The notes below the pieces were generated by a model, which was not told the origin of the DNA, did no database searches, and saw only the letters and a list, made by a program, of their open reading frames with translations. DNA of 64,000 nt from Stieleria magnilauensis. GTDB lineage: Bacteria; Planctomycetota; Planctomycetia; Pirellulales; Pirellulaceae. Of the stretch, positions 1 through 64,000 are shown piece after piece. Both the position numbers and the translations under genes were made by a program. Where the stretch lies: the NCBI GenBank assembly GCA_007753675.1, contig CP036432.1, positions 6,112,394-6,176,393 of the forward strand. The letters run 5' to 3'. Each line of letters begins with the position of its first letter. Position 1 is the stretch's first letter.

Positions 1-1
1 G

Positions 2-694
2 CCGTCGACCGTGCCTGCGCCCACCGTGCCGGCGCCGATCATTGTCACGCCCACCAATCCAAGCGGTAGCGCGGTTCCCGAGACTACGTCGAAGCGATAC
101 CAGATCGCTTTGTTTGTCGGCAATGACGCAAGGAGCCAGCAGTTGCTGGAATGGTTCAACGACGACGCCAAGCTCTCGAAACTCCGGCAAAGCTGCGAGT
201 TCCAGGTTTACACCCAGAGCAACGCTCTCTACAAGACCCGCTTTGCCGACATCGTTCCCGCCAGCCAGTTCCCTGTCGTTCTTTTCCAGGATTCAAGCGG
301 CGGTCATGTTCACGCGGCTGGCTACACGATGTTGCCATCGACTCCGGCAGAACTCTATGACGATCTGCGTTACGGCTACGAACTCTATCAGCAAACGCGG
401 CAAGCTCAGAAGACTGGTGCCCTCAAGTCGCGTGGCTATTCCTGGGACTCAGCGATCTCGCCAACGCTCCAACTCTCTCCCGAAGATTGCCCAGACGGCT
501 ATTGTCCGATCGAACCGACCGAGCCCACATGGCGGCCCTTCGATCGAGACCGTGATCGCGAGCCACTCTTTGACCGTGATTCCGACGGCCGAAAAGCCCT
601 GATTTGGGCAGGTGCTGGCGAATTGGCGACGCTCGCGTTGATTGTCGTCGCGGTCATTCTGCTCGGATTCATTCTCATCAAGCGAGGCATGTAA
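2..694 (+). CDS. Membrane-anchored thioredoxin-fold-like phage protein, probably 5'-truncated by the window edge
   Basis: The frame is open to the left edge and begins with a Val-Pro-Ala-Pro repeat, so the true start probably lies outside; the first start codon inside is GTG at 11. After the Pro-rich leader comes a region of about 100 residues patterned like a thioredoxin fold: a beta strand (RYQIALFVGND), a helix, and a cis-Pro-like QFPVVLFQD. No CxxC is visible, so redox activity is not supported. An Asp/Arg-rich linker (RDRDRE) follows, then one hydrophobic membrane segment ending in IKRGM. It is the first of a run of co-directional, overlapping phage genes. The function is unknown; the fold suggestion is a weak impression from pattern. 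Confidence 0.55.
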   Translation, partial: PSTVPAPTVPAPIIVTPTNPSGSAVPETTSKRYQIALFVGNDARSQQLLEWFNDDAKLSKLRQSCEFQVYTQSNALYKTRFADIVPASQFPVVLFQDSSGGHVHAAGYTMLPSTPAELYDDLRYGYELYQQTRQAQKTGALKSRGYSWDSAISPTLQLSPEDCPDGYCPIEPTEPTWRPFDRDRDREPLFDRDSDGRKALIWAGAGELATLALIVVAVILLGFILIKRGM

Positions 695-699
695 GGCTC

Positions 700-978
700 A
701 TGATTCTTGGAATTGCAACCGTTGTCGTCCTGGTGCTCGTTGCCGTGGCCTTGCTGCCGACAAAGAAACGCGACCGAGACGGTAACAATCTCAACTTCAC
801 CCAGCCGTTCGTCCGGCCGACCAACTACCGGCAACAACAACTCAACGAAGAAGCCGAAGCGATCGCCGACGAATATCAACGGCGAGCCGATGAGGCGTGG
901 CGTGACGAGCTGGGCGAGAAGGCAGCGACGCTGCTCAAGTCGAAGCCCACAACCACATCACGGTCGTCCAAATCGTGA
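700..978 (+). CDS. Small single-pass membrane protein in the phage operon
   Basis: A 92-residue protein. The ATG at 700 follows the previous stop by six bases and directly precedes a hydrophobic segment (GIATVVVLVLVAVALL, about residues 4-19) followed by KKRDRD, which suggests an N-out/C-in or signal-anchor topology. The rest is charged and probably helical (repeated E, R and A). An upstream in-frame start at 604 would add residues that only mirror the neighbouring gene, so I reject it. The stop at 976-978 overlaps the GTG start of the next gene, implying translational coupling. No family is recognised. Confidence 0.55.
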   Translation: MILGIATVVVLVLVAVALLPTKKRDRDGNNLNFTQPFVRPTNYRQQQLNEEAEAIADEYQRRADEAWRDELGEKAATLLKSKPTTTSRSSKS

Positions 979-1355
979 GCGACCTGCTGCAGCGTGGTCA
1001 GGCGTGGCTGTCTGACAAACTGACCAAGCACGCATCGCGATTGGTGACCTATCAACGCGACGAGCTATCCGTCGAGTTGGCGGCCACGATCGGAAAGTCG
1101 GAATACGAGCAGGACGACGGCGAAGGGATCATCACCCGCGCTCAAGTCCGTGATTTTCTGATCAACTCCAAAGACCTGCTCAGCAGCGACATCGGCACCT
1201 GGCCTCGCCGTGGTGACCGCATTCTCGAAACGGATGGTGACACGACGTTCGTTTACGAGCTGATGTCGATCGGCAATGAACCGCCTTGGCGCTATAGCGA
1301 TCCCTTTCGCGTCAAACTCCGCATCCACACCAAACTGGTCGATACCCTTTCATGA
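975..1355 (+). CDS. Putative phage head-tail connector protein
   Basis: A 126-residue protein with a GTG start overlapping the previous stop (GTGA). Its size, its position before a tail-terminator-like gene and a gp10-like gene, and its C-terminal beta-rich pattern (GDRILETDGDTTFVYEL followed by DPFRVKLRIHTKLV) fit the small head-closure or stopper proteins that lie between the connector and tail genes in siphophages. No catalytic motif is expected. It overlaps the next gene by four bases. The call comes mainly from gene order, which is well conserved in this part of tailed-phage genomes, and not from a specific motif. Confidence 0.5.
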   Translation: MSDLLQRGQAWLSDKLTKHASRLVTYQRDELSVELAATIGKSEYEQDDGEGIITRAQVRDFLINSKDLLSSDIGTWPRRGDRILETDGDTTFVYELMSIGNEPPWRYSDPFRVKLRIHTKLVDTLS

Positions 1356-1795
1356 CCGCGACTCCCGCCACAATCATTCAAATCGCCGAGAGCGTTGTCG
1401 CCGAAATCAATGCCGGCGACTTCAGCAAACCGAATCTGGCGGCCCAGCGACTCTACGTTCCTAACTTCGATCTCGAGGACATGAAGGAATTGCGAGTCAC
1501 GGTGGTGCCGCGTGAGGTCGAGTACTTGCCACTTGACCGAGCAAGCAACAAATTTCACGCGACGATCGACGTGGCAGTCCAGAAAAAGTTTTCCAAAGGC
1601 GACGCCAAAGAGATCGACCCACTCGTCTTCTTTGTCGAGGAATTGGCCGACTACTTCCGCCTCAAGCGACTGAACTCGTTCGTCGCCGCTCGCTGTGTGA
1701 AAGTCGAGAACGCGGTTCTATACTCGGTCGAACACTGGACGCAATTGAACCAATTCACCAGCCTGCTGACGCTCACCTTCGAATTGGCCAAGTGA
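1352..1795 (+). CDS. Putative tail terminator/tail completion protein
   Basis: A 147-residue protein, ATGA-coupled to the previous gene. The pattern is an N-terminal helix (TIIQIAESVVAEINAG), beta strands (LRVTVVPRE, HATIDVAVQKKF), a helix (VFFVEELADYF) and a final beta strand (LLTLTFELAK). This resembles the alpha/beta fold of small tail-terminator proteins that cap the tail tube. Position supports it: after a connector-like gene and before a gp10-like gene and the tail tube. Sequence similarity to any named family is not obvious by eye, so this is an inference from order and fold pattern. Confidence 0.5.
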   Translation: MTATPATIIQIAESVVAEINAGDFSKPNLAAQRLYVPNFDLEDMKELRVTVVPREVEYLPLDRASNKFHATIDVAVQKKFSKGDAKEIDPLVFFVEELADYFRLKRLNSFVAARCVKVENAVLYSVEHWTQLNQFTSLLTLTFELAK

Positions 1796-2349
1796 TCCAG
1801 ATCCGGACACGTGTCCGCTTTAACCAAAGCCAGGTTCAAAAGAAGGTCCAGGCCGCCAACTTTCGATCGCTCGGGCACGCGGCCGGAACGATTCGACTGA
1901 CCGCCAAACGGTCGATCCGCAAACGTAAAAAACCGTCCAGCCCCGGATCGCCACCTCACACGCAGACCGGCATGCTCCGTCGCGTGATTCGCTACGAGGT
2001 GAATCGCGAACGCGAAGAGGCCGTCATTGGTCCGGTCAACGAGATTGCTGGCCGACTGTGGAACCTGCATGAATTCGGTGGCGTTTCCACGAAACGTCGC
2101 AAACTCAAACGTCATCGCTTCCGGGTCGGTCAACACGGTCCGATCCGAGTCATCCGGCCGGGCAAGTTCGTTCGGACGAAGTTGCTGACCGGAGCCCAAG
2201 CCAACCGTGCGACCCGACTGATCGAAGCAGAAAACGAGCGGCGCGGTACATCAATGCCACGTCGCTATCCCAAACGCCCATTTATGCGGCCCGCCCTCGA
2301 AGCCAATCAGTCACGCTTGCCCAAGTTTTGGCGTGACAGTGTGAAGTAA
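1792..2349 (+). CDS. HK97 gp10-like tail completion protein
   Basis: A 185-residue, strongly basic protein; the GTG start at 1792 overlaps the previous TGA. The central GSPPHTQTGMLRR and the C-terminal RYPKRPFMRPALEANQS are typical of HK97 gp10-like and virion-morphogenesis proteins, in which an N-terminal helix, a SPPG/TG(x)L turn and a final R-PFMRPA helix recur. These proteins sit between head-closure and tail-tube genes and take part in tail completion. A basic loop (KRRKLKRHRFR) is longer than usual. The family call is fairly secure; the exact role in the particle is inferred. Confidence 0.7.
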   Translation: MIQIRTRVRFNQSQVQKKVQAANFRSLGHAAGTIRLTAKRSIRKRKKPSSPGSPPHTQTGMLRRVIRYEVNREREEAVIGPVNEIAGRLWNLHEFGGVSTKRRKLKRHRFRVGQHGPIRVIRPGKFVRTKLLTGAQANRATRLIEAENERRGTSMPRRYPKRPFMRPALEANQSRLPKFWRDSVK

Positions 2350-2364
2350 CTCGCGAGAATCAAT

Positions 2365-2775
2365 ATGTCAGCAGAAGTAGTCCTCGGTCTCGACGCCGTC
2401 CTTACCATCGATGGTGCCGAGATCAAGAACGTCAAAGACCTGACCGTCAATCTTGAGAAGGCCGAGGCGGATGCATCAACGCGAGCCAACAACGGTTGGC
2501 GGGCCACCGTGGGGACGCTGAAGGATGCCTCGATCGAGTTCACCGTGCTCAACAAAAACGGCGATACCTCGTTCGGGATGCTTCAGGGACTGTGGAGCAG
2601 CGGCACGCCCTGCGATGTCGACATCAGTGACGCCGGTGGTTCTCTCACGCTGACCTGCGAAGTCATGAACTTCAACGTCAATCAAAACCTCGAAGAGGTG
2701 GTCTCGGCAGACGTGACGCTTAAACCCACCCAATCCGCGACCGGTGGCGGAATCAACGTCCCGGTCGTTACCTAA
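2365..2775 (+). CDS. Major tail tube protein
   Basis: A 136-residue protein that begins with a beta strand and the signature GLDAVLTIDGAEIKNVKDLT. It continues with DASTRANNGWRATVGTLKDASIEF and ends with VVSADVTLKPT. This is the pattern of TP901-1-type and lambda gpV-like tube monomers: a beta-sandwich with a 'DasTr...gw.at..glkd.sie' core. The monomer stacks into the hexameric tube through which DNA leaves. It sits upstream of the tail-assembly chaperone and tape measure, the canonical position. A separate start after a 15-base gap (ATG at 2365) is consistent with high, independent expression. Confidence 0.8.
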   Translation: MSAEVVLGLDAVLTIDGAEIKNVKDLTVNLEKAEADASTRANNGWRATVGTLKDASIEFTVLNKNGDTSFGMLQGLWSSGTPCDVDISDAGGSLTLTCEVMNFNVNQNLEEVVSADVTLKPTQSATGGGINVPVVT

Positions 2776-2835
2776 GCATCGCATTCGAACTTCGGCTCTG
2801 CTTACCCGCTCCAAACTTTTCAACTCGATACACAT

Positions 2836-3351
2836 ATGCAGAAATTCATTGATCGCCGCGGCCGGGTTTGGATCGTCGATATCGACAACACGACGCTTCG
2901 CCGCGTGAAAACACTCACCGACGTTCGCTTACTCGATGCCATTGATGGCGATTTGATCAATCGGCTGGCAACCGATCCCTTACTCCTGGGCGATGTGTTG
3001 TTCGCGATCTGCAAACCGCAGGCGGACCAGCAAGACGTTGACGATGAAGCGTTTGCTGAAGGCTTGGCGGGTGACGCGATCGATGAAGCTTGCAAAGCGG
3101 TCGTTGATGCGTTGGTGGCCTACTTCCCGGAGTCCCGTCGCCGTCTTCTGCGGAAGGCGGCCGAGAAACAGCGGATGATCGAGACGCGGGGACTGGAAGC
3201 GATCGAACGGAGGCTGGACGATCCGACGCTGGTGGACTCGATCGTCAGCGATCTGGAACAAAAACTCGGGGTGCCGATGTCGAACGGATCGTCATCGAAC
3301 TCGCTGGAGTCGTCGGAGTCGACCCAGGACCGCTCACCCTCCGCCAACTGA
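2836..3351 (+). CDS. Tail assembly chaperone, short (G-like) product
   Basis: A 171-residue, mainly helical acidic protein between the tail tube and tape measure genes, the position of lambda gpG-type chaperones that hold the tape measure during tail assembly. The N-terminus is a beta hairpin (FIDRRGRVWIVDIDNTT). The last ~28 residues in this frame are a low-complexity Ser/Asn stretch (NGSSSNSLESSES) that looks like out-of-frame translation. The -1 frame over the same bases encodes a conserved-looking domain (see the next entry). I infer that this product is the terminated form and that a fraction of ribosomes shift frame at the A-run 3260-3264. Confidence 0.7.
   Translation: MQKFIDRRGRVWIVDIDNTTLRRVKTLTDVRLLDAIDGDLINRLATDPLLLGDVLFAICKPQADQQDVDDEAFAEGLAGDAIDEACKAVVDALVAYFPESRRRLLRKAAEKQRMIETRGLEAIERRLDDPTLVDSIVSDLEQKLGVPMSNGSSSNSLESSESTQDRSPSAN
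3259..3265 (+). promoter_or_regulatory. Candidate -1 ribosomal slippery site (CAAAAAC)
   Basis: In the upstream frame the codons are CAA-AAA-CTC. A tRNA-Lys on AAA can re-pair with AAA one base back because five A's run from 3260 to 3264. The site lies about 90 bases before the stop of the short product. It is not a full XXXYYYZ heptamer, so efficiency may rest on single-tRNA slippage. No strong downstream pseudoknot was worked out. Confidence 0.45.
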
Positions 3352-3563
3352 TGCAAATGGCCGACGCGCGTCGGCGACATGATTGGAACATCGCATCAAG
3401 CGTGATGGCGCTGACAGCCGAGATTAACCGCGATCGACGGCGTCGTCGCAAACCGTTCAAGCCCGACGATTTCAATCCACTGATTCGGGTGGCTGCGAAG
3501 CCGGTTCCCATCACCGTGCCGCAACTGGCAAGCCTTCTCGGGAGACCGCTGAATCCCGCATGA
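3264..3563 (+). CDS. Frameshifted C-terminal half of the tail assembly chaperone (GT-like product, join 2836..3264, 3264..3563)
   Basis: The -1 frame from 3264 to 3563 reads ...ERIVIELAGVVGVDPGP LTLRQLMQMADARRRHDWN..., ending RPLNPA. The LTLRQLMQMADARRRHDW block resembles the second part of phage tail-assembly chaperones of the GT type. The frame has no ATG, GTG or TTG between 3183 and 3350. A plain internal start exists only at ATG 3351 (70 residues, TGATG-coupled to the short product), and it would discard the ELAGVVGVDPGP segment. A join at the five-A run gives a 242-residue fusion. The junction is inferred; the coding character of the -1 frame is visible. Confidence 0.65.
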   Translation, partial: TRGADVERIVIELAGVVGVDPGPLTLRQLMQMADARRRHDWNIASSVMALTAEINRDRRRRRKPFKPDDFNPLIRVAAKPVPITVPQLASLLGRPLNPA

Positions 3564-3567
3564 ACCC

Positions 3568-3867
3568 ATGAAAGTTCATATCGAACCGATCGCGGCATGC
3601 TTACGAGTCTGGTCCAAGCCAGACTCCGCTTACGGTGATCCCTACGACTGGTCAGCAACTTGCCGATGGGTCGACAGCGAAACGATGGAAGTCATCGGCG
3701 TTGATAAGCCGGTGACGAAAGCCATGTGTCATGCGATTCGCGATGAAGCTTGGAAGCTCGGCGTGAAAAAGGTCGGCTTCACCAGAATCCGCGATGGATC
3801 AAAGCGGAGATTTTGGATCGTCACCACCAACGGCAAAGACTGGTCGGTTGTGACAGAACGTCCATGA
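3568..3867 (+). CDS. Small phage protein of unknown function between chaperone and tape measure
   Basis: A 99-residue protein starting at ATG 3568, four bases after the stop of the frameshifted chaperone. The sequence looks like a compact alpha/beta domain with aromatic strands: RVWSKPDSAYGDPYDWSATC, a helix (AMCHAIRDEAWKLGVKKVGFTRI) and a final strand (RFWIVTTNGKDWSVV). No catalytic motif is recognised. Phages often keep one small accessory gene at this position. It is judged real from spacing, composition and the absence of an alternative frame. Confidence 0.55.
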   Translation: MKVHIEPIAACLRVWSKPDSAYGDPYDWSATCRWVDSETMEVIGVDKPVTKAMCHAIRDEAWKLGVKKVGFTRIRDGSKRRFWIVTTNGKDWSVVTERP

Positions 3868-3883
3868 AGAGATTTTACCACGC

Positions 3884-6800
3884 ATGTCGCAAGTCAAAGC
3901 CGGAGCCGCCTATGTCGAATTGCTGACCAAGGATGCAGCGTTCGTGAAGGGGCTTCGATCTGCTCAGAAGCGACTGCAATCGTTCGGGCAATCATCTCGC
4001 TTGCTCGGTACAAAATTCATGGGGCTCGGCACCGCTGCAGCGGCTCCTCTGGGAGGCAGCGTGGCCATCTTCTCCAACTTCGATGATGCCATGCGTGGTG
4101 TTGCTGCGATCACACAGGCGACGGAAACGCAGCTGGAATCGCTACGCAATACCGCCAAAAAGCTTGGTGCAACCACCAGCTACTCTGCCAGCGAAGTTGC
4201 CTCGCTGATGACGGAACTGGGTCGGGCCGGTTTCAAGCCGGAGCAGATCGAGCGAATGACGGCCGCGGTGATGAATATGGCTCGCGCGACTGGGACCGAC
4301 GCCACGCAGGCGTCCGGCATCATGGCAGCCACCATTCGGCAATTTGGTATGGAAGCTGGCGAAGCAACTCGCGTTGCCGACGGATTGACCGCCGCGGCGA
4401 ACAAATCGTTCAACACGGTGGAATCGCTCGGCGAAGCCTTGTCTTATGCCGGTCCCGTTGCCGCCGATGCCAACATGAGCCTGGAAGAAACCCTGGCGGT
4501 GCTGGGAACCCTCGGCAACATGGGCATCCAAGGTTCATCGGCCGGTAACGCCTTGCGTCGATTGCTGACGATCAGCGCGGCGGAATCCGAAAAGTTTCAA
4601 ACCGTCTTCGGTGTGGCGACAAAGGATGCTAAGGGCAATGCCCGATCGCTGGTCGACATCCTGGGCGAAGTCGCTGCGGCGACCGCGAACATGGGCACGG
4701 CCGAGAAGGCGCAAAAGCTCAACGAAGTCTTCGGATTGCTGGGCATTACGGCTGCCAGTTCCATCGGAAAATCGGTCGCTGACACGCGAGAGCTGTACCA
4801 AGAGCTGCAGAACGCTGGCGGGATTGCGGCGAAGACGTCCGAGGAAATGGAGGGTGGTCTCGGCGGCGCGTTTCGGATTCTCAGGTCTTCGATCGAGGGC
4901 GTCGCCATCGCAATCGGTGAATCGCTCGAAGGTAGTGTCACCAACATGGTCAATGCGTTTAGCCGCGCGGCCTCAGGGGTGATCGAGTGGATCAATAAGA
5001 ATCAAAAGATCGTCAAGATTGCGGCGGCAAGTGCGGTCGCCATCATCGGAATCGGCGCCGCACTGTTCACGCTTGGTTCGTTTGCCGCCGCGGCATCCTT
5101 CGCCGTTGGTGGCTTGGCCAGCATTTTCAGTTTCATCGGTGCCTCGATCGGAGTGATCGTCAGTGCCGTCGGGATGTTGTTCACACCGCTGGGGCTGGTC
5201 GTCGCTGCAATCGCGGCCCTCGGTGGATATTTCCTGTATTCAACCAGCATCGCTGGCAAGGCGATTGAGTATCTGGGGGACGTCTTTGAAGTCCTCAAAG
5301 CTGAAACACTCGCCGCTTTCGGTGCGATCGCCAACGCTCTTGCGGCCGGCGACATCACCGCGGCCACCGACGTGCTTTGGTCGTATCTGAAACTACAGTG
5401 GATCAAAGGCACTACCTTTCTGCAAACCAAATGGGCCGAGTTCACTCAGTACATCGCGGATGTCTGGGCGGACTCGGCCTACGCCATTGGTGACGTATTG
5501 ATCGGTGCGTTGTCCGGGCTAGCCGGTGTTTGGAACGACACGCTCGGATTCATGGCCGACGGCTGGACCATTCTTACGTCCGCAGTCCAGAAAGGCTGGA
5601 ACAATACGATCGGCTTTCTAAAGAAGGGATTCCTGAAACTTCACGAACTGGTCGATATCGCCGGTGACGTCGCCGTGCAAATCGGTGGCGTACTGATCAA
5701 TGCCCTGGCCGGCGTTGAGAAAGCGTGGGTCGAAACAGTCGACTACTTGGCCGACACATGGACCGTGTTTGTCGGCCAAGTGAAGTCGATGTGGAACTCG
5801 ACCGTCGGCTTCCTCAAGAAGGCATGGATCAAGCTCAAAGCTCTGTTCGACGACGATATCAATGTTGACGTCGAAATGGCCAAGATCGATGCCGATACTC
5901 GCGCGGCCGAAGCGGCGGAGCAACAACGTCGCAATCAAGCCATCATCGAGCGACAACAACGTCGATCGAAACGCAAGCAGCAGATCGAAGCCAACCGCAT
6001 CGAGATGCAAAAGGGCATCGCGGCTCAACTCGAAGCACGGCGCAAAGCACGTGAAGGTCGCGATCTCGATGCGGAAATGCAAGCCACTGACGCGGAGACC
6101 GATGCTAAGAATGCGGTCGTCGATCAGTCGAAACAGCAACAGTTTCGGGAAAACGATTCTGCTCAGGCTCAACGACAGCAACTGATCGAAGACACCACGG
6201 CCGGTGTCCAATCCACCCTCGACCAAATGCGGGCGGAGTCCAAAGCAGCTCGTGAGGCAGCGCGTACGAATGAGTTGGGCGATCGCCAGCGGGAACGAGA
6301 CGAAAAGGTTGCAGCAGCTCAAGCCGACTTCGAGGCCGCCATTGATCGGGCGAACAATGCGACCGCACCATCCGACCGCACTGAACCTGGTTCCCCACCT
6401 GACATTGCCGAGCCGCCGAAACCGCCTGCGTTGCCGGAACCGATCAATCCCGATGACGTCGATATTCCCCCGGTCGATCTACCCGGGATCGATGATCCAG
6501 AACTGCAACCGCCAAATCCAAAGGATCTAGCACTCGGGATCGATCCTGATGCTCTAGCATCAATGGATCGATTCGCGGCTGGTCCCGACAGCACGGCGCA
6601 AGTCGAGTCGGCAGGCAACTTCGATTCCCGTGGATTGGGGCTGGGCAGTAGTGCGAGAAAGCTGGAGCCTCTGAAACTGGATCCAATCGAACCGTTGGAC
6701 GAGGAGGTAATCGCAGCACCGCAGTTGAAACTTTCGGAAGATAACAAACCGATCGACGAGGCGATGGCTGCGGTCGAGCAGGAAGGTGATGAACCAGCGA

Positions 6801-7015
6801 TGGATGTTGCGTCGATCAACGCAGCCTTCGCCTCGGTCCGTCAGTCCCTCACCGAATTCGACATGGCACTCAGTGGTGCTACGTCTCGTTTGCAGCTTCC
6901 CGCTTCGTCGGGCGATGGCATCACGGAGGACATGAAACGGGCGATTATCGCGACTGCGGAGAATACGCGCCGGTTGGTCGAACGATCGAAGTCCGGAGGC
7001 TTGGTGTTTAGCTGA
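3884..7015 (+). CDS. Phage tail tape measure protein (TP901 family)
   Basis: A 1043-residue protein. The N-terminal ~330 residues match the TP901 tape-measure core: FDDAMRGVAAITQATETQ, LGATTSYSASEVASLMTELGRAGFKPEQI, then SLGEALSYAGPVAADANMSLEETLAVLG. Two to three hydrophobic segments follow (about 380-460: AAASAVAIIGIGAALFTLG, VIVSAVGMLFTPLGLVVAAI). Residues ~520-660 hold three imperfect repeats built round W..TIGFLKKGFLKL. Then come a long charged coiled coil (~670-820) and a Pro/Asp-rich tail. It sets tail length and occupies the tube lumen until DNA ejection. The stop overlaps the next ATG (TGATG). Confidence 0.9.
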   Translation: MSQVKAGAAYVELLTKDAAFVKGLRSAQKRLQSFGQSSRLLGTKFMGLGTAAAAPLGGSVAIFSNFDDAMRGVAAITQATETQLESLRNTAKKLGATTSYSASEVASLMTELGRAGFKPEQIERMTAAVMNMARATGTDATQASGIMAATIRQFGMEAGEATRVADGLTAAANKSFNTVESLGEALSYAGPVAADANMSLEETLAVLGTLGNMGIQGSSAGNALRRLLTISAAESEKFQTVFGVATKDAKGNARSLVDILGEVAAATANMGTAEKAQKLNEVFGLLGITAASSIGKSVADTRELYQELQNAGGIAAKTSEEMEGGLGGAFRILRSSIEGVAIAIGESLEGSVTNMVNAFSRAASGVIEWINKNQKIVKIAAASAVAIIGIGAALFTLGSFAAAASFAVGGLASIFSFIGASIGVIVSAVGMLFTPLGLVVAAIAALGGYFLYSTSIAGKAIEYLGDVFEVLKAETLAAFGAIANALAAGDITAATDVLWSYLKLQWIKGTTFLQTKWAEFTQYIADVWADSAYAIGDVLIGALSGLAGVWNDTLGFMADGWTILTSAVQKGWNNTIGFLKKGFLKLHELVDIAGDVAVQIGGVLINALAGVEKAWVETVDYLADTWTVFVGQVKSMWNSTVGFLKKAWIKLKALFDDDINVDVEMAKIDADTRAAEAAEQQRRNQAIIERQQRRSKRKQQIEANRIEMQKGIAAQLEARRKAREGRDLDAEMQATDAETDAKNAVVDQSKQQQFRENDSAQAQRQQLIEDTTAGVQSTLDQMRAESKAAREAARTNELGDRQRERDEKVAAAQADFEAAIDRANNATAPSDRTEPGSPPDIAEPPKPPALPEPINPDDVDIPPVDLPGIDDPELQPPNPKDLALGIDPDALASMDRFAAGPDSTAQVESAGNFDSRGLGLGSSARKLEPLKLDPIEPLDEEVIAAPQLKLSEDNKPIDEAMAAVEQEGDEPAMDVASINAAFASVRQSLTEFDMALSGATSRLQLPASSGDGITEDMKRAIIATAENTRRLVERSKSGGLVFS

Positions 7016-7806
7016 TGAGCTTTTCGGCCGGCGGATACAACTTCGAGACCGCGGCGCTCTCCGAGAAGGCATCGCGAGGAAAATCGCATTCGGACTTCGT
7101 CGCCTACGTTGCGACCAACGGTGGCGAAGTCAATCCGGCGGCGGCCGCCAGCGCCGCCTACGGCTACTACAAAGCCAACTTCCCGGACCTGATTCCGTAC
7201 CTACAGATCGACGCCGAGTTTATCAACGCCAAACACGCGTTGGTCAGCGTCACCATCAACAAGACCAAACTCGATCCGGTCTCGTTCAATACGACCGGAG
7301 CAACCACGCACCTCAATCAATCCCTCGGTACGCGAGGAATCTATCCCGCACCGGGTAAGGTCGCTCCGGTCTACCATGGCGCGATCGGCGTGAGCGACTC
7401 CGGTGTCGAAGGCGTCGATGTGACCGTACCGGCATTCGAGTTCTCGGTGCGGAAGAAGTTCGAATGGGTTTCGACCGCCTATTTGTTGGCCGTTGTGTCG
7501 ATGACCGGTCGCACGAACTCGACCGACTGGTCCATTTTCGCCCCTGGTGAAGCTCTGTTTCTCGGAGCTGACGGTGGCGAAGATGAACAGAATTGGGTCG
7601 ACATCACTTATCACTTCGCCGCGCGTCCCAACCAACCTGCGTTGTCCGTTGGCGCGATCTCGGGAATCAGCAAGCGCGGATGGGACTACTTGTGGGTCCG
7701 GCACGATGAAGAGGTGGTCGGCGATCGCGTTCTACGCCGTCCGGCCGCGGCCTACGTCGAGCAAGTCTATCCGGAGGGCAACTTTAACGCGCTGGGCATC
7801 AACTGA
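7015..7806 (+). CDS. Putative distal tail/baseplate-type structural protein
   Basis: A 263-residue beta-rich protein coupled by TGATG to the tape measure gene, the place of distal-tail proteins in siphophages. Visible features are a long central beta region (FEFSVRKKFEWVSTAYLLAVVSMTGRTN) and a C-terminal GWDYLWVRHDEEVVGDRVLRRPAAAYVEQVYPEGNF, which I recognise loosely as a motif shared by planctomycete prophage proteins of unknown function. No enzyme motif is seen. The role is assigned from position only; it could equally be a baseplate hub adaptor. Confidence 0.55.
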   Translation: MSFSAGGYNFETAALSEKASRGKSHSDFVAYVATNGGEVNPAAAASAAYGYYKANFPDLIPYLQIDAEFINAKHALVSVTINKTKLDPVSFNTTGATTHLNQSLGTRGIYPAPGKVAPVYHGAIGVSDSGVEGVDVTVPAFEFSVRKKFEWVSTAYLLAVVSMTGRTNSTDWSIFAPGEALFLGADGGEDEQNWVDITYHFAARPNQPALSVGAISGISKRGWDYLWVRHDEEVVGDRVLRRPAAAYVEQVYPEGNFNALGIN

Positions 7807-10523
7807 TGACACGACGAGTTCGCCCCGGCGACCAGTACAATATCACCGCCACCGAGTACAACCGGCTGTTGGCGGCGGCTGATGCACTGCACAAGAATCG
7901 GTTGCCCGGTGGAGGCGGACCACGGACGCACCTGCAAAACGCAGCGACGGTTCGCGTTCACAACATCACATCGCAGACGATTCCGATCGGTGGTGCGGCT
8001 GGATTTGTTCAGCCACTGACCGACCCGCTCGATGGTCCAGTCGAACTCGCTCGATTCGTTCGTGATGCGACAATCAAAGTTGGCAAACCTGGGGCGAGCG
8101 CGTCAACGGGGCGAGTGGGCGTCGCGATCGAACCGATCGCCGAAGATAAGGTCGGTCGCGTCGTCTTCGATGGCGTTGTCGCAGCTCAAGTTAATATCAC
8201 CGAGACCTGGCATGACTTTGCCGACGCATCACTGTCGCCGAGTTTCTATCTGGAATCCAAACCAGAGGGTTCGGCCCAGATCCTTTGGCGACGAAACCCG
8301 TCGGAAACCGGTTTGCAGTGGGCGGTCGTCCGGGTAGGCCATCCGACCGACATCGCCTATCTGGTCAAGGTTCCGGTCGGCGGCATCAGCGCCCGCCAGG
8401 GCACTACGACCGGCAGCGGGACATGTGATCTCCACCGACTAGACCAATCCGGCAACATCGAACCGGTGTTGGATGTCGACGGCGAACAGGTCCGCATCGT
8501 TGCTCGGAATCACTCGGCCCAGCGGATCCGCGGGCCAATCGAGGGTTCCGGGGACCAGTATCTATCGGTCACCTTCGACGGCAACCAATCGTGGGTGCTT
8601 GACCCGCCCAAGCAAACGCTACTCTGTAAACCGACCCGCCGGATCAAAGCCAAATCCTGGGGCACGGCTCGCGAACTGCGATTTGACGGGACGCAGTGGC
8701 GGCCAGTAGGCGTCAAGGTTTCGGTCTACAACGTCTGCGACTACGCCCTGCTCGCGTCGCAGCAGATCGTTTGCCATTTCCACGAGGACACATCGGCCTA
8801 CCTCACGATTGGTTGCCGTTGCTGCGATGGCAGTAGCTCAAGCTCCAGTAGTTCATCGTCCAGTTCCAGCAGCAGCTCATCGTCAAGCAGCTCCTCGTCG
8901 AGTAGTTCATCATCCAGTGACTCGTCCTCCAGCAGTAGCTCTAGCAGCGCATCGTCCAGCCAAAGTTCGTCGAGTAGCCTGGGATCATCCAGCTCGAGCA
9001 GTCTTTCGTCGAGTTCCAGTAGCTCGCTTTCCAGTTCTTCATCAAGCTCGCTTTCGTCGTCATCTAGCAGCTCTTCGTCATCATCAGGATCCAGCTCATC
9101 CAGCAGTTCGTCGAAATCCAGCTCGAGTTCGTCATCGAGTTCATCCAGCTCGCCTTCCAGCAGTTCCTCATCGTCGAGTTCGTCTTCATCCGACGGCAGC
9201 TCATCATCGAGTGACTCAAGTTCGTCCAAAAGCAGCCAATCGAGTTCAACAAGCGGATCCTCGGACTCATCAAGCCAGTCGTCGAGTGACAGCTCAGCGT
9301 CATCCTCTCACTCGTCAGAATCATCCAATTCGGAGTCTGATTCTTCCGATGCATCAAGCTCCGATTCGTCATCTAGCGATTCGAGCACGTCATCCGCAAG
9401 CAGCAGTGACTCCGATTCAAGCCAATCCGAAAGCGAATCGAGTCGGTCGGTTAGCTTCCCGAGCGTCGACAGTTCTTCCAGTTCCGCCAGCTCGTCCGGA
9501 TCGGGATCGTCAGATTCATCGTCGCGATCCGATTCAGCGAGTTCGTCCGGATCTGAATCAAGTGAATCGGATTCTGAGAGCTCCAGAAGCGAAAGTGACC
9601 TGTCCAGCGAGAGTTCCTCGCGTTCTGAATCTTCGCAGTCCAAGTCCGAATCGAGTGATTCAGGCAGCGACTCGGAAAGCGATTCGACAAGTCAGTCCTA
9701 TTCTGAACCAAGCCACTCACGCTCAGATTCCGACAGCCAGTCCGCAAGCAGCCTAAGCCAATCGGGATCAAGCCAATCCGAGTCGACGTCGGAATCAGAA
9801 AGCGAATCCGCATCCACTAGTGCATCACAGAGCGAGCCAAGCTATTCCCGTCATTCATCAACGAGCGAATCCTACTCTTTAAGCCACTCCGGCTCCGGCA
9901 GCATTTCGGGATCAGCAAGCGGTTCGACTAGCGTTTCAGACTCCGGTAGCGGCTCCGATTCAACATCACAAAGCGACTCCGAGTCGGGTTCCGCCAGCGA
10001 ACCGAGCGGCTCTCAGCCATCATCGGCGAGCGATTCGGGCTCCCGAAGCGGTTCCCGGTCGGTAAGCGATTCAGGCTCAACGTCACATAGCGATTCGCAT
10101 TCTGGATCTCGAAGCGGTTCCGATTCACGGTCCCATAGTGATTCTGAATCGACGTCAGACAGTGACCGCCCCAGTGACAGCATCGATGATCCCAGCGTTG
10201 GGGATTCCTCGGCGAGCCAGAGTGAGCCGCCCTCAGAAAGTCATGCGTCGACCTCCGAATCTGATCGGCCGAGTCAAAGCAGCGACCATAGTTCCGATCG
10301 CCCCAGCGAAAGCCGGTCTGAATCCAGCGAAGGATCGGAACGACCGAGCCAAAGTGCCAGTGAACCGCCGTCCGAGGACAGCAGCGGATCGAGTGAACCT
10401 TGCAATAGCACCTGGATCTGGTCCTGCGGTTGGGAGTTGGTCGATAGCGACTGCGAAGATCCCGGCGAACCGCCTAGCAGCTCCGGTTCCTATGACGGTC
10501 AAGTTGCGGGGATGACAGCATGA
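7806..10523 (+). CDS. Serine-rich repeat tail appendage protein
   Basis: A 905-residue protein. Residues 1-~335 are a normal globular N-terminus, beginning RRVRPGDQYNITATEYNRLL, beta-rich and ending in a Cys cluster (GCRCCDG), probably the particle-binding part. Residues ~342-864 are dominated by serine: first nearly pure poly-Ser, then Ser alternating with D, E, G, Q, R, H, P and T. A short C-terminal domain with Trp and Cys (CNSTWIWSCGWELVDSDC) closes it. The gene starts one base inside the previous stop region (ATGA) and is coupled to the next gene. Such Ser-rich stalks are heavily O-glycosylated in Gram-positive SRRP adhesins; downstream glycosyltransferases suggest the same here, which is inference. 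Confidence 0.8.
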   Translation: MTRRVRPGDQYNITATEYNRLLAAADALHKNRLPGGGGPRTHLQNAATVRVHNITSQTIPIGGAAGFVQPLTDPLDGPVELARFVRDATIKVGKPGASASTGRVGVAIEPIAEDKVGRVVFDGVVAAQVNITETWHDFADASLSPSFYLESKPEGSAQILWRRNPSETGLQWAVVRVGHPTDIAYLVKVPVGGISARQGTTTGSGTCDLHRLDQSGNIEPVLDVDGEQVRIVARNHSAQRIRGPIEGSGDQYLSVTFDGNQSWVLDPPKQTLLCKPTRRIKAKSWGTARELRFDGTQWRPVGVKVSVYNVCDYALLASQQIVCHFHEDTSAYLTIGCRCCDGSSSSSSSSSSSSSSSSSSSSSSSSSSSSSDSSSSSSSSSASSSQSSSSSLGSSSSSSLSSSSSSSLSSSSSSSLSSSSSSSSSSSGSSSSSSSSKSSSSSSSSSSSSPSSSSSSSSSSSSDGSSSSSDSSSSKSSQSSSTSGSSDSSSQSSSDSSASSSHSSESSNSESDSSDASSSDSSSSDSSTSSASSSDSDSSQSESESSRSVSFPSVDSSSSSASSSGSGSSDSSSRSDSASSSGSESSESDSESSRSESDLSSESSSRSESSQSKSESSDSGSDSESDSTSQSYSEPSHSRSDSDSQSASSLSQSGSSQSESTSESESESASTSASQSEPSYSRHSSTSESYSLSHSGSGSISGSASGSTSVSDSGSGSDSTSQSDSESGSASEPSGSQPSSASDSGSRSGSRSVSDSGSTSHSDSHSGSRSGSDSRSHSDSESTSDSDRPSDSIDDPSVGDSSASQSEPPSESHASTSESDRPSQSSDHSSDRPSESRSESSEGSERPSQSASEPPSEDSSGSSEPCNSTWIWSCGWELVDSDCEDPGEPPSSSGSYDGQVAGMTA
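8829..10397 (+). repeat. Coding low-complexity Ser-rich repeat region
   Basis: About 1.57 kb encodes residues ~342-864 of the tail appendage protein. Serine is written with TCG, TCA, TCC, AGC and AGT in irregular order, so the DNA is not a simple microsatellite although the protein is almost homopolymeric in its first 150 residues. Long open frames on the opposite strand in this stretch (Asp/Glu/Leu-rich) are by-products of this composition. Confidence 0.85.
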
Positions 10524-11086
10524 TTCACTGTCCCCATCTGACCCAAGACAACGCCTGCGAAGTCGCCGGGCAAATGGCTGGCTGCAAGGTTCGCACGATA
10601 CCCTCGGCTTGCAACGCCTGCCAAGCCAATGACAACCCACGAGCGATCAATCTGGTCACGATCGGCATGGCGCTGGTCAACAAGAGACGCCGCAAACAGG
10701 ACACGCGCGAACTCGAATCACTGCTCCGCAATTATCTGCCCGAGCGTGATCAACCCGAGACGCTTAAGATCGATCGCTTTCGCCCCGGTCCTGGCAATGA
10801 ACTGAAACGCATGTTGGCCTGGTTCGCCAAACCCAGCGAAACCTGCAACTGCGAAACCCGGGTCGACACGATGAACGACTGGGGTGCGAAAGGCTGCCGC
10901 CGCAACATCGACACGATCGTCGACTGGTTACTCGAAGAAGCCCAATTAAGAGGTCTACCCCATGGAAGGTTTACGGCTCGAATCGCCCGTGGACTCGTCA
11001 ACACCGCCATCCGCAAGTTCGAACAAAAGTTCCCCGAAGGGGCATCCGAGCCGAACGACGATGCTGAAGAGCCATTCGATCGTTGA
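10520..11086 (+). CDS. Cys-rich phage-associated protein of unknown function
   Basis: A 188-residue protein; the ATG at 10520 overlaps the stop of the Ser-rich gene (ATGA). The N-terminus carries five Cys (residues 4, 13, 22, 30 and 33, ending CNACQAND) that could bind zinc or an Fe-S cluster. The second half has GNELKRMLAWFAKPSETCNCETRV and CRRNIDTIVDWLLEEAQLRGLP, a helical block with three more Cys that I associate loosely with planctomycete phage glycosylation loci. The last 26 bases overlap the glycosyltransferase start. Metal binding is inferred from Cys spacing only; the role is unknown. Confidence 0.6.
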   Translation: MIHCPHLTQDNACEVAGQMAGCKVRTIPSACNACQANDNPRAINLVTIGMALVNKRRRKQDTRELESLLRNYLPERDQPETLKIDRFRPGPGNELKRMLAWFAKPSETCNCETRVDTMNDWGAKGCRRNIDTIVDWLLEEAQLRGLPHGRFTARIARGLVNTAIRKFEQKFPEGASEPNDDAEEPFDR

Positions 11087-12434
11087 TCGCTGCTTCCTGA
11101 TCAACCTTGACCGCCGGCCCGATCGATTGCGGCAATGGCTCGAACAGTTGCCCGACCCGTGGCCGTTGCCAGAACCCGAACGGTTCCCGGCTATCGATGG
11201 TCGGCATGTCGCCACACCGCCGCAATGGCGAGCCGGCAACGGAGCTTGGGGTTGCTATCGATCGCACCTATTGATCTTGGAAAAGTGTCTGACCGAACAG
11301 ATCGATTCGTATGTGGTGTTCGAAGATGACGCAGGATTCACCGACGACTTCGCAGAGCGATTCCACGCATTCGTCGATGAGTTGCCGGCCGATTGGGGCC
11401 TGGCCTACCTCGGCGGCCAGCACCTTTACGCTGGCAAGCATCCGCCCCAGAAGGTCAGCGAACATATCTATCGCCCTTACAACGTCAACCGAACTCACGC
11501 CTTCATGGTCCGCGGTCGCGAGAACATGAAAGCGCTGTATCGCCACCTGACCTGGAACGATTGGCATCACAAGCACCACATCGATCATCACCTTGGTCGC
11601 TTCATTCAACGCCGCTACGAAGCGCTGGTTCAAGGCAAAAACATCCAAAAGGAATCGATCGCCGTTTATACGCCGGACCGTTGGATGGTGGGACAGTTGC
11701 CAACCAAATCCAACATCTGTGGTCGCAAGTGGAGTCAGACGCGGTTCTTCAATGACGCCCGAAACGCTGACCATTCTGACGTACCGTTCTTTGCGGTTCT
11801 CGGGCCACATCGCGCTGGAACGTCGTGCGTGGCGATGGTCATGCATCACCTGGGCGTTCACATGGGCAACCAACTCGGTGGCTACGAGGCGACCGGCGGC
11901 GGCGAAGCGGTCGGACTCGCGCAGCTTTGCGAGAAAGCCATGCGGTTTCCGGCGACCGATCCGGTGATCAGTGACCAGCAGTTGATCCAGCAACTGAAAT
12001 CTTGGGTTGTCACGAGAAAGTCAGAAGCCAATCGTGACAAAACCGTTGCCGGCGGAAAATACCCGCATCTGTGTCGTTTCGCAGAGCATCTGCACATGGC
12101 ACTCGGCGATTCACTACGAATCATCGCTGTGAACCGCGACATCGAAGCCTCCATCCGCAGTTTGCAAGATCGCTCCCGAAAGCACGCCGGGCAATGGTTC
12201 GCTGCCGACGATGAATCGTGCGAACGTTTGCAGCGGAGTCTTCTCGAACGTCGTGATCGATTCATCGAATCGCATCCAGAGGTTCCGGTCTTCAAGATCG
12301 AGTTCGCCGAGCTGACTGCTGAACCAGGTCGCATCATCGGCGAATTGATTGAATTCCTCGGCATTGAACCGACCGAAGACGAAATCGCCTCGGCCATCGC
12401 GCACGTCAACCCAGACCTTCGAAAGCATGGGTGA
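11061..12434 (+). CDS. GT25 glycosyltransferase-sulfotransferase fusion protein
   Basis: A 457-residue protein. I chose ATG 11061 because the glycosyltransferase core starts at once (CFLINLDRRPDRLRQWL); an in-frame start at 10962 only mirrors the previous gene. Residues ~1-210 fit family GT25 (LPS/collagen-type galactosyl- or glucosyltransferases) with CFLINLDRRxDRL, a VVFEDDAGF metal-binding acidic motif and NVNRTHAFMV. Residues ~243-457 fit a sulfotransferase/P-loop fold: FAVLGPHRAGTSCVAMVMHH is the PAPS 5'-phosphate loop, and IIAVNRDIEASIRSL and FKIEFAELTAEP match later sulfotransferase blocks. The fusion implies that one polypeptide adds and sulfates a sugar. Acceptor unknown; the Ser-rich protein two genes upstream is the natural candidate. 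Confidence 0.75.
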   Translation: MLKSHSIVDRCFLINLDRRPDRLRQWLEQLPDPWPLPEPERFPAIDGRHVATPPQWRAGNGAWGCYRSHLLILEKCLTEQIDSYVVFEDDAGFTDDFAERFHAFVDELPADWGLAYLGGQHLYAGKHPPQKVSEHIYRPYNVNRTHAFMVRGRENMKALYRHLTWNDWHHKHHIDHHLGRFIQRRYEALVQGKNIQKESIAVYTPDRWMVGQLPTKSNICGRKWSQTRFFNDARNADHSDVPFFAVLGPHRAGTSCVAMVMHHLGVHMGNQLGGYEATGGGEAVGLAQLCEKAMRFPATDPVISDQQLIQQLKSWVVTRKSEANRDKTVAGGKYPHLCRFAEHLHMALGDSLRIIAVNRDIEASIRSLQDRSRKHAGQWFAADDESCERLQRSLLERRDRFIESHPEVPVFKIEFAELTAEPGRIIGELIEFLGIEPTEDEIASAIAHVNPDLRKHG

Positions 12435-13200
12435 GCCAATGGTGGAAGCAAGACCATTCACGCCCGACGACATCACGTTCTGCATCAAGACGATCCATCG
12501 TCCTTGGGCATGCCATCGATTGGTTCAGTCGCTACGCAAGCACTTTAACCAGCCCAAGATCGTGGTCGTCGATGACGGCCGGCCAGAATTTCGATTCTCG
12601 GAGAAATATCCCGACACGGCCGAGCACTGCCGAGTGATCGATCTCGACCGTCACGACGTCGGAGTTGGAGTTGGTCGCAACACGGCGATCGACGCCGCAG
12701 AAACTGAATTCATTTTCTTACTCGACGACGATCACGTCATCACGCCCGACCTCCACCTCGATCGAGTTTACGAGCGATTTCAGGAGCATGACATCGATAT
12801 CCTCGGCGTCCGACAGGGTGGTGGCGGTCGGCCACTATTGTTTGCGCCCCTGATGAATGGCCGGCGAATCTGGATGTTCCGAGGCGAACATCGGCGCATT
12901 GGCCCGCTGGCCTGGTGCGACATGTCTAGCAACGCATTCCTCGCCCGTCGGGACGCGATCGCCAAGCTGCGATGGGATCCCGAGATCAAGACCTACGAAC
13001 ACTGGGAGTTCTTCTATCGGGCCAGCCACATTGAAAAACTCAAAGTCGCCGTCGGGGAGGACTGCATGGTCGTTCATGCCCACGTTGGCGCGAAACCCTA
13101 CGGCGATCTGCGCTGTCGGCCGAAGTTCAGGAAGCTCGGCCTTCGCAAACATGGATTCCATTCAATGCGATATCCCGGAGGCGGCATTGTCCATGCGTGA
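12427..13200 (+). CDS. GT-A glycosyltransferase, first of a tandem pair
   Basis: A 257-residue protein. ATG 12427 overlaps the previous stop; ATG 12439 is a possible alternative start. The fold is GT-A, GT2/GT12-like: FCIKTIHRPWACHRLVQSL, KIVVVDDGRPE (nucleotide-sugar binding), GVGVGRNTAIDAAETEFIFLLDDDH (DxD metal site), and a late EHWEFFYRA acceptor-side acidic motif. The pattern resembles beta-1,4-GalNAc-transferase-type enzymes that act with 'IKT(x)RP' and 'GRN' motifs. It is 8 bases overlapped with a paralogue downstream. Donor and acceptor cannot be read from the sequence. Confidence 0.75.
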   Translation: MGEPMVEARPFTPDDITFCIKTIHRPWACHRLVQSLRKHFNQPKIVVVDDGRPEFRFSEKYPDTAEHCRVIDLDRHDVGVGVGRNTAIDAAETEFIFLLDDDHVITPDLHLDRVYERFQEHDIDILGVRQGGGGRPLLFAPLMNGRRIWMFRGEHRRIGPLAWCDMSSNAFLARRDAIAKLRWDPEIKTYEHWEFFYRASHIEKLKVAVGEDCMVVHAHVGAKPYGDLRCRPKFRKLGLRKHGFHSMRYPGGGIVHA

Positions 13201-13906
13201 TCAGGTCACCTTCTGCATCAAGACCATTCATCGCCCCCAGTGTTGTGCCGCGCTGGTGCGGAGCATCCACGAACACTACGGAACCAATCGCCCGGCGATC
13301 CATGTGCTCGACGATGGCAAACCGGAATTGCGATTCTCTTCCAATTGCCCGACTGAAGCGGCGATGGTGGACCAATTGATCGAGTCGGAGTACGACATTG
13401 GATTATCCGCCGGGCGCAATCGATTGCTCGACGCGGGCGAGACGCCGATCGTCGTCTTCACCGATGATGACCATTTGGTGACCCAGCGGACAAAGTTGCC
13501 GGAACTTGTCGCCAAGCTCAACAAGCATAACGACATCGATCTGCTCGCAGCACTGAGCAACGATGAAGAGCGTCCTCGACTGTTGCAAAGCAATGGTCGC
13601 CGGCTCCGCATCTATCGAGGATTCTTGAAACAACGCGGCTCGATTCGTTGGTGCCATTACGTCGGCAATTGCTTCGTCGCATACCGCGACGTTTTGAAAG
13701 CGGTCCGCTGGGACGAATCGCTCAAAGTCGAAGAGCACTGGGATTTCTTCTGGCGATGTAAGGTCGCCGGCGTCAATGTTGCCTGCGACGTCTCCCATTC
13801 GTTCAAGCATGAACACATCGATCCGCCTGGCTACAAGCGACATCGCCCGCAATTCCTGAAACGCGGGCTGGAAAAACACGGTTTGGAAAAGGTGATTTGG
13901 CGATGA
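13193..13906 (+). CDS. GT-A glycosyltransferase, second of a tandem pair
   Basis: A 237-residue protein from ATG 13193, overlapping its paralogue by 8 bases. It shares the same order of motifs: FCIKTIHRPQCCAALVRSI, IHVLDDGKPE, GLSAGRNRLLDAGETPIVVFTDDDH and VEEHWDFFWRCKVAG. It ends with the same R-P-(K/Q)F-x-K-x-GL-x-KHG tail as the upstream enzyme. The pair is a clear gene duplication that has diverged, which suggests two successive sugar additions or two donor specificities. Coupled by ATGA to the radical SAM gene. GT-A family membership is firm; substrate unknown. Confidence 0.75.
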   Translation: MRDQVTFCIKTIHRPQCCAALVRSIHEHYGTNRPAIHVLDDGKPELRFSSNCPTEAAMVDQLIESEYDIGLSAGRNRLLDAGETPIVVFTDDDHLVTQRTKLPELVAKLNKHNDIDLLAALSNDEERPRLLQSNGRRLRIYRGFLKQRGSIRWCHYVGNCFVAYRDVLKAVRWDESLKVEEHWDFFWRCKVAGVNVACDVSHSFKHEHIDPPGYKRHRPQFLKRGLEKHGLEKVIWR

Positions 13907-14709
13907 TCGAACTGCCCGCTCTGGAATACCACATCGCCCACGGTTGCAATCTCTCTTGTCAGCAGTGCAGCCACTACAGCAACTTTCATGTCGCAGGCAA
14001 ATTGCCGACGGTTGATGACGCCGATGCCGAGTATTCGAATTGGTCGCATCGTTTAAATCCGATGCGATTTGCACTGCTAGGCGGCGAGCCGCTCTTGAAT
14101 CCACAGATCATCGGACACATTCAACTCGCCAGGCAGCATTGGCCTGATAGTCATTTGATGTTGGTGACGAACGGTTTCTTCTTGCACCGCTTTCCCGAGT
14201 TGCCGGAAATTCTGCTGGAAACGAATTGCCGCCTCGAAGTCAGCCAACACGGAACTCACGAAGCCTACATGCAACGGTTTCGTGAGGTGAAGCATCTCGT
14301 CTGGCGATGGCGTGAAGAGTACCCGGGCATCCAGATCAAAATCCGACAGTCGCATCGAGGGTGGATGCGGCAATACAACGTTGAGGATGGCAAGCCGATT
14401 CCTTTCGAATCAAAGCCCGCCGCGGCCTACCGAGTGTGCATGCAGAAAACCTGCACGCAGCTCTACCGCGCAATGCTGTGGAAATGTCCGGCGTTGGCTT
14501 ACTTCAACCAAGTCGAAGCCAAGCTGAATTTGCACCACCTACCGCAGTGGCAGCCATTCCGCGATTACCAAGCCTGCCCGCCCGATGCGAGCGATGCTGA
14601 AGTTCACCGGTTCTTGCAACGCAAGGCCATTCCCCAGTGCGGCCTGTGTCCATCGCACCGCACCAAGTTTCTTCATCCAAACCCATTGCAACCGAGTGCC
14701 CTGCGATGA
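13903..14709 (+). CDS. Radical SAM protein
   Basis: A 268-residue protein. ATG 13903 overlaps the previous TGA (ATGA); an upstream TTG is less likely. The N-terminal CNLSCQQC (Cys 15, 19 and 22) is the radical SAM 4Fe-4S motif, followed by ALLGGEPLLNP (the GGE S-adenosylmethionine-binding motif) and LMLVTNGFF. The C-terminus has extra Cys (YRVCMQKTC, LWKCPA, CGLCPS) in a SPASM/Twitch-like arrangement for auxiliary clusters. Family role: radical chemistry on peptides or small molecules. Its place behind two glycosyltransferases suggests it modifies a sugar or the Ser-rich protein. That role is inferred; the class is certain. Confidence 0.8.
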   Translation: MIELPALEYHIAHGCNLSCQQCSHYSNFHVAGKLPTVDDADAEYSNWSHRLNPMRFALLGGEPLLNPQIIGHIQLARQHWPDSHLMLVTNGFFLHRFPELPEILLETNCRLEVSQHGTHEAYMQRFREVKHLVWRWREEYPGIQIKIRQSHRGWMRQYNVEDGKPIPFESKPAAAYRVCMQKTCTQLYRAMLWKCPALAYFNQVEAKLNLHHLPQWQPFRDYQACPPDASDAEVHRFLQRKAIPQCGLCPSHRTKFLHPNPLQPSALR

Positions 14710-15116
14710 CACCGCACGAGTCGTTCGAACCTGAAATGCCGCCGCCTCCATTCATCCCGCCGTTCGATCCGCCGGGAAGTGAATCACCATTGTGGCCAGC
14801 CAATCCCGACCCGCCGGAAGGCTCCAGCACCGACGATGAGACTTCAAGCTCCGGTTCCCGTCCCGAATGGTGGCCCGAGGATTGGCCATGGCCGCCCGAA
14901 CCCGAAGAACCCGTCGTGATCGAAGCCCCGCCGCCAATCCACACTTGGCCGAGACTGCCGCCCGACCATCCGTACCACGTGCCGCCCGGCCACTCTGCCC
15001 CCGACAATCTGCCACCCGGCCACCCCGGCGAATACTACCCTGATATGCCTCCGTATCCAGTCGTGCATCCAGTTCCTAGCGACGAAGACTCGTCGAATGA
15101 TGGCGGCGTTTCTTAA
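14706..15116 (+). CDS. Proline-rich acidic protein at the end of the phage operon
   Basis: A 136-residue protein, ATGA-coupled to the radical SAM gene. Almost the whole length is Pro-rich with acidic and aromatic residues: PPPPFIPPFDPPGSESP, RPEWWPEDWPWPPEPEEP, YHVPPGHSAPDNLPPGHPGE. Such chains are extended and usually surface-exposed or linkers. No signal peptide. It may be another appendage component or a glycosylation substrate. It is the last gene before the terminator at 15173. A longer in-frame version from 14637 would only read the radical SAM gene out of frame. Confidence 0.55.
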   Translation: MTPHESFEPEMPPPPFIPPFDPPGSESPLWPANPDPPEGSSTDDETSSSGSRPEWWPEDWPWPPEPEEPVVIEAPPPIHTWPRLPPDHPYHVPPGHSAPDNLPPGHPGEYYPDMPPYPVVHPVPSDEDSSNDGGVS

Positions 15117-15172
15117 CCGCGTGCGCGCTGTCGACTGACAGCGTTAAAAAAATCGAAATCGAGCAACTCCCC

Positions 15173-15198
15173 AAGCCGGCTAACTGCTGGCTTTTTTC
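15173..15198 (+). terminator. Rho-independent terminator of the phage operon
   Basis: AAGCCGGC (15173-15180), a TAACT loop and GCTGGCTT followed by a T-run to about 15197 form a stem with one G-T pair. It lies 57 bases after the last gene of the + strand phage operon. Confidence 0.7.
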
Positions 15199-15363
15199 GT
15201 TTTGGCATTGGACATTCAAACTGCCGCAAGCATTGAAACAATACCAGCGACATTCAGCTTGCTGAGACCAACGTGTCTCGATAGGTTGCGATAGCGGCCG
15301 CACAACTCCGAGAGGCGGAAGTAGAACCATGGTAAAAGATCAACAGACGGAGCCGACCATCCA

Positions 15364-15657
15364 ATGTCAGAGCCACTTTTAAAGATCCCCAACCATCACG
15401 CCGCGTCATGCGGCGACCCACCAATCGTCAACGGCACCGAAGGTCGCTGCTACATCGGCTATTTTGAGAACGAACATGGCGAGCAATGGATTTTCACCCG
15501 CGATCGCCAGACCGGAACCGCCACACTCCATGGTGGTGACATCGGATGGAACACAGCGATTGATGTTACATCGGGACAGACCAATGACCTGATATTAAAT
15601 CTCTCAGAACAAGATTGGCTTCGTGCGTGCTTGCGGGCCAGCATCGCATTTTCTTGA
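15364..15657 (+). CDS. Conserved-looking hypothetical protein
   Basis: A 97-residue protein on the + strand between the phage terminator and the converging island operon. It has a strand-rich centre (CYIGYFENEHGEQWIFTRDRQTGTATLHGGDIGW) and a helix at the end (LILNLSEQDWLRACLRASIAF). The pattern 'GEQW.F..DR.TG.A.L.GGD.GW' is one I associate with small planctomycete proteins of unknown function. ATG 15364 has a GGAG about 15 bases upstream. No enzymatic motif is seen. Confidence 0.55.
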   Translation: MSEPLLKIPNHHAASCGDPPIVNGTEGRCYIGYFENEHGEQWIFTRDRQTGTATLHGGDIGWNTAIDVTSGQTNDLILNLSEQDWLRACLRASIAFS

Positions 15658-15751
15658 TCAACGAATTACGACCTATCACCGTCGCGTCTTTTAACTACGA
15701 CCGAGAAACTGTGCCCCATTGAGGCCGCGGAGCTGCCTACCAGACGACGTG

Positions 15752-16978
15752 TTAGAACAGTTGAAAAATCGCTTTGCCAAGAAAAAAAAGAGAAAGACCT
15801 ACGGTCGCAAATAGGAGCAACCAAACCACCAGAGCAAGTAGCTTGCAAATGAAACGAGCCCAGCTTTCGTACATTAGCTTTACCAGCCAGGGCAGATGCT
15901 CTCCTTGGATTCCGTCGCCAATCGCTGGAGCCTCATCATTAATCAAAAACGGGCGCCAATGCTCCCGGACGAAATCGGGGTCGAAGTACAGGCCGTGACC
16001 GCCTCTGACCCCACCCTTAGCTTTGTGAAAGCGGTTGGTTACGAAGCCTTCCGAGAACCCGGTTGCTCCAGCCATCCCGTAATGCCACCCAAACGCAGCA
16101 CCAATAACGGGCCAGACATCACCGGTTCCGCAGTCGTTTAAAATGAATTGTTTGGTGGCTCGATCACCGTCACCAACACGACGCTTCAGCTCGGACCAAT
16201 CGTGTCGATCATTTGCCACTGAACCACAGAACACAATCTTCCAAAGTTCAATGTTCTTATCTTTTTCCAGGACCTTCAGCGTCACATACGTCCCAAAACT
16301 ATGTGCGATCAATGACATCCGCGCATTGGGATACTCATGTCGCAGCGATTGCAACTCTTTCAACACCCGCTGAACGGCTGCTCCTGAAAGGTCAATTGGA
16401 CATAAGAAACGCGATGCCAGGTACTTGCCATATCGAATTTGTTCGACGACTGTGCCAGCTTCGACAAGATGCTCACTAACATTGGACTGCCACGCTCCGA
16501 TATCTCTAATCCCGTGTATCAAGACGATAACGTGCTCTATCTCAAAACGCGACTTGCCAAAATTTGGATCGGCTACCTTCGTCGACGGCATTGGCAAAAC
16601 CTTAGCGTCCTCGGGCGTGGGGGGTAGATCGATCGTGTTTACTTCGAGCTGAAAGACTTGATTTCCGATGTCAGTGGCTTGCTTGACGATCGCTGGTACG
16701 ATCGCCTCAACCTTGATCGCACCTTCCACAGCTTGATCAAGCTGCGAGATTATGCTCAGCTCCGATCCAAGCAAAGTTTCTACTTGCTTCAGCGAATTGC
16801 GATCAACATCCACTTGACACTTGATTCGCTTTTCGGGGTTCTCTGAATCAACCCGGCATCCGACCGCAACGGGCGGATCGACCGCTGCCAATGAATCACG
16901 CAGATATCGCTCAAGGTTGTTGGCAATCGCCTGCTCTTGGGCGTATCCGTCGTCGTGCATGCTATCTCGATCAGCCAC
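15752..16978 (-). CDS. Alpha/beta hydrolase with C-terminal membrane anchor
   Basis: A 408-residue protein; GTG start at 16978 overlapping the previous stop, with ATG 16960 as alternative. Residues ~145-345 form an alpha/beta-hydrolase/lipase domain: VIVLIHGIRD (oxyanion HG at 155-156), SLIAHSFGTYV (nucleophile Ser227), and a candidate catalytic His329 in GGHGLYF. Residues 1-140 are a separate helical N-terminal region. Residues ~379-403 are a hydrophobic membrane segment. It is the distal gene of the long minus-strand run. A membrane-tethered lipase/esterase at the end of a sensor-like gene set is a common effector layout in bacterial conflict systems, but no named system is recognised. Confidence 0.7.
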   Translation of the reverse strand: MADRDSMHDDGYAQEQAIANNLERYLRDSLAAVDPPVAVGCRVDSENPEKRIKCQVDVDRNSLKQVETLLGSELSIISQLDQAVEGAIKVEAIVPAIVKQATDIGNQVFQLEVNTIDLPPTPEDAKVLPMPSTKVADPNFGKSRFEIEHVIVLIHGIRDIGAWQSNVSEHLVEAGTVVEQIRYGKYLASRFLCPIDLSGAAVQRVLKELQSLRHEYPNARMSLIAHSFGTYVTLKVLEKDKNIELWKIVFCGSVANDRHDWSELKRRVGDGDRATKQFILNDCGTGDVWPVIGAAFGWHYGMAGATGFSEGFVTNRFHKAKGGVRGGHGLYFDPDFVREHWRPFLINDEAPAIGDGIQGEHLPWLVKLMYESWARFICKLLALVVWLLLFATVGLSLFFLGKAIFQLF

Positions 16979-17969
16979 GGCGACCTGCCTTTAAGTAGTC
17001 GTCGGTGATGGTGCCCGCATATTCAAGCTGATCGTCTTGAATCTGAACCGACTGGTCGATCGTTCCCAGCGGAGCTGTGATAAAAACGTCGTCTGACATC
17101 TTGAAAGCGCGGAATCCAATCTTCTTTTCAAAAGTGTCTCGATCAAAGTCGAAACTCATTCGCTGCTGATCCACCGGAACCACAGCGAGGAATTCAGACT
17201 TGGCGTCGTTCCCAAGGTAGTCGTTTGCAAATTTCAAAAACGAGGTGCGTTTTACCGGAGCTGTCCGCACGCCGACGATTGCATTGAAGAGCTCCTCACG
17301 CACGGTTAATGAATCGCTTTGCTTGTAGGCTTTCGTAAGATGCTCAGAAAGGAGAGTTGTTCCGTAGATACCGCTGACCGACAACCGGCAGGCCAAGAAG
17401 CGTTCAACCCACAAATCCGTGCGTCCACTTTGGATGTCGACCATGCGACCTTCCCAAAACGAATTGGGTTTGTTCTCGCCAGTGAAGATGGCCGCTTTCT
17501 TTAGCGCCGAAGAAATGTTAAAGACGTCTTCAACGACTTCTACCTTGGCACCCTTTGCCGTTGTCGAGAACTTCAACCCTTCGTCTTTGGGAAATGCCCA
17601 AAGTACCACGCGTGCCTTCGACTTATCCTTGAAGCAAGACAAAAGCAATAGGAATGGGTTTGATCTATCGTCCATCACTTGGGATAAACGAAGTGCCAAG
17701 TCACCTGCGTTCTTTCCAATGGTTGCGCCGGCGCCAAATGCAAATCTCATTAATCGTTCGCGTACAGCGTTCTGCCGATGGGCGGCTCTTGGGTCATCAA
17801 CGCAGAATGAGATCGGAGTTTGACTGTCCAGCCGGTTGTCCCTGATCAGATTTGCGAGAGTGCGTTTCAATTCCGACTGAGGCTTGATTAATCCGCCTTC
17901 AGGCTGCACAGGGTTGGCCACGCCCTTCTGAGGAAACACCTCGTATGCAAAAAGTCGCGTTAGGTTCAT
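16971..17969 (-). CDS. Unknown protein in the island operon
   Basis: A 332-residue protein from ATG 17969 (MNLTRLFAYEVFPQKG); an in-frame TTG at 18002 is possible but less likely. It overlaps the hydrolase gene by 8 bases. Visible features are FLLLLSCFKDKSKARVVLWAFPKDE in the centre, KPNSFWEGRMVDIQSGRTDLWVERFL, and an acidic C-terminus. The general pattern (an N-terminal 'tRLf.yEv' strand and a central beta sheet) recalls 37-kDa nucleoid-associated (NdpA-like) proteins faintly, but I cannot support that. No catalytic motif. Its coupling to the hydrolase suggests a regulator or cofactor for it. Confidence 0.6.
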   Translation of the reverse strand: MNLTRLFAYEVFPQKGVANPVQPEGGLIKPQSELKRTLANLIRDNRLDSQTPISFCVDDPRAAHRQNAVRERLMRFAFGAGATIGKNAGDLALRLSQVMDDRSNPFLLLLSCFKDKSKARVVLWAFPKDEGLKFSTTAKGAKVEVVEDVFNISSALKKAAIFTGENKPNSFWEGRMVDIQSGRTDLWVERFLACRLSVSGIYGTTLLSEHLTKAYKQSDSLTVREELFNAIVGVRTAPVKRTSFLKFANDYLGNDAKSEFLAVVPVDQQRMSFDFDRDTFEKKIGFRAFKMSDDVFITAPLGTIDQSVQIQDDQLEYAGTITDDYLKAGRRG

Positions 17970-18068
17970 AGATTCGTTCTGATGATGGAATGTCGCGACC
18001 AAACCTCGTTGTATTGAATCAACTTGTCAAACAACGAATGCTGCTCGAACGCGAGCGGTTCGATTGAT

Positions 18069-19157
18069 TTAGTTCAGACCGGTCACGGTCTGGAAATTGA
18101 CCCAGTCTGTGTATTGCGTGATGTTGTCGACGAACAAATCATCCAACGGCTGACCAATCGCAGTCCTTGATCTTTGCCAAGAACGCTTGCCGGTCGGGGT
18201 TTCCACCATGCGCTGACGTTTTACAGTCTTCACAAACGGAGCAGAGTCAATCAACGTCGTACGATCGAAAATGGATGAAGCCTCGCCTAAGTATTGAGCG
18301 CCACCGATCAGCACCAGGGACAGTGGTCGTCCAAGGGACTGCTGCATTGACTCAATCGCTCGTAGTGCGATCATCCCTTGTTTGAAGTTTCGGTATCCCG
18401 TTTGGAAATTGAACGCGACATGGTCGACCTCCGAATTGTCGGAAAGGTAGTCACTCCAAAACTTCCAGTCGGCAGGCATTGTCGCGCTCAGATGCGGAGC
18501 AACTGAAATCCCCGCCGCGGAGAGTTCCGAGAGACAAAGCAATTGCCGCTTTCGGTTGTAAAGATTGTCTGTTCGCGGGACGTCTAGAAATTGCGAGAAG
18601 TTCGGGCCGATGAAAAGCGAGACTTTCAGGGGAAGCAACGCGTCCATCACTTTGTCTCGCCGGCGGTACTGCCAATATCGTTCTAGCGGCTTGTCTTTGG
18701 CGGTTCCCCTTAGGATGATCTTGGTATCGTCAGCAAGTTTAAACTTGCGACGCAGCTCGGCGGGATCACTTACGATCGCTCGGTACCTGCTTTCCTTGAC
18801 CCGCATGATCTGATAGGGGTCGATTGCAGCAACCTCGCAACAAAGTGGTTGGTCACGTTTGTTGCCATGATGAATCATCGGCACGTACCGCGGCAAAGTC
18901 ATCGGTCGCTGATGCAGCGGTCCAAGTCCGGAGCTTCCGAATCCTTGGATGTCCCGAAGTCGTTCTTGATAGCTGGGGTGGCGGAGACAGACATTGTCGC
19001 AGTCCGCCTTACCACAACAATTCAGATCAAAACAGGTGAAGAGAGGCAGGCCACTTTGCAGCCCACCACAGCGATCCATCACCGGGCAATTCGTACAGCC
19101 CGGAGCGACGACTCCCGCTGGTCGAAGATCCCGTAGCTCTCTTACAACGCTAGCCAT
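18069..19157 (-). CDS. Cys-rich DUF4417-like protein
   Basis: A 362-residue protein from ATG 19157, overlapping its upstream neighbour. The N-terminal 60 residues carry eight Cys (21, 24, 30, 42, 47, 48, 53 and 57: CTNCPVMDRC, then CFDLNCCGKADCDNVC), suggesting one or two metal or Fe-S sites. The remaining part (~140-320) has SLFIGPNFSQFLDVPRTDNLYN, a helix, GISVAPHLSAT and VAFNFQTGYRNF, which look like the TIM-barrel-like DUF4417 family known from phages and mobile elements. It ends with strands and a helix of no known motif. No radical SAM CxxxCxxC is present. Function unknown; family similarity is by eye. Confidence 0.55.
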   Translation of the reverse strand: MASVVRELRDLRPAGVVAPGCTNCPVMDRCGGLQSGLPLFTCFDLNCCGKADCDNVCLRHPSYQERLRDIQGFGSSGLGPLHQRPMTLPRYVPMIHHGNKRDQPLCCEVAAIDPYQIMRVKESRYRAIVSDPAELRRKFKLADDTKIILRGTAKDKPLERYWQYRRRDKVMDALLPLKVSLFIGPNFSQFLDVPRTDNLYNRKRQLLCLSELSAAGISVAPHLSATMPADWKFWSDYLSDNSEVDHVAFNFQTGYRNFKQGMIALRAIESMQQSLGRPLSLVLIGGAQYLGEASSIFDRTTLIDSAPFVKTVKRQRMVETPTGKRSWQRSRTAIGQPLDDLFVDNITQYTDWVNFQTVTGLN

Positions 19158-19530
19158 GACCGTCTCCCGATCGTGGCAAACGCAACGTCCAAAAACCAGA
19201 TATTTCAGAAACGGCGACCACCTTCAGCGTCGCCATTTCGGGGCATTCAGAGTTCGCCATGGTTTCAATCAACTCACTGGCACTTTCGCCATCCATCTTG
19301 CCAACCACATCGTCGGCGATCGAGAGAATGACTGTTTCACCGTCAGCGGCTACGTGAGCCATCAAAACGTCACCTACGGCAACGGCGGCCTCGTCGACGG
19401 GACAAGCTTGGTAATCGGTAAGAAACACCTCGGGCCGTTCAAACAGCGTCTCTGCGCAAAAATTATTGAACGCGAGGTCTTTCATCTTTTGAAAGCGATC
19501 GACCTGGCCTTTCATTACATTCTCACCCAT
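19150..19530 (-). CDS. Small protein of unknown function between STAS-like and Cys-rich genes
   Basis: A 126-residue protein. I prefer ATG 19530, which overlaps the upstream stop by 8 bases; an in-frame start at 19572 lies deep in the neighbouring gene. It contains QACPVDEAAVAVGDVLMAHV, ETVILSIADDVVGKMDGES and a C-terminal EISGFWTLRLPRS. The central strand-loop-helix with ETVILSI followed by DDVVGK could be a small STAS or receiver-like alpha/beta fold, but this is only an impression. It overlaps the Cys-rich gene by 8 bases, so the three proteins are probably made in fixed ratio. Confidence 0.55.
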   Translation of the reverse strand: MGENVMKGQVDRFQKMKDLAFNNFCAETLFERPEVFLTDYQACPVDEAAVAVGDVLMAHVAADGETVILSIADDVVGKMDGESASELIETMANSECPEMATLKVVAVSEISGFWTLRLPRSGDGHG

Positions 19531-20095
19531 TGAGAACGACCTCCCGGACGATTGGCCAGTAGCGTTGTTCACGGCCGTGTTTTTCGCGCCGCAACAGTCG
19601 CTTTTGAAACAGGTCCTTCAGCCGATTGTTCCATGCCGTCGCCTTTACACCGGCATCGGGCAACAGTCTTTCCAGTTCAGCGCCTGTCACGCCGGCGTTC
19701 GCGACCACCGCGAGCAGCGTATCTCGCTGCCCCGGATCCAATTCGCCTGCGAGCGCTGCCTTTGTTGGTAGCTTCGATCCTTTCGCCAGAAGAAAACAGG
19801 TGTGCGTCCATTCGGAGATCAGCCGAAGCTCGTCAACGCAGTCTTCATCAAGGTTCATAAATACTGCGAATAAATCATTCCTCTGGTCCGCTAGCCAACC
19901 CATCAATGGGACAATGGCTTCATTGATCCAAGATCCGGTGACAACCCTCACCGAGGCAAAGTCAAGCAAGACGATTCCGCCATCGGGCAGACTCGTCAAT
20001 TCGGCGCACAGCATTGGAAAATGCTTCCTGCCCAGGGGGCGCCCCTGCAGGAAGTCGCTCTCCAGCAATTTTGCGATCTGAATCGTGTGAACCAT
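19523..20095 (-). CDS. STAS-like (DUF4325-type) protein with C-terminal winged helix
   Basis: A 190-residue protein. ATG 20095 is chosen because GAGG precedes it by about nine bases; in-frame starts up to 20161 lack this. Residues ~1-110 match STAS-like DUF4325 proteins: IQIAKLLESDFLQGRPLGRKHF, GIVLLDFASVRVVTGSWINEAIVPLMGWL. The DFASVRVVTGSWINE strand-helix is where the phospho-acceptor site of true STAS antagonists lies. Residues ~123-185 form a winged-helix domain (TLLAVVANAGVTGAELERLL, RLLRREKHGREQRYWPI). Family knowledge: DUF4325 genes usually pair with GHKL ATPase genes, as here. The pair resembles an anti-sigma/partner-switch module with a DNA-binding output. Confidence 0.65.
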   Translation of the reverse strand: MVHTIQIAKLLESDFLQGRPLGRKHFPMLCAELTSLPDGGIVLLDFASVRVVTGSWINEAIVPLMGWLADQRNDLFAVFMNLDEDCVDELRLISEWTHTCFLLAKGSKLPTKAALAGELDPGQRDTLLAVVANAGVTGAELERLLPDAGVKATAWNNRLKDLFQKRLLRREKHGREQRYWPIVREVVLNG

Positions 20096-20175
20096 TAAAA
20101 CCTCAGTATTCTCACCAGGCGCACCTAAGAATAGGCATCTAGGGAGAAGTCGACAAGGCACCTACGGAAGTTTTT

Positions 20176-21024
20176 TCAGATTAGCGAGTCGCTATGGGGG
20201 GATTCACCAGTGCGGCAGCAGACCGAAACCTGGAATCCAGGCCGAAACGGCGCTTCGGATTTCACTCCGACGTCTGCGTTGCAATCACGGCCGTCCATGG
20301 TGACACAACCTTTACCGCTTCGGAATCGCAGAGTGCCCCAATGTTTGGCGAGTGATTTGAATACTTGGGCAAACCCGCTGCCCCCATGCCCGCGGCCATA
20401 GCGACTGATGCCTGGCTTCAACGCCATGCGGATGGCTTCTCGGTGGTCGTTGAGGTTGCGGTATTCCGGGTTAGAACGCAGCGATTCCAAGACACCGATA
20501 CCGGCATCCGCGATGCAAAACAGCGACGCACCCGGAATCGCCTGATATCCAACCAAGATGCCAATTGTCGATTCGCTGTGAAAAACTGCATTGTCTGCCA
20601 TCTCACCAAACGCAGCCGCCAACGCAGTCGCAGTCCTAAGGGGAAAACCCGATGCTTTTGCTGACTGCTCGAAACGGATCCGATATTCACACCAAGCATC
20701 TCCCAACGTTGGCTGGTCACCTTCAAGAACAAAAAACTCGACGCTCTGCGCGGCCATCGAACGGGTCGGCCTTTTCAGTGCGCCAGCGGTTCGCAATCCC
20801 AATTCGGAGAGTACTTCCTTATTTGCGATACCCAGCTCCGACTCAATGATCTCCATGGGCAACGTGGGGAGCTCCGGTACATATTGACGCGCGCATCCAT
20901 ACTCGATTAGCCCTGGCAGTGTTGCTGATGTGAGCTCACAAACAAAACGACCAACATCTCGGCCACTCTTACAAGCCAGTTGAAACTCGTCACATATGCC
21001 AGCAGTCAAACATTTTGGAGTCAT
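20176..21024 (-). CDS. GHKL (histidine-kinase-like) ATPase
   Basis: A 282-residue protein from ATG 21024. The C-terminal half has the Bergerat ATP-binding fold: N-box EMADNAVFHS (Glu141, Asn145), G1 box DAGIGV (from Asp173) and G2 box GRGHGGSGF (~210-218). There is no phospho-accepting His (H-box), no DHp domain and no sensor membrane segment, so it is an anti-sigma-factor-like kinase or a Hsp90/MutL-like ATPase, not a classic two-component kinase. The N-terminal ~110 residues are helical with no known motif. It lies 80 bases upstream of the STAS-like gene, its likely partner, and 29 bases after the metallopeptidase. Confidence 0.75.
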   Translation of the reverse strand: MTPKCLTAGICDEFQLACKSGRDVGRFVCELTSATLPGLIEYGCARQYVPELPTLPMEIIESELGIANKEVLSELGLRTAGALKRPTRSMAAQSVEFFVLEGDQPTLGDAWCEYRIRFEQSAKASGFPLRTATALAAAFGEMADNAVFHSESTIGILVGYQAIPGASLFCIADAGIGVLESLRSNPEYRNLNDHREAIRMALKPGISRYGRGHGGSGFAQVFKSLAKHWGTLRFRSGKGCVTMDGRDCNADVGVKSEAPFRPGFQVSVCCRTGESPHSDSLI

Positions 21025-21053
21025 CAATACATCGAAATCATGGTAATCAACAC

Positions 21054-21767
21054 TCAGTAACTCCAGTGCTCGTGTCGCACTGGCAGTCGATTCAGTGCGT
21101 CGCGTCGAAGTTCCCAGTTTGGCATGTGCTGCTTCATCAGCAACTGAAATTTTGCGTTGTGCGTTGGCTCGATCAGATGAAGCAACTCATGGAGAACGAT
21201 GTACTCCAAGCATTCGACCGGCTTTTTGGCAAGCTCTGTGTTCAACCGAATGGTTTGTCGCTGTGAGTTGCAGCTTCCCCAGCGGGTCTTCATCTTGCGA
21301 ACAAATAGTTTCTCAACTTGAACCCCGAGCGTCTGCTCCCACTTCGCAATCAGTGGTGCCGATGCTTCGCGTACCTGACCGCGATACCAAGTCGCAAGGA
21401 TTTCTTGACGCTCTTCCTCGTCGCAATCGGAGCGGGCAAAGAGTTTTAACTTGGACCCTGCGAGTTCAACGCGGGGAGGTCCGTCTGCGTCAATGCAAGT
21501 TAGAAGGTAGCGGGTTCCCCAGACGTAGTGACTCTCACGATCCAGGTATTCACGAGGCGTTTCTCTTGCCTGGTCGCGAAACTTCTGACGCTGCTGCTTT
21601 ATCCACGGAAGGCGACTGATGGCAAAGACACGGATCGTATCCAGGTCCATCCTGGTGGGCGCGGAAACGCGAACGCGACCTTCGGGGGGATAGACACTCA
21701 GGTGAACATTCTTGATGTCTTTGAAAATTACGTCGGCATCAAATTCGCCGAGGTTAATCTGCTGCAT
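21054..21767 (-). CDS. YgjP-like (DUF45/M48-type) zinc metallopeptidase
   Basis: A 237-residue protein. The zinc motif HELLH (His193, Glu194, His197) with a third ligand near PTHNAKF (His203) and the family marker TRWGSC (~161-166) identify the YgjP/SprT-like DUF45 family. No signal peptide, so it is cytoplasmic. Its ATG overlaps the hsdR stop by one base (TGATG). YgjP-like peptidases are often encoded next to type I restriction genes; the proposed role is quality control or proteolytic control of restriction, which is not established here. Length is typical. Confidence 0.85.
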   Translation of the reverse strand: MQQINLGEFDADVIFKDIKNVHLSVYPPEGRVRVSAPTRMDLDTIRVFAISRLPWIKQQRQKFRDQARETPREYLDRESHYVWGTRYLLTCIDADGPPRVELAGSKLKLFARSDCDEEERQEILATWYRGQVREASAPLIAKWEQTLGVQVEKLFVRKMKTRWGSCNSQRQTIRLNTELAKKPVECLEYIVLHELLHLIEPTHNAKFQLLMKQHMPNWELRRDALNRLPVRHEHWSY

Positions 21768-24700
21768 CAGTATTCCTCCTGAGCGAGCAAGACCTGGAAG
21801 ACCTGTTCGGCGTGGTCATCGTTTTGGCTTAGCAACTGATAGAGGGCGTCATAGACAATCGCCTCCTTAGCCTGCACGCCTTTCCATCCATGTGGCCGGA
21901 CTCGACGAACGGTCTCATCAATTGCAAGAGCCAGTTTCAATAAATTATCGACGCCAGCATCGTACGACTGTGGAGGTTCGGCGACTGTAGACTCAGTTCC
22001 GGTGCATTGATTCGGTGAACTCAAGATTTTGACAAGCATGTTGTAAACCGCCAGCTTGCCTCGAGTATCCAGTCCGGGAGGCGCTTCGGATACTCCACCA
22101 AGTTCGACTCGCTTTGCCAGATCGCCGATCCGTTTGAGGTACTCCTCGTAGTCGATTGCCTTTGAGCGTCGCATTTCGATCACTTCATCGAGTAGCTTCG
22201 ACATGCGTTCGTAATAGGCGGGGTCGTTTAGCTGCTCTTTGATGATCTTGCTGCGAACATTGTTTTCGATCGTTTCGGCGACAGCTGTCTGGTTGCCACC
22301 CAGCTGGTTCGACAAGTGGTCGACGACTTTGTCCATGCCAGACTTGGTGATGACTTCGAGCACACCCATTTCATCGAAGTCCGAAATCTTGCGTGGCTCA
22401 TCGGCTTCGATGTAAGTGTCGATCAAGTGACGCATGTCGGCTTCGTACGCCTTCAGGTCAAGCGTTTCACCGGCTGCGTTGCGGATGACATCGCGGAGTT
22501 TGACGAAGTGATTGACGCGTCCCTTCAACCGAGCAACATCTGCGTCAGTGTATCCCGCCAGATTTAACTCGTCGGCGAGGTTCGCATACGCTCGAACCAG
22601 CGAGGCGATTGCCTTGTACATGGCTGCTCGTTGCGGTTCTCGCGCTTTCAGATCGGTCGGTACTTCGGTGTTGCCACAGAAATAGCGAATATGATCGAGA
22701 TCGGTCTTGGGCGGTTGAACCGGCTCACACAGCAATTCTGCTTGCTCCAGTGCGTCATCCAGCTTTTCCTTGCCAGTCTTGAGCCGATCCTTCATCGCAA
22801 TTTCGGGATCACCCTTGCAGAGCTCGTGATCCAAGTCCGACGTGTAGACCTGCAATGCCCCCGTTCCCTTTTCGTTGACCAGGTTCTTGAACAGATCCAT
22901 GTAGTCAACGATATAGCCGAATTCCTTATCCTCGCCATCGAGCCTGTTGGTGCGGCAAATCGCTTGAAAGAGTCCGTGGTCCCGCATTGTTTTGTCGATG
23001 TACAGGTAGGTGCACGACGGCGCGTCGAATCCCGTGAGCAACTTATCGACCACGACCAGCAATTTCATGTTGGCCGGTTGCTGGGTGAACAGTGCCTTGG
23101 CTCGGTCCTCGTACGTTTCCGTCTTGGTCTTGCCCGGCTTGGCGTCGACGTCTTTCAGCAATTCCTCGTAGGTGTTGTAGATGAACTCTTTGTCCGTTTC
23201 GGTGTTCGCGCCGGTGTCTTCCAACGTGATGTCCTTCGACTGCGGATTGTACGACGTGATTACCGCACATTTTCCCTTGAATCCGGTGCTGGCGTCGTTG
23301 AACAGAGTGAAGTACTTGCACGCTTCATAGATGCTCTTGGCAACCAGGATCGCGTTGCCGCGTTGGCTAGAAACTCGAGGCTTGCAACTGAAGTCGAAAA
23401 CGATGTCGCTCACCACTCGGCTCATGCGTGAGCGACTGCTGAGCACGCTTTGCATCGTGCCCCACTTTTTCTTCAGTTCGTCTTTCTGCCAATCATTCAG
23501 CCCCCGTGTCTTCGCCTCAAACCATTGGTCGATCTTGTCTTCACTCCCCAAGCGTTGGTCGATGTCGCGAGCTTCATAAATGAGGTCCAACACGACTTTG
23601 TCTTCTACCGCTTCGTCGAATTTGTATTCGTGGATGTAGCGGCCGAACACTTCGAGGCTGGTCTTCTTGTCCTTCTTCAGCAGCGGCGTTCCGGTAAACC
23701 CGATGAAAACTGCGTTGGGCATGATCGCCTTCATCACCCGGTGCAGTTTCCCGCTTTGCGTGCGGTGGCATTCGTCAACGAACACGAAAATCTCGCCTAC
23801 CGTCTTAGTCGGCTGAGCTTCCAAATCTTTGATGTAGGCATCAAAGTCGTCGACGTCTTTCTTTCCAAACTTGTGAACCAGCGACGAGACGACGCGAGGT
23901 AACGTGTCGCAAAGCTTGTCGACCAGATCACGCCCACTGGATGCATGATAAAACCCATCGGGTTGCGAATCCGAAAGCAGGCCACAAGCTCGCATGTTGG
24001 CCAGCATCTGTTTGTCCAACTCGTCGCGATCGGTGATTACGGCGATTCGAGCATTGGGATTGTTTTCCAGAATCCACTTGGCCAGCAGCACCATCACAAT
24101 GCTCTTGCCGCTTCCCTGCGTGTGCCAAATGACACCGCCCTCACGGCGACGGACGTGGTCCTGGGCCGCCTTAATACCGAAGTATTGATGCACGCGTGGC
24201 AGCTTCTTCACCCCGCCATCGAACAGGACGAAGTCGTGCATCAGTTCCAGGATGCGGTCCTTTCGACACATTTTGGTCAGGTACTTGTCGAGCAGATAGC
24301 CAGAACTGTCATGCTCGTCTTCTTTCCACGAGAGAAAGAATTTCTCGGGCGTCCCGATCGTTCCGTATCGCACCCCCTGGGTGTCGTTACCCGCAAAGAC
24401 GAACTGAACCGTGCTGAAAAACCATTGATTGAATTCGGGCTTCTGGTTCGACAGGTTTTGCCGAATGCCATGGCCAATGCTCGTTCGGCTGTTCTTCAAC
24501 TCCAAAACGCCGATCGCGATTCCGTTGATATACAGCACAACATCGGGGCGACGCGTCTTTGGCCCGGTGAGCGTGACCTCTTCGGCGACGGCGAAGTCAT
24601 TGTTTTCAGGACTGTCCCAGTCGATCAGCCAAACCTTGGCCGTCGATTCGCCTGCTTTGGTTTTGACGTCAACGCCATACCGCAGCAACTTGTAGACCGC

Positions 24701-24949
24701 TTCGTTGTTGTCGTACAAGCTGCGTCCTGAGTTGTTCGCCTCGGTTTTCAGCTTCAAAATTGCAGCGTTGATATTATCGGTCGTGTAGTCCTGCTTGGCG
24801 AGATACTTCCGAAGCTGCTCATCTTCAATGTTGCTGTTGCCGGAGCGTTCATCCCAATCGCCGAGATAGTCGTATTTGAGCGTATCACGAAGCAACCGAA
24901 TGACTCGGTTTTGCGTTTCGCGTTCCGGCTTGTTGACGTCGCCGCTCAT
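21767..24949 (-). CDS. hsdR: Type I restriction enzyme, R (restriction/translocase) subunit
   Basis: A 1060-residue protein. The N-terminal nuclease domain has the PD-(D/E)xK site RRPDVVLY...GVLELKNSR (Asp136, Glu150, Lys152). The helicase core has Walker A TQGSGKS (277-283), Walker B DECH (392-395) and motif III GFTGTP. A C-terminal helical region binds the M2S core. It translocates and cuts DNA lacking the methylation mark set by HsdM/HsdS. Length is normal for the family and all key residues are present, so the enzyme looks intact. It overlaps hsdS by four bases. Confidence 0.95.
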   Translation of the reverse strand: MSGDVNKPERETQNRVIRLLRDTLKYDYLGDWDERSGNSNIEDEQLRKYLAKQDYTTDNINAAILKLKTEANNSGRSLYDNNEAVYKLLRYGVDVKTKAGESTAKVWLIDWDSPENNDFAVAEEVTLTGPKTRRPDVVLYINGIAIGVLELKNSRTSIGHGIRQNLSNQKPEFNQWFFSTVQFVFAGNDTQGVRYGTIGTPEKFFLSWKEDEHDSSGYLLDKYLTKMCRKDRILELMHDFVLFDGGVKKLPRVHQYFGIKAAQDHVRRREGGVIWHTQGSGKSIVMVLLAKWILENNPNARIAVITDRDELDKQMLANMRACGLLSDSQPDGFYHASSGRDLVDKLCDTLPRVVSSLVHKFGKKDVDDFDAYIKDLEAQPTKTVGEIFVFVDECHRTQSGKLHRVMKAIMPNAVFIGFTGTPLLKKDKKTSLEVFGRYIHEYKFDEAVEDKVVLDLIYEARDIDQRLGSEDKIDQWFEAKTRGLNDWQKDELKKKWGTMQSVLSSRSRMSRVVSDIVFDFSCKPRVSSQRGNAILVAKSIYEACKYFTLFNDASTGFKGKCAVITSYNPQSKDITLEDTGANTETDKEFIYNTYEELLKDVDAKPGKTKTETYEDRAKALFTQQPANMKLLVVVDKLLTGFDAPSCTYLYIDKTMRDHGLFQAICRTNRLDGEDKEFGYIVDYMDLFKNLVNEKGTGALQVYTSDLDHELCKGDPEIAMKDRLKTGKEKLDDALEQAELLCEPVQPPKTDLDHIRYFCGNTEVPTDLKAREPQRAAMYKAIASLVRAYANLADELNLAGYTDADVARLKGRVNHFVKLRDVIRNAAGETLDLKAYEADMRHLIDTYIEADEPRKISDFDEMGVLEVITKSGMDKVVDHLSNQLGGNQTAVAETIENNVRSKIIKEQLNDPAYYERMSKLLDEVIEMRRSKAIDYEEYLKRIGDLAKRVELGGVSEAPPGLDTRGKLAVYNMLVKILSSPNQCTGTESTVAEPPQSYDAGVDNLLKLALAIDETVRRVRPHGWKGVQAKEAIVYDALYQLLSQNDDHAEQVFQVLLAQEEY

Positions 24950-26247
24950 ATCAACCTCGTCTTTCCGGTGAGCAGTTCCTGCATCATGCCGGCTTTGATC
25001 TGGCGAGCCTTGTCGATCTTCGCCTCGATCGCGGTGATCTCTGCGTCCATGTCGGAAAGGACTTCGGCGATGGCGCTTTGTTCTTCTTGGCTAGGAAAGG
25101 GGATTTCAAAAGCATTCAAGCTCTTGTTTGTGATTTGATTGATCGTCGCTCCCAGATGTTCGTGAATCTGCTTCTTGATTTGCCCAGACTTGAAATGATG
25201 GTAAACGAAGTCGTTGTACTCACTCCGAAAGACAGCCATAAAGGCACCGAACACGTGACCAGACGACTCCGCATGAGCATCAATTTGAGCGCACTTGCCA
25301 ATCAAATTACGACTGCCGTTCCGAACACAAATGAGAATGTCCCCCTTCTGAACGAAAACTCGGGTTGGCAACTCCATCGAAACGTAAACGCTGTCATCGT
25401 AAACCAGTGTTCCGTTCGCGACGTTTGACGCCCGAAGGACTAACGTACCCCCTTCACCGCATACGTCCGATGGTGCGTAGGTGAGTCCGGCGACGGCTTC
25501 GCCAATTTCAGCGAGCTTCTTAATTTCCCACTCTCCCTCAAACCCTGGGAGTCGTTTTTTGCCGGTGAGCAATTGCTGCATGGCGGCTTGTTTTAGGTTG
25601 CGTTTCTTGGCGAGCAGACGCTCCAGCGATTCGACCAACGCGTCCGCATCCCCCAACGCCTCCGCAATCGCTTCCTGCTCGGTAAGAGTATGTGGCCATG
25701 GCAACTCTAATTTGGCGAAGCGGCTGACACCAAGATGTGCTACCGATGTTGTCTGAAGTGCGATCTTTGCAAAAACACCTGTAGCCTGGCAGTAACGAAA
25801 CAAGTAGGTCGCAAACTTTGGGCATGTCGCTTCGCGTGCACGAAACCGCACAAGTGCATTCTGAATTGCACAAGGTTTCCCGTATTCGTCGCAATACATG
25901 GCACAGCGACCGACCAATTCAAGACTCTGGCCCTCATTCAAAAGAACATCACCGTACTTGAGTCGGTACAAACCAAACTCATCGTCCGTCATCGGCATGT
26001 GGAGAACGTCATCCAGAACAATCTGTCCATCAAACACATTCATCGTGCGGAGGTAAGGACGTAGTTTTCCTGGCGCATTTGCTGCGAGTGCTTTTCCCGC
26101 GCGTACGTCGCCCATTTCTCCGACTGGCCTTACACACCAGTCGTTGGGCACTTTCCCGATCTCCGATTGTTTGTGTCCCGGACAAATCGAGTAGCGAACT
26201 GGCTTTTCGTTCGCGGTGTCGGACGCTGCCATTGCTTTCACACTCAT
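24946..26247 (-). CDS. hsdS: Type I restriction-modification specificity subunit
   Basis: A 433-residue protein with two target-recognition domains, each followed by a conserved helix. The first helix ends AAMQQLLTGKKRLPGF (about residues 214-230) and the second ends GMMQELLTGKTRL at the C-terminus; these internal repeats are the spacer helices that set the distance between the two half-sites. It directs both methylation and restriction to a bipartite sequence that cannot be predicted by reading. Start ATG overlaps the hsdM stop (ATGA). Both halves look complete. Confidence 0.95.
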   Translation of the reverse strand: MSVKAMAASDTANEKPVRYSICPGHKQSEIGKVPNDWCVRPVGEMGDVRAGKALAANAPGKLRPYLRTMNVFDGQIVLDDVLHMPMTDDEFGLYRLKYGDVLLNEGQSLELVGRCAMYCDEYGKPCAIQNALVRFRAREATCPKFATYLFRYCQATGVFAKIALQTTSVAHLGVSRFAKLELPWPHTLTEQEAIAEALGDADALVESLERLLAKKRNLKQAAMQQLLTGKKRLPGFEGEWEIKKLAEIGEAVAGLTYAPSDVCGEGGTLVLRASNVANGTLVYDDSVYVSMELPTRVFVQKGDILICVRNGSRNLIGKCAQIDAHAESSGHVFGAFMAVFRSEYNDFVYHHFKSGQIKKQIHEHLGATINQITNKSLNAFEIPFPSQEEQSAIAEVLSDMDAEITAIEAKIDKARQIKAGMMQELLTGKTRLI

Positions 26248-28958
26248 ACCGGGAACCCCATGCGTTCAAGGTGACGGTTGACGCTGGTTTCCAGTTCGCT
26301 GGCTCGTTCGACCAATTGCGGCATGGGCGTTTCGTACCGCTCGGCCAATTCCTTCACGCGGCTGGCCAAAGATTGGCTGATTCGATCCATCTCGCCGTGA
26401 ACTTTCTCATCGAGCGTGGGCATCCATTTGTCGTCGACGACCAGCGTCTTGATTTCGTCCTCGGTCAGGCCCGGATATTTTTCGTATACGAGCGTGTCGA
26501 GTTCCGCTTCGGCCTCTTTGATCTTGCTTTTGATTGCCGTGATGTCGTCGCCCAGGCGCAGGTACTCGGTCAAGACGCGCAAGTCGCCCACTGATTCGTC
26601 GTTTGGATTGGTGGCGACCAGTTCACGGATGGTGGTCTCCGCTGAATCGGCCAAGTCCTTGGCCAGCTTCCTTGCATCAGCGGCCGCCTTGTAACTGGCG
26701 TCGTATTGCTCGTAGAACGCCTTGTCGTCCAAGTCCTCGGTCTCCTTCGCCGCTTTGCGAACGTCAGAAATCTTCAACTTGCCCTTATTGTTTTTGAGCG
26801 ACTCGATGCGTGGATCGGAGAACATTTCTAGAATTCCATTTCGCTCGGCCTGTTCGGTCGCCAGAGCTGACGTGTACTTGCGATGATCCTCAGGAAAACG
26901 ATCTTGCCAGACTTCGACAAACGCTTCCTGCCAAGCGACTTTGGCATCGGTCTTCCCCGAAACACCATTGAGCGGGCCTTCCTCGCCACTGTGCTCTTCC
27001 TCCAACTCAGTAACGGCTGCCTCCAGGTTTTCTCGCTCGCCTTCCAAAGCGTTGATCGCATCCTGCTCGGCCTGAAAGAATCTAGCCACGATGAATGGCT
27101 TCGGGATCAGATCGCACACCCAGCCTTTGTCTTTTGATTTCCCGTTCTTGTCCTTTTCAATGATTCGCTCAGTTTCCGCGATCCAGCCATCGGCCGAGAT
27201 CGAATAGCAATCGTCCTGCATCGTGTCGGACCAATAGTCCATCAGATGCTGGTAGACCGCATAGTGGTCGATCAGCGGCTTGCCTCGGTAGTGCCTCAGT
27301 AATGCCTCGCTGATCTCGATGATCAGTTCCTTTGGCTTGTAACCTGCTTCCAGCGAGCGAAGTTGTTTCGCGGTCTTCTTTCGCCACTTGGCAAAGTGAT
27401 CGTTCATGCCGGTGATGTAGTCGGTGAACTCATGGTGCTCGAAGATCGTGCTTTTAACCGTGGCCATGTCGACCGCAAGATCGCGATAGCCCTCGCGATT
27501 TTCCTTGAACAACGCTTTGCGTAGCGTCGGACAAACCTCCCAGAACTCCTGCATGGCGTCGATGTCGGCGATCGGTATTCCGCCGAACAAGTGCGCCGCG
27601 ATGTCTTGCGTGTCTTCCGTCTCTTGGCTCTCGATGTAACGGGGCAGGTTCAGGTTGAACTCATTGCGTTCGATTTCGTCGAAACCGACGTGTCGTGAAT
27701 AGCCCGGCTTTTCTGTGCCCGCGTTGAAGGTGTCGACGATGCGATGAATATCTTGCGATCGCAAACGGTTCTTTGGACCGTCCTTCATGAAGCCTTTGCT
27801 GGCGTCGATCATGAAGATCCCTTTGCGAGCGGCCGCATCGCGTTTGTCGACGATGACGATGCAAGCGGGAATGCCCGTGCCGTAGAACAAGTTGGCGGGC
27901 AGACCGATGATGCCTTTGATGTATCCGCTGCGAATCAGTTTTTTGCGGATCGCGGCTTCCGCGTTGCCTCGAAACAAAACCCCGTGGGGCAGAATGCAAG
28001 CCCCGGTGCCGGTACTCTTGAGCGACCGAACGATGTGCAACAGGTAGGCATAGTCGCCTTGCTTGCCCGGTGGTGTGCCGAACGGCTGAAAGCGATTCCA
28101 CTCGTCGTTTTCAGGATCGACGCCGGTGCTCCAGCGTTTGTCGGAAAAGGGAGGATTGGCGACGACGTAGTCAAACGTGGCCAGTTGGCCTTTGGGTTTG
28201 AATTTAGGATCGGAGAGCGTGTTGCCTTGCACGATCTCGGCCGTCGGATAGTTGTGCAGGATCATGTTCATCCGCGCCAGACCGCTGGTGGCGACGTCTT
28301 TTTCTTGTCCATAAAGCGTCACGTGGGTCGGTGCCTGGTCGCCGACTTTCAACAAGAGCGAACCGGAACCACAGGTCGGGTCATAGACGGTGGTCTCGCC
28401 ACTGGTTTTTGCTTCGCTGATGCCGATGATCTGCGCCATGATTCGGCTGACTTCGGCAGGCGTGTAGAACTGTCCCTTGCTCTTACCACTCTCGGTGGCA
28501 AAGTTCCGCATCAGATATTCATAGGCGTCGCCCAGAATGTCGTCGCCATCGGCACGGTTCTTAGAAAAGTCGAGTGCCTTGCGTTCAAAGATGGCGACCA
28601 GATTCGTTAGCCGCTCGGCCTTTTCATCACCGTCGCCGAGTTTCTCGTCGTTGAAGTCCGGAAAGTCGGACTGCGAGAGCATCTGGTTTGCTTTGGCAAG
28701 CGGTTCGATGATCTTGGTGTTGATCTTGTCGCCGATGTCTTTGGTCCCCTTGAGGGCGACCATGTCGGTGAAGCTGGCGCCTTCGGGGATTTTGATCGGC
28801 GAACGGCGCGGGGACATCCCTGCATATTTGTCGCTGATGTACTTGATGAACAACAGTGAAAGGACGTAATCCTTGTACTGGCTGGCATCCATCCCGCCAC
28901 GCAGCTCATCGCAGCTTGCCCAGAGGGATGAATAGATTTCCGATTTCTTCAACGCCAT
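26244..28958 (-). CDS. hsdM: Type I DNA methyltransferase subunit with long C-terminal extension
   Basis: A 904-residue protein from ATG 28958, with AAGGAA upstream. The N-terminal helical domain (HsdM_N) is followed by the SAM-binding motif I DPTCGSGS (193-200) and the catalytic NPPF (268-271) of N6-adenine methyltransferases. The core ends near residue 470. The remaining ~400 residues are unusual: helical, with charged coiled-coil stretches (about 640-680 and 800-860), where classical HsdM proteins are ~500-550 residues. Long forms of this type exist in several phyla. It probably mediates contacts with HsdR. Product methylates adenine in the HsdS target. Confidence 0.95.
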   Translation of the reverse strand: MALKKSEIYSSLWASCDELRGGMDASQYKDYVLSLLFIKYISDKYAGMSPRRSPIKIPEGASFTDMVALKGTKDIGDKINTKIIEPLAKANQMLSQSDFPDFNDEKLGDGDEKAERLTNLVAIFERKALDFSKNRADGDDILGDAYEYLMRNFATESGKSKGQFYTPAEVSRIMAQIIGISEAKTSGETTVYDPTCGSGSLLLKVGDQAPTHVTLYGQEKDVATSGLARMNMILHNYPTAEIVQGNTLSDPKFKPKGQLATFDYVVANPPFSDKRWSTGVDPENDEWNRFQPFGTPPGKQGDYAYLLHIVRSLKSTGTGACILPHGVLFRGNAEAAIRKKLIRSGYIKGIIGLPANLFYGTGIPACIVIVDKRDAAARKGIFMIDASKGFMKDGPKNRLRSQDIHRIVDTFNAGTEKPGYSRHVGFDEIERNEFNLNLPRYIESQETEDTQDIAAHLFGGIPIADIDAMQEFWEVCPTLRKALFKENREGYRDLAVDMATVKSTIFEHHEFTDYITGMNDHFAKWRKKTAKQLRSLEAGYKPKELIIEISEALLRHYRGKPLIDHYAVYQHLMDYWSDTMQDDCYSISADGWIAETERIIEKDKNGKSKDKGWVCDLIPKPFIVARFFQAEQDAINALEGERENLEAAVTELEEEHSGEEGPLNGVSGKTDAKVAWQEAFVEVWQDRFPEDHRKYTSALATEQAERNGILEMFSDPRIESLKNNKGKLKISDVRKAAKETEDLDDKAFYEQYDASYKAAADARKLAKDLADSAETTIRELVATNPNDESVGDLRVLTEYLRLGDDITAIKSKIKEAEAELDTLVYEKYPGLTEDEIKTLVVDDKWMPTLDEKVHGEMDRISQSLASRVKELAERYETPMPQLVERASELETSVNRHLERMGFPV

Positions 28959-28979
28959 GCGTGCGAATTCCTTCAGTGA

Positions 28980-29186
28980 TTATCGCGGTCGTTTCGGTGT
29001 GACGGGCTTTTCGATCTCCTTTAGGAAATCTTCGAGGTCTGTGCGTTTGAAGAGCCGATATCCATTGGCTGGGTTCCGGTGCATCGGAATGCGACCTTCC
29101 TCTGCCCATTTTCGCAGCGTGTTTTGTGCGACCCCGATCAGTTCCGCAGCTTCCGCCGTTTTCACGTACTCGGTCAGCTTTGGCAT
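28980..29186 (-). CDS. Excisionase/MerR-type helix-turn-helix protein
   Basis: A 68-residue protein with AAELIGVAQNTLRKWAEEGR and RNPANGYRLFKRTDLEDFL, the winged-helix pattern of MerR/excisionase-family DNA-binding proteins. AAGGAGTGG precedes the ATG by about 6-10 bases, a strong ribosome binding site. It is 21 bases upstream of hsdM and is probably the first gene of the minus-strand operon. Small HTH genes of this type commonly precede hsd operons and are thought to control their expression. An excisionase role for the island is possible but not shown. Confidence 0.75.
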   Translation of the reverse strand: MPKLTEYVKTAEAAELIGVAQNTLRKWAEEGRIPMHRNPANGYRLFKRTDLEDFLKEIEKPVTPKRPR

Positions 29187-29314
29187 CGATCCACTCCTTG
29201 AGTTTTTGATGTTGTCCCCAACCTCCAGAGTCTATCAAAGTCTGCAACGCTGAGATACCATGCTGCTAAGCACTAACCACCCAGCCGTCCGGCTTCGAAC
29301 GGCGATCAACTCGA

Positions 29315-30892
29315 ATGGGGCGTTCCATGGCAGTTTCGATCGAGATGCTACACGCAGTACCTCAGCAAGAGGTGTACTCTCGAGTGCGTGACTTGATTCG
29401 CCGATCGAACAAGGTTTCGGTCGCGGTTGGGTTCCTAACCGAAGCTGGCGTTTCGTTAATCTCGTCCGCCATTACTCCCAATCCAGCTGTGCTCCATTCA
29501 CTGGTTGTTGGCGCGACAACGCTGAAGGCTTGTGATGGCTTAGATCAATTGCTTGCCGTCGGCGTTCCGTCACGCAATCTGAAAGTCTATCTGGGGCACA
29601 CCCGCCCGGGTCGTGGCAATAGCTTCACAAAATACCATCCGATGATGCATAGCAAGGTCTACTTGTTTGAGTCAGATAACCAAGCGTCCGCGATCGTAGG
29701 TTCCCACAACATGACTGGCTTCGCACTTGCGGGCCAGAACTCAGAAGCGTCGCTCTTGATTAGCGGAGATCGCACGGATCCCGTGTTCGACGAAATCCGA
29801 TCACACGTGGCAGCTATTGAGTCGGGTTCTCAACAGTACGATCCAACCAAGAGTCATGCGTATGCATGGTGGTTTCGCCAACTCTTCAATGGCTACATGT
29901 ACAAGGTGCTTTACGGGGATGGTGAAGACGGGGTCGAATTCAAGCGAAATGTCGTTGCAATTGCGGTCTCAAACCAAGGTGCGGCTCCTCAACTGGGTGA
30001 CATCATTTACGTTGAGGTGCCAGAGCAATTCAAAATCATGAGAGCACTGGGTGAAGAGGTCCACTTCTATGTCCTTTCGCAACTGCCGCAGTCTGTCGAA
30101 CAGGGGCTAACTCAATTGGCGAAGTGTCCAATTGCATTCACCGGCCATGTAAAAGGCAGCAATGAGGATGGTGTCCACCAAGGCCGAGCAGAGTGGATTA
30201 TCAATGATTTGAGCAACCCCATTCTGCAGCGAACTAGTGGCACGGTGAGCCCTGTGCCCAGTCCGACCGAGATCCAGGTGTTTATTCGAGTCGATCGGCT
30301 CCTGCACGAACGATACAAATACTTTTTTGATGTTGGGAAATCTTGGCAGCCTGTTTATGACGACGATGCAAAATCTGATTTGGTTGTTGAACCGGAAATC
30401 GGTGACCACTTTCAAAGATTGAACCTCATCCCGGCCGAGCACCTGCCATGGAAGAAAGTTGTTGACCTGGCGCCCACCGGCGAAAATGGCGAGGAAAGCG
30501 TTAATTACCGCGAGCTTTCACCTGACAGTGGGCGTTATTTCGTACTTTCACGTCGGAGAAAGCCATTTGAAAGTGAGACACAAGAACCAGATGGATCCCA
30601 GGACGATTCGGCTGAACTTGTCGAGCCGACTGCTGAAACTGAGTTGGTGCGACAGATCCCAAGCGAAGTCTGGTTCGCTGTCGCTAAATGGGCGAAAGAA
30701 AATGACAAATTAGAAGGTTGGCAGAGAAGCATCAGTTACTCGATAGGTAGAAAGCTTGCCAATATAGAATCGCCGTCTGAAAAGCAGGCCAAACAGGCCG
30801 TTCGTTTGCTCGCGACTGCGTTAGGCGAGGCTTTTGAGCATGACTCATTGACCTCGGAGTTGGCGCAGGCGGTTCACAACCTGTCGAGGTAG
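29315..30892 (+). CDS. Phospholipase D-fold (PLDc) protein, putative nuclease
   Basis: A 525-residue protein (ATG 29315, or ATG 29327), divergent from the HTH gene. Residues ~10-175 form a PLDc domain with one HxK-type motif, MHSKVYLFESDNQASAIVGSHNMTGF: His, Lys and the GSxN pair are present, while the usual Asp four residues after Lys is Glu. One HKD half implies that it acts as a dimer, as in Nuc/BfiI-type PLD nucleases. The C-terminal ~330 residues are unrecognised: strands, then an Asp/Glu-rich linker and a helical end. It lies inside the restriction island, so a defence nuclease role is reasonable but unproven. Confidence 0.65.
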   Translation: MGRSMAVSIEMLHAVPQQEVYSRVRDLIRRSNKVSVAVGFLTEAGVSLISSAITPNPAVLHSLVVGATTLKACDGLDQLLAVGVPSRNLKVYLGHTRPGRGNSFTKYHPMMHSKVYLFESDNQASAIVGSHNMTGFALAGQNSEASLLISGDRTDPVFDEIRSHVAAIESGSQQYDPTKSHAYAWWFRQLFNGYMYKVLYGDGEDGVEFKRNVVAIAVSNQGAAPQLGDIIYVEVPEQFKIMRALGEEVHFYVLSQLPQSVEQGLTQLAKCPIAFTGHVKGSNEDGVHQGRAEWIINDLSNPILQRTSGTVSPVPSPTEIQVFIRVDRLLHERYKYFFDVGKSWQPVYDDDAKSDLVVEPEIGDHFQRLNLIPAEHLPWKKVVDLAPTGENGEESVNYRELSPDSGRYFVLSRRRKPFESETQEPDGSQDDSAELVEPTAETELVRQIPSEVWFAVAKWAKENDKLEGWQRSISYSIGRKLANIESPSEKQAKQAVRLLATALGEAFEHDSLTSELAQAVHNLSR

Positions 30893-31230
30893 CAACGGGC
30901 TCAAGAATGCATTCTTCTCAAGAGTCGCTGATCAAATGCTTACCGTTATCTGTTCTTAACCAGCGATGCTTCGCTCGCCCGTGTAAACCGAGACCCACAT
31001 GTCAAACAGAGACTCAGAGAGTTCTCGGGGTTGTCTCTGGGGTGCGGGGCGAACCAGGGTGGTTGAGTTCGGCAGCCCGGAGTCTCCCTGCGAAAGTGAG
31101 AACTTTGGTTTTGGACGCCGCGGTGGCGAAAGACCGCGAAAAAGGGGGCGGAAACGAGAAACGCCCGCGGGTCATGTTGGACCGACGGGCGTTAACTGGT
31201 TCGCGAGAGTTTTCGCTTTTTTAAATTCAG
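30893..31230. other. Non-coding stretch between PLD gene and tRNA-Asn, with a hairpin
   Basis: 338 bases without a convincing gene; the open frames here have no coding character. It holds one perfect inverted repeat, AACGCCCG (31160-31167) with CGGGCGTT (31186-31193). On the - strand this lies about 38 bases beyond the tRNA 3' end and is followed by a T-rich run, so it may terminate the tRNA transcript. This is also where an island attachment junction would be expected. Confidence 0.5.
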
Positions 31231-31303
31231 CTCCCCCGGCAGGACTCGAACCTGCGACAAGGCGGTTAACAGCCGCCTGCTCTACCAACTGAGCTACAGG
31301 GGA
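31231..31303 (-). tRNA. tRNA-Asn (anticodon GTT)
   Basis: A full cloverleaf reads on the - strand. The acceptor stem TCCCCTG pairs with CGGGGGA; the D arm is GCTCAGTTGGTAGAGC; the anticodon stem GGCGG/CCGCC carries loop CTGTTAA, giving GTT; the T arm GCAGGTTCGAGTCCTGC is canonical. The discriminator base is G at 31231 and CCA is not encoded. The island genes lie directly beyond its 3' end. Confidence 0.97.
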
Positions 31304-31666
31304 TTGGTATGTCCGGCCGGGTTGCCTTGGTGGGCGATCGGCCGGGGCCGCCGGGCGTTTTCTCCCGGTGGGTCGCGAAGTTTAGTTTCTCGACTTTTCA
31401 CTGACAAGATCTCTTGCCTGAGACTCCCAAAATCGTTGGCAGGTTCGGTTTTTGCCCGGTTTTGACGGCCTTTCCTTTTAAAACAGCCACCCGAGCAGGC
31501 CCCGATTCGCCGAATTGCTTCCCCCGAGGGGCTTGGGCGGCATGGATCAGATCCCCCGCCCCAGACTTGCGGGGCGCTGTTGAGCCCCACATCGGCATCC
31601 AGTCTGGGGCGGTGGCGAGCGCGGGTTCTGTTGACTTAGTAGGGTGATTTGGACTATTTGGGGTGA
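31304..31666. other. Intergenic region between tRNA-Asn and lpxB
   Basis: 363 bases with no supported gene. It should hold the promoter of tRNA-Asn (- strand) and that of lpxB (+ strand). A GC-rich hairpin (CCCCGC near 31556 with GCGGGG near 31571) is visible. No clear -35/-10 pair could be assigned by eye. Confidence 0.5.
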
Positions 31667-33010
31667 ATGAATAAGACAATCTTCTTTTCGGTCGGTGAGC
31701 CCAGTGGCGATCAGCATGCGGCGCGGTTGATTCGGGCGCTGAAGGCCCGCGAACCGGAACTGCAGGTACGTGGTTTTGGTGGCCAGGAGATGCACCGGGC
31801 CGGCTGCACCGTGGACTTGGACCTGACCGAACACGCCGTCGTTGGGATTCTGGAGGTCCTGCCCAAACTCCGCGAATTCTTCCGCTTCGCCGATCAGGCC
31901 GAGGCGATCTTCGCCGCCGGAGGCGTGGACGCGGTCGTGTTGGTGGATTTCCCTGGGTTCAACTGGCACATCGCCAAGCGGGCGAAGAAGTATGGCATCC
32001 CGGTGATCTATTTCTGCCCCCCACAATTGTGGGCTTGGGGCGCCTGGCGGGTCAAAAAAATGAAAGCGACGGTCGATCACGTGTTGGCCGTGCTGCCGAT
32101 CGAGGAACAGTTTTTCAGCGGCCACGGGATCCCCACCAGCTTCGTCGGGCACCCGTTTTTTGATGCCGTCAGCGAATCAACGTTGGATACCGCACGGATG
32201 CAATCCTTGCGGTCGGCGGCCTCGGAATCGCAAACCGTGGCGGTGCTGCCGGGCTCACGGACTCATGAAGTCCATCGGAATTGGCCGGTGATGCTCGATG
32301 CGATCGCCGAATTGTCGGCGGCCAACCCGCAGGCTCGGTTTGCCATCGCCGCGTATCGCGAAAAGCATTTCGAGTTTTGCCAGGCGACCGCGAAGGCCGC
32401 CGCGACCGAAACGGGCAAGCCGCTGCCGATCGATTTTTACTTGGGAGCGACCAGCGAGGTCGTCGAACATGCCGCCTGCGCGATGATGGTCAGCGGGTCG
32501 GTCAGTTTGGAGTTGATGGCCCGGCAAACCCCCGCCGCAGTGATCTATCGCGTCGGCCGATTCCTGTACGCGTTTGGAAAATGCGTCGTCAAAGTCGACA
32601 GCATGACGCTGCCGAATTTGATGCCGGAAGCCTCGCGGCCTGTTGATTCAGTCGATCTTCCGAATTCAACGCGATCATGTCAGCCGGACGCGCCAGCGAG
32701 GGGCGGCGCGAGGCCCCTTGCTGACGCGTGCGGGCCTAAACAACCAGGCCGCTTGGCCCCGGGAAGCAGCAATGAACGCGTCTTCCCCGAAATCGTCTCG
32801 GTCGGCAACCCTGCCAAGGCGAGGGATTTTTTGGTGGCGACGGTCGGCCGGATGATGAACGACGCCGATTATCTGGCGACGAAACGTCAGCAGTTGGCAG
32901 GATTGCAAGATCGGTACGCCAAGCCGGGGGCGAGCGACCGCGCCGCGTCGAAGATTCTGGAGCTGTTGCCGCAGGGCCGCGTGGCCGATTTGCCGAGGCG
33001 GGCGGCGTAA
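31667..33010 (+). CDS. lpxB: Lipid-A-disaccharide synthase with in-frame palindromic insertion
   Basis: A 447-residue protein. It joins UDP-2,3-diacylglucosamine and lipid X in lipid A synthesis at the inner membrane. Family blocks are clear: FFSVGEPSGDQHAARLI at the start, VDFPGFNWHIAKRAKK, YFCPPQLWAWGAWRVKKM, LPGSRTHEV, MVSGSVSLELM and FPEIVSVGNPAKA. The usual length is ~380-395; the excess is a ~52-residue segment (residues ~320-371) between NLM and VFPEI that no other LpxB block explains and that corresponds to a palindromic repeat in DNA. The frame is kept, so the gene is probably functional with a surface loop. Confidence 0.9.
   Translation: MNKTIFFSVGEPSGDQHAARLIRALKAREPELQVRGFGGQEMHRAGCTVDLDLTEHAVVGILEVLPKLREFFRFADQAEAIFAAGGVDAVVLVDFPGFNWHIAKRAKKYGIPVIYFCPPQLWAWGAWRVKKMKATVDHVLAVLPIEEQFFSGHGIPTSFVGHPFFDAVSESTLDTARMQSLRSAASESQTVAVLPGSRTHEVHRNWPVMLDAIAELSAANPQARFAIAAYREKHFEFCQATAKAAATETGKPLPIDFYLGATSEVVEHAACAMMVSGSVSLELMARQTPAAVIYRVGRFLYAFGKCVVKVDSMTLPNLMPEASRPVDSVDLPNSTRSCQPDAPARGGARPLADACGPKQPGRLAPGSSNERVFPEIVSVGNPAKARDFLVATVGRMMNDADYLATKRQQLAGLQDRYAKPGASDRAASKILELLPQGRVADLPRRAA
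32624..32779 (+). repeat. In-frame palindromic element inside lpxB
   Basis: A 156-base insertion. Its core is an imperfect inverted repeat: the left arm at 32683-32704 (GCCGGACGCG...AGGGGC) and the right arm at 32713-32735 (GCCCCTTGCTGACGCG...). It encodes a chain with QPDAPARGG, a peptide signature I know from repeat-derived segments in Rhodopirellula-type proteomes. Length is 52 codons, so the frame of lpxB is preserved. Confidence 0.7.
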
Positions 33011-33218
33011 GCTGGACGCCGCCACTGGTTCGCGAAGGCCTTGGCGGGTTCCGCGTCGCGACGCGGTGGCCGGAGTTTTTTTGCAAATAATTGGGGGTTG
33101 TGGGCAAACCGGTTGCCGCTGGAAACCGTACTGTTTCGACTGTGACTGTCCATCCGGTCAGGCCGGCCGGCCTCCGGGTCTTGCCGAATTCCCCCACCGC
33201 ATTGATCTTTTCATCCTG

Positions 33219-34010
33219 ATGACGACTGAAACGACTCCACCGCGTTCTCTCGGTGCTGTGATGAGCAGCGAGGCGGGCTATGAAGCCGATGTTGATGATG
33301 CTCCGCTGAGAATCTCCGGTTTCGTCGCGTTGTTGTTGTCGCTGTTGAGCGGGTTCACGATCGTGGCGTTACCGATGGTCGGGTTTGCGATCGCAGCGGT
33401 GCTGTTCGGCATTTTCGCGCTGCGGAAAAGCGATTCGCAGTCCGTGCCGGTTGGCACGACAGCGGCGCGGATCGGGATCGTGTTGGCCGTGCTGTTTGGC
33501 ACTTGGGGCGTCGGCCGCTACTCGCTCAAGCGGAGCACGCTGGGCGGCCAAGCCGAATACTTTGCCCGCCAGTTCGTGCGGGTGGCCAGCAGCGGAAACG
33601 AGATCTACGCCAAGGAGCTTCAAAAAAGTTACGTCAATCGTTACTTGAAGACGATGCCGCTGGAGGAAACCTACGAGCTGGAGCGGTTGAAGAGGGAGCG
33701 GCAAATGAAAGAAGCCCGGGAGCGTGGCGAAGAGGTATCGCCTCCGGGAGACGAGGACAGCTCCACGGTCACCGATCTGGTCAAGTATCCGGTCGACCAC
33801 GAATGGGTGTTGTGGCGGCCGGTGCGCGTCTTCAGCCATTACGGTCGCCAGAAGGCGGAAGTGGTCTTGGCGGCCGACCGCAAAGAAAAAGGGTACAAGC
33901 TGCGGATCGTGTTGGAGTACCTGGTTCACAAGGAACGTGGCACGGCGGAGTGGTACGTTGAAACGTGTTTGCCGTACCGTGACCGGATCGTTGCCGAGTC
34001 GGTGTTGTAG
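33219..34010 (+). CDS. Membrane protein of unknown function
   Basis: A 263-residue protein from ATG 33219; an upstream in-frame start at 33066 would translate non-coding-looking sequence. Two hydrophobic segments (about residues 30-66: ISGFVALLLSLLSGFTIV and MVGFAIAAVLFGIFAL) and a third (IGIVLAVLFGTWGVGRY) form an N-terminal membrane domain. The soluble C-terminus has a charged helix (LERLKRERQMKEARERG) and a beta domain (VRVFSHYGRQKAEVVLAADRKEK). The layout, a short 'DUF4190-like' membrane start plus a beta domain, is frequent in planctomycetes, but no function is known. Confidence 0.65.
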   Translation: MTTETTPPRSLGAVMSSEAGYEADVDDAPLRISGFVALLLSLLSGFTIVALPMVGFAIAAVLFGIFALRKSDSQSVPVGTTAARIGIVLAVLFGTWGVGRYSLKRSTLGGQAEYFARQFVRVASSGNEIYAKELQKSYVNRYLKTMPLEETYELERLKRERQMKEARERGEEVSPPGDEDSSTVTDLVKYPVDHEWVLWRPVRVFSHYGRQKAEVVLAADRKEKGYKLRIVLEYLVHKERGTAEWYVETCLPYRDRIVAESVL

Positions 34011-34162
34011 CAAGCGCCGTCGAGTCGTTTGACGTCGTCGACGAACTCGCCACCACAGCGAAACACTTGGCGGGCTGTCGATTTGATCATCGCCGAAGCA
34101 CGAGTGAGCTGGTGGCGGTCAAGCAGCGCCGCCCAATGAAGCGTCGTTTCCTTCAGTTTGGG

Positions 34163-34217
34163 CCCGTAGGCTCGCGCCAAACGGCTGATCATCGTTTGAG
34201 ATCAGCCGGTTCGCGCC
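34163..34217 (+). repeat. GSRQTADH-type palindromic element, intergenic copy
   Basis: 55 bases beginning CCCGTAGGCTCGCGCC and ending AGCCGGTTCGCGCC. It is nearly identical to the copy inside the second PKS gene (51721-51774) and, in reverse complement, to two copies inside the first PKS gene. GGCTGAT and ATCAGCC are its inner arms. Confidence 0.8.
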
Positions 34218-34256
34218 AACGCGAGCGGCGCCCCTCCATGTCGATTCAGCGGTATT

Positions 34257-34628
34257 GGGCTCGCGCCCTTCCGCTAACGCGGAACGCTTGGCGGGTGTCG
34301 GGGAGACCGGAGGGCTCGCGCCCTTCCGCTAACAAGGAACGCTCGGCGGGCGTTGGAGAGACCGGAGAGGCTCGCGGGTTGTCGCTAACACGGAATGCCC
34401 GGCGGGTGTCGGAGAGATCGGAGGGCTCGCGCCCTTCCGCTAACAAAGGAACGCTCGGCGGGCGTTGGGGAGACCGGAGGGCTCGCGCCCTTCCGCTAAC
34501 AAGGAACGCTCGGCGGGTGCCGGGGAGACCGGAGGGCTCGCGCCCTTCCGCTAACACGGAATGCCCGGCGGGTGTCGGAGAGATCGGAGGGCTCGCGCCC
34601 TTCCGCTAACGCGGAACAACTGGCGGGA
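34257..34628. repeat. Tandem array of ~55-bp units
   Basis: About 6.7 head-to-tail copies of a 53-57 bp unit, each starting GGGCTCGCGCCCTTCCGC and containing CTAAC, GGAACGCTCGGCGGG and GGAGAxCGGA. Units begin near 34257, 34312, 34369, 34422, 34478, 34533 and 34588. They differ by a few bases, and no two neighbours are identical. Together with the element at 34163 it fills the 633-base gap between the membrane protein gene and dnaE2. Long open frames across it are translation of the repeat and are not genes. Confidence 0.85.
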
Positions 34629-34643
34629 AGCGTGTTCTAATTC

Positions 34644-37600
34644 TTAGCGGAAATCGCGGGTGCGGAGCTGCAGGCCGCTGACTTGGGAGGAGAGATCGGT
34701 GATGCGGCCGGTGATCACGTGGATGACGCCGCTGCGATTTTCCAGTTTTCCGTCGACGAGCCAGGCGTTGCTGGTCTTGGCGACTTTGAAAAATCGCTGC
34801 CAGACCTTGGGAAAAATCACCAGGTTGATCGAACCGGTTTCGTCTTCCAACGTGACGAAGGTGATGCCTTTGGCGGTACCGGGCCGCTGCCGCATCAACA
34901 CCAAGCCGGCGACGCGGACGTGGCGGCCGTCGCGAAGTTCGGGCAGTTGTGCGGAGGTCACGCAGCGGAGCCGATCGAGTTCGTCGCGGGCGAATGACAT
35001 CGGATGGGCCTTCAGACTCAGCCCCGTCGTGTTGTAATCCGCGTAGACTTCTTCCAGTGGTGACATCGGAACCAGGTCTTCGGGCAGTTCGTCATCGTCA
35101 TCCACGGCATCCAACAGCGGCGCCTCGCCGGGCTTGTTGGATTGACCGAGCGATTGCCAGATGGCGGCTCGGCGGTCTCCCGCGATGCTCGACAAGGCAT
35201 CGGCATCGGCGAGCAATGAGATCACCGCCTGGCCGATCCCGGCGCGTCTGGCAAGATCGGCGATGTCGCGAAACGGTCCAGATTGCTGCCGCGCCGCAAC
35301 GAGAGCGTCGGCGGCATCGGCGCGCAACCCGCGCACCGTGCTCAGCCCCAAGCGGATTGCCGGGCCGCTGCGGTTGGGATCGGGCTCGAGCGTCGATTCC
35401 CAGTCGCTTTGGTTGACATCGACCGAGCGAACTTGCACGCCGTGCTGCTTGGCATCGTTGATCAACTGTGCCGGTGCATAAAACCCCATCGGCTGGCTGT
35501 TGAGCAATGCGCAGCAGAAGGCGGCCGGATAATGGCATTTCAGATAGCACGAGGCGTAGACCAGCAGTGCGAAACTGGCGGCATGTGATTCGGGGAAACC
35601 GTATTCGCCGAAGCCGCGAATCTGGTTGAACACCTGCTCGGCAAATTTGCCCGTCAAACCGTTGGCCTTCATTCCGTCGAGCAGCTTGATCCGGAACTTG
35701 TCGATCACGCCGGGGCGCCGCCAGGCGGCCATCGCGCGGCGCAGTTGGTCGGCTTCGCCGGGGGTGAATCCCGCCGCGACGACGGCCAACCGCATCGCTT
35801 GTTCTTGAAAGATCGGGACGCCGAGTGTTCGTTTTAAAACGTCGCGGATCGCGTCGTTGGGGTAAACGACGGCATCGGGATTGTCACGGGCTTTCAAGAA
35901 CGGGTGAACCATGTCGCCTTGAATCGGGCCTGGCCGCACGATCGCGACTTCGATCACCAAGTCATAGAAACAACGCGGTCGCAAACGCGGCAACATGCTC
36001 ATCTGGGCGCGGCTTTCGATCTGAAAGACGCCCATCGTGTCGGCTCGACAGATCATGTCGTAGGTCGGTTTGTCGCCGTGTGGCAACGTGGAAAGCGACC
36101 AGGTCTCGCCATAGTGATCGGCCACCAAGTCAAAACAGCGATGGATCGCGGACAGCATCCCGAGGGCGAGCACGTCGACTTTGAGAATCCCCAACTCATC
36201 CAGATCGTCCTTGTCCCACTGGATCACCGTTCGTCCCGGCATGGCGGCGTTTTCGATCGGGCACAATTCACACAGCCGACCGGCCGACATCACCATGCCC
36301 CCGACGTGTTGGGAGAGGTGACGAGGGAACCCGACCAAGGTGCGAACGAGATAGCCGAATCGCTGTCCGATCGGAGATTCCGGGTCCAGGCCGCATTCGG
36401 CCATGCCGGTCGGCAACGCATCGTCGCTGTGATAGCTGCCGGCGATCTTGGACAGCGAATCGATCAGATCGGCCGACAGTCCGAGTGCTTTGCCGACTTC
36501 GCGAATCGCGCTCTTGCTGCGGTAGGTCGTGACGGTGGCCGTCATCCCCGCCCGGTCGCGGCCGTATTTTTCGTACAGGTACTGCAGCACCTCTTCGCGC
36601 CGTTGGTGTTCAAAGTCGACGTCGATGTCGGGTGCTTCGTTGCGTTCGCGGCTGATGAATCGCTCGAACAGCAAGTCGGTTTGACTGGGGTCGACGTTGG
36701 TGATTCCCAGGCAATAACAAACGGTTGAATTGGCGGCGCTGCCGCGGCCCTGGCACAAAATGTCTCGACTGCGGGCGAAGCGAACCATGTCCCAAACGGT
36801 CAAGAAATAGGCTTCGTAACGCAGCTCCGCGATCAGTTCAAATTCGTGCTTGAGCAGTTCGATCACGCGGTCGGGCACCGCGCCGGGCCAACGCTGCCGG
36901 GCCCCTTCCCAGGTCAGCCGTTTCAGGTGCTCCAGCAACGTCATGCCCGGCGGAGCGATCTCTTGCGGATACTCGTACCGCAATTCGTCCAGACTGAACG
37001 TGCACCGCTGGGCGATTTGCAGGGTACGCTCGATGGCTTCGGGAACGTCACGAAACAGTTCCTCGATTTCCGCGAGCGGGCGGAGATGGTGTTGGCTGTT
37101 GGCGAAACGCTGTTCGTGCACTTGGTCGATGGTCGTGCCGTTGCGGATGGCGGTCACGCAGTCGTGCATCAACATCCGATCGGCGGTGTGGTAGTGCACG
37201 TCTCCGGAGGCGACCAGGGGCACCCCGGACTGCAGGGACAGCGTGTGCATTTGCTTGATCGTCGCGCGGTCGTCGACGCCGTGGTGAAGCGAACACAGCA
37301 AGTACGCCGAGTCACCGAACTGTTGTCGAAACTCGCCGCGGAGGAATTCGAGATTCAACTCGGGACGTGCTTGGCGCGGATCGTTGTCAGGATCGCTGTC
37401 CGCCGCTGCGGAATCGTCGCCGCGGGCGGGTTCGCCGGCCGAGGAAAACGCTCCGGCGATCAAGCCTTCACTGAGTTCGACGATATCGGACCAGCTCAAC
37501 TCGCATTGCCCTTTTTCGCACCGCAGACGACCGCGTGAAAGCAGTCGGCAGAGGCGTCCATAGGCGGCCCGATCGGTCGGCCAGAGAACCATCGACGGCG

Positions 37601-37814
37601 CATCGATCGGGTGAACTTCGGCACCGACGATGTATTTGAAATCCAGGTCCCGCGCGGCGCCGAATCCACGCACCACACCGGCGAGGGTTTCCGAATCGGT
37701 CAGCGCGAGGGCGTCATACCCCAGCTCGGCCGCCCGGGTGACCAGTTCGTCCGGATGCGAGGCCCCGCACAGGAACGAAAAATTGCTTTTGCAGTGGAGT
37801 TCGACGTATCGCAT
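34644..37814 (-). CDS. dnaE2: Error-prone DNA polymerase III alpha subunit (DnaE2/ImuC)
   Basis: A 1056-residue protein. The N-terminal PHP domain starts RYVELHCKSNFSFLCGASHPDEL, the form typical of DnaE2, not of DnaE1. The polymerase core has GRGSAANSTVCYCLGIT and APDIDVDFEHQRREEVLQY, which carries catalytic Asp residues, and later MAAWRRPG and GFPESHAASFALLVYAS. The C-terminal OB fold has RVAGLVLMRQRPGTAKGITFVTLED. It does translesion synthesis, normally with ImuA and ImuB after DNA damage; neither partner gene is in the window. No LexA box could be assigned in the upstream repeat-filled region. Confidence 0.93.
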   Translation of the reverse strand: MRYVELHCKSNFSFLCGASHPDELVTRAAELGYDALALTDSETLAGVVRGFGAARDLDFKYIVGAEVHPIDAPSMVLWPTDRAAYGRLCRLLSRGRLRCEKGQCELSWSDIVELSEGLIAGAFSSAGEPARGDDSAAADSDPDNDPRQARPELNLEFLRGEFRQQFGDSAYLLCSLHHGVDDRATIKQMHTLSLQSGVPLVASGDVHYHTADRMLMHDCVTAIRNGTTIDQVHEQRFANSQHHLRPLAEIEELFRDVPEAIERTLQIAQRCTFSLDELRYEYPQEIAPPGMTLLEHLKRLTWEGARQRWPGAVPDRVIELLKHEFELIAELRYEAYFLTVWDMVRFARSRDILCQGRGSAANSTVCYCLGITNVDPSQTDLLFERFISRERNEAPDIDVDFEHQRREEVLQYLYEKYGRDRAGMTATVTTYRSKSAIREVGKALGLSADLIDSLSKIAGSYHSDDALPTGMAECGLDPESPIGQRFGYLVRTLVGFPRHLSQHVGGMVMSAGRLCELCPIENAAMPGRTVIQWDKDDLDELGILKVDVLALGMLSAIHRCFDLVADHYGETWSLSTLPHGDKPTYDMICRADTMGVFQIESRAQMSMLPRLRPRCFYDLVIEVAIVRPGPIQGDMVHPFLKARDNPDAVVYPNDAIRDVLKRTLGVPIFQEQAMRLAVVAAGFTPGEADQLRRAMAAWRRPGVIDKFRIKLLDGMKANGLTGKFAEQVFNQIRGFGEYGFPESHAASFALLVYASCYLKCHYPAAFCCALLNSQPMGFYAPAQLINDAKQHGVQVRSVDVNQSDWESTLEPDPNRSGPAIRLGLSTVRGLRADAADALVAARQQSGPFRDIADLARRAGIGQAVISLLADADALSSIAGDRRAAIWQSLGQSNKPGEAPLLDAVDDDDELPEDLVPMSPLEEVYADYNTTGLSLKAHPMSFARDELDRLRCVTSAQLPELRDGRHVRVAGLVLMRQRPGTAKGITFVTLEDETGSINLVIFPKVWQRFFKVAKTSNAWLVDGKLENRSGVIHVITGRITDLSSQVSGLQLRTRDFR

Positions 37815-37950
37815 GACGCAACGGTAGACGCCCGGCGGCGTTGGGGCAACGACCGGGCCGGCCCGGAGACGGCGGCGGAATCGTGGTGACGGGAATCGTT
37901 GCGAAAGGGTTCTTGATGGCGGAATGACGGAATGATTTGAAGTGGCAGAA

Positions 37951-38050
37951 TGATTCGGGGCAGAATGATGTTCTGACCGCTCGGATCGCGGAGCCAGAAT
38001 CAGACAGCTATCCCCATCATTCTGCTATCCCCATCATTCTGCCATCCCCG
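37951..38050. repeat. CATCATTCTG repeat cluster
   Basis: Two direct copies of CTATCCCCATCATTCTG starting at 38008 and 38025 face an inverted copy, GGGGCAGAATGATG, at 37957-37970. The arms can pair to a long stem. It fills most of the 290-base gap between dnaE2 and the exporter gene, both of which read on the - strand, so it separates their transcription units. Confidence 0.75.
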
Positions 38051-38104
38051 TCTCGCCACGGCCGCCCTCTGGCGACGGCAGCGACGAGGTTGAGCGACTC
38101 ATCG

Positions 38105-40309
38105 CTAGGTTTTTGCGTGACGGCGACACAGCAGTGCCGGCAACAACATCAAGTCCGCGACCAGGGCTGCGGTCAGTAGCAGGAACATCATCCAGGCGAA
38201 TCGACGGGTCGGTTCAAAGTCGCTGAGTGCGAACACGAGCAATCCCAATCCACACACGATCGTGGTTTGCGTGATCGCGCTGCCGCAGTGCTTGATCGTT
38301 TTGGCGACCGCATCTGCCGGTGGTGTGCCGCTGGCCGTTTCGCGACGGCAATAAAGCAGGAAATGGACGGTGTCGTCGACCGCGATTCCCAATGCGACGC
38401 TGGCCGTCATCATCACTCCGATATCCAGTGGCTGGTCCAGCCATCCCATCAGACCGAATAGCACACAAATCGGGAACACGTTGGGAATCATCGCGACCAG
38501 ACCGAGGCGCAGGCTGCCAAGCGCGACGATGATAACCACACCGATGACCAACATCGCCGTGAAGAAACTGCCGATCAAATCCCTGAGCAACATTTGCTGA
38601 GCGCTCTCGATCACCGGCATCACGCCCGTCACCGTCACCGCGACATCCAGCCGGTCGACCGAGCCTTGATCGATGACGGCTTGGTGGGCGGCGGCCAAAT
38701 CCGATAGGTAAGCCGACGCGTCGACGTGTTCAAATGCCGGCACACGCGTGGTGATCCTCCAGAGCTGCGCGTCCGCCGTTTCGCGCAAGTAACCCAATTC
38801 CGCCAACCGGACGCGATCCCGTTGGAACCGTTTCGTGATCACGCTCCGACGCAGCGAAGCGCGCAAGCTGTTGGATGTCGGCAACGACGGCAAAAACGTC
38901 AGCGCCGACGTCGCGCCGCGAGCCGGCGGTTGACTGGCCGCGGAGGCATGGATCTCGCGGATCAGCCGCAGCCGATCGAACAACGTCAACGACGACGCAG
39001 CGTCAAATCGGACGACCGTCTCCACCGGGATCAACGGTACGACCTCGGATTCCAACCAACGGTGATCTTGGATGACCGGATGGTCGGCCGTCAGCAGATC
39101 GAACACTTCGACGGTGGTCCGCAACCGGGTCAGCCCCAGCGCCGCGAGCGTCATGATCGAGAGGCCGGCGACGGCAACCAGTGAACGGCGCCGGACCACG
39201 ACGGAGGCCAACGCGGCCAACAAAGTTCCCGTCCAGCCTGACCGGTCCCGCCGGGCTTGGGGCCAACGCTGAAGCACGCCGGGAAGCGTCAGCAGCATCA
39301 GCAGCGTGGTCAGCAAGACACACCCCGCCGAGATCAACGCGAATTGCCGCACCGCCGAGATCTCGCTGACCAACAGGGACAGCAGTCCTGCGGCGGTTGT
39401 CGTCGCTGACAACAGACACGGTTTCCAACCGATGTTCAACATCCGTTCCGCCGCCCCGTCCACACCGTGCGCGTTGACTTCATCGCGGTAGTAGTTGCAC
39501 AGATGAATGCCGGTCGATGCGGAAAGAACGAACACCAGCGGCGACATCACCACGAACACCGCGTTCATGTTGCGTCCGGTGAAGTGGACCAGCGAGAGCG
39601 CCAGTTGTTCGCCGAAGAACCCGACGCCCAAAACCAACAAGATCATCCGCCAGGAACGCAGGAACAGACAGCACAGCAGAACAATCACTGCAGTCGACGG
39701 CAGCGAAAGCCAGAGCATTGAATCCACACTCGCGTCATCGATCGCTTGGCCGATCACCGGGGTTCCCCCCAGGTGATACTCATCGGCGGAAAGTTCGAGA
39801 TCGTTTTGCAACACGGACCGGATCATGTTGATAGCCGAATCGCGGCGGACCGCCCCGTTGGCCGTCAACACCGCGATCGCGCAACTCACATCGCGGGGGC
39901 CGATCAACGACCCGCGGAGACGCTCGATCGCGCGCTCACGACTCAGTTCCAGCGGCGGCGATTGCAGTGCGGCGACCGACGAACGGCTGGACAGCACGCG
40001 ATCAAACAGTGCCTCGGGGTGGACGTTTGCGTGTCCGCCGTCGGCGTGCGAGAGCGCCGCGACAAACTGGTCCAACCGCGGGTCGTCGACGGTGCAGCCT
40101 TGCCAGGAGACCAGGATGACGTCGTGCGTGCGAAAGTCGTTGACGAACTGGAAAAACTGGCGCCGATCTTCGCTGTCCGGCGGAATCCACATGACCGGCG
40201 AGTTGAACATCGCCTCCAAACTGCGGCCGGCCCCGATGACGACGAGCGGTGCGAGGACGAGCATCAACCCCAGCGCGATCAGACTGCGACGAAAAAGAGT
40301 CAAACGCAT
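38105..40309 (-). CDS. RND/MMPL-family exporter-like protein
   Basis: A 734-residue membrane protein. Layout is that of an RND half-pair: one N-terminal membrane segment (LIALGLMLVLAPLVVIGAG), a periplasmic domain, five segments (including AVIVLLCCLFLRSWRMILLVLG and ATTTAAGLLSLLVSEISAVRQFALI), a second periplasmic domain, then five more (including GVMMTASVALGIAVDDTVHFLLYC and TTIVCGLGLLVFALSDF). AVDDTVHFLL is the usual RND signature near the functional Asp. MMPL-like proteins move lipids, hopanoids or sterols. It diverges from the PKS operon (start-to-start gap 212 bases), so export of that product is a fair inference. Confidence 0.8.
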   Translation of the reverse strand: MRLTLFRRSLIALGLMLVLAPLVVIGAGRSLEAMFNSPVMWIPPDSEDRRQFFQFVNDFRTHDVILVSWQGCTVDDPRLDQFVAALSHADGGHANVHPEALFDRVLSSRSSVAALQSPPLELSRERAIERLRGSLIGPRDVSCAIAVLTANGAVRRDSAINMIRSVLQNDLELSADEYHLGGTPVIGQAIDDASVDSMLWLSLPSTAVIVLLCCLFLRSWRMILLVLGVGFFGEQLALSLVHFTGRNMNAVFVVMSPLVFVLSASTGIHLCNYYRDEVNAHGVDGAAERMLNIGWKPCLLSATTTAAGLLSLLVSEISAVRQFALISAGCVLLTTLLMLLTLPGVLQRWPQARRDRSGWTGTLLAALASVVVRRRSLVAVAGLSIMTLAALGLTRLRTTVEVFDLLTADHPVIQDHRWLESEVVPLIPVETVVRFDAASSLTLFDRLRLIREIHASAASQPPARGATSALTFLPSLPTSNSLRASLRRSVITKRFQRDRVRLAELGYLRETADAQLWRITTRVPAFEHVDASAYLSDLAAAHQAVIDQGSVDRLDVAVTVTGVMPVIESAQQMLLRDLIGSFFTAMLVIGVVIIVALGSLRLGLVAMIPNVFPICVLFGLMGWLDQPLDIGVMMTASVALGIAVDDTVHFLLYCRRETASGTPPADAVAKTIKHCGSAITQTTIVCGLGLLVFALSDFEPTRRFAWMMFLLLTAALVADLMLLPALLCRRHAKT

Positions 40310-40521
40310 TGCGGGGCTGGAGGGGGCTGGACGAGACGGTGTAACGCATCGGCGGCGATGAAACGACGTGTACGCCCGTGATTTTAGCGTCGCTGGCTCG
40401 AGCAGGAGCGGACGGTGATCGGACGGTGACCTTACAACGCGCCGTCAAGAATTCTCATTGACGCGACCTGCCCCCCCATTACTATGGAGGCCAAATTCGC
40501 TCGCAGACACACCGAGAGCCC

Positions 40522-43500
40522 ATGCAGACGTCGTCGCCAATCAAGCCAATCGCGTTGGTCGGCATGGCGTGTCGGCTGCCAGGGGCCGATGATCTGGACG
40601 GCTATTGGAGGGTGATTCGCGATGGCGTCGCGACCGCTCGGCCGCTTCCACAAGCTCGTTTCGACCGATCGCTGTACTTTGATCCGCGAAGGGGCATCCC
40701 CAATCGCTCCTACTGCGACATCGGGTGTTTGGTCAATGAAAACGCCCGTGGCCGGCACTTCGACTCGCTACCCGCATCGGTTCATGCCTGTCCCGAAGTG
40801 GCTTACCGGACGTTGTGCGATGTGGCGGCGGAGGCCTTGGACGATGCCGGAGTCGAACTTTGCCCGTCCGAGCGACGCTGCGGCGGCGTCTACCTGGGAC
40901 ACTCCCGGAGTAGCGGCTTGGCGGGCGATCTGGCCTATGGGACTTGCATCGCACAGTCGGCTCGGTTGCTCGGCGATGTGGAATCGTTTCGCGCGTTGAA
41001 CGTCGATCATGCGCGGGTGATCGACGAACTGGTCACGGAAGTGCGTCGAGACATGCCGCATCGAGACGAACAGGGGCGTCCCACCTTGGGTCCACACGCG
41101 GCCTCCGCGATGTTGGCGGACACTTTTGCGATGGGCGGTCCCTGCATGACGTTCAATTCCGCCTGTGCGTCGTCGCTGAGCGCTCTCCATCACGCGGTAT
41201 TGGCATTGCAGCAGGGTCGCATCGAGATGGCGCTGGTCGGCGGGGCGTCGGTCTGTCATTTCGAAACCCTGGTGATGTTCTCCCAGGCTCAGTCGCTGAG
41301 CAGCGTGATGTCCCGCCCGTTCGACGAGGATGCCGACGGTCTGGTCGTCGGCGAAGGCTACGCGGTGGTGATCCTAAAAACGCTTGAGCAGGCGGTCCGC
41401 GACGGCGATAGGATTCACGGGGTCATACGTGGCATCGGGGTCTCGTCCGATGGCAAAGGCAAGAGCCTGTGGGCGCCGCGCAAGGAAGGCCAGATCGTCG
41501 CCATCCGCCGGGCCTATGGCGATGAGCTGAAGATCGGAAATCTACAATACATCGAAGCGCACGCCACATCCACTCAGCTCGGTGATGCCACGGAAGCCAC
41601 GGCGTTGGCGGAGGCGTTGAGACTTCCGGCCGACCGTCGGATTCCGATCGGCAGCGTCAAAGCGAATATCGGTCACACGCTGGAGACCGCTGGTCTGGCG
41701 GGGCTGATCAAAGCCGTGCTCTGCATGCGTCACCAGACGATCGCACCGGCGGTCAACGTCCGTCAGTTGAACCAGTCGATCGACTGGGGATCGCTGCCCT
41801 TCTATGTGCCGATGCAAGCCGAGCACTGGCCCGAGCCGGCCGATGGCATGCCGCGTCGCGCCGCCGTCAACGCGTTCGGCATCGGCGGTTTGAATGTCCA
41901 CGTGGTCCTGGAACAGTTCGTCGGCGACGGATCCCAGGCGGCGATGCATGCCGGTGTGGATGCCACGCAAGCGACCGAACGTCGGCAACCCATCGACAAC
42001 GTCTACCGCACGGGGCCATCCTGCAGTGACGCCATCGCCGTGATCGGACGCGGCACAGTGTTGCCAGGCGCGTTGAACGTCGGTGCGTTTGCCAAGTTGT
42101 TGGTCAGCGGAGACGACCCCAAGGGGCCGATCCCCCAGCATCGCCTCGATCCCGAGATCTACCTCGATCCCTCCCAGCCCAGACATTGGCACTGCTTGAA
42201 CAACCTGGCGGGGGTCGTGCGGGGATTTCAATACGATTGGCGCAAGCACAAGATTCCGCCCAAGCAGATCGCCCACGCCAACCCGCTGCAGTTCATGATC
42301 TTGGATGCGGTCGACCAGGCCTTCAGTGAAGCCGGATTAGACCGTGAAGTGACCGATCGCATCGGCGTGGTGGTCGGTTCGCCGTTCGGCGGCGAGTTCG
42401 CAACCCAGTTGCTGATGGGATTGCGATTGCCCGAATTCCAACGTCGTCTGACGCGTTTGCTATGCCGGCTCGGGTGCGATCCCCGGCAGTGCGAAGCGGT
42501 CAGCCGGCAGTATGCCGAAACGCTGATCCAGGCGCTGCCGGCGCTGCTGGACGAAACCGGCAGCTTTACCAGCAGCAGTCTGGCGTCACGAATCACCAAA
42601 TCGTTCAACCTGATGGGCGGGGGCGTCGCCGTCGACGCCGGCAATTGTTCGTCCGCGGCGGCATTGATGTGCTGCGTCGATCAACTCGCCAGCGGTGCCT
42701 GCGACATGATGGTCTGCGTCGGCGGGCAGGAAGACCTCAGTGCGACCTTTCTGGAGCGGCTGGGGTTGACCGGTCTGCTCGCCAAGGGGGCGCCCCGATC
42801 GCCGCTGGACGCCGCGTCCGGAGGGTTGGTGCCGGCGGAGGGTTGTGGGGCGTTGCTGTTGATGCGGCTGGCCGACGCAAAACGACAAAAACGCAAGGTT
42901 TTGGGTATCATCCAAGGGGTGGGGGTCGCCACCGCCGACAGCCCGTCCGACGCGTCCGAACGCGCGGTCGACGACGCGTTGCGGCGGACGACGCGTCAGG
43001 GCCAATCACTCGCAGCGGGTGACGTCGCGCGGATCGAAACCACATCGGTCGCCTGTCAACGGCGAACCGCAGAGGAATTGGATGGGATCTACCACGCCTA
43101 CGCCGAACTCGCCCGGCAACGTCCCATTTCCCTCGATTGTCTGATGGCACAAACTGGTCACCTCGGAGCCGCCTCGGCGATCGCCGCGCTGATCAAGTCG
43201 ACTCTGGAACTTCAACAACTGAAAACAACGGCCACGTTCGGACTGACGCGTGCGTTGCCGTTGATCGAATCCACCCCGCTGTTCGACGTCGCATCCCAGC
43301 CCCGTCCGCTGGAAGCGTCCGACCACAGCGGCCGCCTCGTCACCGCTGTTCACAACGCCGAACGTCGAACCGCCTATCACATCCTTCTCCAACGAGATGC
43401 GAAAGTGCATGCTCCCAGCAAACCCCAGGCCCCAGTGACCGCCGACGCCTCGTACGATTCCCGCGTCGTCGACGGCATCACCATCGTCGACGCAACGCAA

Positions 43501-45777
43501 CGCCGAAAGGAATCGATGCGAGACAAGGCGATGCGTCAGTCCGTCGCCACGTCGGGTTCGTCGTCGCGTGCTTCCGTGGCCGTCAGCGACGTTCGCCAGA
43601 GCGTCGCCCCAGCGCCGACCACTTCAGCGCCGGCTTACGACAGCGACGTTGAGTCTGCGGCGACAGACACAGCGGCGGCGGGTCTGTCCGACGAAGCACT
43701 GAAAGAGTTTTTGACGCGTTTTGTCGTCGAACAAACCGGCTATCCGCCGGAGTTCGTCGCGATGGACGCGGACTTGGAAGCGGATTTGGGAATCGATTCG
43801 ATCAAAAAAGCTCAGATGTTCGGCGAACTGGGCGAACATTTTTCGATCACCCCTGACGAATCCCTCACGCTGGACGACTTCCCCACGCTGCAGCATATCT
43901 TCGACTACCTCGCCACATCGAATCGATCATCGACTTTACCCGTCGAATCGAATCACGACTCCGTTGCCACCGCGGTCGCGCCACCCGATCTAATCGAGAG
44001 CGCGCAGAGCACCGCGAACCGCCGGACCTTATCAGACGATCCGCCGCATGGCGCGAGCTTGCGGGCAGCCGATCCGCCGCCCAATCCGAGCCATCGATCA
44101 ACACCCGACCGCCCCGATCATGCGTCGGCCGTTCCAACGGACGATCAACACGATCGACCACTGGATCTGATCCCCGACGCCAAACGGATCAGCCGCACCA
44201 AGGATTTGTTGGACCTGGCGGGGCTGTCGATGCCGTATTTCGCCGAACACGAATGCGTCACCCAAGACACGACGCGAGTCGACGGCAAACCCGTCGTCAC
44301 GTTCTGCAGTTCCAACTACTTGGGAATGTCCGGAGACCCCATCGTCTCGGCGGCCGCCAAAGACGCGATCGATCGCTACGGCACCAGTGTTTCGGCAAGC
44401 CGCCTGATCGCGGGCAAACCGTTGCACCGCGAACTGGAAGACGAATTGGCGACGTTCCTGGGCGTCGAAGCGACGTTGGTTTTTTCGTCGGGCTACGCCG
44501 CGAACGAATCGATCATCGGGCATCTGTTCGGCCCCGGCGATTTGATCATTCACGACTCGCTCGCCCACAACTGCATCATCCAAGGCGCCGAACTGTCGGG
44601 GGCACAGCGGCTGAGTTTTCCGCACAACGACAGCGGGGCGTTGGATCGTCAATTGCAACAAATTCGGCACAAGTATCGGCGCACATTGATCGCGATCGAG
44701 GGCGCTTACAGCATGGACGGCGATCATCCGGACTTGCCGAAGTTTCTGGACATCAAGCGACGGCACGACGCTTTTCTGTTGGTCGATGACGCCCACGCCA
44801 TCGGCACGATGGGTACGACGGGTCGCGGCAGCCCCGAGTTCTTCGATCTTGATCCGAGCGAGATCGACTTGTGGGTCGGAACGCTCAGCAAGGCGCTGGG
44901 CAGTGGCGGAGGATTCGTCGCCGGCAGTCGCGAGCTGGTCGAGTACCTCAAGTTCAGCACGCCCGGGTTCATCTACACGGTCGCTCTCTCACCGGGCAGC
45001 GCCGGAGCGGCCTTGGCGGCGCTGCGTCTGTTGCAGCAACAACCCCAGCGGGTTACCAAACTGCAACGCAACGCCCGGCTGTTGCTCGAACTGGCCAGGC
45101 AGCGTGGGTTGGATACCGGCCCGGCGGGCGACACGCCGGTCGTTCCGATCATGGTTGGAAACTCGCACACCGCGCTGCTGCTCTCACGTCGTTTGCTCAG
45201 CCGCGGCATCGATATCCAACCGATCGTCTATCCGGCGGTGGAAAACGACGCGGCGCGGTTGCGTTTCATGATCACCGCACGGCACAGCGAGGAACAAATT
45301 CGCAGAACAATTGATGCTCTGGCCGAAGATCTGAAAGAAGTCCAATCCGAAAGCGTTCCGATCGCCCAGTGGCAATCGGTCCTGTCCGGCAAGAGCCCCA
45401 TGCCGTTGGATCGGGATCGATCGGGGGAATCGGACGCGGCCGCGAACCGGCGGATGCCAACCGACGATCAACCGTCTGACGCAAGCCTGCGGACACCATC
45501 GACGTCGACCGGGCAACACGATTGGACGAAGACGGACTTGCAGGATTACTTGATCAATTTCATCGTCGAACAGACCGGCTACCCTCCGGAGTTCGTCGAG
45601 ATGGATGCCGACATGGAAGCGGACCTGGGGATCGATTCGATCAAGAAGGCGCAGTTGTTCGGAGAACTGAGACAGCACTTTGAGATCACGCCGGATGAAA
45701 ACCTGACGCTGGACGATTTCCCGAGCTTGCAAGAAGTTTTTGACTACATCGCCGCCCAAGTAGGAATTGAGGCATGA
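40522..45777 (+). CDS. Pfa-like polyketide/lipid synthase with alpha-oxoamine synthase domain
   Basis: A 1751-residue multidomain enzyme. KS1 (~8-450) has the full triad Cys215 (NSACASS), His347 (EAHATST) and His385 (NIGHT). KS2 (~495-930) is degenerate: Cys709 (GNCSS) and His880 remain, but the first His is Thr841 (IETTS), so it probably acts as a chain-length-factor partner. ACP1 (~1055-1130) carries Ser1093 in GIDSIKKAQ. Residues ~1224-1615 form a PLP-dependent alpha-oxoamine synthase (SNYLGMSG, SGYAANESI, DDAHAIGTMG, Lys1457 in TLSKALGS). ACP2 carries Ser1706. The AOS would release the chain by decarboxylative condensation with an amino acid. ATGA-coupled to the phosphopantetheinyl transferase. 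Confidence 0.9.
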   Translation: MQTSSPIKPIALVGMACRLPGADDLDGYWRVIRDGVATARPLPQARFDRSLYFDPRRGIPNRSYCDIGCLVNENARGRHFDSLPASVHACPEVAYRTLCDVAAEALDDAGVELCPSERRCGGVYLGHSRSSGLAGDLAYGTCIAQSARLLGDVESFRALNVDHARVIDELVTEVRRDMPHRDEQGRPTLGPHAASAMLADTFAMGGPCMTFNSACASSLSALHHAVLALQQGRIEMALVGGASVCHFETLVMFSQAQSLSSVMSRPFDEDADGLVVGEGYAVVILKTLEQAVRDGDRIHGVIRGIGVSSDGKGKSLWAPRKEGQIVAIRRAYGDELKIGNLQYIEAHATSTQLGDATEATALAEALRLPADRRIPIGSVKANIGHTLETAGLAGLIKAVLCMRHQTIAPAVNVRQLNQSIDWGSLPFYVPMQAEHWPEPADGMPRRAAVNAFGIGGLNVHVVLEQFVGDGSQAAMHAGVDATQATERRQPIDNVYRTGPSCSDAIAVIGRGTVLPGALNVGAFAKLLVSGDDPKGPIPQHRLDPEIYLDPSQPRHWHCLNNLAGVVRGFQYDWRKHKIPPKQIAHANPLQFMILDAVDQAFSEAGLDREVTDRIGVVVGSPFGGEFATQLLMGLRLPEFQRRLTRLLCRLGCDPRQCEAVSRQYAETLIQALPALLDETGSFTSSSLASRITKSFNLMGGGVAVDAGNCSSAAALMCCVDQLASGACDMMVCVGGQEDLSATFLERLGLTGLLAKGAPRSPLDAASGGLVPAEGCGALLLMRLADAKRQKRKVLGIIQGVGVATADSPSDASERAVDDALRRTTRQGQSLAAGDVARIETTSVACQRRTAEELDGIYHAYAELARQRPISLDCLMAQTGHLGAASAIAALIKSTLELQQLKTTATFGLTRALPLIESTPLFDVASQPRPLEASDHSGRLVTAVHNAERRTAYHILLQRDAKVHAPSKPQAPVTADASYDSRVVDGITIVDATQRRKESMRDKAMRQSVATSGSSSRASVAVSDVRQSVAPAPTTSAPAYDSDVESAATDTAAAGLSDEALKEFLTRFVVEQTGYPPEFVAMDADLEADLGIDSIKKAQMFGELGEHFSITPDESLTLDDFPTLQHIFDYLATSNRSSTLPVESNHDSVATAVAPPDLIESAQSTANRRTLSDDPPHGASLRAADPPPNPSHRSTPDRPDHASAVPTDDQHDRPLDLIPDAKRISRTKDLLDLAGLSMPYFAEHECVTQDTTRVDGKPVVTFCSSNYLGMSGDPIVSAAAKDAIDRYGTSVSASRLIAGKPLHRELEDELATFLGVEATLVFSSGYAANESIIGHLFGPGDLIIHDSLAHNCIIQGAELSGAQRLSFPHNDSGALDRQLQQIRHKYRRTLIAIEGAYSMDGDHPDLPKFLDIKRRHDAFLLVDDAHAIGTMGTTGRGSPEFFDLDPSEIDLWVGTLSKALGSGGGFVAGSRELVEYLKFSTPGFIYTVALSPGSAGAALAALRLLQQQPQRVTKLQRNARLLLELARQRGLDTGPAGDTPVVPIMVGNSHTALLLSRRLLSRGIDIQPIVYPAVENDAARLRFMITARHSEEQIRRTIDALAEDLKEVQSESVPIAQWQSVLSGKSPMPLDRDRSGESDAAANRRMPTDDQPSDASLRTPSTSTGQHDWTKTDLQDYLINFIVEQTGYPPEFVEMDADMEADLGIDSIKKAQLFGELRQHFEITPDENLTLDDFPSLQEVFDYIAAQVGIEA
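44014..44066 (-). repeat. GSRQTADH-type palindromic element, copy in PKS linker 1
   Basis: Reverse-complement copy of the element at 34163-34217: GCGAACCGCCGGAC at one end and GGCGCGAGCTTGCGGGC at the other. It encodes NRRTLSDDPPHGASLRA in the linker between ACP1 and the oxoamine synthase domain, where extra sequence is tolerated. Confidence 0.65.
45442..45493 (-). repeat. GSRQTADH-type palindromic element, copy in PKS linker 2
   Basis: A second reverse-complement copy, beginning GCGAACCGGCGGATG and ending GCAAGCCTGCGG, in the linker between the oxoamine synthase domain and ACP2. It encodes NRRMPTDDQPSDASLRT, closely parallel to the copy at 44014. Confidence 0.65.
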
Positions 45778-46565
45778 GCAGTCGTGGCGAAGAATGTTCG
45801 ACGTCGGTCAGCATGCGGCTGCATCAACGCGAGTCCGCATCACCGTGGCCGTCGGTGCTGCAGTCGTGGCTTTCGCCAACCGAGCTTGAGGAACGGGACT
45901 GCTTTCGAGCGCCGAGTCGGCGTCGTGACTGGATCAGTGGACGATGGTGCGCGAAACAACTTCTGTGCCAGATGTTTTCCCAGACGGCCGACTCGCTGCT
46001 CGAGTGGCAGATTGTTTCACGCGTGTCGAAGCGCCGAGGCTGCCGCCCCACCGTCTTTCGAAATGGGATTCAACAACCGATTGATCTGTCGCTCGCCCAC
46101 TGTGCGTCGATCACCGTTGCCGTCGCAGGTCAGCGTCGCCTGTCAGTGGATCGACGCGATGCCCCTGGGATTGGTGTCGATGCGGTCGATCGGACTGAAC
46201 TGCCCGACAGCTTTGCGCGGACCTGGTTCTCGACCTCGGAGCGCCGCCTGTTGCAAGACCATCGCTGGCCGATTGCCGCGGGATGGGCTGCGAAAGAGGC
46301 GGCGTTTAAGGCTTGCAACGCAGGCGAATCGTTTCGGCCGGGTTGTTTGCAGATCGTCGATGTCGACGCTGACGGATGTCGGGTTCAAGATGAAGCCCAA
46401 CGCATGGCGGACGTGCACGTCGACACGCGAGATGACGCCATCATTGCGATTGCCTTTGCAAATTCACTCTCCAAAAGTCCTCCCCTCGCTTCGCTCGACC
46501 CTCCTGCCAGGAGGGTGACACTGAACCCTATTCGACCTTCGTCGGGGAGAAGGGAGCCAGTGTGA
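45774..46565 (+). CDS. 4'-phosphopantetheinyl transferase, C-terminus extended by a repeat element
   Basis: A 263-residue protein of the Sfp/AcpS superfamily. It has SLAHC, GIGVDAVDRTE (Asp136) and WAAKEAAFK (Lys174, Glu175, Lys178), the Mg- and CoA-binding motifs. It transfers the phosphopantetheine arm from CoA to the ACP serines of the adjacent synthases. Start ATG overlaps the PKS stop (ATGA). The last ~30 residues (from about SPPLASLDPPARRVT) are encoded by a palindromic repeat and have no counterpart in the family; the functional protein probably ends near residue 235. The substrate pair is inferred from coupling. Confidence 0.88.
   Translation: MSSRGEECSTSVSMRLHQRESASPWPSVLQSWLSPTELEERDCFRAPSRRRDWISGRWCAKQLLCQMFSQTADSLLEWQIVSRVSKRRGCRPTVFRNGIQQPIDLSLAHCASITVAVAGQRRLSVDRRDAPGIGVDAVDRTELPDSFARTWFSTSERRLLQDHRWPIAAGWAAKEAAFKACNAGESFRPGCLQIVDVDADGCRVQDEAQRMADVHVDTRDDAIIAIAFANSLSKSPPLASLDPPARRVTLNPIRPSSGRREPV
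46474..46560. repeat. Palindromic element overlapping the 3' end of the transferase gene
   Basis: Contains the hairpin ACCCTCCT (46498-46505), loop GCC, AGGAGGGT (46509-46516), flanked by CCTCCCCTCGCTTCGCTCGA and a GTCGGGGAGAAGGGA partner arm. This is a common planctomycete repeat style. It may double as a terminator or RNA-stability hairpin. Confidence 0.7.
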
Positions 46566-46629
46566 GAGACGTAGACGCCGAGACCTGCGACACCGTTATC
46601 GACACAGAGCAGCACACCACGAACACACC

Positions 46630-47394
46630 ATGATTGATCTTACAGAAAAAGTCGCTTTGGTCACCGGAAGCTCGCGTGGGATCGGTCGCTCGGTGGCGAT
46701 CAAGTTGGCCGAGGCGGGCTGTGACGTGATCGTCAATTACGTCACGTCGCAGAACGAGGCGTTGGCGACCGCCAAAGAGGTTCAATCGCTGGGCCGCCGA
46801 TGCTGGATCGTTCGCGCCGACGTCAGCGAAGAAGACGATGTTCAATCGATGTTTGAATTCATCGAGCAAGAAATCGGACAACTGGACATCTTGGTCAGCA
46901 ACGCGGCGACCGGCGGATTCCGCCACTTGCTGGACTCCAACCCCAAACACTTCGCCGCGGCGATGAACACCAACGTGCTCGCCCTGATCCACCTGGTCAA
47001 AGCAGCCGTGCCACTGTTGGAAAGGGCGCAGGACCGCGGCAAAGTCATCGCGATTTCCAGTCACGGATCCCACATGGCGCTGCCCATGTACGGCTTGATC
47101 GGGGGATCGAAAGCGGCGTTGGAAAGCATCACGCGACACTTGGCGTTGGAACTGGGGGATCGTCGCATCAACGTCAACGTGGTTAAATCGGGGCTCGTCG
47201 AAACGGATTCGACGCGTCGCATCCCGGGGGCGGAAAAAATGTTTGCCGCCCGAACGGCCAAGACCATGATGGGAAAACGACAGCTGGAGGCCTCCGACGT
47301 CGCCAATGCCGTCGCCTTTTTGGCCAGCCCGATCAGCGATTTGATTCAAGCGACAACCATCACCGTTGACGGGGGAGCCGCCGCACACGTGTAG
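46630..47394 (+). CDS. FabL-like enoyl-ACP reductase (SDR family)
   Basis: A 254-residue short-chain dehydrogenase. The Rossmann motif is TGSSRGIG (12-19), and the active site is Ser143/144, Tyr154 and Lys161 (YGLIGGSK). Several blocks fit FabL, the enoyl-ACP reductase III group, better than FabG: SNAATGG where FabG has NNAG, a long loop IPGAEKMFAARTAKTMMGKR, and DLIQATTITVDGG. A trans-acting enoyl reductase would fill a gap, because neither synthase contains an ER domain. FabG-type ketoreductase activity remains possible. It sits between the two synthase genes on the same strand. Confidence 0.8.
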   Translation: MIDLTEKVALVTGSSRGIGRSVAIKLAEAGCDVIVNYVTSQNEALATAKEVQSLGRRCWIVRADVSEEDDVQSMFEFIEQEIGQLDILVSNAATGGFRHLLDSNPKHFAAAMNTNVLALIHLVKAAVPLLERAQDRGKVIAISSHGSHMALPMYGLIGGSKAALESITRHLALELGDRRINVNVVKSGLVETDSTRRIPGAEKMFAARTAKTMMGKRQLEASDVANAVAFLASPISDLIQATTITVDGGAAAHV

Positions 47395-47407
47395 TCGCAC
47401 ACGCATC

Positions 47408-47477
47408 GCCGCGTGCCAGTCGCTGCGTGCCAGTCGCTGCGTGCCAGTTGCTACGTGCCAGTCGCCGCGTGCCAGTC
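47408..47477. repeat. Five tandem copies of a 14-bp unit
   Basis: Consensus GCTGCGTGCCAGTC, copies starting at 47408, 47422, 47436, 47450 and 47464, with one or two differences each. It lies between the FabL-like gene and the second synthase; unit length is not a multiple of three and the synthase start (47494) is downstream, so it is non-coding. Confidence 0.85.
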
Positions 47478-47493
47478 GCTGCCGAGCCGAACC

Positions 47494-50400
47494 ATGAACG
47501 TCCACCACCATCAAGACTCTGACACGCCGCTTGCCGTGATCGGAATGGCCTGTCGTTTGCCCGGCGCGGACGACTTGGATGAATACTGGTCGCTGATGAT
47601 CGAAGGCCGCAGCGCGATCGCAGAACTGCCTCCCGAGCGGTTGGATCAACGACGTTACTACGACCCTGAAATCGGACGCTTCGGCAAGACGTACTCCAAA
47701 ATCGGCGGCATCGTCGGCAACCGCAAGACGCCGATCGAGCCGTTTCGTCTTTCAGACCACGACATCGACAACGCGGACCATTCGCATTTGGATTTGTGTC
47801 AGGTCGCCGGTCAGGCGATTCGCGATGCCGGCCTCGATCCGCAGGCCACCGGGTCGACACGCGGTGGCGTGTACGTCGGCCATCAACGTGGTTCCAACTT
47901 GATCGGCGAATTGACACTCGGCGTGATGGCCACCCAGGCGATGGATTGTCTTCGGCAAACGGATTACGTTTCACAAATGTCCGCCCACGAGCAAGCCGCC
48001 TTGGTCGAGGAAATGGCTCATCGGGTGCGTCGTGATCTGCCCGAGCGACGTCCCGGCGGCGGCCCGTTTTTGGAAAGCTCCGAAGCGTCGCGGCTGATCT
48101 CCAAAGCGTTCGGGCTGGACGGTCCTTGTTTGTCGATCAACGCGGCGTGCAGTTCTTCGCTGGTCGCGCTGGCCGCCGGCGCCCATGCGCTACAAATGGG
48201 TGACATCGACTTGGCCGTGATCGGCGGGCTGTCTTATTGCAAGCTGGACGCATTGATCTTGTTTTCGCAAGCGCAGACCGTCAGCGGAACCGGTTCACGT
48301 CCGTTTGATGCCGACGCGGACGGACTGGTCGCCGCGGAAGGCTACGTCGTCGCGGTGGTCAAAACGCTCGAACGTGCCTTGGCGGACAAGGATCCCATTC
48401 GTGCGGTGATCCGTGGCATCGGTGTTTCCTCCGACGGCAAAGGCAAAAGTCTGTGGGCGCCGCGGCGTGAAGGACAAATCGCCGCCGTCCGCCGCGCCTA
48501 TTCGGCCGACGTGGCGCCGAGCTCGGTTCAGTATGTCGAGGCCCACGCGACCTCGACACCGGTCGGTGATTCGACCGAAATCAACAGCTTGGCCGAGGCG
48601 TTTAACGAATCTTTCGAAAGTGAACTGAATCAAAAGATTCCGATCGGCAGCGTGAAAGCCAACATCGGCCATACGCTGGAGGCCGCGGGACTGGCCGGGC
48701 TGATCAAAACGGTTCTGGCGATGCAGCACCGAATGATTCCTCCGGTGATCAATTTGCGTCAGCCGAACCCGAAAGTGGATTGGGCGGCTGCGCCGTTTCA
48801 ACTGCCGACGACCGCGATCCCCTGGCCGGATCCGCCGCCGGGCAGCCCCCGGCGGGCAGGCGTCAACGCGTTCGGCATTGGCGGATTGAACGTCCACGTC
48901 GTTCTGGAAGAACACTCGACCGCGACGCCAAGGCGTTTTCGATCGCCCGGCGAACAGTCCGCCGACGACCGGTCGATCGCCGTGGTCGGCGCCGCGCTGC
49001 TGACGCCCGGTGCGCGAACGATCGCTCAGTTTTGGGATCTGCTGTCGACTGGGCAGGATCCCAAGGTGCCCGTGCCGGACGATCGCTGGGATGTCCGTCT
49101 GGACCACGGGGACGAAGCCAAGCGTTGGGTGGGCGGGTTCATCCAAGATTACCAATACGATTGGCGACGGCATCGCATTCCGCCGAAACAGGTCGCCAAC
49201 GCCGACCCGCTTCAGTTCATGATCCTGGACACGGTCGCCCAAGCGCTCGAAGACTCCGGATACAAGTCCAAGCTGGACCACGAGCACACCGCGGTCATCG
49301 TCGGCAATCTCGTCGGCGGCGAGGCCAGTTCTCAGCTGCTGGTCGGGCTGCGGTTGCCGGCGCTGCGTGAGGTGATCGAAACGGTGCTGAGCGAGAAAGG
49401 CGTTCCACCGGCGCAGATCGCCGAGACGTCGCAGCGATTTGCCGAGGTGCTGTTGGAGCGGATGCCGGCCTTGTTGGACGAAACCGGTGGATTCAGCAAC
49501 AGCTCGTTGGCCTCGCGGATCACCAAGACCTATGACCTGATGGGCGGTGCGTTCGCCCTCGACAGCAGCGACAACTCTTCGATCATGGCGGTCAACACAG
49601 CCCGAGGGTTCTTGCTGCGGGGCGGGTGCAAGATGGTGATCGCTGCCGGAGCCCAGCGTGACCTCGGCCCCCATGCGTTCGAATGTCTTCGCCTGGCATC
49701 GCGGCTGAGTCCGTCCGGTCGTGTCCGATCGCTCGATCAATACTCCGACGGCATGGCGCCGGCCGAAGGCGTCGCGGTCGTGTTGCTGAAGAAATTGAGT
49801 GACGCCAAAGCCGACGGCGACGAAATCCTGTCGGTGATCCGCGAGATCGGTGTCGCGCGTCACGACGATCAACAAACCGCACAGCGACTGGCCATCGGTC
49901 GCGCCCTTTCTGGAGCGGAGGTCACACCCGAACAAGTCTCCGCCGTCGACCTTTCCGCCAGCGGTGTTGCCGAGGAAGACCGTGACGAATTTCATGCGAT
50001 CGCTGAGGCGTACGCTGTGCAGCGTGAGCGACCACTTCATCTGCGCTCGCTGGCGGGACAACTCGGTCACGCCGGCAGCGCAGCGGGAATGATTGCGCTG
50101 ATCAAGTCGTCGTTGTCGTTGAAGCACCTTCAATCGCCGGTCGGTCTGCCTGCCGATCAGCCGATCGACGCCTTGTCCCACCAAGCGTGGTGTGAATTCC
50201 CTGTTGCAAACGAGGACTTGCCGCTGGTCGATCCCTCCGGCCGCGTCTTTTCCGCACTCAATTGCTACGCCAGGGGCATGGCATGTCACGTCGTGATCGA
50301 GCGGGGACAGCCCGTCCCGAGCACGTCGTCTCAATCCGGTCGCGGCAACACGATTCGCTCTGTGTCCAATCCCGATCACGGCTATCGAAGCTGGATCGCT

Positions 50401-53400
50401 GAAGCCGACTCGCTGTCCGAACTGATCGACAACGCCAAACAGATTGCCGCGGGCGGGTCCGTCGATTCGGCCGCCGCACGGCACCGCACGGTTTCCGACA
50501 GCATTGCTTCCAACCGCACTCTCCGGCACGGGCTGGCGATCGTCTATCGATCTGAAGATGAACTTCGCAAGCGCGCGGGGCTGTTTGTTTCCCGCCACTG
50601 CGACCCCAAACGCGCTGCCCTGTTTGAAAGCCAGGGCATCTACTGTGTCGAACGAACGCGGCGACCGATGGTGGCGTTCTTGTTTCCAGGTCAAGGATCG
50701 CAGTACCCGTCCATGCTGACGGATCTGGTTTGGGAAAATCCCGTTGCCGCCGCGGCCGCCGCACGCATCGATGGCATCCTGCAATCCTTGGACTACCCGA
50801 GTTATCGAGACTTGGTCGTCGACCAGGCGGATCGCCTCGGAACGGACGTCTGGCGCACCCAACTTTCATTGCTAGTCGCGGATTCGATCCTGATGGAAGT
50901 GGTCGACGCGATGGGCATCAAGCCCGATCGCATTTCGGCACACAGCTATGGAGAGTTCCCGGCATTGGTCGCAGCCGGTGCGTGGGATTTCCGAACCGCG
51001 GCGTTGGCGACGTTTCATCGTTGTCGGTTGATCACCGAGTCCACACAAATCGACGGCGCGATGCTCGCAGTCGACTTGGATCGCAATGAGGCGAGTCAAC
51101 ACTGCAACGCCTATCCGGGCGAAGCCTTCGTCGCGAACTGCAACAGCGACCGACAAACCGTCATCGCCGGCAGTCGTGGCGTGATCGAGAGCTTGAAAAC
51201 GCGGATGGCCGAAGCCGGGGTCCACGCCAAAATCCTCGGCGTGCCGCGTCCCTATCACACACCGTTGATGGCACCGATTCAACCGGCGTTTCGACAGATC
51301 CTCGACCAACTGGAAATCGCCCCGCCGCGGACTCCGTTGTTGAGCAGTGTCGACAACCGCTACGTCGCCGAACCGGACGCGATCCGCGAAAACTTGGTCC
51401 GTCAGTTGGTGCAGCCGGTGCTGTACACCGACCAGATCCGGCGACTGGCCGGCGAAGGCGTGAACGTGCTGGTGGAAATCGGCCCCAACCCGGTTCTGAC
51501 ACGGCTGCACGAACAGATTGTCGGGCAGATCGTCGGCGACGAATCGTTGTCGATTGCGACGGACCACAGAAAGCGTCACCCGGGTGAGTCCCTGACCCGG
51601 CTGGACGCCGCATTGCGGGCCGCCGGTGTCCCGGTCGGCGGATCGGACGGCATGGAAACACGGTTGCGGCGTCCGGGCTCCGAGGGTGAGCTTCCGTCAC
51701 CGGCGTCAGAATCCGATGGGCCCGTAGGCTCGCGCCAAACGGCTGATCATCAACAGACATCAGCCGGTTCGCGCCTGCGTCCGGGCTTCGGGAGTGATCT
51801 TTCGTCGCCGGCGCCAGATTCCGAAGCGGGGCTTCAGCTCTTGTTCTTGGAGGGTTCGCCTCGCGCGATGGGGGCCGCACACGGTCAAGCCATGGCGGTG
51901 GCGATACGCCGCATGCTCGATCGTTACCAAGAGATTGCAACGGGCAAGTTGGGCAGAACACTGCCGGATCTGTCGCTCGCCAAATCGATGTTGGACAAAC
52001 TGGTCGACGAATCGGCGTCCGAGGAAATGCGTGGGATGGCTGACGCTGCGGGCGTCCCCGTCGACGCGCTGTTGGAACACAACCTATACGCTTATCCGGA
52101 GATCGGCGCCGGCTGCACGCAAATCCTGGCCGGCCGACCATCGTCTCCATCACGATCGGGCGGACAACCACGCCAGACACAGTGGCTGCACGCGGCCAAT
52201 GAAGACATGCCGCTGGGGCTGTTTCTTCGCGACACGATGCGTCGCTGCGTTCAAGTCCGGCGACCGACCAATGGATTGCCGCACGTGCTGTTCTCCGCCG
52301 CAGGCCACGTGTTGGGGATCAACGGCGTCAATGCAGCCGGGTTGGTGATCACCGGCTCGATGTTGTTGGACCGGCCCCGCCGCAGCGAAACGCTTGACGG
52401 ACTGCTGCACTCGATCGTCATCCGTCGCGTTCTGGAAACTGCCGAATCGGTCGACGACGCCGTCGACATGCTGCGACGCACGCGTACCACCGGCGGCTGG
52501 GGGATGTGCGTTTCAGACGCGTGCGGGAGCGATCCGGCCTACGTCGAATACGATTGCGGAACGTTCCGATCCGAGCGGCTGAATGACCATCGGCTGGTCA
52601 GCAATCATGCCCAACTGCTACCGCCCGTCATCGACACACCCAAGCACTCGCTGTTGCGTCAACAACGACTCGAATCACTGTGGCGGCAGAAAGGCGACGA
52701 GGTTCCATCGACCGCGATGCTGCAGCGATGGTTGAGGGATCAGTACGACGAAGGCCGTGGTCGGGAAGTCCGCTTTGCGACCATGAACACCATCCGGCGA
52801 GTCGACAACCAGGTCAGCGTTCTGTTTGATATCCGTTCCGCACGGGCCTGGGCAACGCCGGGCAATCACGAAACCGGGGCGGACGCGAATCAGTTTTTCG
52901 AACTCGACTTGCAGGAATTGATCGGACTGCAGCCGGGCGGGCGACAACCTCGACATACTGCCGCGAAGCCGAATGCCGGGAAAAAACCAGAGTCGACAAC
53001 CGACCGAGTGATCTCCTGGAAAGAATTTTCGCAACGCTCCACCGGTGTCGACGGTCGATCACCGCTCGATGATGCGGGCAAGGTCTGCAATCGATTCGCA
53101 TTGCGGTGTATCGAAGTTCCGCCGGCTCGCCGGGCAGAGGCGGCGACGGCACTCCACGGCGGCGTCGTGTTACTCGGTGACAACGCCGCTGCCGACACAC
53201 TTGCCCAAAAGCTGCAAGGTTCGGGTCTGCGTTGTCTGCATCTGCGCCGGCTGGACGACGTGACCGCCGCCGTGTCCGAACTGGAAACCTTTTGTCACAG
53301 CGGTGTGCCGACGAACCTGTTCTTGCTGACGGCATGGGATGAACACGCCGCCCAGGGTGTCTCGACGGAGCATTGGCAACAACGCCGACAGAGCGGCATG

Positions 53401-55545
53401 TTGGTTCCGTATCAAATCTGCCAGCGTTGGCTGAAGCTGTTGAACGACAACCAGCTAGTCGGCGAGGGAACGATCGTCGGCGGTGTCCGTCTGGGCGGAC
53501 TGTTGGGCTTCGACGACCGCGTGACCTCGCCCGAAGGTGGATTCGCGACAGGGCTGATCAAGGGTCTGTTGATCGAAATGGGTTTCGCCGCACAGACTTC
53601 GTTTCGAGCCCGTGTCGTCGATTTTGATGCCGATGCCGATCCCGGTTTTGTGGCGGCTCGATTGATCGACGAATCCGCCGCCGCAGCCGGACGGACGGCG
53701 GAGATCGCTTATCGCGGCGACAAACGTCATGCCGTCGCGCCCGTGATTCTGCCCGTCAACCAACTGCCCACCACCACGGCGGATTTCGGTCGGGTCTGGG
53801 TGATCACCGGCGGCGCCCGAGGCGTCACCGCAAAGATTGCCAAAGCCATCGGTCAGCAATTCGGCGTCAAGCTGCACCTGATCGGTTCAAGTCCCCTACC
53901 GGAAATCGACGACGGTTGGCGAAACTTGGACCCCGACCAGCGAAAGCATTTACGTGCGGAAGTCGTTCGCAAGGCGCTCGAGGCGGGGGAGGTCCCGATC
54001 GATGCCTGGTCGCGCGTGGAAAAGGCCTTGGAGATCGACGGAAACCTGCGCGACTTCGCCGAGTCGGGACTGGACGTCACCTACCACGCCTGTGACGTCA
54101 GCGACCATCGCGCGCTGGCACAGTTGTTAGACCTGATCCGTCGAACGGACGGTTCAATCGACGGCATCGTGCACGGCGCGGGCTATGAAAAAGCGACCAG
54201 CTTTACCAAGAAGAATCTCTCGTCGGTGCAGCGGACGATCACCTCGAAAGTCGACGGCGCGATCTCACTGATGGAATTGACGCGACAAGACGACTTGAAG
54301 TTTTTTGCCGCGTTTGCATCCATCTCGGGTCGCTTCGGTGGCGTCGGGCAAACCGATTACTGTTTGGCCAACGAACTGCTGTGCAAACTGGTCAGCTGGT
54401 TCCGCCAGACGCGTCCCGAGGTTCATGCGGTCGCCTTTCATTGGCCCTCTTGGGATGAAGTCGGAATGGCCGTGCGCCCCGAATCTCGACTCGCCAAGAC
54501 GCTCATCGACGCCAAGTACATGCCCGTCGAAGAAGGCGTTGGACACTTCATCGACGAATTGCGACGCGGTTGCCCCGAAGCGGAGGTCTTGATCACGGAT
54601 TGGGAACGCTACAAACGCTACTACACCGACCAGTACGTCGCGTCCCTCAGCCCCTACCCGATAATCGACCGCGTCCAGTGTGGAGATGATGAACTTGGCG
54701 GCAGCATCACGACCTCGCACGTGGTCGATCCGGTCAATGACAACTTCCTCAGTCAGCACCTGTTGCGAGGCCGACCGATCTTGCCGTTCGTCGCCGCCGC
54801 GGAAGCCTGTGCCGAAGCGGCGAGTCTGCTGACCGGTGGCCGAGCAGTGACAACGATCGAAAACTTTCGCATTGCCGAAGCGATGCGGTTTTTCACCGAC
54901 CAGCGTCAGGAAATTCGTGTCCGCGCCGAGCGAACCGGTGACCAAGTCCGTTGTTCATTGCTCAGCGATTTTAAAAACCGCAAAGGACAGGTGCTCCGCA
55001 AAGATCGTGTCCACGCCGACTGCATCATCCGATCGGACCAGCCCGATGATCGCGCGGACGAACCGGTTGACTTTCCCGATGTCCCGTACATTCCGGTCCA
55101 TTACCTGGATCACAAATTGTCGGTGTATCACGGCCCGATCTATCGCCAGCTGGAACAGTTTTATTATTCGCAGCAGCAGTCGTGGGCGAAAATCAGAATT
55201 GCCGACCCGGCGGAGTTCCTTTCGGCCGATAGCGGCGATCGCATCATGCTGCCCTGTGTGCTGATCGACACCTGCGTGTTTTCGGCGGGAGTTCATGAAT
55301 GGACGATTGATCGGACGGCGATCGCACTGCCGCATTCGATTCGTCGATTGCGGATGTTCGCGGCACCCGTGGTCGGCGAGCAGGTCACAGCCCGGATCGT
55401 CCCGCTCGAATCGACCGACAAACACGCGACGTTCAACATCGACGTCTGGGACCAACACGGACGTCCGGTGCTGCAGATCGAAAACTATCGCGCGAATGTG
55501 CTTGTTGCGACGATCCCACTCGATCGGGCCCAATCAGCCGATTGA
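47494..55545 (+). CDS. Pfa-like polyketide/lipid synthase: KS-KS*-AT-C45-KR-DH
   Basis: A 2683-residue enzyme from ATG 47494 (the in-frame start at 47413 lies in the tandem repeat). KS1 (~12-460) has Cys219, His351 and His393. KS2 (~475-880) has lost the nucleophile (Asn694 in SSDNSSI) and the first His; only His859 remains. AT (~1059-1355) has FPGQGSQYPS and Ser1151 (AHSYGE). Residues ~1448-1760 are a C45/Ntn acyltransferase-like domain with GCT at Cys1541, the Gly-Cys autocleavage site. KR (~2099-2370) has Ser2278 and Tyr2289. DH (~2405-2680) has His2422 (HLLRGRPILP) and Asp2592. No ACP of its own is visible; it must use those of the first synthase. Confidence 0.9.
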   Translation: MNVHHHQDSDTPLAVIGMACRLPGADDLDEYWSLMIEGRSAIAELPPERLDQRRYYDPEIGRFGKTYSKIGGIVGNRKTPIEPFRLSDHDIDNADHSHLDLCQVAGQAIRDAGLDPQATGSTRGGVYVGHQRGSNLIGELTLGVMATQAMDCLRQTDYVSQMSAHEQAALVEEMAHRVRRDLPERRPGGGPFLESSEASRLISKAFGLDGPCLSINAACSSSLVALAAGAHALQMGDIDLAVIGGLSYCKLDALILFSQAQTVSGTGSRPFDADADGLVAAEGYVVAVVKTLERALADKDPIRAVIRGIGVSSDGKGKSLWAPRREGQIAAVRRAYSADVAPSSVQYVEAHATSTPVGDSTEINSLAEAFNESFESELNQKIPIGSVKANIGHTLEAAGLAGLIKTVLAMQHRMIPPVINLRQPNPKVDWAAAPFQLPTTAIPWPDPPPGSPRRAGVNAFGIGGLNVHVVLEEHSTATPRRFRSPGEQSADDRSIAVVGAALLTPGARTIAQFWDLLSTGQDPKVPVPDDRWDVRLDHGDEAKRWVGGFIQDYQYDWRRHRIPPKQVANADPLQFMILDTVAQALEDSGYKSKLDHEHTAVIVGNLVGGEASSQLLVGLRLPALREVIETVLSEKGVPPAQIAETSQRFAEVLLERMPALLDETGGFSNSSLASRITKTYDLMGGAFALDSSDNSSIMAVNTARGFLLRGGCKMVIAAGAQRDLGPHAFECLRLASRLSPSGRVRSLDQYSDGMAPAEGVAVVLLKKLSDAKADGDEILSVIREIGVARHDDQQTAQRLAIGRALSGAEVTPEQVSAVDLSASGVAEEDRDEFHAIAEAYAVQRERPLHLRSLAGQLGHAGSAAGMIALIKSSLSLKHLQSPVGLPADQPIDALSHQAWCEFPVANEDLPLVDPSGRVFSALNCYARGMACHVVIERGQPVPSTSSQSGRGNTIRSVSNPDHGYRSWIAEADSLSELIDNAKQIAAGGSVDSAAARHRTVSDSIASNRTLRHGLAIVYRSEDELRKRAGLFVSRHCDPKRAALFESQGIYCVERTRRPMVAFLFPGQGSQYPSMLTDLVWENPVAAAAAARIDGILQSLDYPSYRDLVVDQADRLGTDVWRTQLSLLVADSILMEVVDAMGIKPDRISAHSYGEFPALVAAGAWDFRTAALATFHRCRLITESTQIDGAMLAVDLDRNEASQHCNAYPGEAFVANCNSDRQTVIAGSRGVIESLKTRMAEAGVHAKILGVPRPYHTPLMAPIQPAFRQILDQLEIAPPRTPLLSSVDNRYVAEPDAIRENLVRQLVQPVLYTDQIRRLAGEGVNVLVEIGPNPVLTRLHEQIVGQIVGDESLSIATDHRKRHPGESLTRLDAALRAAGVPVGGSDGMETRLRRPGSEGELPSPASESDGPVGSRQTADHQQTSAGSRLRPGFGSDLSSPAPDSEAGLQLLFLEGSPRAMGAAHGQAMAVAIRRMLDRYQEIATGKLGRTLPDLSLAKSMLDKLVDESASEEMRGMADAAGVPVDALLEHNLYAYPEIGAGCTQILAGRPSSPSRSGGQPRQTQWLHAANEDMPLGLFLRDTMRRCVQVRRPTNGLPHVLFSAAGHVLGINGVNAAGLVITGSMLLDRPRRSETLDGLLHSIVIRRVLETAESVDDAVDMLRRTRTTGGWGMCVSDACGSDPAYVEYDCGTFRSERLNDHRLVSNHAQLLPPVIDTPKHSLLRQQRLESLWRQKGDEVPSTAMLQRWLRDQYDEGRGREVRFATMNTIRRVDNQVSVLFDIRSARAWATPGNHETGADANQFFELDLQELIGLQPGGRQPRHTAAKPNAGKKPESTTDRVISWKEFSQRSTGVDGRSPLDDAGKVCNRFALRCIEVPPARRAEAATALHGGVVLLGDNAAADTLAQKLQGSGLRCLHLRRLDDVTAAVSELETFCHSGVPTNLFLLTAWDEHAAQGVSTEHWQQRRQSGMLVPYQICQRWLKLLNDNQLVGEGTIVGGVRLGGLLGFDDRVTSPEGGFATGLIKGLLIEMGFAAQTSFRARVVDFDADADPGFVAARLIDESAAAAGRTAEIAYRGDKRHAVAPVILPVNQLPTTTADFGRVWVITGGARGVTAKIAKAIGQQFGVKLHLIGSSPLPEIDDGWRNLDPDQRKHLRAEVVRKALEAGEVPIDAWSRVEKALEIDGNLRDFAESGLDVTYHACDVSDHRALAQLLDLIRRTDGSIDGIVHGAGYEKATSFTKKNLSSVQRTITSKVDGAISLMELTRQDDLKFFAAFASISGRFGGVGQTDYCLANELLCKLVSWFRQTRPEVHAVAFHWPSWDEVGMAVRPESRLAKTLIDAKYMPVEEGVGHFIDELRRGCPEAEVLITDWERYKRYYTDQYVASLSPYPIIDRVQCGDDELGGSITTSHVVDPVNDNFLSQHLLRGRPILPFVAAAEACAEAASLLTGGRAVTTIENFRIAEAMRFFTDQRQEIRVRAERTGDQVRCSLLSDFKNRKGQVLRKDRVHADCIIRSDQPDDRADEPVDFPDVPYIPVHYLDHKLSVYHGPIYRQLEQFYYSQQQSWAKIRIADPAEFLSADSGDRIMLPCVLIDTCVFSAGVHEWTIDRTAIALPHSIRRLRMFAAPVVGEQVTARIVPLESTDKHATFNIDVWDQHGRPVLQIENYRANVLVATIPLDRAQSAD
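51721..51774 (+). repeat. GSRQTADH-type palindromic element inside the second synthase
   Basis: 54 bases, nearly identical to 34163-34217, encoding PVGSRQTADH...SAGSR in the linker between AT and C45 domains. It is flanked by two similar ~50-base sequences (51669-51719 and 51775-51825, both starting GCGTCCGGGCT). Confidence 0.8.
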
Positions 55546-55590
55546 CACTCCATCGCTCTGAGGTCGCAGCGACTGTTTCAGGCGGCGTAG

Positions 55591-55669
55591 GTCAGGCTGT
55601 GCCTGACGACCCGTTGGCATGCACAGCATGCCCTACTTGCTGATGGCCCGCTGGCATGCACAGCATGCC
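55591..55669. repeat. Three related short hairpins between convergent genes
   Basis: GTCAGGCTGTGCCTGAC at 55591-55607 and GGCATGCACAGCATGCC at 55616-55632 and 55653-55669 are perfect 7-bp-arm, 3-base-loop palindromes. They lie between the convergent synthase and carotenoid oxygenase genes and could act as a bidirectional terminator. Confidence 0.8.
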
Positions 55670-55692
55670 CTACGTGGTTGCCCCGTCTCCGA

Positions 55693-57144
55693 TCACGCGG
55701 ATGAAGACGAGCGGCCGTCCAACCACACGCCGTGGAATCCTGCCGGAACACGTTGCGGCATCGGGATGCGAGCGATGACGGGATCGTTGTCGAATCGTCG
55801 GCAATCGAGAATCACGAATTCGGATCGATCGTCCGCTTCGTCGTGCACCATCGAAACCAGATAGCCGTCGTCTTCACTGACTTGGTTCGGTCGGGGCACG
55901 AAGATGCCTTCACCGGCAAGCTGACTGGGTGCAAATTCGTGACGCTGCGATGTGTTTGCGATCAGATCGTATTTGACCAATGCCGGAGCGTCGTTGGAGA
56001 GAAACGAGGCTGCGTAGCCGTATCGACAGGGCGCCCCAACCAAAGCATCGTCCACGCGGGGGAATTCAGCGGGTCGATCGTCGACAGCGCCCTCGACGAC
56101 TCTGCCCGACTTGATATCGATCACCCAGCGATACATGGACGCATCGAGCTGCAACTGGTCGCGGGATGTTGACGAGCGATTCAACACGCCGGGTGCACCG
56201 GGGAATCGGCAAGCATAGAGCGTCAACGTGTCGTCGTTTTCCCAGGCGTTTAACACGTGAAACAGAAAACCCGGCTCGACATCAAACCAGCGCAACTGGT
56301 CGCCCGAGCCGTAACGGGGCAAGATGCCGATGCGAGCCCCGCGTTCGGCCCGGTAGCGTAGCATCGCCCCTCCGACAAGCGGCATCAGTGGGCGCACCAG
56401 CATCGGAAAATCGAAGAAGATCGTATAGCGTTGGGTGATGGCAAAATCGTGCATCATCACAATTCTGCCGACGGGGATCGTCGTCTGATGGACCAGCCGG
56501 CCTGCGCGATCCAAGATTCCATATCGGACACTGTTGCCACGCAGCGAATTGCCGAAGAACAACAGTTCGCCGGTGACAGGATCAATCTTTGGATGAGCGG
56601 TCACGGCATGCTGTTGCTTCCCGAAAAAATTGTCGGGGCCGACCGTCCCGAGGTCTTCTGGGCGGATTTCATAAGGGGATCCTGCTTCCCAGAGTGCGAA
56701 GAGTTTGCCGTGGTGCCAGACGAGCGAGGTGTTGGCTTTGTTGAAAAAATCGGCGCCGCCCTTTCGAGCCCCCTGAGCGAGCGTTTGCAGGTGTTCAAGC
56801 GGGCGAGCATTGACATAACTTGGCGAATGGTTGCGTCCGCTCTGTTGTTGCTTCTTCCATGACGATGTTCGAACAAATCGATTCAGGTAGCTCGCCTTTC
56901 CGTCTTCGATGCGAACGCCATGCAACATGCCGTCACCGTCAAACCAATGGTAGTGCGAAGCCGGCGGGAACATCGGGTTGGGGCCGTTGCGGACCCACAT
57001 GCCGTTGAGATCCCGAGGCAGTTTACCGACTACGGGCAAGTCGGATCTTGCGATCTCGTCCTGGGTAGGTGCAAGTGCGCCGGACAGATAAGCGTTCGGC
57101 ATTTGGGTCGGAAAGGACGATGCGGTCGAGACGGGTTCGGACAT
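55693..57144 (-). CDS. Carotenoid oxygenase (RPE65/CCD family)
   Basis: A 483-residue protein that cleaves double bonds of carotenoids, stilbenes or related compounds using a non-haem Fe(II). The four iron-ligand His of the seven-bladed propeller are visible: His184 (TAHPKID), His232 (MMHDFAIT), His296 (FLFHVLNAWE) and His471 (GFHGVW). LNGMWVRNGPNP and HWFDGDGMLH at the N-terminus are family blocks. Length is normal and no signal peptide is seen. Converges with the synthase operon and has its own upstream region shared with the next + gene. Substrate cannot be read; any link with the polyketide is speculative. Confidence 0.92.
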   Translation of the reverse strand: MSEPVSTASSFPTQMPNAYLSGALAPTQDEIARSDLPVVGKLPRDLNGMWVRNGPNPMFPPASHYHWFDGDGMLHGVRIEDGKASYLNRFVRTSSWKKQQQSGRNHSPSYVNARPLEHLQTLAQGARKGGADFFNKANTSLVWHHGKLFALWEAGSPYEIRPEDLGTVGPDNFFGKQQHAVTAHPKIDPVTGELLFFGNSLRGNSVRYGILDRAGRLVHQTTIPVGRIVMMHDFAITQRYTIFFDFPMLVRPLMPLVGGAMLRYRAERGARIGILPRYGSGDQLRWFDVEPGFLFHVLNAWENDDTLTLYACRFPGAPGVLNRSSTSRDQLQLDASMYRWVIDIKSGRVVEGAVDDRPAEFPRVDDALVGAPCRYGYAASFLSNDAPALVKYDLIANTSQRHEFAPSQLAGEGIFVPRPNQVSEDDGYLVSMVHDEADDRSEFVILDCRRFDNDPVIARIPMPQRVPAGFHGVWLDGRSSSSA

Positions 57145-57469
57145 TTGACGGTATTCGGTGGGGGTGTTGACGAGTCCAAGTCACATTGGGCCCGTCGAGC
57201 GAATCGTTACAGACGAATTCTCGTTTTGTTCAAAAAACCAAATGTCACGACTCATTGTCCGATTCAGCGCGTCGTTTTTCAAGTCGCCCCGACGATCGTT
57301 GATGTTACCGTGCCGATCAAATTCGGCCACATTAAAGGCGTGCATTCCGTTGTCACCATGTGAATCTGGCGTCCTCAACGGATCATTAGACGACAAACCA
57401 TGATGCGACGTCCTCAGGTGAACTAAAATCGGCTCCTGATCCAATCGCTCAACCCCCACGGACACGATC
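57145..57469. other. Divergent intergenic region
   Basis: 325 bases between the carotenoid oxygenase (- strand) and aldose-epimerase-like (+ strand) starts, more A/T-rich than the surroundings. It must hold both promoters. I see no supported small gene, hairpin terminator or riboswitch-like structure. Confidence 0.4.
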
Positions 57470-58477
57470 ATGATGCTCCGGTCACTTCTTTGTTGTTTCG
57501 CCTTTTACGCCGTCGCGTCAAACGTCGCGGCGGGCGAAATCTCGATCGGCAACGACTCGGGAACCCAGGTTTTCACGCTGCGGCAGGGAACAACGGTGGT
57601 CAAATTTTCTCCCGGCGCGGGCGCCAACGCGTACTCGATACGCGTCGATGATGTCGAGTATCTGCGACAACCGGAGTCGCTGGACAAACTGCCCGGCGTC
57701 GGGTTCGGAAATCCCGTCCTGTATCCGACTCCGAATCGAGTCAAGGGTGCGGCGTTCGAATTTGGCGGCAAAACGGTTCGTTTCCAGCCCAACGCGGGTG
57801 GCAATTTCATTCACGGTCTGGTCAATCGGCATGCTTGGCAATTCGTCCGATCCAGTTCCGATTCAACGCATGCTGCGATCACCTGCGCGGCCGATTTCGG
57901 TGACGGCACCGCGTTGCATTCGCAGTTCCCGTTTCCCCATCAGCTTTACTTGACCGTGACCGTCCGCGAGGGTGCGGTCCGCTGGACGTACAAGGTTGAC
58001 AACACCGGTGGCACCGCCGCGGTGCCCTTCGGATTTGCCTTGCATCCGTATTTCGTTTACCAGGGCCGGCGTGAAAACACGTACCTGAAAATCCCAGCGA
58101 CACATTGGATGGAATCGGACAAGCAACTGCCATCGGGAGAGCTGGTTCCCAAGGACCAGTTGGATTATCCGCTCGGCGAGTTCATGTCGCTTGAGGGAAC
58201 GAGGTTTGACGACGTGTTCTGGGGCATGAAACCGGATCAGCCCACCGTCATCGACTATCGCGACGTGAACCGAAAGATCACCATCGCTGCATCCGAAGCG
58301 TTCACGCACCTGGTGGTCTGGACTCCGGACCGACCGTATTTTGGAGTGGAAAGTCAGACCTGCAGCACCGACGCGCACAATCTGCACGCGGCGGGCAAGA
58401 CCCGCGAAGCGCACCTGCAGATCTGCCAGCCCGGCCAAACCCTCAGCGGTTGGGTGGAATACCGATTCGGCGAGTGA
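57470..58477 (+). CDS. Exported aldose 1-epimerase-like protein
   Basis: A 335-residue protein of the galactose-mutarotase fold. The N-terminus is a signal peptide (hydrophobic LLCCFAFYAVASNVA, cleavage near AAG), so it acts in the periplasm. Family features are NFIHGLVNRHAW (catalytic His region), FALHPYFVYQGR, DDVFWGM and TPDRPYFGVESQTCSTDAHN with the catalytic Glu. Mutarotases interconvert alpha and beta anomers of sugars; related exported proteins may act on released polysaccharide sugars. The next gene is an exported fucosidase, which suggests glycan use. Confidence 0.82.
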   Translation: MMLRSLLCCFAFYAVASNVAAGEISIGNDSGTQVFTLRQGTTVVKFSPGAGANAYSIRVDDVEYLRQPESLDKLPGVGFGNPVLYPTPNRVKGAAFEFGGKTVRFQPNAGGNFIHGLVNRHAWQFVRSSSDSTHAAITCAADFGDGTALHSQFPFPHQLYLTVTVREGAVRWTYKVDNTGGTAAVPFGFALHPYFVYQGRRENTYLKIPATHWMESDKQLPSGELVPKDQLDYPLGEFMSLEGTRFDDVFWGMKPDQPTVIDYRDVNRKITIAASEAFTHLVVWTPDRPYFGVESQTCSTDAHNLHAAGKTREAHLQICQPGQTLSGWVEYRFGE

Positions 58478-58577
58478 ATCATGGCGGGCGATTGGACACA
58501 GCCGGCTGGAGAATGGAGGCCGTGATCTCGGCTACAATGCCAGTGTTCTTGAACCTATTCGATAGAGGTCGATCAAC

Positions 58578-59924
58578 ATGTCCATCAGACGCCGCCGATT
58601 CCTCCAACAGACCGCGACGGGATGCGCAGTGGCAATGGCTCCCGCTGGTCTGCTCGTCAATAGCGCTCGGGTCACCGCCGCCGACGACGATGCGATTCCC
58701 GTGCCCGAACCACGGATCGCTCGATTCGAGCGAATGGCGTATGGAATGTTCATTCACTGGGGCCTGTACTCCCAACTGGGACGCGGCGAATGGGTCATGC
58801 ATCGCGAGAAGATTCCCAAAGCCGAGTATCGCAAGCTGCGAGACACGTTTACGGCGAAAGCATTCGATGGCCGGAAGCTTGCAAGAACGGCACGCGTGGC
58901 GGGCATGAAGTACATCACGCTCACCGCACGACACCATGACGGGTTCAGCCTCTATGACACGCGAGGGTTGTCCGAACACGACGCCATGCACACGCCGGCC
59001 GGCCGTGACCTCATTCTGGATTTTGTCAATGGATGCCGAGCGGAAGGGATCACGCCGTTTCTCTACCATACGACGCTCGACTGGTGGCAGGAGAGCTTCG
59101 AAACAGACTTCGACGCCTACCTGGACTACCTGAAAAACTCAGTCGAGATCCTCTGCACGGAATATGGCCCGATCGGCGGATTCTGGTTCGATGGCAATTG
59201 GAGTAAGAAGAACGCGGACTGGAAAGAAGGTGAGTTGTACAAGACGATCCGGCGCCATCAACCGGAAGCGATCATCGTGAACAACACCGGCCTGAGCCAC
59301 CGCGGGGCTCTGGGTCATCCCGAAATCGACTCGGTGACGTTTGAGCAGGGCCGCCCCACCCCGCGCGACCACCGTGGAAAGCCGAAGTACGTGGCCGGCG
59401 AGATGTGCCAGACCATGAACCGGCACTGGGGGATTGGCACGAATGATTTTGCCTACATGGGCCCACCGGAAATTATTGAGAACCTTTGTGCGTGCCGCAA
59501 AGTCGGCGCCAACTATCTGCTGAACGTCGGACCGACGGCGGAAGGTGCGATTCCGGACTACGAAGCCGCCACGCTTCGACGCAGTGGTGATTGGGTCGCC
59601 ATACACGCCGAGGCCGTTTACGAAGGTCGACCGGCGGGGCTCCAGGGCGAGGGAGACGACTTTGGCCTGGATGCCAACGGCCCCACGTACTTGTTTGTCC
59701 ATCACCTGGGCACGCGTGGTGATGCGAATGTCGCAGTGGGGCCGACCGGCGCTGGACCGCGTACGTTCACAGGCATCAAGACAAGGATTGACTCCGCTGT
59801 GTGGGCCGACAACGGGGAGAAGCTGAAGTTTGAACAGGACCTGGATGCCGGCACGCTCACCGTCCGCTGCACCGGGTTCCCCTACGGCACCAACACGGTC
59901 GTGCGGTTGGTGCGACTCTCATGA
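58578..59924 (+). CDS. Alpha-L-fucosidase (GH29), Tat-exported
   Basis: A 448-residue protein. The N-terminus RRRRFLQQTATGCAVAMAPAG is a Tat signal peptide. The GH29 core has FIHWGLYSQLG, YITLTARHHDGFSLYDT and GGFWFDGNW with nucleophile Asp205. It hydrolyses terminal alpha-L-fucose, common in marine algal polysaccharides on which planctomycetes grow. MCQTMNRHWG and NYLLNVGPTAEG are further family blocks. The C-terminal ~70 residues form a small beta domain. Probably a periplasmic retaining enzyme; transcribed with or after the epimerase-like gene. Confidence 0.92.
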   Translation: MSIRRRRFLQQTATGCAVAMAPAGLLVNSARVTAADDDAIPVPEPRIARFERMAYGMFIHWGLYSQLGRGEWVMHREKIPKAEYRKLRDTFTAKAFDGRKLARTARVAGMKYITLTARHHDGFSLYDTRGLSEHDAMHTPAGRDLILDFVNGCRAEGITPFLYHTTLDWWQESFETDFDAYLDYLKNSVEILCTEYGPIGGFWFDGNWSKKNADWKEGELYKTIRRHQPEAIIVNNTGLSHRGALGHPEIDSVTFEQGRPTPRDHRGKPKYVAGEMCQTMNRHWGIGTNDFAYMGPPEIIENLCACRKVGANYLLNVGPTAEGAIPDYEAATLRRSGDWVAIHAEAVYEGRPAGLQGEGDDFGLDANGPTYLFVHHLGTRGDANVAVGPTGAGPRTFTGIKTRIDSAVWADNGEKLKFEQDLDAGTLTVRCTGFPYGTNTVVRLVRLS

Positions 59925-59991
59925 CGGGCGTCCGATGAGATGGGTTAGAATCCAGCCATGATTTCTTCGCTCTCGTTTAACGGTAGGTTTT

Positions 59992-61431
59992 ATGTGTCGA
60001 ACACTCAGCCTTTCGATGGTTGTCTGGATGACGATCGTGTTCATTGAGTCGCCGATGACACGTCCCGTTCACGCCGAAACCGCACAACCCAAGCGTTGGG
60101 CGATTGTGATCCATGGCGGTGCGGGCGGAGATCCGTCGAAGTGGAGTGATGAAAAACGCAACGCACGCCTGGATGGACTGGAGGCGGCACTGAAAATCGG
60201 ACGCGACCTGCTTGCCGGCGGTGGCTCGTCTCTCGATGCGGTGGAAGCGGTGATCCGGTCGTTGGAAGACAACGCCAGCTTCAACGCCGGCCGGGGTGCG
60301 GTGCTGACCCAAGCCGGAAACGCGGAGCTGGATGCGTCGATCATGGATGGACGAAACCGTGCCTGCGGTGCGATCGCCGGCGTGACGACCATCAAGAACC
60401 CGATCGCGACGGCGCGATTGGTCATGACCGACACCAAACATGTGTTGCTGGTCGGCCGCGGCGCCGAGGCCTTCGCGGCGTCTAAAAACGTGCCGCTGGT
60501 CGACCCGAAGTACTTCTTGAGCCGGCGTCGGCGGACGCCGCAGCAACCGGATCCGTCGGAGCATCCGCACCTGGGCACCGTCGGTTGCGCCGCACTCGAT
60601 TCGGAGGGGAACCTTGCCGCGGGAACCAGCACCGGTGGCACGCCGAAAAAGCTGCCCGGCCGTGTCGGCGATTCGCCGATCGTGGGTGCGGGCACGTTCG
60701 CCGACAATGCGTCCTGCGCCGTTTCGGGAACCGGCGTCGGCGAGGAATACATCCGCAACGCCGTGGCCTATGACATCGCCGCTCAGATGCTGTATGCCAA
60801 ACGGTCGCTGGAAACCGCCATCACGGAGATCATGACCGAGCGACTTCAGCCGGGGATCGGCGGTCTGATCGGCGTCTCCCACGACGGCCAAATCGTCATG
60901 CAGCATAACACGCCGGGGATGAGTTGCGCGGCGGCCGACAGCAACGGTCGCTTCGAAACCCATCTGGCGCTCGACAACGGCGGTCGCCCCGCAGTCAACG
61001 CCGCGAAGCCGATCGACGCCGCGAAGCCGATCAACGCCGCACGTTCAACCGACGCCGACAAGGAAGAGATTCGTCGTCTGATCGGCCAACAAGCCGACGC
61101 CTGGAACGCCGGCGACATCGATCGCTTCATGGACGTCTACTGGCACGACGAAGAGCTGACGTTCTGCTCCGCGGGTAGCATCACCCGCGGCTGGACGGCA
61201 ACCCTTGAGCGCTACAAACGACGTTATCCCGACAAAGCGACGATGGGCAACCTCTCGTTCTCGGACCTTGAGTTTCTGCGCCTCGGCGACGACGCCTTTC
61301 AAGTGCTGGGCGTTTGGCAACTGACCCGCGACGCCACTCCGATCGGTGGTCGTTTCACCCTGGTGCTCCGTCGATTCGACGACACCTGGCGAATCGTGCA
61401 CGACCACACCTCGGTCCGGGACGCGCCCTAA
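59992..61431 (+). CDS. Isoaspartyl peptidase/L-asparaginase fused to an NTF2-like domain
   Basis: A 479-residue protein with a signal-like N-terminus (SMVVWMTIVFIES). Residues ~35-335 are a plant-type asparaginase/isoaspartyl peptidase (Ntn hydrolase): VIHGGAGGDP, FNAGRGAVL, the autocleavage site GTVG with nucleophile Thr196, and GTSTGGTPKKLPGRVGDSP. It removes isoaspartyl residues from damaged peptides or cleaves asparagine. A linker with short repeats (NAAKPIDAAKPINAA) leads to residues ~355-475, an NTF2/SnoaL-like DUF4440 domain (QADAWNAGDIDRFMDVYW ... WRIVHDHTS). This fusion is unusual; the second domain may bind a small ligand or dimerise. Confidence 0.88.
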   Translation: MCRTLSLSMVVWMTIVFIESPMTRPVHAETAQPKRWAIVIHGGAGGDPSKWSDEKRNARLDGLEAALKIGRDLLAGGGSSLDAVEAVIRSLEDNASFNAGRGAVLTQAGNAELDASIMDGRNRACGAIAGVTTIKNPIATARLVMTDTKHVLLVGRGAEAFAASKNVPLVDPKYFLSRRRRTPQQPDPSEHPHLGTVGCAALDSEGNLAAGTSTGGTPKKLPGRVGDSPIVGAGTFADNASCAVSGTGVGEEYIRNAVAYDIAAQMLYAKRSLETAITEIMTERLQPGIGGLIGVSHDGQIVMQHNTPGMSCAAADSNGRFETHLALDNGGRPAVNAAKPIDAAKPINAARSTDADKEEIRRLIGQQADAWNAGDIDRFMDVYWHDEELTFCSAGSITRGWTATLERYKRRYPDKATMGNLSFSDLEFLRLGDDAFQVLGVWQLTRDATPIGGRFTLVLRRFDDTWRIVHDHTSVRDAP

Positions 61432-61467
61432 ACGCCCCATCTTTTGACCAATCAATCTTTTGACCCA

Positions 61468-63516
61468 TCAATCGTCGTCTTGACGGGGTCGATAGGTGGC
61501 GATCACTTCCTCTTGAATATTGGGCGGTGCAGGTTCTTCGTGGCTATGCTCCACTGAGAATGCCCCCGCTCCGCCGGCGATGCTTTTCAACTGATTCGAG
61601 TACGCCTGCAATTCGCTCAGCGGCGCGATGGCCTTGATCACGCAACTGTCCTCTTGCATTTGTGTATCGGTGACACGGGCGCGGCGAACAGACAAGTCAC
61701 TGGTGACGTCACCAAGATATTGACCGGGCACGTGGACTTCCACATTAGCGTAAGGTTCCAACAAAACCGGCTTGGCTTTCAAGACGGCATCGATGAACGC
61801 CTTTCTTCCCGCAGTCATGAAAGCGATCTCCTTGCTGTCGACCTCGTGGTGTTTGCCATCGTAGACTTCGACACGGACGCCGGTCATCGGGTATCCGGCG
61901 ACGGCACCATCGTCGAGCACCTGTCGGATTCCTTTTTCGATCGACGACATGAACTGTTTCGGGATCGAACCGCCGACGGTCTTGTTTTCGAACTCGAACC
62001 CCGTCGGGTGATCTTCCGGCAGCGGCGCGACGCGCAAGTAGACTTCGCCGAACTGTCCTGCACCGCCGGTTTGCTTTTTGTGGCGATAGTGGCCCTCGGC
62101 GGGAAGCGTGATCGTTTCTTTGTAGGCGACCTTGGGCTCCGATGTTTCCAAGTCAATTCCGTACTGGTTGGACAACTTCTCGAGCGTGATCCTGAGATGC
62201 AACTCTCCCAATCCGCGCAACACCGTCTGTTTGGTGGCGGCCACACGCTCCAGGACCAGACAGGGGTCTTCGTCCTGCAGCTTGTGCATCGCGGCGGAAA
62301 ACTTGGCTTCGTCGGCGTGACTTTTCAGTTCCACCGCCAATCCGTACATCGGCTTGGGCAATTCCAGCGGCAGCAACAGTGGCGGGTCTTCGGGAGTCGC
62401 CCCGTCATGCAGGACGCCGTCGAAATGGATCTCATCGATTTTTGAGATCGCACCGATTTCACCGGGTCCGATCGCCTCGGTTTCCTTGTGCTCTTTTCCT
62501 TGCAACCGCATCACGTGGCTGATGCGAAGGGGTTTGCGGCCGTCATCGATGAACAGCTCCGATTTTTGACGGACGATGCCCTGGTGCACGCGGAAGATTC
62601 CCAGCTTTCCGACGTGTTTGTCGGTGGCGACTTGGAAGACGTGGGCGATCGTGGGCTTGCTCGCGTCGAATTCCGTCTTCAGCGGTTGACCGCCTTGGAC
62701 AAAGGGCCGCGGGTTTCCTTCCAAGGGACTTGGCAACAACGAGGCGGTGACGTGGAGCAGATGCTCGATCCCCGCACCGGTCTTGGCCGACGCGTACACG
62801 ATCGGAACCAAATGACCTTCGCGAAGGGCGCATTCGAACGCATCGTGCAATCGGTTCGGGTCGAGTTGGTCGGCACCGGCGTCGAGATACGTCTCGGTCA
62901 GCTGCTCGTCGACCTCGACCACCTGTTCGACGATCTGGGTGTGGGCCGCTTCGGCCGAACTGAACGCGGTCACATCGTGTGCATCGGTCTCGAACACTTC
63001 GACCACGCCCGACAAATCGGGTGTGGGCAGGTTGATCGGCAGGCAGACGTTCCCGAACACCGATCGAATCTGCTTCGTCAGTTTCTCCAGATCGGCCTCC
63101 TGGGCGTCGATCTTGTTGATCAGAATCATCCGCGGCAGGTTCCGGTCGGTCGCCACTTTCATCAGCCGCCGCGTTTCACTTTCGATCCCTTTGACCGCAT
63201 CGATCACGATGACCACCGTTTCGACGGCGGGGAAACAGGCGATGGCGTGGCCGATGAAATCCGACATGCCCGGCGTGTCGATCAAATTGACGCGGTGATG
63301 TTCATGATCAAAATGAACGATGCTCGGGGCGAGCGAATGCTGGTATCGATGCTCCTCTGCCGCGAAGTCGCTGACCGTATTGCCTTCTTCGACCGTGCCG
63401 AGTCGGCTGATTTCGCCGGCGGCGAACAAAAGTCGTTCACAAAGCGTGGTCTTGCCAGATCCAGTCTGACCACAAAAGCAAAGGTTTCGAATCAGTTCTG
63501 GCTTGGGGACGGCCAT
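61468..63516 (-). CDS. Elongation factor G-like GTPase (EF-G2 type)
   Basis: A 682-residue protein. ATG 63516 is chosen because AAGGAG lies about 10 bases upstream; a longer frame to 63600 has no such signal. It has the P-loop CGQTGSGKTTL (EF-G proper has AHIDAGKTT), DTPGMSDF, NKID, then domains II-V: GTP-EFTU-D2, a domain IV with HYRHKKQTGGAGQF and a C-terminal domain. The P-loop variant, shared with EF-G-like proteins of mycobacteria and planctomycetes, suggests a paralogue lacking normal translocase function, perhaps in recycling or stress. The main fusA must be elsewhere. Confidence 0.87.
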   Translation of the reverse strand: MAVPKPELIRNLCFCGQTGSGKTTLCERLLFAAGEISRLGTVEEGNTVSDFAAEEHRYQHSLAPSIVHFDHEHHRVNLIDTPGMSDFIGHAIACFPAVETVVIVIDAVKGIESETRRLMKVATDRNLPRMILINKIDAQEADLEKLTKQIRSVFGNVCLPINLPTPDLSGVVEVFETDAHDVTAFSSAEAAHTQIVEQVVEVDEQLTETYLDAGADQLDPNRLHDAFECALREGHLVPIVYASAKTGAGIEHLLHVTASLLPSPLEGNPRPFVQGGQPLKTEFDASKPTIAHVFQVATDKHVGKLGIFRVHQGIVRQKSELFIDDGRKPLRISHVMRLQGKEHKETEAIGPGEIGAISKIDEIHFDGVLHDGATPEDPPLLLPLELPKPMYGLAVELKSHADEAKFSAAMHKLQDEDPCLVLERVAATKQTVLRGLGELHLRITLEKLSNQYGIDLETSEPKVAYKETITLPAEGHYRHKKQTGGAGQFGEVYLRVAPLPEDHPTGFEFENKTVGGSIPKQFMSSIEKGIRQVLDDGAVAGYPMTGVRVEVYDGKHHEVDSKEIAFMTAGRKAFIDAVLKAKPVLLEPYANVEVHVPGQYLGDVTSDLSVRRARVTDTQMQEDSCVIKAIAPLSELQAYSNQLKSIAGGAGAFSVEHSHEEPAPPNIQEEVIATYRPRQDDD

Positions 63517-63860
63517 CGAAGAGCTCCTTATCAAGTAGGGCCGCACAGGTTTGAACGTGCGTGCCGGGGGTCGACAATCTATCGCAAGCAATGGGATCAC
63601 GCTGGCCCGTGACGATCAATTCGACACCCGAGACGAAGTGTCGCTGCAACGCTGTGCGTCATGTGCACCAACACCGTTTCCCGAGGCGCCTGAAGCGTGT
63701 GGATACGTCACGCCTTGTGCGATAACGCGCGCCCTTTGTCTTCAAAAGCAATGGGCAGAACGTTTTCCGCGGCGGTCAAACCGTCTCCCTCGGACGCAAC
63801 GGACCTGGTCACGGGGTTCCCCTGCACGCGGTGTGCCTCTTTGTCGCGCCAATTGATAGA
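63517..63860. other. Divergent intergenic region, no supported gene
   Basis: 344 bases between the EF-G-like gene and the partial gene at the right edge. Short open frames on both strands overlap here without coding character or ribosome binding sites. I see no RNA gene or strong hairpin. Confidence 0.4.
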
Positions 63861-64000
63861 ATGATGTCGACTCAATCGAACGATCGAGGGTTTAAGCAGA
63901 CGTTGTATCGCGAGCAGGGCGTTGGCACCTATTTGATCGTCGATCCGATTGGAGAGACGGTCCAACGGATCCAACGGAGCGACCCCGCGTGCGTCTCCAT
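63861..64000 (+). CDS. Partial gene at the right window edge
   Basis: An open frame from ATG 63861 runs off the end: MMSTQSNDRGFKQTLYREQG then VGTYLIVDPIGE. The YREQGVGTYLIVDP motif recalls the C-terminal part of Uma2-type (DUF820, PD-(D/E)xK-like) proteins, but the start would then be too close. The frame stays open further upstream without a better start. Real coding is likely; product undetermined. Confidence 0.35.
   Translation, partial: MMSTQSNDRGFKQTLYREQGVGTYLIVDPIGETVQRIQRSDPACVS

Follow-up and report, generated by a model that had tools for sequence, protein, structure and literature searches.

The two multidomain synthases P0001 and P0002, encoded in the window (the whole 64,000-nucleotide stretch of Stieleria magnilauensis DNA that was analysed), very likely constitute, judging from sequence, a lipid synthase that is fed by carrier proteins (ACPs), terminated by an oxoamine synthase (AOS), and makes an amino-ketone base. 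The second subunit contains a C45 domain that, by its occurrence across loci and genomes, belongs to the core of a broader family of Pfa-like synthases found mainly in planctomycetes.

The synthase locus and its conservation

The window belongs to a 10.77-Mb genome in a single contig (G000), and its closest named protein matches come from Rhodopirellula sp. SM50, Stieleria neptunia, S. mannarensis, and S. maiorica. The features of the locus are as follows, in window coordinates:

38105..40309, minus strand: MMPL/HAE3-like RND transporter and candidate lipid exporter, transcribed away from the synthase operon (Pfam MMPL)
40522..45777, plus strand: P0001, synthase subunit 1, KS-KS*-ACP-AOS-ACP, 1751 aa (Pfam, alignment)
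44194..45396, plus strand: AOS domain of P0001, presumed PLP lysine Lys1457, an ACP on each side (PDB match, residues, tree)
45774..46565, plus strand: 4'-phosphopantetheinyl transferase, PPTase (Pfam ACPS, 3.6e-13)
46630..47394, plus strand: FabL-type enoyl-ACP reductase, an SDR with Y-x6-K (PDB match, NCBIfam, motif)
47494..55545, plus strand: P0002, synthase subunit 2, KS-KS*-AT-C45-KR-DH (Pfam, alignment)
52015..52962, plus strand: C45 Ntn acyltransferase-like domain of P0002, Gly-Cys at residues 1567-1568 in GTG numbering (Pfam, NCBIfam, model)
55693..57144, minus strand: RPE65-family gene, convergent (from the genes beside synthases)

Pfam and protein alignment confirmed both domain orders, which the first-pass annotation had already read from the open reading frames. 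In P0001, Pfam recovers two ketoacyl-synthase stretches, Aminotran_1_2 (residues 1257-1600, E 1.7e-44), and two PP-binding stretches; the domains extend over about 6-415 (KS), 501-960 (KS*), 1051-1150 (ACP), 1225-1625 (AOS), and 1671-1751 (ACP), and both ACPs carry the motif GIDS in the alignment. P0002 yields two ketoacyl-synthase stretches, Acyl_transf_1, AAT/PF03417 (1596-1818, E 1.7e-10), KR, and PKS dehydratase. Since Pfam finds AT, KR, and DH of the cluster in P0002 and none of them in P0001, and the ACPs in P0001 and none in P0002, the two subunits should act together. The first catalytic His and Lys are missing in both KS* domains; the KS* of P0001 keeps its Cys, but one residue farther from the preceding Asp than in KS, and the KS* of P0002 has N (five rows), Q (one), or L (one) at the Cys site. 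The most likely start of P0002 is the ATG at 47494 (2683 aa), which database entry P0003 also uses; the reading frame opens upstream at a GTG at 47413, and Cys1541 of the first-pass annotation (ATG numbering) is Cys1568 here (GTG numbering). A 14-bp tandem repeat (5.5 copies, 47406-47482) lies just upstream of this ATG, overlaps the extra N-terminus, and holds the frame open back to the GTG.

A FabL-like reductase and a PPTase had been placed between the synthases, and both assignments were upheld by the Pfam ACPS match and by a best solved match of the reductase to the FabL-type enoyl reductase 3OIC, which with 183.5 bits leads the runner-up at 123.6. The PPTase gene overlaps the stop codon of P0001. 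The reductase has the Y-x6-K motif, which we take to be that of enoyl reductase-type SDRs; among NCBIfam models FabL fits it best, yet below the cut-off. Together, the two proteins would complete the set for a reduced chain. The MMPL protein scores below the cut-off of the NCBIfam HAE3 model (TIGR00921); its gene, noted earlier as a divergent RND gene, indeed adjoins the synthase in 3/3 genus genomes with the upstream side in view, and the divergent placement recurs in G395 and G397, the two further genus members in view, as well as in two genomes from a different genus (G339, G121). On the opposite side, an RPE65-family gene also accompanies the orthologous locus in G397, and an aldose epimerase gene is found there in G395; the RPE65-family gene is probably not part of the core cluster.

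The C45 synthase occurs in 6 of 14 genus genomes, and the same six have the Pfa-type AOS (94-100% identity). In the orthologue alignment (six rows for P0001, of which P0065 is a fragment without KS, and seven for P0002), no change is seen in the KS Cys/His/His, the Ser of both ACPs, the AOS Lys/His/Asp, the Ser and His motifs of AT, Gly-Cys and N-E-D of C45, or the motifs of KR and DH; the most distant aligned rows share 72% (AOS, P0066) and 58% (C45, P0009) identity with the window. With two orthologues as references (SM50 and S. sedimenti), dN/dS amounts to 0.09 for AOS, 0.15-0.19 for C45, and 0.10-0.22 for the KS of P0002 and both KS* domains, compared to 0.60-1.24 for three inter-domain linkers; the low values of AOS and C45 relative to the linkers indicate that these domains are not there by chance. 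The PPTase (0.35-0.40) and AT (0.18-0.20) were not used as evidence of constraint, and the P0001 KS was left out, since the two orthologue loci break off in this region and the match obtained was to a paralogue. The locus is real and looks intact; in the plasmid records, no place covers 80% of P0002. Elsewhere in the window, G+C content drops to 0.52-0.56 between 12001 and 32000, against about 0.60-0.63 around the synthases; this stretch, which includes an NgoFVII-type restriction-like gene (29315-30892), is possibly an acquired island.

The oxoamine synthase domain and its relatives

The AOS domain has its best solved match in serine palmitoyltransferase (SPT; 3A2B, 1.3e-68, PDB sequence search), nearly level with KBL in the same search (235.2 bits for SPT vs. 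232.5 for KBL). Lys1457, the His in HDSLAHN, VDDAH, and RLRF are identical in 6/6 orthologue rows; we assign to them the roles of the PLP Lys, the ring-stacking His, the Asp, and the substrate Arg. The domain carries the residues of an alpha-oxoamine synthase (fold-type I PLP), and scores below the NCBIfam equivalog cut-offs for SPT (NF047600, 309.3 vs. 640 bits; NF047599, 281.1 vs. 500 bits). In a tree of 42 AOS rows, the window AOS falls into a 33-row clade with FAAL-, HR-PKS-, Sga-like, and Pfa-type AOS, within which placements are mostly weak, several rows are long, and the place of an SgaB-like row is unsettled. By this grouping the window AOS belongs to the carrier-protein-fed oxoamine synthases, which makes an amino-ketone, probably sphingoid, base a likely product; with the FAAL-, PKS-, Sga-like, and Pfa-type layouts, there are at least four arrangements in which acyl-ACP feeds an AOS of this type. 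The sphingoid-like base of the first-pass annotation is thus favored by an intact Lys1457, by the flanking ACPs, and by the clade, and weakened by the missed SPT cut-offs.

If the AOS took glycine or alanine, the product would be a 1-deoxy or nor-type aminoketone, in other words a polyketide amine and not a sphingolipid analogue. The near parity of KBL and SPT is compatible with this substrate choice, and no serine-specific residue was pinpointed in the AOS; yet the top solved match is an SPT, and in the tree the window AOS groups with the FAAL-, PKS-, and Sga-like types. In the available text on SgaB, the enzyme forms 3-ketosphinganines with a near-exclusive preference for serine (PMC12134224), a precedent qualified by the unsettled place of the SgaB-like row in the clade. 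On balance, glycine or alanine as the amino acid substrate is improbable.

Further AOS layouts surround that of the window. An AOS 51-54% identical to it is found in 14/14 genus genomes within a frame of 1,144-1,284 aa (interrupted by an internal stop in G401); in the copy of the window's own genome (C1:7414786; L108:9766-13248, minus strand), Pfam identifies AMP-ligase, ACP, and AOS. This FAAL-ACP-AOS protein resembles a fusion of AasR, AcpR, and Spt, and is a candidate housekeeping sphingoid-base enzyme. Frames of 2,541-2,609 aa with an AOS occur in G339, G121, G205, G333, G327, and G381 of the same family and in G107 of another family; the domain order in G205 is KS-AT-DH-ER-KR-ACP-AOS (Pfam), and a domain search of five others agrees. 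Single PKS-ACP-AOS proteins, mostly of about 2.5-2.6 kaa, are seen in L117-L122; in G107 the gene is followed by DAGK_cat, SDR, and CTP_transf_1 genes (Pfam; L120: CTP_transf_1, SDR, DAGK_cat), suggesting a phosphorylated sphingoid product. The genus member G404 carries an Sga-like pair of PKS and AOS (L111:6029-17231), adjoined by Zn-dependent dehydrogenase, metallo-beta-lactamase-fold, and HlyD-type genes; the window-type AOS/C45 pair was not found in this genome.

The KS domains speak to the origin of P0001. A search with its KS* returned, among the matches listed, many KS-KS*-ACPn proteins of 1.0-1.6 kaa that lack an AOS; an AOS was present in 0 of 107 new proteins (best 120 of 838 matches). 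A 55-row KS tree requires a single change (support 74) for the five subunits with an AOS, and positions them inside part of the KS-KS*-ACPn companion group (forks 83-94, none starred), separate from the P0002-type KS. The tree and the AOS-less matches make a single insertion of the AOS into a KS-KS*-ACPn companion the most likely origin of P0001. That P0001 is a recent copy of P0002 was considered and rejected, since the P0001 KS groups with the AOS-less companions.

The C45 domain and the synthases that carry it

The C45 domain exceeds the cut-off of the NCBIfam C45_proenzyme model (NF040521, 112.5 vs. 85 bits), and its structural model (m7aeffdd278e7, mean pLDDT 85.5) matches the isopenicillin-N-acyltransferase/acid-ceramidase fold, with an acyltransferase as best Foldseek match. 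Fold comparison places Gly-Cys where the first core strand begins, at the expected self-cleavage site; the C45/IAT-like domain with Gly-Cys that was proposed earlier agrees with this model, and self-cleavage within the megasynthase is predicted. Searched against PDB sequences, the C45 profile (A1) mostly produced chance matches to repeat proteins, and adding solo C45 rows to the profile brought up acid ceramidase, NAAA, and IAT. The Arg of R-N-x-D, which we take to be a catalytic residue of the acid ceramidase and NAAA hydrolases, is replaced by V, A, G, T, I, or S in 65/65 megasynthase and ACP-C45 rows, and in this residue the domain departs from these hydrolases. A C45 tree unites the megasynthase and ACP-C45 rows and separates them from 19 solo rows (SH-aLRT 99); it was built without P0003 (identical to P0002), P0061 (which covers half of the domain), the L026 frame (G339 is represented by a separately retrieved sequence), and three solo rows of poor quality.

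The ACP-C45 proteins are about 500-540 aa long and have an ACP-like N-terminus (weak match) fused to C45 (L036/L037, L060, L061, L062); by eye, the ACP-like domains of G152a, L060, and L062 are devoid of the canonical DSL. Two of these genes lie near a 2.4-2.7-kaa Secretin_N-repeat protein, the one in G152 also near a GH3 gene.

The first-pass annotation read C45 together with the AOS; that C45 is present because of the AOS is not supported by its distribution, and an AOS-specific add-on was rejected. Across 26 distinct C45-synthase loci (duplicates L053 = G216 and L069 = G369 left out), the partner is an AOS in four (window, L050-L052), GH3 in eight, a thioester reductase in five, a thioester reductase with a class-III-aminotransferase-like gene in two, and a class-III aminotransferase alone in one, so that 16/26 have a GH3, thioester reductase and/or aminotransferase partner; none was found in six, among which L056, L058, and L059 end close by. 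Partners were labeled by Pfam and NCBIfam for examples, and by single-sequence search with these examples for the rest. An SDR matching the window reductase is present at 25 of the 26 loci, and a PPTase match at 18. Among 392 phylum genomes, with few first-look candidates scored per genome, six besides the window's own that match the C45 query strongly (G216, G291, G152, G321, G283, and G369) lack an AOS match at E 1e-80 or better, so that the usual acceptor of C45 is not an AOS product. G339 and G121 combine a degenerate C45 with AOS genes elsewhere in the genome.

At least two losses of the C45 nucleophile are seen, one in an eight-row clade (Gly; the G152 C45 synthase has Gly at this position) and one in G339/G121. 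The earlier reading was tied to retention of Lys1457 and the C45 cysteine in intact homologues, and this holds for the AOS-bearing orthologues (Lys 6/6, Cys 7/7), whereas the Cys is gone in these two other lineages of the synthase family, a loss that would count against the earlier reading if they are taken as homologues in a wide sense. Where the gene context is in view (G152b, G339, G121, and P0050; six further Cys-less rows have no context in view), all losses are in thioester-reductase synthases, and wherever the site of a GH3 or AOS locus can be read, the Cys is present (L067 begins within the domain). These losses hint that C45 helps to release or transfer the chain, and is dispensable once a reductase does the releasing. 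P0050 (eukprot, 3577 aa) is a single chain that combines a thioester reductase and ACPs with KS-KS*-AT-C45(Gly)-KR-DH and with a FabL-like reductase; its closeness to the metagenomic P0049 makes bacterial contamination of a eukaryote assembly possible.

C45 could be a chain-release (thioesterase-like), deacylating, or amide-forming domain that acts on something other than the AOS product; it would free or transfer the chains that the AOS leaves, and the main product would be a free sphingoid-like base rather than a ceramide. The nucleophile losses just described, confined to synthases whose thioester reductase could release the chain, point in this direction, although the Cys is still there at four loci with a thioester reductase (G291, L057, G369/L069, L070) and the AOS releases a chain as well, yet the Cys persists in 7/7 P0002-type rows. 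GH3 genes fit the same idea: all eight in C45-synthase loci lie directly downstream of the reductase, and among nine genomes searched for GH3, three of the four with two genes have one in the C45 cluster (G216, G321, G283) and the fourth, G152, has one about 5 kb from its ACP-like-C45 gene; however, the single GH3 gene of G291 is far from its C45 synthase (the remaining four genomes, including that of the window, have none). The six C45 genomes without a close AOS are also in favor, and the accessible part of a study on DobA describes a C45 enzyme that acts hydrolytically on a carrier-protein-bound intermediate (PMC12154687); the missing hydrolase-type Arg and the acyltransferase as best Foldseek match are against. 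We consider such a role in release, deacylation, or transfer to another acceptor the main rival of the ceramide-type scheme, and only slightly less probable than it.

The Cys-less, degenerate C45 of G339/G121 and the Gly clade raise the further thought that C45 is a structural relic without a catalytic part in the window too; with Cys and N-E-D kept in the window and its orthologues, and a dN/dS of only 0.15-0.19, this is very improbable. An intact C45 beside an AOS that itself releases the chain favors a second task, for example N-acylation of the AOS product, a suggestion based on two independent losses.

A candidate route to ceramide-like lipids and its known counterparts

The domains of P0001 and P0002 suggest a two-subunit iterative Pfa-like lipid synthase that, with the FabL-type reductase in trans, would make a reduced long acyl chain. 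By condensing acyl-ACP, with decarboxylation, with an amino acid that is most likely serine, the AOS would terminate this chain and give a likely 3-ketosphinganine-like amino-ketone; C45, predicted from the model to cut its own chain at Gly1567-Cys1568 before acting, may move a second ACP-bound acyl chain onto an amine, most likely that of the AOS product, and the resulting ceramide-like lipid would be exported by the MMPL protein. By descent, the AOS was probably inserted into the KS-KS*-ACPn companion of a C45 family whose head-group partner varies (GH3, thioester reductase, aminotransferase, AOS).

If GH3 works on free acids, its presence as partner in 8/26 loci would suit a hydrolytic C45 equally well. 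Several other observations weigh against the ceramide-type scheme: the six C45-synthase genomes without a close AOS, an AOS below the SPT equivalog cut-offs (309 vs. 640), self-cleavage of the megasynthase predicted from the fold only, and no ketosphinganine reductase or ceramide tailoring gene among the window genes examined. Hydrolysis of a carrier-protein-bound intermediate by the free-standing DobA, as described in the available text (PMC12154687), lowers its rating further. We therefore advance AOS termination followed by a second, C45-dependent acylation as a tentative scheme, at somewhat less than an even chance. Unlikely, by comparison, is its full extension, a complete ceramide-type synthase in one machine in which one KS-KS* pair builds the base chain and the other the C45-attached chain, P0002 cuts itself into KS-KS*-AT and C45-KR-DH, and the wider family, mainly of Planctomycetota, consists of aminolipid synthases that cleave themselves and have exchangeable head-group enzymes.

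The window combines an AOS built in between the carrier proteins of a Pfa-like synthase with a penicillin-acyltransferase/ceramidase-type domain in the partner subunit; the broader finding is a family of C45-containing megasynthases with swappable head-group partners. If C45 self-cleaves, a fatty-acid/polyketide megasynthase would mature by autoproteolysis; and one conserved synthase with interchangeable head-group enzymes leads to testable predictions on unknown planctomycete aminolipids. Among the open-access matches listed, no description of a C45 domain inside a megasynthase was found, and titles bearing GH3 concern glycoside hydrolases; a planctomycete review (PMC12078418) contains none of six terms on PKS, PUFA, or sphingolipids. 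A link to stieleriacines was rejected: PMC12479983, as far as available, assigns them to NasY enzymes, and its main text is without the word "polyketide".

Polyketide-derived sphingolipids were reported in 2025 from Pseudomonas, according to the accessible text of PMC12134224. As in the proposed function of the window pair, SgaAB of Pseudomonas fluorescens MYb115 uses an iterative PKS to feed an AOS that forms long-chain sphingoid bases; in contrast, SgaA is the PKS and SgaB a separate AOS, whereas the window AOS is part of a KS-KS* subunit, between its two ACPs, and is accompanied by C45 (PMC12134224). An acyl-ACP donor has its counterpart in the SPT of Rhodobacteria with AcpR and AasR, which is described as preferring acyl-ACP over acyl-CoA; there, separate proteins load a ready-made fatty acid, and no chain-building synthase takes part (PMC9386255, in the part available).

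"Pfa-like" is fair as a likeness. Pfa and secondary lipid synthases share with the window a KS next to an apparently inactive KS*, separate AT/KR/DH, several ACPs, and a cluster PPTase (PMC3098273, consulted in part). The window pair is not a Pfa synthase proper, since the PfaA model (TIGR02813) scores 417.8 and 608.2 bits here against a cut-off of 1010.1, and it differs by its FabL-type reductase, AOS, and C45; no PfaD-type enoyl reductase was found between or beside the synthase genes, where the FabL-type SDR is the sole enoyl-reductase-like gene. The zeamine-type synthase, as presented in the available portion of PMC13291983, is likewise a PUFA-type synthase with a recruited PLP-type domain that adds nitrogen to the chain, but has aminotransferase, KR, and thioester reductase domains instead of an AOS; the words "oxoamine" and "C45" are absent from the main text of that paper.

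The C45 domain shares its fold, and a nucleophile Cys where the mature beta chains begin, with isopenicillin-N acyltransferase, acid ceramidase, and NAAA; those enzymes were solved free-standing, whereas the window C45 resides inside a megasynthase, and it lacks the R-N-x-D Arg of NAAA and acid ceramidase. DobA resembles it as a C45 enzyme that is directed at a carrier-protein-bound intermediate and encoded in a cluster with PKS genes, and differs, in the account accessible in PMC12154687, as a separate enzyme of diazo-metabolite biosynthesis that removes an N-succinyl group.
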